28,657 bases of DNA. Source: a virus. The stretch lies in IMG/VR virus record IMGVR_UViG_3300020405_000726, positions 1-28,657 of that record; one strand, given 5' to 3'. This document shows positions 1-28,657 of this stretch, piece after piece. Within the stretch, counting starts at the first letter, position 1; each line of letters begins with the position of its first letter. The translations under genes were made by a program, and so were the position numbers. The notes under the pieces were generated by a model. The model had not been told where the DNA came from. It made no database searches and saw nothing but the letters and a program-made list of their open reading frames with translations.

Positions 1-218
1 TACATGAGTGAACCAGCGACGGGTTCACGGATGCCATCGATGTCCACAGGGGGAGCAGCGATGAAGGCGACGATGAAGCAGATAGTTGCTGCCAACAGAG
101 TTGGGATCATCAGCACGCCGAACCAACCGACATAGAGGCGGTTATTGGTAGAAGTTACCCACTCGCAGAAATTATCCCACGAAGAGAGTGATTGTTGTCT
201 TGAAAGAGTTGAAGTCAT
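1..218 (-). CDS. psbA: Photosystem II reaction centre protein D1 (5' part; gene runs off the window)
   Basis: Translating the minus strand from the ATG at 218 gives 72 residues of the D1 N-terminus. They include [20 protein letters not shown], the start of the first transmembrane helix, and [13 protein letters not shown], all near-invariant in cyanobacterial and cyanophage D1. D1 binds the PSII electron-transfer cofactors in the thylakoid membrane. Phage copies are known to replace photodamaged host D1 so that photosynthesis continues during infection. The reading frame is open to the window edge and the remaining ~80% of the protein lies outside. No Shine-Dalgarno sequence is visible before the ATG; the leader contains possible RNA structure (266-336) and a composite promoter (380-413). 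Identity is certain; completeness cannot be judged. Confidence 0.97.
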
Positions 219-265
219 TTGAAAAAGGGTTATGTATGAGTGCGGGGAACACTAGGTAAAATATT

Positions 266-336
266 CCAACTCTACCCTCCAGAGTTGGTATGAGAGACGT
301 AATTTAGGCACCCTATAGGTCTCGGTTTAAGGGGTG
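266..336 (-). other. Structured psbA 5' leader: hairpin plus possible H-type pseudoknot
   Basis: Seen in sequence: an exact 8-bp inverted repeat (266-273 with 281-288, 7-nt loop). Just upstream in the transcript are two interlocking 5-bp complementarities: 332-336 with 309-313 and 319-323 with 294-298. In transcript order they run S1-5', S2-5', S1-3', S2-3', which is the topology of an H-type pseudoknot. Conserved RNA motifs called PhotoRC-I and PhotoRC-II are known in psbA leaders of cyanobacteria and cyanophages. Assignment to either is inference and was not tested against their covariance models. Confidence 0.45.
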
Positions 337-375
337 TGTGCAACGGATTAAGAAATGTAAACACTTCTTGTCGTT

Positions 376-413
376 GATGTATTTATAGTACTACGGTTTC
401 CACGACTCGTCAA
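376..413 (-). promoter_or_regulatory. Composite psbA promoter: sigma70-like element merged with a T4-type late box
   Basis: On the minus strand TTGACG (413-408) is followed by a 17-nt spacer, then TACTAT (390-385), which runs into TATAAATA (387-380), an exact match to the T4 late-promoter consensus. The same arrangement recurs upstream of the gene starting at 10264. It could serve early transcription by host-type sigma factor and late transcription by a gp55-like factor. The late box is the stronger call. The distance to the psbA ATG is about 160 nt, leaving room for the structured leader. Confidence 0.6.
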
Positions 414-477
414 GCCCTGAAACGGTATACCATTGTACCAAGTTATATTTCAGTAATACGTTAAAAAAAATCTGTCT

Positions 478-488
478 CTAAATAAATA
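478..488 (+). promoter_or_regulatory. Late-type promoter for the 511-2461 operon
   Basis: CTAAATAAATA lies about 25-30 nt before the ATG at 511. It contains AATAAATA, one base off the T4 late consensus TATAAATA. No TTGACA/TATAAT pair is seen nearby, so late expression is the more likely mode. This fits exported or virion-associated products, but the match is short and AT-rich. Confidence 0.4.
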
Positions 489-510
489 CACACCCAACAA
501 GTGATTAGTA

Positions 511-1005
511 ATGAGAAGACTTCTTCCATTAATAATGATTTTGATGGCAGCACCTGCAGCAAATGCAGGAGGGCTGGTTCATAAAATGTCATCGAGTGTC
601 CAACTTACTGTAGATTCTGCGAGAACCACTGCAACTAGACTGGGTTCCCAATACAGTGTGTCTGGATCGAACGTAAATACTACGGACGGTAGCACAGCAG
701 GAACTGTTTCTGCTGGAACAATCACCAGTGGCATCTATGCTCCTGGTACGATTGCAGCAACCCAGGCAACTGCTGGAGAAGCATTCTCCTTCAGTTCTTC
801 TTACCTTCAAGGTGATGCCGTTCCAACTTCAGCTCCCACTGTGGGTCAGGTTGGCAACTTCTCCAGTCAGACCTCTTACACTGCTGGTGTAGCAGGAGAC
901 CTGGCAGGTACTATCGCAACTGACGGTGGTATTAGCATCACCGCTGGCGGAGCTGGTAGCACTGCTGTTGGACAATTCGTTTCTGAGATTACTGTAATAG
1001 ATTAA
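511..1005 (+). CDS. Exported Gly/Ser/Thr-rich protein, paralogue of the next gene
   Basis: 164 residues. The N-terminus is a clear signal peptide: MRR, then a hydrophobic core, then AANA before GGLV (cleavage near residue 19). The mature part is rich in Gly, Ser, Thr and Ala with short repeated hydrophobic/polar stretches, as in beta-structured fibre or surface proteins. It shares QYSVSGSNV, GEAFSFSSSY and an EITV-type ending with the following protein (QYSVSGTNV, GEAFQFTTTY, EVISV), so the two arose by duplication. The stop overlaps the next ATG (TAATG), indicating translational coupling. No Shine-Dalgarno is obvious before ATG 511. Function is not recognised; a virion or envelope-exported role is inference. 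Confidence 0.8.
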   Translation: MRRLLPLIMILMAAPAANAGGLVHKMSSSVQLTVDSARTTATRLGSQYSVSGSNVNTTDGSTAGTVSAGTITSGIYAPGTIAATQATAGEAFSFSSSYLQGDAVPTSAPTVGQVGNFSSQTSYTAGVAGDLAGTIATDGGISITAGGAGSTAVGQFVSEITVID

Positions 1006-1475
1006 TGAATAAAATACAAGAAGCAATCGGTCTCGGATTGGTTCTTGGTGTTATTCACGGACTGTTTCAATCAGCAGGGGCAGTCCCGGTGGTCCCGAAC
1101 TTCACACAGGGTTCGATGACCAGCCACACAGAAACGACATCGAAACAAACTGAGACGATTAACTCCATAGACTATGCAACAGGATGGCAATATTCAGTTT
1201 CGGGGACAAATGTATCCAACAACGGAGCATCACTACTTCCCCCAACAGTAACAAACTCGGTGAACGTGACTCCACTAGGAGGAATCGAAGGACAAGTAAC
1301 AAGTTCAGCAACTGGACTAAACTTCTCAAACTCCAACTTCACAATAACAAATCCAGGAGAAGCATTCCAATTCACGACGACCTATCAAGGTCCAGGAATG
1401 ACAAACCAAACTGTGATTCAAAGAACAACAGAAGTTATTTCAGTTACAGATACTACAAGTATCTTTACCCAGTAA
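1005..1475 (+). CDS. Exported Thr/Ser/Asn-rich protein, paralogue of the preceding gene
   Basis: 156 residues with a hydrophobic N-terminal segment (about residues 7-27) that fits a signal peptide. A Ser/Thr/Asn-rich, charge-poor beta-type sequence follows. Shared blocks with the upstream protein are QYSVSGTNV (about residues 62-70) and GEAFQFTTTY (about 118-127). It starts within the upstream stop (TAATG). The last residues, TTSIFTQ, extend past the position where the paralogue ends, and the following gene's signal peptide is encoded in the -1 frame across exactly this tail. Function unknown. Confidence 0.78.
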   Translation: MNKIQEAIGLGLVLGVIHGLFQSAGAVPVVPNFTQGSMTSHTETTSKQTETINSIDYATGWQYSVSGTNVSNNGASLLPPTVTNSVNVTPLGGIEGQVTSSATGLNFSNSNFTITNPGEAFQFTTTYQGPGMTNQTVIQRTTEVISVTDTTSIFTQ

Positions 1476-2461
1476 TTGCGTTACTGATATCCTCCCCCGT
1501 CAGTGCTGCTGATGTGGGAGGTGTTTCTGCGACTGCTAACCCAATCGCAAACAGTTCAGGCTCGGTGACCAACCAAGCTATTCAGGTTTTACAAGGTCCT
1601 TATATTACCAACACTTATGGTGGTGGAATCAGTTGTCAAGGTCCGACTGCAAACTTCACCCCATACATTACTCACGCCCGTAATGATAAGGATCCTTTTG
1701 AAACTTTTTACATGGAACCTCAATACGACAATAGAGATTTTGAGGGGAGACTGGTAGAAGTTCAAAAGAATGTCAAAAACTGGCCTTGGGAAGAGTGGTA
1801 TGACGATAGAACTTATACCAACTCTGACGGCGAAGTAGTCAGAGCATATGAAGATGGTCAGGATATGACTATCACTGTCATGGAGATGCAAGGAGATGGT
1901 GTGCCTGATAATCCAGGATCACAACTCTGGCAGAAACCAGTAAGAACTGGTATGACAAGAAACTACAGCACCAGTATTGGTCTCTCTGCAACACTGTCTC
2001 TACCTCTTGACGGTGGATTGCAGGAAAGATGTAAGCAAGCAGCAGAAACTCAAATCGCACTACAGGGTCAATTACTCGCTAATAAGAGATTAGATTTTGA
2101 GTTAGCTAGACTTAAGAATTGTGGTGAATTAATGAAAGCTGGAATAAATTTTCACCCAGCTAGTCCCTACCGAAAAATATGTGCTGATGTCGTTGTTAAC
2201 AATGTGAATACTATAATGCAACATCGTCACACAATTCCACCTATTTCTTCAACGGTCGAACCGATCTCAACTTCTTCACAGCCTGGTTCCTCTGCCTCTG
2301 CTCAGCAATCTTCTCAGAGACAGACTGCGGCGGGATCTTCTTACCCCGTAAGGTCGCAACCTTCTTCAGGACTTTCTTCACAGCAGGTTTCACCACTTTT
2401 AACAAAAGATCAGCAAGAGGTTTTGCAAGCAGTGCCGAAGTCGTTGCCACCACAGCGATAG
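1475..2461 (+). CDS. Exported protein of unknown function with no conventional start codon
   Basis: The frame is plainly coding downstream of ~1457. It reads a signal-peptide-like segment (KYLYPVIALLISSPVSAAD), a region with GGISCQGPT and YITHARND, then TLPLDGGLQERCKQAAETQ, a helical stretch and KNCGELMKAGINFHPASPY. No ATG, GTG or TTG lies in frame near the signal peptide. The nearest upstream ATG (1184) would read 97 residues of out-of-frame sequence from the preceding gene. I give ATT 1475 as a placeholder because it overlaps the upstream stop (TAATT), like the TAATG at 1005. A -1 frameshift or a sequence error is equally possible. The last ~73 residues (Ser/Gln/Pro-rich) overlap the convergent gene at 2241. 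Confidence 0.6.
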   Translation: MALLISSPVSAADVGGVSATANPIANSSGSVTNQAIQVLQGPYITNTYGGGISCQGPTANFTPYITHARNDKDPFETFYMEPQYDNRDFEGRLVEVQKNVKNWPWEEWYDDRTYTNSDGEVVRAYEDGQDMTITVMEMQGDGVPDNPGSQLWQKPVRTGMTRNYSTSIGLSATLSLPLDGGLQERCKQAAETQIALQGQLLANKRLDFELARLKNCGELMKAGINFHPASPYRKICADVVVNNVNTIMQHRHTIPPISSTVEPISTSSQPGSSASAQQSSQRQTAAGSSYPVRSQPSSGLSSQQVSPLLTKDQQEVLQAVPKSLPPQR

Positions 2462-3041
2462 ATGCTGTAGCAGTTACAGCTCCAGCATTAGGAATATTAG
2501 AAACAATCTGATCAGTAATCTGTAATTGTTCAGTAACCTCTATACACTCTTTTCCAACTAACTCATAACCAGTAATCTTTTTATTACCCTCTAGGATTTT
2601 TCCTATAGGGTTTTTTAATTCTTGTGCTCTGGTAGGGCACATAGGGACTGGCTCTACCTGTTGTGTCTTAGGGACTAAGGGAGTTTTTGTCTCCGGTGGT
2701 TCTGGTTTTTCTGGTGGTTTATATGCAGGTGGTTCTGGAGGTTCCTGTTCTAATACAATCTTATTTCTATCATAATCAATTGCAGTGTAATAAGGTGTGC
2801 CTGCATCACACAAGGTCATTATACCTTTATCATCCTCATTCTTCAAATTAACATTTTCATTATTGTCTTTGTGTGCCTCAACACATCCAGGAATATTTAC
2901 GATAGGAGTTCCTATCATCATGGTGACTGGAGGTGCAGCAGGAATTGCCTGTGGTGGGTCTGATGACATCCACTCTGGAACGTCATAGATTACAACGTCA
3001 CCTATTCTAATATTATTAAATCGTATTTCAGGAATTGGCAT
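2241..3041 (-). CDS. Hypothetical protein with Pro/Glu-rich middle, hydrophobic segment and basic C-terminus
   Basis: 266 residues, no family recognised. The first ~100 residues are mixed and contain a Cys pair. Residues ~105-130 are a Pro/Glu/Lys-rich linker (PPEPPAYKPPEKPEPPE). A hydrophobic Ala/Val-rich stretch at about 190-215 could cross or lie in a membrane. The last ~50 residues are very Lys/Arg-rich and may bind nucleic acid or phospholipid. It starts at 3041, sharing one base with the nuclease gene's last codon, so it is coupled to it. Its 3' 221 nt are antisense to the + strand gene ending at 2461. The Lys-rich tail reads as a genuine coding sequence, so both may be real. Confidence 0.65.
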   Translation of the reverse strand: MPIPEIRFNNIRIGDVVIYDVPEWMSSDPPQAIPAAPPVTMMIGTPIVNIPGCVEAHKDNNENVNLKNEDDKGIMTLCDAGTPYYTAIDYDRNKIVLEQEPPEPPAYKPPEKPEPPETKTPLVPKTQQVEPVPMCPTRAQELKNPIGKILEGNKKITGYELVGKECIEVTEQLQITDQIVSNIPNAGAVTATASIAVVATTSALLAKPLADLLLKVVKPAVKKVLKKVATLRGKKIPPQSVSEKIAEQRQRNQAVKKLRSVRPLKK

Positions 3042-3502
3042 TACTCAACCAGAGTTCCATGTGCTCTCCTGATTTCTCTCAAATCCTCAAAATTCTTTTG
3101 TTTAGTGCCACCATCATATGCCCATGCATATCCTTCCTCAATCATTGCTTCGTTGAGTGACATATCTCCGTCCCCAAGGTATAACCAACCAAGAAGACGA
3201 CCATACTTGCCGACACCGCCAACGAGTTCAGTACGGATAACAAGATCATCATCACCAGCCAACGCTCCTTCCAGTTTTTCTTTGAGCCAGTTTGTTGCGT
3301 CGATTCCAAGGGCTTTTTCCTCTAGGTCTCTTGTGCGTTTTTCGGGTGTATCTACACCAGCAACTCTTACTCTTTCTTTCTTAAAAAGATCAAAACCCAA
3401 ATCGATAGTTACATCAATCGTGTCACCATCAAGAACTCTGTTAATCTCAACTACTCGGAAGTTGTAACACGACTTCCTGTTTGGCGGAACCATTGCTCCC
3501 AT
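3041..3502 (-). CDS. Staphylococcal-nuclease-like (thermonuclease) protein
   Basis: 153 residues with a complete SNase fold signature: VLDGDT at about 24-28 (Ca-binding Asp), RVAGVDTPE at about 46-54 and GKYGRLLGWLY at about 99-109. Arg46, Glu54 and Arg102 correspond to the catalytic Arg35/Glu43/Arg87 of the S. aureus enzyme, so it should be active. The family cleaves DNA and RNA in a Ca-dependent manner. No clear signal peptide is present; start at residue 1 or Met4. It overlaps the upstream membrane-protein gene by 56 nt. Host DNA breakdown for nucleotide recycling is the plausible phage role, by inference. Confidence 0.9.
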   Translation of the reverse strand: MGAMVPPNRKSCYNFRVVEINRVLDGDTIDVTIDLGFDLFKKERVRVAGVDTPEKRTRDLEEKALGIDATNWLKEKLEGALAGDDDLVIRTELVGGVGKYGRLLGWLYLGDGDMSLNEAMIEEGYAWAYDGGTKQKNFEDLREIRRAHGTLVE

Positions 3503-3713
3503 GATCGATCTCCTTTGCGTCTACTGCTGTTGCAATTCCGATTAATGTAATGGCAGCAGTTATGACGGCACCGGCACCCCATACCCACTTCTCAAGTTTA
3601 CGAACACGATCACGAAGTTCCTCCGCCATCTTCTCAGCATCTTCAATCCTGTGTGTCAGCAGTGCTATCAGTTGATCCTGATCTGCGTCCTTCTGGTTGA
3701 TTTGATCCGCCAT
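3447..3713 (-). CDS. Small coiled-coil membrane protein, XhlA/holin-like
   Basis: 88 residues. Residues 1-44 are charged with heptad-like spacing (LIALLTHRIEDAEKMAEELR...), predicting a coiled coil. A membrane helix follows at about 46-66 (WVWGAGAVITAAITLIGIA), then a polar tail. Coiled coil followed by a single helix is the layout of XhlA-type hemolysin/holin accessory proteins. The resemblance is architectural and no homology was tested. It overlaps the nuclease gene downstream and the next small membrane gene upstream (71 nt), which suggests an overlapping set of small membrane proteins. Confidence 0.65.
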   Translation of the reverse strand: MADQINQKDADQDQLIALLTHRIEDAEKMAEELRDRVRKLEKWVWGAGAVITAAITLIGIATAVDAKEIDHGSNGSAKQEVVLQLPSS

Positions 3714-3849
3714 CGTTCAATTCATCAAAAGCCATACGCATTATATAGACGATATAATATGTTACACCAGCAAGAAGTATTATCAAACACCAGACAACAC
3801 TCCAAGTTACATCATTTACATCTTCAAGGGGTCTAAGAATTAATTCCAT
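3643..3849 (-). CDS. Small single-helix membrane protein
   Basis: 68 residues: a short N-terminus, one strong transmembrane helix (about residues 15-38, WSVVWCLIILLAGVTYYIVYI), then an acidic Ser/Asp/Gly-rich tail. It overlaps its downstream neighbour by 71 nt and its upstream neighbour by 17 nt. Tail codons in the overlap encode low-complexity residues, as expected where two frames share DNA. Function unknown; possibly part of a holin/spanin-like set. Confidence 0.55.
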   Translation of the reverse strand: MELILRPLEDVNDVTWSVVWCLIILLAGVTYYIVYIMRMAFDELNDGGSNQPEGRRSGSTDSTADTQD

Positions 3850-4105
3850 TTTTTGATTTAATCAAATCTAATCTTGCTCTCACATGATCTTCAGGTTCTC
3901 TCTGCCAGATACCATAACTCATATTCATAAGTGTCCATACAGTCTTCCACCCATGATACTTTTTCATATGTTGAAATCGTTCAAAAGCATCTTCAAATAA
4001 AAGATTAGCATCAGAAACAGTCATCCAGGGATGAGTGAATGTCAAGTTGATGGCATCACTTTCAAAATTAATACAGTCATAATACCACTTGTCTTTTTCA
4101 GACAT
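3833..4105 (-). CDS. Hypothetical soluble protein, Trp/aromatic-rich
   Basis: About 90 residues starting MSEKDKWYYD. I chose ATG 4105 because it overlaps the stop of the upstream gene as TAATG; the longer reading would need a TTG. The sequence is rich in Trp, Tyr, Phe and Met (FERFQHMKKYHGWKTVW, MSYGIWQREPEDHVRARLDL) and probably helical. No signal peptide, membrane segment or known motif is seen. Confidence 0.7.
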   Translation of the reverse strand: MSEKDKWYYDCINFESDAINLTFTHPWMTVSDANLLFEDAFERFQHMKKYHGWKTVWTLMNMSYGIWQREPEDHVRARLDLIKSKNGINS

Positions 4106-4686
4106 TAGCAATCACTGATTACAGAGTTTACCAAAGAGCCTGCTGAAGATCCAATGTTCTGTCCTAAGAGACTCGCCCAACCAGCAGCAAGCCATCCAAC
4201 ATATGGAATACTCATTGCTGCAGGGACACCAACACCAGCAGCAATAGCACTACCTGCCATCGCACCTTGTGACCTTGCTCCAGCGTCCGCCACTAAACAC
4301 TCTTCTTCTTTTGCAGTCAACTTTCCCTCGCCGTCACCTCCAACACCTCCAATATTTCTAGTGCCCTCTGCAGTATATTGATCACGTCTCCATTCTCTTC
4401 TGACCTCAGTGCCACCACGACCAAAAAATCCTGTTTTTTCTTTATCAAGACTCAAAGATCTCTGTGATTCTAGGATAGCGGGATCGTTTGCTTTATATTC
4501 AATTGTATATCCGTCCTTACCCGCCTCTATTTTATAAGAGGAATATGGAGTGCCTCGTGGAATGTTAACAGTCGGGACCTGAATCCTATCAGGTTCTCTA
4601 TTAACCAAATGTCCCAGCACACCGATGTGTGCGATTGCTATGACACTACCAATGCTGATAGCAGTCCACTTGAGGTAAGGTTTCAT
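4105..4686 (-). CDS. Membrane-anchored hypothetical protein with Gly/Ala-rich C-terminal hydrophobic region
   Basis: 193 residues. Residues ~7-28 are an N-terminal membrane helix or uncleaved signal. A polar, partly charged middle follows (YSSYKIEAGKDGYTIEYKAN; KTGFFGRGGTEVRREWRRDQ). The C-terminus from about residue 135 is Gly/Ala/Ser-rich and hydrophobic, like glycine-zipper segments that insert in or perturb membranes, and ends in Cys. The gene starts 2 nt after the upstream stop. No enzyme motif is seen; a membrane or lysis-related role is inference. Confidence 0.7.
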   Translation of the reverse strand: MKPYLKWTAISIGSVIAIAHIGVLGHLVNREPDRIQVPTVNIPRGTPYSSYKIEAGKDGYTIEYKANDPAILESQRSLSLDKEKTGFFGRGGTEVRREWRRDQYTAEGTRNIGGVGGDGEGKLTAKEEECLVADAGARSQGAMAGSAIAAGVGVPAAMSIPYVGWLAAGWASLLGQNIGSSAGSLVNSVISDC

Positions 4687-4688
4687 GG

Positions 4689-5111
4689 TTACATCTTGTA
4701 CGTGTCTTCGGTTTTAGTCGCAATTTGAACAGGTGCTTGCTCGATTCTGATTGTTTGAGTCGGAGCAGTTTGTGCTGCCTTATCAATCAATCTCTCCATC
4801 TGTTCTTTAGTGATACCACCTCCACCACCAGCCTTATCACCATTTTTCTTTGCCGTCTGGACGCCGAACGTCGCTAAAACGCCTGTAAAGACGCTGGCTA
4901 TGAATGTTGGATCTAGCTTCTGTTCTGGAATACCCAGAGCAGGTGGTAATTTGATGTATGCAAGAGTCAAAATACCACCAGACCAGATCAAAATTCCTAA
5001 TCGAACAAAAGTAGAAAGAATAGCAATTTGTTCCTCAGAGTCATCAATTCTATCTTTGAGTTTTCCAAAAGGACCTTTCTTAGTATCTTCCTTCTTTAGT
5101 TCTTCAGACAT
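4689..5111 (-). CDS. Two-helix membrane protein of unknown function
   Basis: 140 residues. A charged N-terminal segment (MSEELKKEDTKKGPFGKLKD) is followed by two predicted membrane helices (about 31-56 and 68-87), a Lys/Gly linker with five consecutive Gly, and an amphipathic C-terminal tail. Size and topology resemble class II holins, but nothing specific identifies it as one. It lies 21 nt after the exported HExxH gene. Confidence 0.7.
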   Translation of the reverse strand: MSEELKKEDTKKGPFGKLKDRIDDSEEQIAILSTFVRLGILIWSGGILTLAYIKLPPALGIPEQKLDPTFIASVFTGVLATFGVQTAKKNGDKAGGGGGITKEQMERLIDKAAQTAPTQTIRIEQAPVQIATKTEDTYKM

Positions 5112-5132
5112 TCGTTACCGGCAAGGGCAACT

Positions 5133-5813
5133 CTATTTAGAAAGGAATCCGTTTTCAACCAACCATTCACGGGTCATGGGTGTGGGTTCATAGTCAGTCC
5201 ACATAGTCCCAGCAGCACAAGACTCAAGTGCTGCTGCAGTCATACCCTTGGTGTGACCTGCCCAGTATGCTTCTTTTTCCCAGGGAATTGCATGTGGTTG
5301 AGACTGATAAGCACTATTTGCGATTGCCTGATACATACCAGGAACATCCTCTTGATCGTGGATAATAGCAATAAAGTTGTTCTCGATAGTTCCTGCCATG
5401 CAATCCTGAGCAGCGTGCCATCCCTCATGACGCATTACTGACATCATAGTGCCAGGGCGATGCATGTGGGCAACATTCAGAAAGAAATTGTTGCCTACAG
5501 TATGATAGACACCACGATGACCAATTGGGAAATATCGCATGTCTGCTAGAAAAACCTTAGCTCCGACCTTATTAAGTGATCGGACGAGAGAGTTAAACTC
5601 ATCAGCAACAATACCATAATCAATATCAGCCAATTCCTCATGTTTGTTGAGATCAGAAACTGTTTTGAGTTCTTGAACATGATCAGTGCATTCTAGAAGC
5701 AACATACACCCCTGAGCATGTGGGGTGAAGAACTCATCATCTTTGATTGGATCAGCAAGTACAGGAGCAGACATAGCAGCTGCTGCCAGCAAACTCATAA
5801 TAATTTTTTTCAT
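5133..5813 (-). CDS. Exported HExxH-motif protein, putative zinc metallopeptidase
   Basis: 226 residues from ATG 5813. This start gives a textbook signal peptide (MKK, hydrophobic core, APVLA before DP, cleavage near 20) and sits 1 nt from the upstream stop; a longer in-frame reading lacks a proper signal. HEGWH at residues 129-133 is a HExxH zinc site within MRHEGWHAAQD. WEKEAYWAGH at about 178-187 supplies a plausible downstream Glu ligand. The core around it (FFLNVAHMHRPGTMMSVMRHE) is consistent with the edge-strand/helix of gluzincin peptidases. Activity in the periplasm or on the cell envelope is inferred. I cannot name the family. Confidence 0.75.
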   Translation of the reverse strand: MKKIIMSLLAAAAMSAPVLADPIKDDEFFTPHAQGCMLLLECTDHVQELKTVSDLNKHEELADIDYGIVADEFNSLVRSLNKVGAKVFLADMRYFPIGHRGVYHTVGNNFFLNVAHMHRPGTMMSVMRHEGWHAAQDCMAGTIENNFIAIIHDQEDVPGMYQAIANSAYQSQPHAIPWEKEAYWAGHTKGMTAAALESCAAGTMWTDYEPTPMTREWLVENGFLSK

Positions 5814-5814
5814 A

Positions 5815-6075
5815 TCAGAAAGGTAGAGAAGGACCAGTTGTGGAAGGAAGAGGGAGGGGAAGAGCACCGCCGGTGGCACTAGGAAGTTCCGGCAAAGCAG
5901 AATCTAACATACCAGGAATTGCTCCTGTGATTGCCTCTGTAGCATGTTTGGTGACTTGTTCCTTTACACCTTCGATAATTGCATCTTTTTGTGTATAGAC
6001 ATAGACACCACCACCGACGATGCCTGCGACACCAGCGAATGATAGTAATGCTAACACGTTAATTAGTTTTTGCAT
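5815..6075 (-). CDS. Small membrane protein with Pro/Ser-rich C-terminus
   Basis: 86 residues. A hydrophobic N-terminal segment at about 5-27 (VLALLSFAGVAGIVGGGVYV) acts as signal or anchor. An amphipathic helix (KDAIIEGVKEQVTKHATEAI) follows, then a Pro/Leu/Ser-rich tail with repeated LPLPLPSTTGPSLP. No function recognised. Its start overlaps the preceding gene by 17 nt, and the HExxH gene begins right after its stop. Confidence 0.7.
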   Translation of the reverse strand: MQKLINVLALLSFAGVAGIVGGGVYVYTQKDAIIEGVKEQVTKHATEAITGAIPGMLDSALPELPSATGGALPLPLPSTTGPSLPF

Positions 6076-6280
6076 AATAAGCCTCGTAGTACTTTACAAT
6101 CCCTGCAGTGTGCATATTGCCCTGAGATACCCAGTCTTGAGCACACTCATAGATTGATTGACTAGAGTATTTAGGACGTGCTCCTTCCATCTGACCACCA
6201 AACTTTGAAAGCAAGACCTTAAGTGCTTGCTCTCTTACTTTCATTTTATAATCACTATAACGCCAATCATCGATGGACAT
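6059..6280 (-). CDS. Small hypothetical protein
   Basis: 73 residues from MSIDDWRYSDYKMKVREQAL. I chose ATG 6280, overlapping the upstream gene's last codons; the longer reading from 6364 only repeats out-of-frame sequence of that gene. Soluble, mixed alpha-helical, with KVLLSKFGGQMEGARPKYSS and a Tyr-rich end (VKYYEAYYAKTN). No known motif. Confidence 0.72.
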   Translation of the reverse strand: MSIDDWRYSDYKMKVREQALKVLLSKFGGQMEGARPKYSSQSIYECAQDWVSQGNMHTAGIVKYYEAYYAKTN

Positions 6281-6680
6281 TTTCTGATCCACCCTGAAAG
6301 TTTTCGGATCCGCCAATTGGATCAAGTTGCAGTGTAGTGGCAGAATTCTGAGTTGCCATCTCATACATTACCTGATGAATATTCTCAGGTTCTTTTGTAT
6401 CTGAATAGTAGTTCAAAGCATCTTGTTTAAATGCTTCAAACTCACGTTGCATATAATCTTTATTAGCATCTGAGACCACAGCAGGACCGAACCAGGGGTC
6501 ATCTGTCAAAACAGTTGGTGCAGGAATACCAGTGTATGGTAAAGAGTCCATTTCAGAACACTCTACAATGTTTTCATCGATGGCACACTCTATATCTTTT
6601 TCGACGGGTGGCCAATTGATTGATGTAACCGCTTTTCTTGAGAAGATTTGAATCGATTCCTTGATTGATTTAATATTCAT
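6267..6680 (-). CDS. Hypothetical acidic protein
   Basis: 137 residues with no signal peptide or membrane segment. It is acidic, with VEKDIECAIDENIVECSEMD and PAPTVLTDDPWFGP, followed by a helical region (MQREFEAFKQDALNYYSDTK). The C-terminus GGSENFQGGSENVHR carries a repeated GGSEN unit. It overlaps both neighbours by a few codons (ATGA-type at 6677-6680). Function unknown. Confidence 0.7.
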   Translation of the reverse strand: MNIKSIKESIQIFSRKAVTSINWPPVEKDIECAIDENIVECSEMDSLPYTGIPAPTVLTDDPWFGPAVVSDANKDYMQREFEAFKQDALNYYSDTKEPENIHQVMYEMATQNSATTLQLDPIGGSENFQGGSENVHR

Positions 6681-7249
6681 GCGAGAACAAGCTTCTTTGA
6701 ATAGTTATAAGAGTAGACCTCTCGGTTACCCTTGATGCCCCATCCTAACCAATAAAAGGCAGGAACCATGTATTGTCGGACAGTTTTACCGTTGCCCTCA
6801 AATTCTGGAAGAACTTTTTGAAAGTGAATTTCGTTAATCATATAACGGGTCTGACCTTCAAGAGAACTTGGATCGCATCCATACTTATCACAGAACAAAC
6901 CTAACCCCATATAACGACTCTCAGTGGTCCACTGAATGAGTCCGTACCCACCCCGATGGCAATCAGAATAAGGAACTCTAGCCCCTCCCTCGCAAATGTT
7001 GGGATAGAACTTACTTTCCTGTTTAATATTTCCCAGTATCGTTGCCAGGGCATTTTTATCTGTGATTTTAGTTTTCCTTTGAAGTTCAGAAAGAACGTAC
7101 TGTTCTTCGGGTGTGCAGTCAATACACTTCCAAGTAAGAGCATAAGGCTCTACAGGAATACTTACAACTTCTTTTTGCTCCACTGCCTTAGTGGCACAGG
7201 AGGTAGAAAGAAGTGCTAGTGAAATGTAAACAGCGATCCGTCCGAACAT
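6677..7249 (-). CDS. Phage tail-lysozyme-type exported protein (probable lipoprotein)
   Basis: 190 residues. The N-terminus is a signal sequence ending LLSTSC, an imperfect lipobox with Cys18, so lipid anchoring is likely but not certain. Residues ~48-175 match the phage tail lysozyme (Phage_lysozyme2) pattern: ITDKNALATILGNIKQESKF with the conserved Glu78, then GGYGLIQWTTESRY at about 100-113. Members hydrolyse or bind peptidoglycan. It is the first gene of a transcription unit with an exact sigma70-type promoter (7275-7303), and its ATG follows the T-tract of a terminator by one base. Envelope-directed activity during lysis or entry is inferred. Confidence 0.8.
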   Translation of the reverse strand: MFGRIAVYISLALLSTSCATKAVEQKEVVSIPVEPYALTWKCIDCTPEEQYVLSELQRKTKITDKNALATILGNIKQESKFYPNICEGGARVPYSDCHRGGYGLIQWTTESRYMGLGLFCDKYGCDPSSLEGQTRYMINEIHFQKVLPEFEGNGKTVRQYMVPAFYWLGWGIKGNREVYSYNYSKKLVLA

Positions 7250-7250
7250 T

Positions 7251-7272
7251 AAAAAGGGGGCATAGTACCCCC
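7251..7272 (-). terminator. Rho-independent terminator of the hli operon, ending one base before the lysozyme ATG
   Basis: GGGGG (7272-7268), a 7-nt loop and CCCCC (7260-7256) are followed on the minus strand by TTTTT (7255-7251). It lies about 40 nt beyond the stop of the 7313 gene. The predicted start of transcripts from the promoter at 7275-7303 falls at the edge of the hairpin, so it would terminate read-through RNA but not RNA begun at that promoter. Confidence 0.75.
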
Positions 7273-7274
7273 GA

Positions 7275-7303
7275 ATTATAGGTTATTAAGTTATGCGTGT
7301 CAA
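7275..7303 (-). promoter_or_regulatory. Exact-consensus sigma70 promoter for the lysozyme-led operon
   Basis: TTGACA (7303-7298), a 17-nt spacer and TATAAT (7280-7275) all read on the minus strand. Hexamers and spacing are all ideal, typical of early promoters read by host RNA polymerase in T4-like phages. Predicted transcription start is about 7268, giving a leader of roughly 19 nt made almost entirely of the hairpin at 7251-7272. Confidence 0.85.
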
Positions 7304-7312
7304 GGGGTGGGA

Positions 7313-7429
7313 TTATATGGGTTGCATCAGACCACCACCTGGTCCATTGTCATCATCATCAACATCTCCATCGGTCAACAGGGCAGCAAAAATAAACCCT
7401 CCTACCATGGATGCTGCTATGAGTAACAT
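7313..7429 (-). CDS. 38-residue membrane microprotein
   Basis: Reading from ATG 7429 gives MLLIAASMVGGFIFAALLTD followed by an acidic/Gly tail (DVDDDDNGPGGGLMQPI). It has one short membrane helix and an Asp-rich end. The ATG is 5 nt beyond the hli stop; GTG codons at 7438 and 7441 would add 3-4 residues overlapping hli. Last gene of the operon before the terminator. No family recognised. Confidence 0.65.
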   Translation of the reverse strand: MLLIAASMVGGFIFAALLTDGDVDDDDNGPGGGLMQPI

Positions 7430-7434
7430 GTCGT

Positions 7435-7545
7435 TCACCACAAACCTGGGATGACTTGACCTGTTGCGAGATAAGATCCAACTGCGGCAACGAATCCAAC
7501 CATTGCTGCACGACCATTCAGTTTTTCTGCTTTTTCGTTAAACAT
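7435..7545 (-). CDS. hli: High-light-inducible protein, minimal 36-residue form
   Basis: The 36 residues begin MFNEKAEKLNGRAAMVGFVA, carrying the Hli/CAB signature (E-K-L-N-G-R-A-A-M-x-G) and one membrane helix. Hli proteins bind chlorophyll and carotenoid and protect photosystem II under light stress; cyanophages commonly carry them. This one is shorter than usual and lacks a long N-terminal extension. AGAGGA 8 nt before ATG 7545 is one of the best ribosome-binding sites in the window. It overlaps the upstream gene's stop. Confidence 0.9.
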   Translation of the reverse strand: MFNEKAEKLNGRAAMVGFVAAVGSYLATGQVIPGLW

Positions 7546-7699
7546 TGTTTTTTTCCTCTAATGATTTATTAATAATGATGATTCTTTGACCATCGTGAGT
7601 AAATTGTAACTCATCATCAGGATCCCACAGTAGTTCATTATACATGTCGTCTAATTTCTGCATATCCTGATAAAGAGCATTGGGATCTGGCATATTCAT
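7538..7699 (-). CDS. Small acidic hypothetical protein
   Basis: 51-53 residues, starting at ATG 7699 (MNMPDPNALYQDMQKLDD) or ATG 7693. Acidic and soluble, with ELLWDPDDELQF and QRIIIINKSLEE. Its last codons hold the hli ribosome-binding site and overlap hli by 8 nt. Frame integrity, operon position and lack of any other frame in this gap support it. Function unknown. Confidence 0.65.
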   Translation of the reverse strand: MNMPDPNALYQDMQKLDDMYNELLWDPDDELQFTHDGQRIIIINKSLEEKNNV

Positions 7700-7723
7700 T
7701 AGGTAATCTAACGTATATATTAC

Positions 7724-7936
7724 TTAAATTTCAAGGTAATACTTTGTCGGATCCCCTGGAGTATTCTCATAGATAGAAGAATCTCCATATTGTTTGTGAT
7801 CTTTGTATCCAACCATACGACCTTTTGTGTTCTGAAGTGCTGGCATGAACACGATATAGAAAAATACTCCTGGTGCGCCAATAAAGACGACGGAGACAAT
7901 CACATAATAAGTCAGAAGTTCAATCAAGTCAGGCAT
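7724..7936 (-). CDS. Small membrane protein of the hli operon
   Basis: 70 residues: a membrane helix at about 5-32 (LLTYYVIVSVVFIGAPGVFFYIVF) and a polar C-terminus rich in Tyr and Asp (YKDHKQYGDSSIYENTPGD). The start overlaps the upstream stop as TGATG. Lying between hli-type genes suggests a thylakoid-membrane partner, but no motif proves this. Confidence 0.7.
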   Translation of the reverse strand: MPDLIELLTYYVIVSVVFIGAPGVFFYIVFMPALQNTKGRMVGYKDHKQYGDSSIYENTPGDPTKYYLEI

Positions 7937-8022
7937 CAGTAGGTCTCAGAAAGTTGTTGTACAGAGTATCCTAGCAAAACTAAGAACGCAATGCTAGTTG
8001 TTGTAAAAAGAACTTCAGTCAT
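7936..8022 (-). CDS. 28-residue single-helix membrane microprotein
   Basis: The 28 residues run from MTEVLFTTTSIAFLVLLGYS to a Tyr stop: one membrane helix and almost nothing else. Both ends are TGATG junctions (8022 with hli upstream, 7936 with the 70-residue gene downstream), strong evidence for a real coupled gene. Size and layout resemble the tiny subunits of photosystem and cytochrome b6f complexes, but the sequence does not match one I can name. Confidence 0.65.
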   Translation of the reverse strand: MTEVLFTTTSIAFLVLLGYSVQQLSETY

Positions 8023-8225
8023 CAGAAGATGCCGAAGAAGAAGTTGCCAGTGAAGGCATAGGAGATGAAACCAGAGACGATTCCCATCATAGCCCAACGA
8101 CCATTATAGGTCTCAGCATATTGCTGTGGGGACTCAAGACCCCTACGGTTGTAGGATTCTACTACCATTTGGGGTTCTTTGGCGAACAGATTCTGTTGTC
8201 CAAATTCGTTCGTCGTTACAGTCAT
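8022..8225 (-). CDS. hli: High-light-inducible protein
   Basis: 67 residues. A polar N-terminal ~36 residues is followed by AETYNGRWAMMGIVSGFIS (about 37-55), the Hli/LHC helix signature with the chlorophyll-binding Glu and Asn-x-Arg. A short C-terminus ends GNFFFGIF. It should insert in the thylakoid and associate with photosystem II during stress. First gene of a six-gene operon, transcribed from the promoter at 8252-8280, with a leader of about 20 nt. Confidence 0.95.
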   Translation of the reverse strand: MTVTTNEFGQQNLFAKEPQMVVESYNRRGLESPQQYAETYNGRWAMMGIVSGFISYAFTGNFFFGIF

Positions 8226-8251
8226 TTACTTTATGTTGCAAATCTTTACAT

Positions 8252-8280
8252 ATTATATAGTAAAAAAGGAACCCTGTCAA
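8252..8280 (-). promoter_or_regulatory. Exact-consensus sigma70 promoter for the hli operon, inside the pstS terminator
   Basis: TTGACA (8280-8275), a 17-nt spacer and TATAAT (8257-8252) on the minus strand. The -35 box spans the hairpin loop, and the hairpin's 3' arm plus T-tract form most of the spacer. Predicted start is about 8245, close to the hli ATG at 8225. Confidence 0.87.
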
Positions 8281-8288
8281 GGGTTCCT
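8262..8288 (-). terminator. Rho-independent terminator of pstS
   Basis: Perfect 9-bp stem (8280-8288 with 8267-8275), 4-nt loop (8276-8279), then a T run on the minus strand (8267-8262). It lies about 22 nt beyond the pstS stop and overlaps the hli promoter. Confidence 0.88.
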
Positions 8289-8309
8289 CTGTAGTGGTTT
8301 ATACTTATA

Positions 8310-9305
8310 TCACTTAATAGTGCTGACAGCAGCAAGAGATTTCTGTCGAAGAGACTCTGGGAGAGGTACATATCCCAAAGAATCTGAAACCGATTGTGCT
8401 TTTTCACTCAACATATAACGAAGAGTTTCCTTGACTCCAGGTTTGGATTCAGGATAAGCAAGGATCCAGGTCAGAGATACGATTGGGTAAGCATTCGCAC
8501 CTGCAGGATTAGGATCTGCCCCACGAAGTTTATCGTCTAGAACAATTTGTGCAAGCCCTGCAGCAGAAGTTTCTGCATCTGCCTTTACAAAGTTACCTGC
8601 CTTGTTCTGCAGAGCAACCTGTTGGAACTTATCGCCGTTCACATAACCATAGTTCAGATAACCAATAGAACCAAGATACTGTTTAATACCAGCAGCAACA
8701 CCATGGTTACCTTTACCACCTACACCAACAGGCCACTTCACCGATTTACCAGTTCCTACAGTTTTCTTCCACTCAGGGGAGAAAGCAGATAGAGAGTTGG
8801 TGAAACCTTTGGTAGTACCCGAACCATCAGAACGCCATACAGTGACGATCTTTTTATCCTTACATCCAAACTCAGACCAATTGGTGATCTTGCCAAGGAA
8901 GACATCAGCAAGTTGTGTCTGAGTCATCTTGACATCACAACCAGGCATGTTATAAGCAGGAACAATAGCACCACCAGTCATGGGAATGTGAATCATGGGT
9001 ATCTTCTGCTTCTCATCACTCACAGCACCATCACTGGCACCGAAGTCAACAGTCTTAGCAGTAAACTGACGGACACCAGCACCACTACCAACTGCTTGAT
9101 AATTTATTTGGTTTCCAGTTTCTTTATTGAAAGATTGGAACCAGGAGTTATACAAAGGAGCAGGGAAGGTCGCACCTGCCCCGTTGAGTTTGAAGACAGC
9201 AGGGGCGTCTGCCTTCTTGTCCCCACCCCACCAGAAAGCCTGTGCAACTGTGGGAATACTGATAGCAGCAGTTAAACCTGCCGCAAGGAGAAGTGAACGT
9301 TTCAT
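8310..9305 (-). CDS. pstS: Phosphate ABC transporter substrate-binding protein
   Basis: 331 residues. The signal peptide (MKRSLLLAAGLTAAISIPTVAQA, cleavage near 23) exports it to the periplasm. Phosphate-site motifs are all present: GAGATFPAPLY near residue 43, GSGAGVRQF near 73 and WRSDGSGTTKGFT near 158. Length is close to normal for PstS. It captures phosphate for the host PstCAB permease. It is second in an operon after the outer-membrane-like gene at 9317 (11-nt gap), behind a candidate Pho-regulated promoter, and closed by a strong terminator. Confidence 0.96.
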   Translation of the reverse strand: MKRSLLLAAGLTAAISIPTVAQAFWWGGDKKADAPAVFKLNGAGATFPAPLYNSWFQSFNKETGNQINYQAVGSGAGVRQFTAKTVDFGASDGAVSDEKQKIPMIHIPMTGGAIVPAYNMPGCDVKMTQTQLADVFLGKITNWSEFGCKDKKIVTVWRSDGSGTTKGFTNSLSAFSPEWKKTVGTGKSVKWPVGVGGKGNHGVAAGIKQYLGSIGYLNYGYVNGDKFQQVALQNKAGNFVKADAETSAAGLAQIVLDDKLRGADPNPAGANAYPIVSLTWILAYPESKPGVKETLRYMLSEKAQSVSDSLGYVPLPESLRQKSLAAVSTIK

Positions 9306-9316
9306 TGGTCAATGCC

Positions 9317-9676
9317 TCAGAACTTGTACTTGGTGCCAATTTCAACCTTCCAGTCACGGGTGTCATCACTGTCTTGGAAGATGTTCTCCCACTTACCATA
9401 AGCAGAGAAACTATCAGTAATCTTAACCTTGGTGCCTACTTCCAGTGCTTTAAATGTATCATTATCGCCGCCATCAGGAACGGACACACCCAAACCTGCT
9501 TCGACGTAAGGGGAGAAACGACCATTTTTCCATTCATATCCGACACGACCTTGATGAACTGCTTTAGAGAAGTCTTCATCAGTTCCTTTGAACTCATGCT
9601 TGGACTCTACGTATGGACCTGCCATTGCGGGGGCGGAGAACGCCAAGCCGAGCAGGACAACTGCGAATGCTTTCAT
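9317..9676 (-). CDS. Small outer-membrane beta-barrel-like protein (paralogue of 9893-10264)
   Basis: 119 residues with a signal peptide ending AMA before GPYVESKHEF. The mature ~100 residues alternate polar and hydrophobic residues, with Gly turns (YVEAGLGVSVPDGG, SAYGKWENIF), and end in a terminal Phe (EIGTKYKF). The C-terminal aromatic is the usual insertion signal of outer-membrane barrels. It shares GPYV, VxPDG, SxxAYG and the K-Y-x-F ending with the next gene upstream. Sitting directly ahead of pstS and sharing its promoter suggests a pore or surface function linked to phosphate supply. That is inference; a virion role is also possible. Confidence 0.75.
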   Translation of the reverse strand: MKAFAVVLLGLAFSAPAMAGPYVESKHEFKGTDEDFSKAVHQGRVGYEWKNGRFSPYVEAGLGVSVPDGGDNDTFKALEVGTKVKITDSFSAYGKWENIFQDSDDTRDWKVEIGTKYKF

Positions 9677-9711
9677 TTGTTTATTTGTAAATTACTTAAG
9701 TTTACCCGAAT

Positions 9712-9755
9712 ATTATAACTGGATAAATGAATCCTGTATTTAAGAAAAGGTAAAC
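9712..9755 (-). promoter_or_regulatory. Promoter with candidate Pho box for the outer-membrane/pstS operon
   Basis: TATAAT (9717-9712) has no good -35; the -35 position reads AATACA. Overlapping that position are two 8-bp elements, CTTAAATA (9744-9737) and GTTTACCT (9755-9748), 3 nt apart. This is the spacing of cyanobacterial Pho-box repeats (consensus about CTTAACCT). A further GTTAAACT is at 9778-9771, one base out of the 11-bp phase. An activator-dependent promoter read by host PhoB fits, as has been described for cyanophage pstS. Confidence 0.5.
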
Positions 9756-9822
9756 CCTTTTATATTGCACAGTTTAACCAAAATTTTACTCTCTTAAAAA
9801 TCTCTTAAGCACCGCAAGGCAC

Positions 9823-9849
9823 AAAAAAGGGTCCCTCGTCAGGGACCCT
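9823..9849 (-). terminator. Rho-independent terminator of the 9893-10264 gene
   Basis: Perfect 9-bp stem (9841-9849 with 9828-9836), 4-nt loop, then TTTTTT on the minus strand (9828-9823). It separates this gene from the pstS operon. The rest of the 216-nt gap (9677-9892) holds the pstS-operon promoter and no gene. Confidence 0.88.
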
Positions 9850-9892
9850 GAACATCTAGATGTTTATATATTAACTTTTACAACTATACAAC

Positions 9893-10264
9893 TCAGAAGT
9901 TGTACTTCAGTCCGACCTTTCCGCCATATCCACGGTCAATGTCACTGTCTCCAGATCCTTGAAAGGAGACTTCACCATATGCACCCAGAGCATCACTCAG
10001 AGCGAGACCGATACCTGCTTTACCAGAAGGAACGGTGTCGGTGTCAGCACCATCAGGAGAGACGACAGCAATACCACCCTGGACATAGTAAGAAGCATCT
10101 TCACCCAGATCACCTTCGTAGCCCAGATGGATGTCTGTAACTGCCCCGGCGTAATCCGAGCCCGTCCAACCTGCGTTGGTTTCTACATTTACATATGGTC
10201 CTGCAAGGGCAGCTCCTGCAGACATAGACAGAGCAGCAGTTGCTGCGAATACAGATTTGATCAT
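9893..10264 (-). CDS. Small outer-membrane beta-barrel-like protein (paralogue of 9317-9676)
   Basis: 123 residues with a signal peptide ending ALA before GPYVNVETNA (cleavage near 21). The mature part is Gly/Asp/Ser-rich with repeated beta-strand patterns (DIHLGYEGDLG, YYVQGGIAVVSPDG, LGAYGEVSF) and ends VGLKYNF, a C-terminal Phe signature. AAGG lies 9 nt before ATG 10264. It is a single-gene unit bounded by its own composite promoter (10376-10409) and terminator (9823-9849). Function unknown; porin-like is the best structural guess. Confidence 0.75.
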   Translation of the reverse strand: MIKSVFAATAALSMSAGAALAGPYVNVETNAGWTGSDYAGAVTDIHLGYEGDLGEDASYYVQGGIAVVSPDGADTDTVPSGKAGIGLALSDALGAYGEVSFQGSGDSDIDRGYGGKVGLKYNF

Positions 10265-10375
10265 TTGTTTTTACCTTAGTTACTTGCGGAATGGTTACCC
10301 GCAGATGAAAGGGGAATCGACAACTCCCCGTTGTTTCCTTTTGTTACAGAAATTACTGAAAAACAAAAGGTTAAG

Positions 10376-10409
10376 TATTTATACTAACAGAATCTATAGA
10401 TCTTGTCAA
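10376..10409 (-). promoter_or_regulatory. Composite promoter of the 10264 gene, same design as the psbA promoter
   Basis: TTGACA (10409-10404) contains the TGA stop of the upstream glycosyltransferase gene. After 17 nt comes TAGTAT (10386-10381), preceded by TGT like an extended -10, merging into TATAAATA (10383-10376), an exact late box. A CTTAACCT sequence (10375-10368) directly follows. The leader to ATG 10264 is about 110 nt, with a small 5-bp hairpin at 10285-10303. Confidence 0.6.
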
Positions 10410-11242
10410 CTTGGTGAGTTTTCCACATTCTGCTGTGCGGCAGAATTATTTGCAATCCGACCAAGATAAGGATCATAGTTCATCCATTCACGAATGTCAA
10501 CCTCAGTTCCCTGTTGTTGCCAATAGTTAGTGAGAGCAGTGTGAGGACCTTGATGGAAGATACCAATGTGCTCTGCATGGATAGTTGATCCCAGTGCCAT
10601 ATTGTATAAGAACAAAGGAATGGTATAAGTCTTACCAGTTTCTAAGATCGTGTCTTCAGAAACTGCTCTAGGTTTAACACCATTGTCTAGTTTGAACTTA
10701 TCACCACGAATGTGATGCTTCATCAGTTTAGCAGCATGATGTCGAGAAATCAAGTAAGCAGCAGCAGAGAAGTCATTGATAAACTTCAAATGCAACTTGA
10801 CATGAATATCTCCAGTTGTGATTGCAGTCATTTGAATACAATCCCAGTCATACGGAAGTAATCCGACAAACTCATGCCACGCAAAGTTCCAATACCTGAC
10901 GGGAGAAAAGTCTACATCATCCTCAAGGATCATGCAATACTCATCATCAGTCTCTTCATAGAAGTGCTTGATTGCCTTAAGGTGTGACATGCAGCACCCC
11001 AGTTCATTCTGACTCACATTATCAGGTATTCTACCCTTTAAATGAGAGGACACATCATCTTCTCTGCCATCATATCCAGAGATGCGAACATGATTTTCAA
11101 TTTGCCAGTATTTGAACTGTTCTTCCATGTAGAACCGTCGATTCTCATCGGCATCTAGGTTGAGCCAATAAATCGTAGGGAGTCCCTTTAGTTTAAAAGT
11201 GGACTTATTTTTGTCCATCTTACTAAATTCGTGTCCATCCAT
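10406..11242 (-). CDS. Glycosyltransferase family 25 (LPS biosynthesis type)
   Basis: 278 residues. TIYWLNLDADENRRFYMEEQ (about 23-42), ELGCCMSHLKA (80-90) and MILEDDVDF (about 104-112) match GT25 galactosyl/glucosyltransferases of the LPS family; the EDD is the metal/sugar-nucleotide site. It transfers a hexose to a surface glycan. It overlaps the fucosyltransferase gene upstream by 20 nt from ATG 11242; an in-frame ATG at 11218 is an alternative start. Last gene of the sugar cluster. Its stop lies inside the -35 of the next promoter. Confidence 0.87.
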   Translation of the reverse strand: MDGHEFSKMDKNKSTFKLKGLPTIYWLNLDADENRRFYMEEQFKYWQIENHVRISGYDGREDDVSSHLKGRIPDNVSQNELGCCMSHLKAIKHFYEETDDEYCMILEDDVDFSPVRYWNFAWHEFVGLLPYDWDCIQMTAITTGDIHVKLHLKFINDFSAAAYLISRHHAAKLMKHHIRGDKFKLDNGVKPRAVSEDTILETGKTYTIPLFLYNMALGSTIHAEHIGIFHQGPHTALTNYWQQQGTEVDIREWMNYDPYLGRIANNSAAQQNVENSPS

Positions 11243-12026
11243 CGGGTACTACATCCTTTGTATCGTGATCTTTCGTATAACCATCAGTGCCAAACCACTG
11301 CTTAGGTGCTATGACTTTACCTTTATCAGCAAGCCATGCACCCCACCAAGAGAACGAAGAGTTAGCAATAATAAAGTCATTGCACAGTGACATCAAACAC
11401 AGGTCAATCCTGTTGTCATCATTCTCAGAGATCAAGAAACGATCGTCAGAGAACAATTCTTGCTCATTACACCATGCGGGATCATCTGAAAACACAATCA
11501 CATTACGGTCATCATCAAAGTGCTTCAGTGCCTCTCCATAGTACTCAAGAGTACAAGGGGGATGATTAGCACTATTAATCACATAATCAGTGCGACGAAC
11601 ATGAAGTGCGATAGGATCATCTACAGTCTTGATCATCTCTTTACAGGGATTCAAAATTTCATCCTTGAAAGTAAAGTCATCATGGATCTCTGCTTTAATA
11701 TGTCTAAAGTATTTTTCTGTTTGAAAATATCCTTGCAGACTTACATTATCTGGACATTGATAAAACATTTCCTCATCGTAGTGAAAATGTCTCTCATGAA
11801 CCACAGGAGATTTCCCACCATTCAAAAGTCCAACATTTGTATTCAAGTCAAAGGAATCAAATAACTCCGTGCGGAGCATGTTTCCAATACCATCATCCAC
11901 TGCATCTTGGTGGTTAGGAATGGTAATATCTGCTCCAATATTTCTTGCTATCCCTTTGAGGGCAGCATACTGGAACATCTGATTTCCGAGACGACCCATT
12001 CGTCCCAGCGCATTAAATCCAATCAT
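11223..12026 (-). CDS. GT11 alpha-1,2-fucosyltransferase-like protein (copy 1)
   Basis: 267 residues with the three GT11 motifs: GRMGRLGNQMFQYAALKG at the N-terminus, HVRRTDYV (142-149) and NSSFSWWGAWLADKGK near residues 222-237. The family transfers fucose, or a similar 6-deoxyhexose, from GDP-sugar in alpha-1,2 linkage. It overlaps the upstream gene as ATGA. A second, divergent GT11 lies two genes away (12844-13701), so the glycan probably has two such linkages, or the copies differ in acceptor. Confidence 0.92.
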   Translation of the reverse strand: MIGFNALGRMGRLGNQMFQYAALKGIARNIGADITIPNHQDAVDDGIGNMLRTELFDSFDLNTNVGLLNGGKSPVVHERHFHYDEEMFYQCPDNVSLQGYFQTEKYFRHIKAEIHDDFTFKDEILNPCKEMIKTVDDPIALHVRRTDYVINSANHPPCTLEYYGEALKHFDDDRNVIVFSDDPAWCNEQELFSDDRFLISENDDNRIDLCLMSLCNDFIIANSSFSWWGAWLADKGKVIAPKQWFGTDGYTKDHDTKDVVPDGWTRI

Positions 12027-12844
12027 TTCAGTTGTGCTTTGCGTGTTTTCAGATAATCCTGGTTTTCATAATACTCTTGAAGTTGTGCTTTGTCAAACTC
12101 CATCAGAGTATCATGCAGATTTTTGTTGTTCTGGATAAATGGATTTGTAAACCAAGAATTATTTGTTCTTACATGTTCCATATGATATACGTGTGCATCC
12201 AGTCTGCACACATTATATCCTAGTTTATGGAATCTAAAATATCTTTCATCGTCTTCATATCCATATGCGATGAAGTTCTCATTTTCTAATCCACCCTCAA
12301 TATATTTCTTAGTGGCAAATGCCTGACAGAATCCATACTTTGCATCATAAACTCTAGACTTAGTTCTAAGAATAGAGAGATCATAATCACCATTGATAAA
12401 TTCAGATACTAGTTCATCAGTAGCAAAGATTTGAAACTGCCAGTCACCATCACCGTAAGGATAGACAACATCACATTCACCAGAGACAATTTTCTCCTCA
12501 GATATAATGTATGATTCTAGTGGCAGAATGATATCACAATCATAATTTACCACTACATCCGTGGTGGTCATCATTACCATATCATTTAATAATCTAGTGC
12601 GATGAAAATATTCTTCTTGATTCTGTTCAAAGATATGCGTCAATCTATCTGCTTTATCACCAACACACTCTCTAATCTGAGGTAAAGCGTTCTCAGAAAA
12701 TACAGATGTTTTGTCAGACTCTTTTACGATGATCTGACAATTTGTATTATCAAGAAGATAGATTGAACTGACAATGACATTTCTTAGTCTATCGTCAGAT
12801 TCAATCCTAAGAGGGATAATAAAAGTAGTGTTAGATAAAGTCAT
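12023..12844 (-). CDS. GT-A glycosyltransferase, galactosyltransferase-C domain type
   Basis: 273 residues from ATG 12844, which overlaps the upstream stop (TGATG). NTTFIIPLRIESDDRLRN opens a GT2-like fold. YDCDII (about 101-106) carries the metal-binding DxD. AYGYEDDERYFRFHKLGY (about 193-210) is the acceptor/base region of Glyco_transf_7C enzymes, followed by HVYHMEH, which often completes the metal site. Lies between the two GT11 genes and probably acts in the same glycan. Donor sugar not predictable. Confidence 0.85.
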   Translation of the reverse strand: MTLSNTTFIIPLRIESDDRLRNVIVSSIYLLDNTNCQIIVKESDKTSVFSENALPQIRECVGDKADRLTHIFEQNQEEYFHRTRLLNDMVMMTTTDVVVNYDCDIILPLESYIISEEKIVSGECDVVYPYGDGDWQFQIFATDELVSEFINGDYDLSILRTKSRVYDAKYGFCQAFATKKYIEGGLENENFIAYGYEDDERYFRFHKLGYNVCRLDAHVYHMEHVRTNNSWFTNPFIQNNKNLHDTLMEFDKAQLQEYYENQDYLKTRKAQLK

Positions 12845-13701
12845 CACATCACCTTCCATCCCTTAGGAATCAAGTCATCCATATGGTAGTGATCATATGA
12901 TGGACCAAACCACTTCTTAGGTGCAATAACAGTCTTGTCAGGATTATCAATCAACCATGCACCCCACCAAGAGAATGAAGAGTTGGCGATGATTGCATCT
13001 GTGCAGAGGGACATTAGACACAAATCAGTCCAGGGGACTCTCTGACCGTCATCTAGTTCATCTGTGCTCTCTGAGAGAATAAATCGGTCTGGTTTAAAGA
13101 AGTCCTGCTCCTGACACCACTCAATGTGGTCTGAAAAGACGATCACAGGGATGTCTTCAGGGAACTCTGCCAGTGCCTTCTCATAGTAATCAAAGGTACA
13201 GACAGGGTGTGTTGCTTCCAGGTTCACATACGCCCATGGTAACTTAGGATCACCACGACGGATATGTAGGAAGATTTTACGATCACCCTCAATACTATCC
13301 ATCATCTCCTTACAAGGTTTGTAGATAGAATCCTGAAACTGAAAGTCCTTACGAAGTTCTTTCTCTACATTCTCAAAGTATCTTTCTGTCTGAAAATATC
13401 CATCCAGATTCACATTGTCAGGACATTCATTAAAGATTTGTTCATTGAAATGAAACTCTTTCCAGATAGCCCAAGGATGACTATCAGGAATACCGTAGTG
13501 CTCCTCTGTAGCACTGGTCATCTTAAATGTTTCAAACATACAGTAGTTGTTCTCACAACCAAACTCATCAACACCTGATGTTCCTGGTGGAGGGATCACC
13601 CAATCTAACCCACGATTAGCAGCAATACCTCTCAGTGCTGCATATTGAAACATTTGATTTCCAAGACGACCAGACTTACCAAGTTTATTAAAAGATAACA
13701 T
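12844..13701 (-). CDS. GT11 alpha-1,2-fucosyltransferase-like protein (copy 2)
   Basis: 285 residues: GKSGRLGNQMFQYAALRG (8-25), FLHIRRGDP (about 144-152) and NSSFSWWGAWLIDNPDK near residues 239-255. Compared with copy 1 it has the more usual HIRRGD and an insertion around residues 36-80. The flanking sequence is clearly related (ECPDNVNLDGYFQTERYF against QCPDNVSLQGYFQTEKYF). It shares one base of overlap with the upstream epimerase gene. Confidence 0.92.
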   Translation of the reverse strand: MLSFNKLGKSGRLGNQMFQYAALRGIAANRGLDWVIPPPGTSGVDEFGCENNYCMFETFKMTSATEEHYGIPDSHPWAIWKEFHFNEQIFNECPDNVNLDGYFQTERYFENVEKELRKDFQFQDSIYKPCKEMMDSIEGDRKIFLHIRRGDPKLPWAYVNLEATHPVCTFDYYEKALAEFPEDIPVIVFSDHIEWCQEQDFFKPDRFILSESTDELDDGQRVPWTDLCLMSLCTDAIIANSSFSWWGAWLIDNPDKTVIAPKKWFGPSYDHYHMDDLIPKGWKVM

Positions 13702-14552
13702 CAGTAACCATACTCCTTTTTCATTTCATCAAAGACTGCTTTGATACCGTCTTGCATATTAGTTTTAGGTAACCACCAACCCATAATGTAATTATCAGCC
13801 TCGTTTCTCTTATCCATCTGTACACTATCCTTAGCAAGACCAGGATTGATCTTAACAGATTTACCAATCAGATTAAACTGACCCATGATAATTGAAGCAA
13901 CTTCCTTAATGGATGTTGCATTGAAGGAAGTGATATGCAGAGGGTCCTCTGGTTTGAAGTCAGTGTAGTTTTCCATGATGGTCTCAAGTGCTTCGCAGCA
14001 GTCCTCAGCATAGAGGAACTGACGTTCTTCAGTGCCATCGGTCATCATCTCAAAATCACCCTCTTCAAATCCTTTCTTGATGAAGTCAGTAATGACATGA
14101 GCCTTGTCCATGTCCTTCTCAATACCATATACATTCCAGAACTTCACAGTCAGTCCTTTCAGTGATGTGGTGTAGAGTTCACCAACACGTTTCATCACAC
14201 CATAAGGAGAGTACGACATGTTGCTCATTTGAGATGATGCAAACACAAATCTCTTATTGTACTTTTCCAAAAGACCAAAGACATTTGCCATCAATCTAGT
14301 ATTGTTATTGATGAAGTCAAAGGTATTCTGATACTTCTTCAGATATCGTGAACCACCTACATCAAAGGCAAGGAAGAACACAAAGTCTGCTTGCTTGATA
14401 CAAGACTCCAACCAGGTGCTGGGGATTGCTGTGAGGTTATATTGTGCTCCAAGGTTCTTATCATACTCGATAACCTCATGACCTTTCTTACGAAGGTATT
14501 CTGTAAGGTAGGCGCCGATCTGCCCACTCGATCCAAGATTTAAAACTTTCAT
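13701..14552 (-). CDS. NAD-dependent epimerase/dehydratase (extended SDR), nucleotide-sugar enzyme
   Basis: 283 residues. LGSSGQIG (6-13) is the Rossmann GxxGxxG. FVFFLAFDVGG gives the second strand region, ASSQMS supplies the active-site Ser, and YSPYGVMKRVGE has the YxxxK pair. GGxxxIG placement and length match UDP/GDP-sugar epimerases or 4,6-dehydratases. Substrate is not determinable. A role in making a deoxy- or epimerised sugar donor for the cluster is inference. Confidence 0.87.
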   Translation of the reverse strand: MKVLNLGSSGQIGAYLTEYLRKKGHEVIEYDKNLGAQYNLTAIPSTWLESCIKQADFVFFLAFDVGGSRYLKKYQNTFDFINNNTRLMANVFGLLEKYNKRFVFASSQMSNMSYSPYGVMKRVGELYTTSLKGLTVKFWNVYGIEKDMDKAHVITDFIKKGFEEGDFEMMTDGTEERQFLYAEDCCEALETIMENYTDFKPEDPLHITSFNATSIKEVASIIMGQFNLIGKSVKINPGLAKDSVQMDKRNEADNYIMGWWLPKTNMQDGIKAVFDEMKKEYGY

Positions 14553-14561
14553 GTAATAAAA

Positions 14562-15308
14562 TCAATTACCGTAACTGTGGTTTGCTACAAAAACTTTAAA
14601 GTTCCAATTGTGTTTTTCATACTCTAGATTATTGATAACCTTAGCGTTATATCCAAGAGAAGAATCAGGAGTAAACATTGGACACCCTTCTTCGGTGATC
14701 CTTTGCAAGTTAGAATAGATTGTACCATATTTATTCATTACCTCGGACCCACCCCATGCAATGATATCAAGAATACCGTAATCCTTTACTCCAGTTTGTA
14801 TCCAATCTAATCCTGCTTGCATATCAAATACATGTAGTTTATTCGGATCATAATCTTCAAACTGACCAGGAGATTTTAAGAATACGAGATCAGATCTCAT
14901 ACGAATCACATAGTCATACTTAAAATTATTCTCTTCCTCATACTCTTTCTTTAGTTTAATTGCTTGCTCAATACCATAGAACATAGAAATCTGATTGTCC
15001 TTTGGATGACTTGCTACCCATTTAGTTTGCCATGTATCATTGAACATATCGGCAAAGTATCTAGGTTTCTCATACTTAATCTTTTTTGGTTTCCAGTTCT
15101 CGTCAATCCATTCCTTGACACCAGAGTCTGGCCAAGTGCCCTGACCAACGTCAGTTCTGAATTGAGTGCCTACAAGATCTTCATCAAACCACATATGTGC
15201 AAAAACGTCTACATCGTTCTGACCTAGACGAAAATGTTGTTTATGATTTTCATGACACTCTTGATAACTTCTAGGTCTTCCAGAGTAACATAATGCAATT
15301 CTTGTCAT
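14562..15308 (-). CDS. Putative glycosyltransferase of a poorly characterised family
   Basis: 248 residues. MTRIALCYSGRPRSYQECHE is a typical opening of uncharacterised GT-A-like proteins found in phages and algae. FKYDYVIRMRSDLVFLKS near residues 128-145 holds the R-x-R-x-D motif in the DxD position. A DSSLGYNAKV segment lies nearer the C-terminus. It overlaps the GDPD-like gene as ATGA and is surrounded by glycan genes, supporting the assignment. Sugar and linkage unknown. Confidence 0.7.
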   Translation of the reverse strand: MTRIALCYSGRPRSYQECHENHKQHFRLGQNDVDVFAHMWFDEDLVGTQFRTDVGQGTWPDSGVKEWIDENWKPKKIKYEKPRYFADMFNDTWQTKWVASHPKDNQISMFYGIEQAIKLKKEYEEENNFKYDYVIRMRSDLVFLKSPGQFEDYDPNKLHVFDMQAGLDWIQTGVKDYGILDIIAWGGSEVMNKYGTIYSNLQRITEEGCPMFTPDSSLGYNAKVINNLEYEKHNWNFKVFVANHSYGN

Positions 15309-15751
15309 GGTAACATGTAGGGGTAATCTGTACAGATGCCATAAGGCACTTCATCAATATTATGTTTGAAACTATCAACGAGATCCCATTCTAGTAAGGG
15401 GATGATAGTTTTATAATCAAAAGTTTGCTCCGTATCATGTAACCAAATCTTTCCATTTGATGTATAAGAATATGGATCACCAGTATGACAGAAAGATTGA
15501 AACACTGCACAATCTTTTGCTGCTTGTGCATTCTTACAATGTAACCAAAGATTATCCTGTCTCTTAGAGAACCAGTTCCAAGTTACCTTATACTCTGGTC
15601 TATCATGTCCCAACCAAAAATCACCATCAATTGACCATACATCAATCTCTACATCATAACCATTGCCAAGAGCACAATCAATGTAACTGGGAGCATTCTC
15701 CCTTCCAGGAACACGTCCACGAATGTTGCCTCTGTGAGATATGATTCTCAT
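15305..15751 (-). CDS. Short glycerophosphodiester-phosphodiesterase-like (GDPD/PI-PLC fold) protein
   Basis: 148 residues. ISHRGN (4-9), GREN (16-19), DVEIDVW (33-39) and FWLGHDRPEY (45-54) reproduce the GDPD signature, including both catalytic His (6 and 49) and the metal ligands Glu18, Glu35 and Asp37. The family is usually 230-300 residues, so the barrel is shortened at its C-terminal half. It hydrolyses phosphodiesters. In a sugar cluster it may release or trim a glycerophosphoryl or sugar-phosphate group, by inference. ATGA overlaps on both sides. Confidence 0.75.
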   Translation of the reverse strand: MRIISHRGNIRGRVPGRENAPSYIDCALGNGYDVEIDVWSIDGDFWLGHDRPEYKVTWNWFSKRQDNLWLHCKNAQAAKDCAVFQSFCHTGDPYSYTSNGKIWLHDTEQTFDYKTIIPLLEWDLVDSFKHNIDEVPYGICTDYPYMLP

Positions 15752-16059
15752 ACTTCCTCAATACGTAATGATTTGTCCTCAATGAAGAGGTCATAGAAAG
15801 GTTTGTCAGCACGGAGTTCGTGATACTTACAACCCCAGTCTGATAATTGTTGCTGAGTCAAATTAGTCCAATCAATTTGTTTACGACTGCCTCTTGCAGT
15901 CCAATAAACAATAGTGTTCCCTTCATCATAGAGTTTGTTGATCTTGTCAATGTTCTCTTGAATCGGTTCTGCTTTTGTATAGTCATGCACTACACCAAAA
16001 TCAGTTGATGACTCACGATTACAAATCGTTTCATCAATGTCAACATAGATTACTTTCAT
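15748..16059 (-). CDS. Small HAD-superfamily phosphatase (copy 1)
   Basis: 103 residues: DIDETIC (7-13) is HAD motif I with both Asp, IVYWTARGS is motif II, and FYDLFIEDKSLR supplies the Lys/Asp end. No cap domain, as in small capsule/LPS phosphatases acting on sugar phosphates. It is paralogous to 19709-20038 (shared KINKLYDEG, TARG, WGCKYH). ATGA overlaps link it to the aldolase and the GDPD gene. Confidence 0.85.
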   Translation of the reverse strand: MKVIYVDIDETICNRESSTDFGVVHDYTKAEPIQENIDKINKLYDEGNTIVYWTARGSRKQIDWTNLTQQQLSDWGCKYHELRADKPFYDLFIEDKSLRIEEV

Positions 16060-16727
16060 CGATACATCATTCTCCTTCGTTCTTCACTGGGGCACTTGTC
16101 AATTTCTTTCACTTCATCTTCAGATAAGAATCTAGTTTGACCCAGAACCTTAGCACCAATGAAAATTTCTGCAGACTTCTCACACATTAGAGTAGATGCA
16201 ATGCATTCTTTATGTGAGGTAGACGCTACAATTATACCATGATTCTGAAGTAGAATCAATTTGGGAAAATATCCCTCTTCTTCTATAAATGCAAGAACAC
16301 TCTTTTTAATTTCTTCAAGCAATGGTTTACCTGGCATAGCATAGGGGACAACACAAGACTTTGCACCATTTCTTACAATCTGATCGGGAAATAGTCTGTG
16401 CTCAGCAAAAGACCATATTTGCTCGGAGCACACAACCTCCATGGTCTTTGGCGGATGAGTATGTGCAACAAATTTAATTCCATCAAACTCTCTCTGGAAC
16501 CATGCATGAAACCCTGTTTCAATACTTGGTTTAAGACCTAGAGAATCAAAAGGCACACCACTCATCTTACATGCAACAAGATCTGTCTTGCTGAGAGTAT
16601 CAAGCGAAGTCCCACTTGCTTTCACCCAAAAACAATCATCAGACTTCACATCCTTCATAGAGACATTACCTTCACCACAAATGGCATAGGATCCCAGCAA
16701 GTGTGCTAGTTCTAAGAGGTTATCCAT
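16056..16727 (-). CDS. Class II aldolase/adducin-family protein
   Basis: 223 residues. GEGNVSMK (18-25), VKASGTSLD (about 35-43), ETGFHAWFQ and AHTHPPKTMEV (the HxH zinc ligands), and LLQNHGIIVA (third His) form the class II aldolase active site. Known members include fuculose- and rhamnulose-phosphate aldolases and ribulose-5-phosphate 4-epimerase. Substrate cannot be told from sequence. In this cluster it may make or rearrange a sugar phosphate upstream of activation. It overlaps the GT61 gene by 16 nt. Confidence 0.87.
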   Translation of the reverse strand: MDNLLELAHLLGSYAICGEGNVSMKDVKSDDCFWVKASGTSLDTLSKTDLVACKMSGVPFDSLGLKPSIETGFHAWFQREFDGIKFVAHTHPPKTMEVVCSEQIWSFAEHRLFPDQIVRNGAKSCVVPYAMPGKPLLEEIKKSVLAFIEEEGYFPKLILLQNHGIIVASTSHKECIASTLMCEKSAEIFIGAKVLGQTRFLSEDEVKEIDKCPSEERRRMMYR

Positions 16728-17818
16728 GCAGTTAAAATTTTGGATAGTTTATTTAGATCTACTTTCCAAGGTGAATTTAGTCCTCCAGAAATAGATAATG
16801 ATCCATCACTCTCAACAGACTCTTCTTTCTTGTCAGTAAATTCAGTGTACTCAAAATGAGTAAGGTCTGTATGCTCCATAGAATATCCAAATCTAAAGTT
16901 CACATCGAAGAAAGTTGGACTGTTGATAGATAGAACTTTAGTTTCTGGTGGAGAGAATATGACATTACACATACCTCCACCGATTGGTCCTGCAACATAC
17001 TTTGCAGACCTAAACATACCAATCTTTTCCTCCATTGTCAAGTTCTCACAGAAAATTTCTTTGAAACCCTGATCAATAAACATCTGTGCAACTTCATCCT
17101 CATTAATACACTTACGACGTTCTGTGTAGTTCGTTCCAATGTTTGAAGTATCACTATTCAACCAGGTACGACGAGAGATGTATATCTTTTCAGGTCCAAC
17201 ATAATCACTCTTCATCTGATTAAGAATTTCAAATACACCTTTATGTGGAGGACAGTTGGATAAACCATTATGTGTCAATGATGATGAGACACAGACACGA
17301 TTATACATCACATCCGTGTTAAGAAACACAACATCCTTTCTAGTAATACCCAACAACTCCAGGCTGTCCCATACGAAAGGGTAGAGATCATCTTTCCCTT
17401 CAGGAGGGCTGACAAGTAACTTCATGTCGGGATGAATCTTCTTTTCGTTAAAGTATGCATAAAGATATGGCAAAGTATCATATAGAAAATGATAATAGTT
17501 TGCCATATTATATACAAAGAAAAACATTGGAATATCGCATGTTTTCCCAAGAGGAAGATGCTCTATCTCATACGACATGTCCCCATCTTCATACACAGTT
17601 CCTCTGTTTAAGGACATGAACTTTTCCCTAAGAGGGAGATAGAGTTTCTTTGTTTGATATGAATATAAAAGTGGCAGTGGATAATGTTTTGATAGTCCAG
17701 TAAATTTTACAAAGTTAAAATATGCTGCTTCTATTGTTCTGCTATTTTTATCAGTAGCAGTTATTCTTCTTGTCGGACCTTGATCCCAATATCTAATTGG
17801 TAAGGTAATCTTTGCCAT
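16712..17818 (-). CDS. GT61-like (DUF563) glycosyltransferase
   Basis: About 368 residues from ATG 17818 (MAKITLPIRYWDQGPTRR); ATG 17824 would add two. The longer reading from 17920 copies the out-of-frame end of the upstream gene and is unlikely. FFFVYNMANYYHFLYDTLPY (N-x-x-H region), KIYISRRTWLN and AKYVAGPIGGGMCNVIFSPP are the DUF563/GT61 signatures. The family includes eukaryotic EOGT-type and bacterial capsule transferases. It overlaps its neighbour by 26 nt. Donor unknown. Confidence 0.87.
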   Translation of the reverse strand: MAKITLPIRYWDQGPTRRITATDKNSRTIEAAYFNFVKFTGLSKHYPLPLLYSYQTKKLYLPLREKFMSLNRGTVYEDGDMSYEIEHLPLGKTCDIPMFFFVYNMANYYHFLYDTLPYLYAYFNEKKIHPDMKLLVSPPEGKDDLYPFVWDSLELLGITRKDVVFLNTDVMYNRVCVSSSLTHNGLSNCPPHKGVFEILNQMKSDYVGPEKIYISRRTWLNSDTSNIGTNYTERRKCINEDEVAQMFIDQGFKEIFCENLTMEEKIGMFRSAKYVAGPIGGGMCNVIFSPPETKVLSINSPTFFDVNFRFGYSMEHTDLTHFEYTEFTDKKEESVESDGSLSISGGLNSPWKVDLNKLSKILTAWITS

Positions 17819-19370
17819 AGTCATAAGGATGCCAATCCACTTTATGAAAAAACTCTTGCCAGTATCTATACGTCTTGAGATCATTGGGAGTTCCCCAACA
17901 AATATAGTGATCGATCTCAAAGTTCTTCACTGTATAACCTAAATCAATAGCAGCGTTAAGCAAACTATCAACATAGAATTCTCCGTTTACTTTTTCGTTC
18001 ATCTCAAATAATCTCACAAGAGATTTATTGTAAACTTTCTTATCTCTGAAGAACATTGTTCCCACTATAGCATACTCATCTACAGGATTCTCTCCGGTAA
18101 ACTTCTTGACATTTACTTTCTTGATAGTATCATTCGCATCAACCTCCAACCAGGAATACATGTTGGGATTATGATGTGCTGTATAATTATTTCTGTAACT
18201 CCATACGACAATATCGTTATTCTGATCCTCAATCAGATCAGCAAACTTATCAGAGTCGTACAATGCTCCATTATCACATGCGGAAAGTAAGATTGAAGTA
18301 TCATCGTCGATCTTTTCTACAATCTTTGATGTTGTAATGGACTGACCCTCTGCAGGAGTTTCTTTTAACCATACAACCTCTGGATACTCTTCTAACGGCA
18401 TCATACTCATATGAGATTCAAGAGCACCAAAGATTGTTTTATCTGTCTCTGGCAGACATTTAACTGCCTGGTCAACCATGTACTCACCATTAACCATAAG
18501 GAATGGTTTCGGTACACCATACCCTTCCTTTGAAAATCTACTACCAGCACCAGCCATGGGAAGTGCGGTTACACATCCCTTAAGTTTTAACTTACTCTTG
18601 ATATCAACTACTGCACGATAGTAATCAGACCATTGCTGATACATCTTCACATCTAGTGGTGTTCCCCACTGAAGCATGTTTGGAACCTCATATACAGTGT
18701 TGTATAATCCATCCCTGATCATCAGATTATGAACCAAACTGACATAATATTCTCCGTTGATATTGACATCTTCGTCAATCAACTGTTGAAAATAGTGCTT
18801 AACATACTTACCTTTCTTAAAGTAATAGGTGCCAGTAGAAGCATATTCAGACATCTTATTGTCTGTAAACGGTTGCTTTTCTCTAATTTCTTCAATCTGA
18901 TATGATCCCTCTCTCAATCTACAAAATGCATAATTATCACTACCCAACATATGAGGATGAAATCCAGTGTAGGAAATCACACAACCATCACAGTCAGTGT
19001 CAGTCACATGAGAAACAAAGTCGTCATAGTCCCACTTCATTGAGAAGTCGCAGTAGTTAACAATGACCTGCTCCTCGTCATCAATATCATTCAGTGCTTG
19101 GAGAACACTATGAACTGGACCTAATTTATGAGGATCAATAACTTTGATTGAAGATCCCTCAGGAAGTTTACGAAGCAAGAGACCTGCAATGACTGTTTCA
19201 TCATGATTCTTCCTATTCAGAATACAGACGAATTCAGTATCCTTAGGATAGAGATCAATAATATGTTCAATTACAGTCTTGCCATCTATTTTTAACAAAT
19301 ACTTTGGTAAAGTATAACCAGCATCCATGAACCTACGGCTCATGCCAGACATAGGGATAACAACTTTCAT
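17793..19370 (-). CDS. Fused double sugar-phosphate nucleotidyltransferase
   Basis: 525 residues made of two homologous NTP_transferase modules. Module 1 (1 to ~260): IPMSGMSRRF...LPKYLLKIDG, metal-site CDFS at 107-110, ending QWGTPLDVKMYQQW. Module 2 (~265-525): LPMAGAGSRF...VPKPFLMVNG, CDNG at 365-368, ending CWGTPNDLKTYRYW. Single modules of this type activate sugar phosphates with NTP (RmlA, mannose-1-P guanylyltransferase, etc.). Module 1 departs from the usual GxGxR (GMSRR for GAGSR), so it may have a changed substrate or be non-catalytic. The nucleotide and sugar are not predictable. It ends overlapping the GT61 gene. Confidence 0.85.
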   Translation of the reverse strand: MKVVIPMSGMSRRFMDAGYTLPKYLLKIDGKTVIEHIIDLYPKDTEFVCILNRKNHDETVIAGLLLRKLPEGSSIKVIDPHKLGPVHSVLQALNDIDDEEQVIVNYCDFSMKWDYDDFVSHVTDTDCDGCVISYTGFHPHMLGSDNYAFCRLREGSYQIEEIREKQPFTDNKMSEYASTGTYYFKKGKYVKHYFQQLIDEDVNINGEYYVSLVHNLMIRDGLYNTVYEVPNMLQWGTPLDVKMYQQWSDYYRAVVDIKSKLKLKGCVTALPMAGAGSRFSKEGYGVPKPFLMVNGEYMVDQAVKCLPETDKTIFGALESHMSMMPLEEYPEVVWLKETPAEGQSITTSKIVEKIDDDTSILLSACDNGALYDSDKFADLIEDQNNDIVVWSYRNNYTAHHNPNMYSWLEVDANDTIKKVNVKKFTGENPVDEYAIVGTMFFRDKKVYNKSLVRLFEMNEKVNGEFYVDSLLNAAIDLGYTVKNFEIDHYICWGTPNDLKTYRYWQEFFHKVDWHPYDYGKDYLTN

Positions 19371-19371
19371 A

Positions 19372-19728
19372 TTAATCTCCTTTCTTTACTCTAATACTGT
19401 CGTCGTCGAAATGTTGTGTAGAAAATTCAAATAATTCTGAGTCGTCAATAGCAATCATCTGATGTCTTAGTCCACGATAGATATGAAATTTATCTCCTGG
19501 TTCCAAAATAATATCACTCGCTTCATCAAGACTATCAGAGTCTCCATAGTAAAGAAGAATTTTTCCTGATTGTAGATAGAAAGTTTCGTCTTTTAATTTG
19601 TGATAGTGCCAAGAGCATCTCTTTCCCTCATTCAGAAAAAGAAGTTTACCACAATACTCTTCATTATTGACGATCCATTTTTCATATCCCCATCCCTTGG
19701 GAACATGTTTAATTTCCGAAGAAGTCAT
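19372..19728 (-). CDS. Single-domain cupin, mannose-6-phosphate-isomerase/ManC C-terminal type
   Basis: 118 residues from ATG 19728, which has AAGGA 10 nt upstream; ATG 19749 is a longer alternative. KGWGYEKWIVNNEEYCGKLL followed by SWHYHKLKDETFYLQSG and GLRHQ gives the cupin metal ligands (His41, His43, Glu48, His89). The opening matches the sugar-phosphate cupins that form the isomerase domain of ManC. Standing next to the double nucleotidyltransferase suggests isomerisation of a sugar phosphate before activation, a pair often fused in bacteria. Confidence 0.82.
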   Translation of the reverse strand: MTSSEIKHVPKGWGYEKWIVNNEEYCGKLLFLNEGKRCSWHYHKLKDETFYLQSGKILLYYGDSDSLDEASDIILEPGDKFHIYRGLRHQMIAIDDSELFEFSTQHFDDDSIRVKKGD

Positions 19729-20038
19729 CAGAGTGGATTCCTTTATCATCTATGTAGTAGTCTGCTGAAGGTTTACCAAGGAACAATTGATGATACTTAC
19801 ATCCCCACAAACTTAATTGTATCTCTGTAAATTCATAGAATTCTTGTTTTGCCAGGTCTGCATTATTCTTATACCGACCCATTCCTCTGGCAGTGAGATA
19901 TACGATGGTATGACCCTCGTCGTATAGTTTATTTATTTTATCAATTCTATCCTGAATTGGCATCGCTTGTTCATATCTCATCTCCTCTGTAGGACCTGGA
20001 GTGCAGATAGTTCCATCAATATCAACTACATACCTCAT
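19709..20038 (-). CDS. Small HAD-superfamily phosphatase (copy 2)
   Basis: 109 residues: VDIDGTIC (5-12) with the two HAD Asp, IVYLTARGMG (motif II) and SADYYIDDKGIH. Related to 15748-16059 through KINKLYDEG, TARG and WGCKYHQL. Being next to the heptose-type kinase, it may act as a bisphosphate phosphatase (a GmhB-like step), although it lacks GmhB's zinc Cys pattern. Overlaps both neighbours by about 17-20 nt. Confidence 0.85.
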   Translation of the reverse strand: MRYVVDIDGTICTPGPTEEMRYEQAMPIQDRIDKINKLYDEGHTIVYLTARGMGRYKNNADLAKQEFYEFTEIQLSLWGCKYHQLFLGKPSADYYIDDKGIHSDDFFGN

Positions 20039-20780
20039 TTACATCCCTCTCAGATAATACATAAGTTCCAAAGTGTGTTACAGCAATTGCTGCTGCTTTA
20101 TTTGCATAAGGTATTGCTGTCTCTATTTTACCATACAAAAGGTATAAGTAAACTAAAGCAGAAAGGAAAGTGTCTCCTGCACCACAAACATCAAAGACAC
20201 TAACCCCTATTGCTGGATAATTCTTGCCTCGATAGTCAACACCCTGTGACCCCTTAGTAACGATCAGATTAGGAGAGTCCTTTAATTCATCATCAAGTTT
20301 AGAATACTCATCATCATTGATTTTGATATATGCCTTATCAACTGGTAAATTTGTCTTCTTACTATCAATGAAGATAGGTCCATCAAACCACTCAACCAAT
20401 TCATAGATTCTTTCTGTTGTTAGAAAACCCTTGTCATAATCTGATATGACAAGAGCATCAAAATTTTCCTTAGGCAAATCATACCCAAGAGGTTTGACTG
20501 TATCCTCAACATCAACTCTGAGGAGTTGTTGATTGTATCTCTGATCAATAAATCTACGTTTAATAATTCTCTCCTCTTGAGTAAGGATATAAACTTTGAT
20601 TCCAAATGACATGAGATTTTCTCTCACGTTCCATGCCATTCCTTTTTGAGTTTTTACTTCAGTCTCTCTAAGAATAGGGACCGGAGCTTCTGGATTTAAT
20701 CTTTCGCAGATTCCATAGACATATTCATCAGAGCAACTATCCCCGATCAATAATACTTTGAATTGTTTTTGTTGTTGCAT
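20022..20780 (-). CDS. PfkB-family sugar kinase, HldA/RfaE1-like, shortened
   Basis: 252 residues. VLLIGDSCSDEYVYG (9-23), ERLNPEAPVPIL (26-37), YNQQLLRVDVED (82-93), VISDYDKGFL and DVCGAGDTFLSAL (197-209, catalytic Asp203) match the kinase half of HldE, which phosphorylates heptose 7-phosphate at C1. Between MSFGIKVYI and RRFIDQRY about 40-50 residues of the usual fold are missing, so it is a compact version. It overlaps the cytidylyltransferase-fold gene by 44 nt; together they equal a split HldE. Substrate other than heptose remains possible. Confidence 0.85.
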   Translation of the reverse strand: MQQQKQFKVLLIGDSCSDEYVYGICERLNPEAPVPILRETEVKTQKGMAWNVRENLMSFGIKVYILTQEERIIKRRFIDQRYNQQLLRVDVEDTVKPLGYDLPKENFDALVISDYDKGFLTTERIYELVEWFDGPIFIDSKKTNLPVDKAYIKINDDEYSKLDDELKDSPNLIVTKGSQGVDYRGKNYPAIGVSVFDVCGAGDTFLSALVYLYLLYGKIETAIPYANKAAAIAVTHFGTYVLSERDVNEVCS

Positions 20781-21138
20781 ACTCTTCTATTCTATCAAAG
20801 AATTTCAATTCAGCAGAATACATTGATCCAATCACTGACTTTCCTTTCCAGTCGGATCCTACAACCATTATATCAGGTCTAATGGTTTTTAAGCAATGTT
20901 CTAACTCCTCATCACTATCAAACACAACGACATGATCAACAGATTTTAAGTTTTGAAGCATAAACGATCTGTCTTTTATATTGTAGATTGGTCTAGAGGG
21001 TCCTTTCTTTTCTGTGACCCTTCTATCACTATCTATGCCAACCGTAAGAGTGTCTCCAAAAGACTTAGCATAGTTGAGGAGCTGTACGTGCCCTGGATGT
21101 AGAACATCAAACGTTCCGTTGACAAAGATATGCTTCAT
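20737..21138 (-). CDS. Nucleotidyltransferase of the cytidylyltransferase family (HldC/RfaE2-like)
   Basis: 133 residues: FVNGTFDVLHPGHVQLLNYA (5-24) with the HxGH motif, then VGIDSDRRVTEKKGPSRPI and a SIIDRG end. These match the nucleotidyltransferase half of HldE and related RfaE2/TagD proteins, which activate sugar-1-phosphates or glycerol-3-phosphate. Pairing with the adjacent kinase argues for an NDP-heptose-type donor. It overlaps neighbours by 44 and 32 nt, so the three genes are strongly coupled. Confidence 0.88.
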   Translation of the reverse strand: MKHIFVNGTFDVLHPGHVQLLNYAKSFGDTLTVGIDSDRRVTEKKGPSRPIYNIKDRSFMLQNLKSVDHVVVFDSDEELEHCLKTIRPDIMVVGSDWKGKSVIGSMYSAELKFFDRIEEYATTKTIQSIIDRG

Positions 21139-21952
21139 AAACTTTACGAATTCCGTTTGTTAAACCATCATATTCAATAGGCAGATCGTTTGCCTTTCCA
21201 ATATATGGGTATATAGGATACTGTCCCTCGGATTGAATGTCAACCTTATGAGGTCCTAAGTTATTAATAATCTCAGCAATATCACTGAGCATATACTTAC
21301 GTTCATAAACGCAATTCACATCTCTCGGTCCATCATTACCATCAAGATAATACTGAATAATCTTGTAGAGATCATCAGCATAGATGAAATCCATCTTCCG
21401 ATCCTTGATCAATTGAATTGGTTCTTTATTAATGTACCTATTGATATTGGTATTAAAAAATCTAGTATTTTCTTCATGTTCACCAAAGCATCCAAAGATA
21501 CGAAGATTCAAACCCTTTGAACTATCTAATACACGCTTAGCAATAATATATTTTGAAAATCCGTATGGATCTTCTGGAATCAATTTACCAAAATCTTCTG
21601 GAGATGGTTCCTCAACTGGAGCAGGACGACTGTATGATGCACCACTATCAAGATTAATGAACATATCAGTTTGATCAACATACTTATACAGAGTCTCAAA
21701 CATATTGAGATTAGTATACAAAACTCTATAATCATCGTCAGCATCTCTTCGACCACCAACAATGGCAGCATGAATAATAGCATCATAGTGCTGACCATCA
21801 TCAAATAGAGTTGCAACCTCTCTATCAACTTCTAGACGAACTTGAGTTGACCTGGGTCTAACTACCTCATATCCTGCCTTCTGAATAAAAGGAATAACCT
21901 GACGACCAATGAAACCATTGCCACCAGTGAAAAGAATCTTTTTATTTGTCAT
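21107..21952 (-). CDS. NAD(P)-dependent nucleotide-sugar reductase/epimerase (extended SDR)
   Basis: 281 residues. FTGGNGFIGRQVI (8-20) is the NAD(P) site, IIHAAIVGGRR the second motif, NLDSGASY the active-site Ser region and DPYGFSKY has Tyr130/Lys134. Most like GDP-fucose synthase or dTDP-4-keto-rhamnose reductase subgroups. In position after the 3-dehydrase, ThDP enzyme and PanB it could be the last reductase of a branched-sugar route (a YerF-like step), or a GDP-fucose synthase feeding the fucosyltransferases. No 4,6-dehydratase with certain identity is in the window. Confidence 0.83.
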   Translation of the reverse strand: MTNKKILFTGGNGFIGRQVIPFIQKAGYEVVRPRSTQVRLEVDREVATLFDDGQHYDAIIHAAIVGGRRDADDDYRVLYTNLNMFETLYKYVDQTDMFINLDSGASYSRPAPVEEPSPEDFGKLIPEDPYGFSKYIIAKRVLDSSKGLNLRIFGCFGEHEENTRFFNTNINRYINKEPIQLIKDRKMDFIYADDLYKIIQYYLDGNDGPRDVNCVYERKYMLSDIAEIINNLGPHKVDIQSEGQYPIYPYIGKANDLPIEYDGLTNGIRKVYEAYLCQRNV

Positions 21953-22808
21953 GTTTCCAACCTGCTCCTTGTCCTAAAAGTTTTTCTAGTTCTTCATCTT
22001 TAATTTCATAGAAGTTTTCCTGTGAAGGAAACTTGACATCACGAACCTCATTGACATATTCAGTCAGGGCAGACTGAATCATTTGTCCAGCTTCACAATA
22101 TCTTTTCACAAACTTAGACTTAAACTCCCAAAAGAGTCCAACTAAGTCATGCATGATAACCAACTGTCCATCAACTCTATCACCAGCACCAATTCCATAT
22201 ACAGGAATGTGAAGGTTAGTTGCAATCATCTCAGCAGACTCTCTAGGCATACCCTCAAGAAGTAGGAAAGTACATCCAGCATCTTGTAAACGCAGTGCCT
22301 GATCAAGAATGACCTTTGCCTGATCAGCAGTCTTACCCTGAACACGATATCCACCTAGTTTGGCACGGGTATGAGGAGTTAAACCAAGGTGACTCATGAC
22401 CATAATACCTGCATCACAGATCGCCCTGACCCTTTCTACCATACACCCCTCAACCTTAACGGCATCCATGCCTGCTTGGATGAAGTCACCGGCATTCCTT
22501 ACTGCTTCTTCATTAGAAACTTGATATGACATGTAAGGCAAGTCACCCACGGTGAATGCACGACTTGACCCCCTAGCAACTGCTCTGGCAGATCGCAGCA
22601 TATCGTCCATAGTGACTGGGATGGTGCTCTTGTACCCCAAGGTGGTCATACCAAGAGAGTCACCAACTAAAATCCAATCCACACCAGCATTATCTGCCAT
22701 AAGTGCCTGTGGATAGTCATAAGCAGTGACACCAACTGTTTTCACATTGTTTTGTTTTTGTTTGCGTAACTTTAGAATAGTTACCTTATCTTTATTATCA
22801 GCAGGCAT
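21942..22808 (-). CDS. panB: Ketopantoate hydroxymethyltransferase
   Basis: 288 residues. VTAYDYPQAL, WILVGDSLGMTTLGYKSTIP, TVGDLPYMSYQ, DAVKVEG, MSHLGLTPH, LLLEGMP and YGIGAG..DGQ..IMHD cover the whole PanB active site. Asp50, Asp89, Lys118, Glu120, His140 and Glu185 match E. coli PanB residues 45, 84, 112, 114, 136 and 181. PanB adds a hydroxymethyl group from methylene-THF to ketoisovalerate (pantothenate/CoA synthesis). It lies 1 nt after the ThDP enzyme's last codon, inside a sugar cluster, so a role in C1-branching of a keto-sugar is an alternative hypothesis. Confidence 0.93.
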   Translation of the reverse strand: MPADNKDKVTILKLRKQKQNNVKTVGVTAYDYPQALMADNAGVDWILVGDSLGMTTLGYKSTIPVTMDDMLRSARAVARGSSRAFTVGDLPYMSYQVSNEEAVRNAGDFIQAGMDAVKVEGCMVERVRAICDAGIMVMSHLGLTPHTRAKLGGYRVQGKTADQAKVILDQALRLQDAGCTFLLLEGMPRESAEMIATNLHIPVYGIGAGDRVDGQLVIMHDLVGLFWEFKSKFVKRYCEAGQMIQSALTEYVNEVRDVKFPSQENFYEIKDEELEKLLGQGAGWKHDK

Positions 22809-22809
22809 A

Positions 22810-24495
22810 TTAGTCTAAGGGCTTAATGATCATATTATCATGAAATTCCTCTCTCGACAAGAAAGGATACATGTCTTCTAAAGGTGGTGCGCTAATCGTA
22901 CCATCTGCATTTTTTCTACCTTGCATTGTTGGAACAACCTCTTGCCATTTTTCACAAAGAACCTCACACACGATAGGACCATCATGGTCAAGTGTAGTTC
23001 GGACTGCATGATCCAGTTCTTTTGCATCAGCATACACATGCTCAATGCCAAAACTCTTCACTACTTCACGGATATTTGGAATGGATACACCACTCTCAGC
23101 ATCGGTTCCAATCTCTCTTCCCTCGAAGAACTTCTTTTGTGTGGTGCGGATAGAAAGATAACCTTCATTGTTCCACACAAATAGTTTAACAGGAAGATTG
23201 TAATGAGCAATAGTCTGAAGTTCTTGTAAGTTCATCATAAACGAACCATCACCAGTCACTCCAATCACCTCACCATCCTTAGCAAATGCTGCACCAATAC
23301 AAGCAGGAATGGTGAATCCCATCTCTGCCTGAGAACTAGAGGTGATGAACCTTTGTGCTCCCTGAATCTCTGTTGCTTGAGCGCAAACATAGAAAGCAGA
23401 ACCAGCATCAGAGATAACTACGTCATCAATACGTTTACGATCGTTTAGAACCTTCATAAAGTAGTAAAGGTCTACTTTTTCTGACGGGTTCTCGACAGGA
23501 CAGACAGGCCACTTCTTCTTCCATAGACGACAAATCTCATTCCAATCAGTCTTATTGCGATCAAACTTATTGAGTGTAAGAAAATCCTTAGCGTCACGGT
23601 GAATAAACCGATCAATCTTTACAGTTTCTTTGGCATGTTCATCCTTATCAATATCGACAACAATTACTTTTGCGTCTCTTGCAAAGGTTTTATAGTTATA
23701 TCCAGTTACAGGAACAGATAGACGACAACCAATCACCAGAAGCAGATCACAGTTCTGCATTGCAAAGTTACCGGCACGGGTTCCTTTTATACCAACTCTA
23801 CCTACAAAGTTTGAATAGACAGATGGAAACAGATCAACTGCATTATATGAAGTAACTACAGGGATATTTGTACTTTGAACAAAATCAATAAACTCATCAC
23901 GGGCTTGAGCACAGTTGATACCATTACCTGCCAAGATAAGGGGTCTCTTTGATTTTCTCAATTCAGATTCAATGTCAAAACACTGAGCACCTTGTACGTC
24001 CATAGGAATGTCAATCCATACAGGACCAGGACGACCATGAGTAGCAATCCGAATCGCATCCTTCATAACCTCCTCAATATCCTCAGGATCATTAACCACT
24101 ACAGCATACTTTGTGATTGGTTTCACAATATCGATGATGTTTGCTTCCTGCACACCAAGATTTCTAACACCCTCTGGTGCCATATGAAGTCGGTTAACAT
24201 TACCAGACACGAAAATAACAGGAACACTGTCCTGCCATGCGTCTAGCAGTCCTGTGATGGCATTAGTACCTCCACATCCGGTGGTTACATTGACTGCTGC
24301 TAGACTATTATTGTACTTAGCATATGCTACAGCACCCATTGCTGATGCTTGTTCATGGTGATTACAAATTGGTTTGATCTTTGGATGTGCTGCTACAGCA
24401 TCATTCAAGAACATCGCACCACCACCAGTTACAAGAAAGATGTGATCACATCCAGCCTTGTAAATCTGGTCTACGACATAATCCGATACTCTCAT
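22810..24495 (-). CDS. ThDP-dependent acetolactate-synthase-like enzyme (YerE-like candidate)
   Basis: 561 residues, full length for the family. CNHHEQASAMGAVAYAK has the cofactor-activating Glu48. TTGCGGTNAITGLLDAW follows, then a central FAD-type domain (about 185-320), and GDGSFMMNLQEL...WNN (415-443) is the ThDP/Mg motif. The enzyme should decarboxylate pyruvate and transfer the two-carbon unit. In Yersinia, YerE of this family adds that unit to a 3,6-dideoxy-4-keto CDP-sugar. The direct link (ATGA overlap) with an RfbH-like 3-dehydrase favours that over branched amino-acid synthesis. No regulatory subunit gene is present. Confidence 0.83.
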   Translation of the reverse strand: MRVSDYVVDQIYKAGCDHIFLVTGGGAMFLNDAVAAHPKIKPICNHHEQASAMGAVAYAKYNNSLAAVNVTTGCGGTNAITGLLDAWQDSVPVIFVSGNVNRLHMAPEGVRNLGVQEANIIDIVKPITKYAVVVNDPEDIEEVMKDAIRIATHGRPGPVWIDIPMDVQGAQCFDIESELRKSKRPLILAGNGINCAQARDEFIDFVQSTNIPVVTSYNAVDLFPSVYSNFVGRVGIKGTRAGNFAMQNCDLLLVIGCRLSVPVTGYNYKTFARDAKVIVVDIDKDEHAKETVKIDRFIHRDAKDFLTLNKFDRNKTDWNEICRLWKKKWPVCPVENPSEKVDLYYFMKVLNDRKRIDDVVISDAGSAFYVCAQATEIQGAQRFITSSSQAEMGFTIPACIGAAFAKDGEVIGVTGDGSFMMNLQELQTIAHYNLPVKLFVWNNEGYLSIRTTQKKFFEGREIGTDAESGVSIPNIREVVKSFGIEHVYADAKELDHAVRTTLDHDGPIVCEVLCEKWQEVVPTMQGRKNADGTISAPPLEDMYPFLSREEFHDNMIIKPLD

Positions 24496-25763
24496 TTTTC
24501 AAACGAATCAACAACAGTGCCAACATATTCAATCATCTCTTCAGTGATTGTTGGAGAACAACCAACAAAGAAGACCAGATCAAGTACCTTACAAGCATTC
24601 GGATAGTTCCGATAATAATCAAGATGACGATACCCAGGATGCATCAAGATATTGCCAGCAAAATAGTTACGAGTTTGAACTTTATTATCTTCCAAGTGCT
24701 TGGTGAGTTTAGTCTTAGTATCTACACTATCACAAATAATAGGAACACCAAACCAACTGGTCTCTGCTTCAGGTAGTTCATTCACACTGCGAACACCAGG
24801 AATACGATCAAAGATTTCTTGCATCAGAACTTTGTTCTTACGACGCAGACGATGAATCTCATCCTGCTTAGTCAGTTGAACGGTTCCGATAGCACCTTGA
24901 AAGTCCATGGGCTTCAAGTTGTAACCCATCTGAGAATACACATACTTATGATCAATGATACCATCGTAGTGCTCAATCCACTTGTCAAATCGTTTGCCAC
25001 AAGTTCCACAAGCAAGTAGATTTTGCTGACCAACACAATAGCAATCACGACCCCACCATGCCAAACTACGGGCAATGTTGATCAATTCCTCATCATCAGA
25101 GGAAATCATACCACCCTCACCAGTGCAGATGTGGTGAGCAGGATAGAAAGAGCAAGATGCTGCAATAGAATGGTCAGTAAGGAAACGACCATTCCACTTG
25201 CTACCCAGACTGTCACAATTGTCTGAGATCAACATGATCTTATTACGATCACAGATATCCAAAATATCATCTAAGTTATATGGATTACCAAGAACAGGAG
25301 AAGAGAACAAAGCACGGGTTTTAGTAGAAACCTTATCCTCTATCTCATCAATACTCCAGTTCAAATCAGAAAAATCAATATCAACAAAGACTGGTTTCAG
25401 ACCATTCTGAACGATAGGAGCAATGGTGGTAGGGAAACCAACGCATGACACAATGATCTCATCACCATCTTGCCAACCAAATCTTTTCTTCAGTGCAGCG
25501 ATCATGACAAGGTTAGCAGAACTACCAGAGTTCACCATCAAAGAGTAACCCTTATTGAATTGTTTAGAGAACTTCTTCTCAAACTCATACACCTTCTCAC
25601 CAGATGCCAACCACTTACCATTTAGAAGTCCGTTGACAGCTGCTCCCAACTCTTGATTATCCCAGTAAGGACCAGAATAATATACAGGATTGCCTGGTTC
25701 CCATTTACTATTTGCAAAATAAGGAGGATTTACGTCTTTAAGAAGTGCTTCAATATCAACCAT
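24492..25763 (-). CDS. rfbH: CDP-6-deoxy-hexulose 3-dehydrase-like DegT-family enzyme
   Basis: 423 residues from ATG 25763 (GAGG 6-7 nt upstream). DegT fold with VNSGSSANL (78-86), a PMP site and CSFYPAHHICTGEGG (204-218). A His stands where aminotransferases have the catalytic Lys, the hallmark of RfbH/E1 and ColD dehydratases. Cys183, Cys241 and Cys243 in WWGRDCYC, with a Cys before GKRF (255), fit the [2Fe-2S] ligands of RfbH/E1; the first gap is 57 residues. The last gap carries a 3-residue insertion and an extra Cys252. DHKYVYSQMGYNLKPMDFQG is also RfbH-like. It makes 3-deoxy sugars, with a reductase not found here. Confidence 0.9.
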   Translation of the reverse strand: MVDIEALLKDVNPPYFANSKWEPGNPVYYSGPYWDNQELGAAVNGLLNGKWLASGEKVYEFEKKFSKQFNKGYSLMVNSGSSANLVMIAALKKRFGWQDGDEIIVSCVGFPTTIAPIVQNGLKPVFVDIDFSDLNWSIDEIEDKVSTKTRALFSSPVLGNPYNLDDILDICDRNKIMLISDNCDSLGSKWNGRFLTDHSIAASCSFYPAHHICTGEGGMISSDDEELINIARSLAWWGRDCYCVGQQNLLACGTCGKRFDKWIEHYDGIIDHKYVYSQMGYNLKPMDFQGAIGTVQLTKQDEIHRLRRKNKVLMQEIFDRIPGVRSVNELPEAETSWFGVPIICDSVDTKTKLTKHLEDNKVQTRNYFAGNILMHPGYRHLDYYRNYPNACKVLDLVFFVGCSPTITEEMIEYVGTVVDSFEK

Positions 25764-26613
25764 TTTGAACCTCATTCAAGTAATCATTAACTTCATTAGA
25801 TACAACAGAGGACAACCAATTTCTAAATCCACCTGCTGCTCTATTTAATTGTGCAGCAGCATGTCCTCCAGCTTGGTGCATGACTTTGATACACATTGGT
25901 TCCTCTGTTTTAGGATCATCAAGGTACAGTCTATCATCTTTTACGTAAATTTGCGACCAACTTTCCCAATGATTATCGTTCTTGCCCCAATGATTGGAGA
26001 TACCATAGGAAACATTTGATCCCATGGCATCAACTATCTTTGTATTGTACATGTCTGAGTTAAAAATTTGATTCAAAGTATCCTGCTCATCACCAATTCC
26101 ATGTGCATAAGGATTGACTTCTGTTTTAATTCTAGCAGCTTCAATATTCAGATTATGCCAATCATACCAAAACTGTTTACTATTAGCACCAATCATGCCA
26201 GCATTGATAAAGTTTTGAATTGGAATCTGCTGACCATTTCCAAAAGGTGGAAGATGTGTAATCGTTATACCAAAGTCGTGTCCAGATGCTTTGTCTAAAG
26301 AATTATTATTTCGGACACCAATAATGTCTTCTTCACTCTCAAAGAACTCAGTCATTGGTCCAGTGACAACAGCATCAGCATCCAAATGAACAACCATATC
26401 ATATTCCTCGACAAAAGGAAGACAGGTGGCTGCCATCATCCAGATAGGTTTCATCCATGGCATTTCAGAGTGTATTTGTTCAGTCATCTTTGTGTCAAAA
26501 ATAACATGATCTACCTCTGGATGAAAATACTTAATTGAGTTAGCTAGTTTTTCCACACCCAAAAGTTCTGAGTAATCATCAGTACACCAAGTAGAAACTA
26601 AAATCTTTTTCAT
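25756..26613 (-). CDS. GT-A-fold glycosyltransferase (GT8-like)
   Basis: 285 residues. MVVHLDADAVVTGPM (73-87) carries the DxD in a GT8-type context, then QNFINAGMIGANSKQFW and HGIGDEQDTLNQIFN (the donor/acceptor helices of retaining GT-A enzymes). CIKVMHQAGGHAAAQ gives a C-terminal metal-ligand His. No membrane anchor. It overlaps both neighbours by a few bases (ATGA type). Sugar unknown. Confidence 0.78.
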   Translation of the reverse strand: MKKILVSTWCTDDYSELLGVEKLANSIKYFHPEVDHVIFDTKMTEQIHSEMPWMKPIWMMAATCLPFVEEYDMVVHLDADAVVTGPMTEFFESEEDIIGVRNNNSLDKASGHDFGITITHLPPFGNGQQIPIQNFINAGMIGANSKQFWYDWHNLNIEAARIKTEVNPYAHGIGDEQDTLNQIFNSDMYNTKIVDAMGSNVSYGISNHWGKNDNHWESWSQIYVKDDRLYLDDPKTEEPMCIKVMHQAGGHAAAQLNRAAGGFRNWLSSVVSNEVNDYLNEVQNG

Positions 26614-27098
26614 TTTTCCCCCATAGCCATGAATGCGTTATTTAGATCAACACCTGATACGAAGACATTATCATATCCTTTATCAATCATGTAATCACGG
26701 ATAAACTCTGGTTTCAAACAGTGCTTATGTCTCCTGTTATTCCAAGGTCTCCAATACTTTTGACTGTAATCAGGAAGATAAAGAAATAATGTACCACCTA
26801 CTTTAAGTCTTGAATACCAATAGTCCATTGTAGCAACCCAGTCGGGAACATGCTCTAAACAATGACTTGAAAAAATATAATCAGGATCAATAGGTGGTAA
26901 TTTATCTGCTTCCCATCCATTATTGAATGACAGATCGATAGGAACAGAATTAGGGAAAGCCCATTCTTGCTTCATACATCCTACATCATATCCATATCCA
27001 TTACAAACATGCATAGCAAATGGGATGGCAAACTGCGATGCATTACCAATAGTTTGAAAGTGTGGATATGTGTCCCCTTTATAATCTACTACTTGCAT
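26610..27098 (-). CDS. SAM-dependent methyltransferase-like protein, short
   Basis: 162 residues. YGYDVGCMKQ (35-44) is a compressed motif I, IDLSF motif II, PDYIFSSHCLEHVPDW (72-87) motif IV with the usual H-x-L-E-H-V, and RLKVGGTLFLYLPDY motif V/VI. The class I methyltransferase core is clear though N-terminally short. Probably caps or O-methylates a sugar. Overlaps neighbours by 4 and 10 nt. Confidence 0.78.
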   Translation of the reverse strand: MQVVDYKGDTYPHFQTIGNASQFAIPFAMHVCNGYGYDVGCMKQEWAFPNSVPIDLSFNNGWEADKLPPIDPDYIFSSHCLEHVPDWVATMDYWYSRLKVGGTLFLYLPDYSQKYWRPWNNRRHKHCLKPEFIRDYMIDKGYDNVFVSGVDLNNAFMAMGEK

Positions 27099-27802
27099 AT
27101 CATTTCATGTGGTGTACTGAAAAGGTAGTCAATCTCTTTTTCATTCTGTTCATTATGTGCAACAACCACATATCTCTCATATGAAGTGTCTAGAGTGTCA
27201 ATAATATAATTCAAAGAAGTGTTGATTGTAAACACACTCTTTGCTTTCTCAAAGACTTTACACCAATCAAGCAGTGTAAATCCATCAATATATTGAAGTT
27301 CTACAACTGGCAAGTCATAGTTTTCTGGACGCATCAGTTGACAATTTCTATTTTCATTGTAGAGATTGTTAATGAACACAAACTCAGAATCATCCTTGAG
27401 ACCAAGAACATTATAGTACAGATCATTCTCCTTATCAAACTTTCTATCAAAAGTAAACCCACTCTTCCAGTCAGTATGATCCATGTTAAGGATACTATAC
27501 TTAGAAGACATAATCTTATCATCACCAATACCCCACAGGTGAGGTCTCATGATGCCAAGGTATACAAAGTTAGGAGTAATAATAACGGAGTCCTGTCCGT
27601 AGTATTCTTTGCCAGGAAAGTTATCACTTCTAGAACAGAAAGTAATACCTTTGATGTAATCACCCAACCATAAAATATCATCCCTAAGAGGCCAGATAAT
27701 TTGATACCCCATAGAGATGTATTTCTTTGCAACTGACTGGAGATAAAAGATATCTCCAATACCAGCCCAATGATGTATAAGACAGATTTTACCCAATTTC
27801 AA
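27089..27802 (-). CDS. Putative GT-B (GT9/heptosyltransferase-like) protein
   Basis: 237 residues. KICLIHHWAGIGDIFYLQSV (5-24) resembles the opening of heptosyltransferase-type GT-B folds (a Gly-Asp followed by a helix). VVELQYIDGFTLLDWCKVFE and KSVFTINTSLNYIID resemble the donor-side C-terminal half. The protein is shorter than typical GT9 (about 320-350). The heptose-type activation genes in the cluster make this attractive, but the match is weak. Confidence 0.55.
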   Translation of the reverse strand: MKLGKICLIHHWAGIGDIFYLQSVAKKYISMGYQIIWPLRDDILWLGDYIKGITFCSRSDNFPGKEYYGQDSVIITPNFVYLGIMRPHLWGIGDDKIMSSKYSILNMDHTDWKSGFTFDRKFDKENDLYYNVLGLKDDSEFVFINNLYNENRNCQLMRPENYDLPVVELQYIDGFTLLDWCKVFEKAKSVFTINTSLNYIIDTLDTSYERYVVVAHNEQNEKEIDYLFSTPHEMICK

Positions 27803-28634
27803 AATACGTCTCCCAAATAAAATCTTCTAACATTTCCATCTTCATTGCACGTTCAAAGTTATCTTTGATCGCAGATTCCATAGACTTATAAAGATCCTCA
27901 TCTAGTTCTTCAATATCAAATCCATCTTCAAGAAACACAATACCATCTGGGTTAAACCACTTTGTAATACTAGGAGTTCCGTAGTAGATAGGAACAGTTC
28001 CAGTCAAGAAACAATCAAGGATCTTTTCTGTAAACCAATCATCAGCATTCTCAATAGCAACTGAGAACATATAATCTGCTAGTGCTTCCTCTTTATATTC
28101 TACTTCATTAAATCCACGTCCAAACAAAGGAGCATAGTCCTTCAGTTGTTCCAGCATGTGCATCCTCTGCTGGTGACCAGGAAGATGAGACTTATTAGAT
28201 GCAATGATAGAAACTAGTTTGTTCTTAGGATAGATCTGTGGTTCACGGATCCAAGATCCATTACCAGGAATCCAGCAGAACTTCTCATGTAGTTCACACA
28301 GTTCTTCATTCCAAGTAAAGATCTTCTCGTATGCATTTACATACGTATCAAGATTATTCTTAATTTCTTCAAAGAGTGGATTGAGAATCCAGCAGCACTC
28401 AAGAAGAATAGCATACTTCTTCTTACTCACGTTATCCTGTAGTCCTGCAGGGATATACCTATCAACATAAAATGTTTCATCGCCAGGAGTTAGATTATTG
28501 AACGTGAGTTGCTGCTTACCTTCACCCTCATGAATCCACTTTATATACTTAGATTCTTTCCCATGAGTTGAATATCCTTTATTCCCATTAGAAAGGTGAA
28601 TGAAGGTATCGTTTAGCAGTTTAAAATTTTTCAT
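27789..28634 (-). CDS. GT10 alpha-1,3/4-fucosyltransferase-like protein
   Basis: 281 residues. YMFSVAIENADDWFTEKILD continuing to FLTGTVPIYYG (188-219) is the GT10 signature: ENA, TEK and the G-x-V-P-x-Y-x-G donor loop for GDP-fucose. The N-terminal half is divergent, as usual in this family. No membrane anchor. Together with two GT11 enzymes it gives three fucosyltransferase-type proteins in one phage cluster. The remaining 23 nt to the window end hold no gene start. Confidence 0.88.
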   Translation of the reverse strand: MKNFKLLNDTFIHLSNGNKGYSTHGKESKYIKWIHEGEGKQQLTFNNLTPGDETFYVDRYIPAGLQDNVSKKKYAILLECCWILNPLFEEIKNNLDTYVNAYEKIFTWNEELCELHEKFCWIPGNGSWIREPQIYPKNKLVSIIASNKSHLPGHQQRMHMLEQLKDYAPLFGRGFNEVEYKEEALADYMFSVAIENADDWFTEKILDCFLTGTVPIYYGTPSITKWFNPDGIVFLEDGFDIEELDEDLYKSMESAIKDNFERAMKMEMLEDFIWETYFEIG

Positions 28635-28657
28635 TTCAGTAAATACTTTTCCCTATT

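Follow-up and report, generated by a model that had tools for sequence, protein, structure and literature searches.

The window analysed here, the whole 28,657-nt stretch of DNA, is a fragment of one virus record. Its first 9.3 kb are nearest to the Synechococcus phages Bellamy and S-SM2, which points to a T4-like phage of marine cyanobacteria. Positions 10400–28600 form a minus-strand run of glycan genes, among them glycosyltransferases (related to families 61, 8, 10, 7 and 11), a methyltransferase, SDRs and nucleotidyltransferases. Inside this run lies a set of four genes, for an RfbH-like dehydrase, a ThDP-dependent enzyme, a PanB-family protein and an SDR; four more genes belong to the same operon:

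24492..25775, minus strand: RfbH-like (DegT-fold) 3-dehydrase, 427 aa; His214 in place of the PLP lysine; Fe–S cysteines 187, 245, 247 and 259
22810..24495, minus strand: YerE-like ThDP-dependent acyl-transferring lyase (activity predicted), 561 aa; GDG...NN motif (415-417, 442-443); catalytic Glu48
21942..22808, minus strand: PanB-family 2-keto acid hydroxymethyltransferase (predicted), 288 aa; D50, S51, D89, K118, E120, H140 and E185 intact
21107..21952, minus strand: extended SDR, 281 aa; YxxxK motif (Y130/K134); proposed branch-ketone reductase
20737..21138, minus strand: RfaE domain II-like nucleotidyltransferase, overlapping the SDR; same operon
20022..20780, minus strand: PfkB/HldE domain I-like sugar kinase; same operon
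19709..20038, minus strand: HAD phosphatase (EcbF/BcbF-like); same operon
19372..19749, minus strand: cupin protein; same operon

A first-pass annotation of this DNA had placed the dehydrase, the ThDP enzyme, PanB and the reductase in one run. All four open reading frames were found intact on the minus strand, and each adjoining pair overlaps or stands 1 bp apart. The end of the run had been put at 25763; the gene is real, but that position is the second ATG of the dehydrase, whose open reading frame starts at 25775.

Identity of the four enzymes

The best match of the dehydrase in the PDB is E1 (3bcx, CDP-6-deoxyhexulose 3-dehydrase; 253 bits). The His-for-Lys and Fe–S cysteine signature that had been read in the protein is borne out by alignment to E1: H214 aligns to the histidine that replaces the PLP lysine, and the four Fe–S ligand cysteines of E1 align with C187, C245, C247 and C259, the last of these at a spacing of 11 residues rather than 7. 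The protein misses the RfbH equivalog cut-off (368.6 versus 423 bits), so we call it RfbH-like only. The reductase partner of RfbH and the genes that form CDP-glucose are absent from the window, as had been stated, and also from the phage loci with PanB as far as these were searched. No homolog of the DdhD/E3 reductase was found in phage loci, its only occurrence being in a bacterial cluster described below, and no gene for an enzyme that makes CDP-4-keto-6-deoxyglucose turned up in the phage PanB loci.

The RfbH-like gene adjoins that of the ThDP enzyme, a protein of the decarboxylase superfamily in which all three TPP domains are present and E48, D416, G417, N442 and N443 are invariant across the 20 sequences aligned. 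Its closest PDB chains are JanthE (8rph, 381 bits), 5ahk (which we take to be PpYerE; 233 bits) and a plant acetolactate synthase (AHAS, 229 bits). JanthE, from Janthinobacterium sp. HH01, is a characterized YerE-like lyase that uses ketone acceptors and varied donors in vitro. In a bootstrapped tree of 35 sequences, one clade (100/99) unites the window protein with JanthE and with every bacterial or phage relative apart from two distant phage PanB lineages, and 5ahk is the next branch outside it. The ThDP enzymes of those two lineages fall on the same side as the window protein, away from IlvB (99/98), and IlvB and IlvG form a separate group (100/100). This comparison, a test set beforehand, upholds the placing of the enzyme in the family that includes YerE; it does not group with biosynthetic IlvB, and its position outside the IlvB clade rules out a host-type IlvB. 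A query of genomes from two bacterial phyla returned few YerE-like relatives. The nearest cellular enzyme, sister to the window's clade (99/95), comes from a metagenome-assembled genome of Silvanigrella sp. (cluster L114).

PanB is likewise intact, as first described. It passes both NCBIfam cut-offs (NF001452, 316.6 versus 272 bits; TIGR00222, 277.6 versus 207.6 bits), and the catalytic and metal-binding residues D50, S51, D89, K118, E120, H140 and E185 (identified by correspondence to the E. coli numbering) are invariant in the PanB alignment. The phage PanBs form one clade (support 83), nested (95 to 99) with paralogous PanBs from Bacillota and Methylobacterium, in whose fetched neighbourhoods there is no panC. 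The sampled panB–panC enzymes fall outside this group in a tree made without cyanobacterial PanB, so that within this sample phage PanB stands apart from the pantothenate enzymes. Bacterial panB adjoins panC in most of the annotated neighbourhoods checked, whereas no PanC or PanD homolog occurs in any phage PanB locus examined. Phage PanB also has a C-terminal extension, and residues beside its catalytic His and Glu carry phage-specific substitutions; these substitutions are compatible with a changed keto acid rather than proof of one.

Searches of other collections gave more distant matches. PanB and acetolactate synthase matches in a collection of phage records included none closely related; the one most fully examined (MW495066, with panB, panC and suf genes) looks like bacterial sequence. 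Matches in a plasmid collection were IlvB and pantothenate PanB, and no ThDP or RfbH gene was found beside the extra Bacillota PanB copies among those fetched. Because PEP mutase is a member of the PanB superfamily, we also considered a phosphonate route (PEP mutase, phosphonopyruvate decarboxylase and AEP transaminase), and rejected it: the Pfam and NCBIfam matches are clearly to PanB, a ThDP lyase and an RfbH-like protein.

The fourth gene encodes a predicted reductase, as proposed, in a 281-aa frame; across 43 aligned sequences, both its glycine motif and its YxxxK are conserved. It has no close solved relative by sequence. The structures closest to its predicted model (pLDDT 95.8) are GDP-fucose synthase and GDP-heptose C4 reductases, and this fold would fit a nucleotide-sugar reductase.

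Conserved linkage and an exchangeable neighbour

A search for the set in other clusters, which the first-pass annotation had recommended, found it widely in viral contigs. The ThDP protein, used as query, matched 33 loci in these contigs, and PanB is present in all save where the contig ends; with PanB as the query, a ThDP gene stands beside PanB in 80 of 80 viral PanB loci among the matches listed. Once near-copies had been removed, the PanB and ThDP genes were directly adjacent in 74 of the 75 remaining cases, and the median gap was 4 bp. Wherever a DegT-fold gene was in reach (104 viral loci), its product has His for the PLP lysine, in 104 of 104. These DegT-fold genes belong to several subfamilies, some of them ColD-like and without the Fe–S cysteines, and the histidine suggests that the constant partner of phage PanB and ThDP is a 3-dehydrase, whatever the subfamily. 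The co-occurrence, seen above all in the linkage of PanB and the ThDP gene, is beyond chance.

In more distant phage loci, the position that PanB holds is filled by genes for NeuB, HpcH/HpaI or HMGL-type aldolases. Within three genes of the ThDP gene we found PanB in 75 loci, NeuB in 21, HpcH/HpaI in 8, an HMGL-type protein in 7 and none of these in 23 (n = 134, non-redundant). Exactly one of the four types is thus present in 111 of the 134 loci, and two are present in none. Pfam assignments of the 30 non-PanB slot proteins tested (17 NeuB, 7 HpcH and 6 HMGL) agree with these labels for all 30. Shuffling gave a mean of 19.7 loci with two types and a minimum of 10, versus 0 observed, although the shuffle ignores relatedness and slot types cluster by ThDP clade; the exclusivity follows in part from shared ancestry. 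For this reason, we give more weight to the repeated changes of slot: at least 8 among the four labels on the ThDP tree, with PanB on several (at least three) lineages. The rule is incomplete: 23 of the 134 ThDP genes have no such partner, and in about ten loci a DJ-1/PfpI gene lies nearby in place of the four.

What the four families have in common is their type of product: PanB, NeuB, the HpcH/HpaI aldolases and the pyruvate aldolases of HMGL type each form a 2-oxo acid that carries a 4-hydroxy group. An example is RhmA, presumably an enzyme of the HpcH/HpaI type. It makes 4-hydroxy-2-oxobutanoate from pyruvate and formaldehyde (PMC8879981). In phages, neither the HMGL nor the NeuB slot proteins reach the equivalog cut-offs set for the named enzymes, so we can only infer their exact products. 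The Silvanigrella cluster has the gene order RfbH-DdhD-GT-RfbF-RfbG-ThDP-MhpF-MhpE-SDR. Its MhpF-type acetaldehyde dehydrogenase (377 bits; cut-off 282) and 4-hydroxy-2-oxovalerate aldolase (396 bits; cut-off 286) both pass, and the aldolase is predicted to make a 4-hydroxy-2-keto acid beside the ThDP enzyme.

Proposed pathway and alternatives

From the gene identities, catalytic residues, conserved linkage and slot exchange observed here, we think it likely that the four genes are a phage module for a C-4-branched 3,6-dideoxy sugar, with PanB making the donor. We infer its substrates, order, product and purpose as follows. PanB would first use methylene-tetrahydrofolate to hydroxymethylate a free 2-keto acid, with a 2-oxo-4-hydroxy acid as the product. 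Candidates for this keto acid are pyruvate (which would give 4-hydroxy-2-oxobutanoate), 2-oxobutanoate and 2-oxoisovalerate, the classical substrate (which would yield ketopantoate); we favour pyruvate or 2-oxobutanoate, because two methyl groups next to the keto group of a donor would probably leave it too crowded to be passed to a ketone. The RfbH-like enzyme would take the 3-hydroxyl off CDP-4-keto-6-deoxyglucose, with this sugar and the electrons (perhaps through ferredoxin) supplied by the host. The ThDP enzyme would then decarboxylate the PanB product and pass its acyl part to the C-4 ketone of CDP-4-keto-3,6-dideoxyglucose, leaving a tertiary alcohol with a hydroxyacyl branch. The SDR would reduce the branch ketone, and neighbouring glycosyltransferases would add the finished sugar to a glycan of the host or the virion, perhaps to change the host surface while infection proceeds or to decorate virions.

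Action of PanB on a free 2-keto acid, before branching, is the most likely order by analogy, given the slot exchange, the Silvanigrella aldolase and the donors of ErwE. The preferred donors of the YerE-like ErwE are 4-hydroxy-2-oxobutanoate, -pentanoate and -hexanoate, and MMAR_2332 is similar (PMC12247030). A role as donor maker would also leave PanB with the type of substrate it normally uses.

The first-pass annotation had read the genes as 3-deoxygenation, two-carbon branching, hydroxymethylation and reduction. The ThDP tree, the position of phage PanB apart from the panB–panC enzymes sampled and the wide co-occurrence support, as the probable chemistry, a nucleotide sugar that is 3-deoxygenated, branched by the ThDP enzyme and reduced; none of the outcomes that the annotation had named as refuting was observed. 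We consider it unlikely, however, that the ThDP enzyme moves acetyl from pyruvate to the 4-keto sugar and that PanB then hydroxymethylates the methyl ketone of the branch before the SDR reduces it. That order agrees with the gene set and with a YerE-like ThDP enzyme, and an alpha-hydroxy ketone could in principle chelate the Mg2+ of PanB; but PanB would have to admit a CDP-sugar that has no carboxylate while it keeps all of its keto-acid and metal residues. Furthermore, the families with which PanB swaps places use free pyruvate or PEP and make free 2-oxo-4-hydroxy acids, and the related Silvanigrella cluster is predicted to make a free 4-hydroxy-2-keto acid. If PanB makes the donor, the branch is probably not the two-carbon one that had been proposed.

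About as improbable, in our estimate, is that PanB makes a separate block (for example, a ketopantoate-derived substituent on another sugar) for the same glycan, while the ThDP enzyme uses pyruvate to form a yersiniose-like acetyl branch. Pyruvate may suffice for some of these enzymes, given the 23 ThDP genes without any of the four partners, and Yersinia YerE prefers pyruvate (PMC12247030). Two independent blocks would not lead one to expect the near-constant adjacency of PanB and ThDP genes across at least three ThDP lineages, nor that the partner is swapped for functionally similar families and never joined by a second.

The weakest alternative, which we regard as very improbable, is that the genes for PanB and the ThDP enzyme are auxiliary metabolic genes of the ordinary sort, which boost host synthesis of pantothenate and CoA or of branched-chain amino acids and lie among sugar genes only incidentally: PanB does pass the pantothenate-family cut-offs and viral pantoate transferase genes have been so read (PMC8940887), but the phage loci have neither panD nor panC, the latter a neighbour of bacterial panB in most annotated neighbourhoods checked, phage PanB groups with paralogs that have no panC in their fetched neighbourhoods, the ThDP enzyme lies outside the IlvB clade and the 3-dehydrase linkage is constant.

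Significance and relation to known pathways

Beyond the window, the proposed donor-making role of PanB leads to a wider reading that we advance tentatively, at slightly less than even chances: that marine and freshwater viruses carry an exchangeable pathway to branched 3-deoxy sugars, with a fixed core of YerE-like ThDP enzyme and 3-dehydrase and a slot (for PanB, NeuB, an HpcH/HpaI aldolase or an HMGL aldolase) that decides the side chain; that PanB in this slot gives a new, hydroxymethyl-extended branch (for instance, in 4-C-(1,3-dihydroxypropyl)-3,6-dideoxyhexose); and that viral PanB is generally a gene for glycans rather than for the vitamin. A vitamin B5 enzyme would then have been recruited to sugar branching to extend the side chain by C1. 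As the first-pass annotation had suspected, we found no described sugar pathway with a PanB step in the open-access literature, and the comparison of more than a hundred related viral clusters suggests that PanB makes a side-chain block for an undescribed branched sugar.

If the reading is right, the gene beside the ThDP enzyme becomes a rule for guessing the side chains made by uncharacterized YerE-like enzymes, of which a review counts more than 200 predicted examples (PMC12247030). It would also bear on annotation. In the virome of an oxygen-minimum zone, several vitamin-synthesis genes were reported; those for pantoate transferase were the commonest among them and were interpreted as boosting CoA (PMC8940887). 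Viral genes read in this way, as vitamin B5 genes, may be surface-sugar genes.

In its family and fold and in all catalytic residues, the phage protein is like the PanB of pantothenate synthesis; it differs in having no panC or panD neighbours, in forming a separate clade, in the substitutions beside its catalytic residues and in its C-terminal extension. The ThDP enzyme shares a clade with JanthE, its nearest solved relative, but JanthE has CDG where the window protein has GDG at the ThDP motif. The Silvanigrella cluster likewise combines RfbH, a related ThDP enzyme and an SDR; in place of PanB it has an aldolase and an acetaldehyde dehydrogenase, and its CDP-sugar supply genes are present.

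The module as a whole appears to be a variant of the YerE-type branched-sugar pathway. With the yersiniose A pathway (YerE and YerF) it would share RfbH-type 3-deoxygenation, ThDP-dependent branching at C-4 and reduction of the branch ketone. YerE, unlike the enzyme proposed here, prefers pyruvate, makes a two-carbon branch and is not known to have a PanB-like partner. Closer parallels are the erwiniose and caryophyllose pathways (ErwE and MMAR_2332), which use a YerE-like ThDP enzyme with a 4-hydroxy-2-keto acid donor, as we propose for the phage; in the case of ErwE the acceptor is also the one proposed here, CDP-4-keto-3,6-dideoxyglucose. Neither pathway is known to include a PanB, whereas the phage would carry, on its own genome, the genes for a route in which the donor is made by folate-dependent hydroxymethylation.

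Further PanB–ThDP arrangements in phages

Another type of phage PanB, in which GDSGGM replaces GDSLGM, was identified in five of the compared loci (L032, L233 at 7388-8320, L235, L239 and L316). These proteins share about 43-46% identity with the PanB of the window, and their genes likewise adjoin those of YerE-like ThDP enzymes.

A different gene order was observed in L095 (9872-13956), L058 and L060, in which PanB is followed by a YerE-like ThDP enzyme and then by a ColD-like 3-dehydrase. The ThDP enzyme is very divergent (around 33% identity to that of the window) and the dehydrase lacks the Fe–S cysteines. The acceptor in this arrangement may be a different sugar, perhaps one that is GDP-linked.

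In five other loci (L258 at 7406-8998, L257, L261, L267 and L272), the ThDP gene is preceded by genes for a DJ-1/PfpI protein, a KPWGYE-type cupin-like protein and a small HAD protein, and this form of the slot is without any keto-acid-forming enzyme. The version with an HMGL-type aldolase is adjoined in L264 (10776-12700) and L276 (10814-12778) by a protein of around 450 amino acids with a phosphoribosyltransferase-like domain and by a HAD phosphatase, which are kept together.

Cellular relatives of the phage PanB

Among the relatives sampled, the nearest cellular ones are PanB copies of Bacillota (L386-L396), several genomes of which carry two to four copies (G061, G080, G087 and G092 among the genomes compared). 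Some copies have as neighbours not panC but dehydrogenases and transporters of the TRAP or tripartite type, and the Bacillota copies may use other keto acids. Three entries in the phage record collection (MW495066.1, CAKLQH020000014.1 and AFYI01000001.1) contain bacterial panB–panC neighbourhoods and look like bacterial contigs or contamination.

Other genes of the glycan run

Further genes of the window's glycan run are as follows.

16056-16727, minus strand: class II aldolase/adducin-family protein
17793-19370, minus strand: 525-amino-acid protein with a tandem pair of NTP-transferase (MobA-like) domain matches
19372-21138, minus strand: block after the SDR gene, comprising an RfaE domain II-like nucleotidyltransferase, an HldE-like kinase, a HAD phosphatase and a cupin

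The last block was found again in many related loci, and seems to form an activation set of its own for nucleotide sugars, in which the halves of HldE are split.
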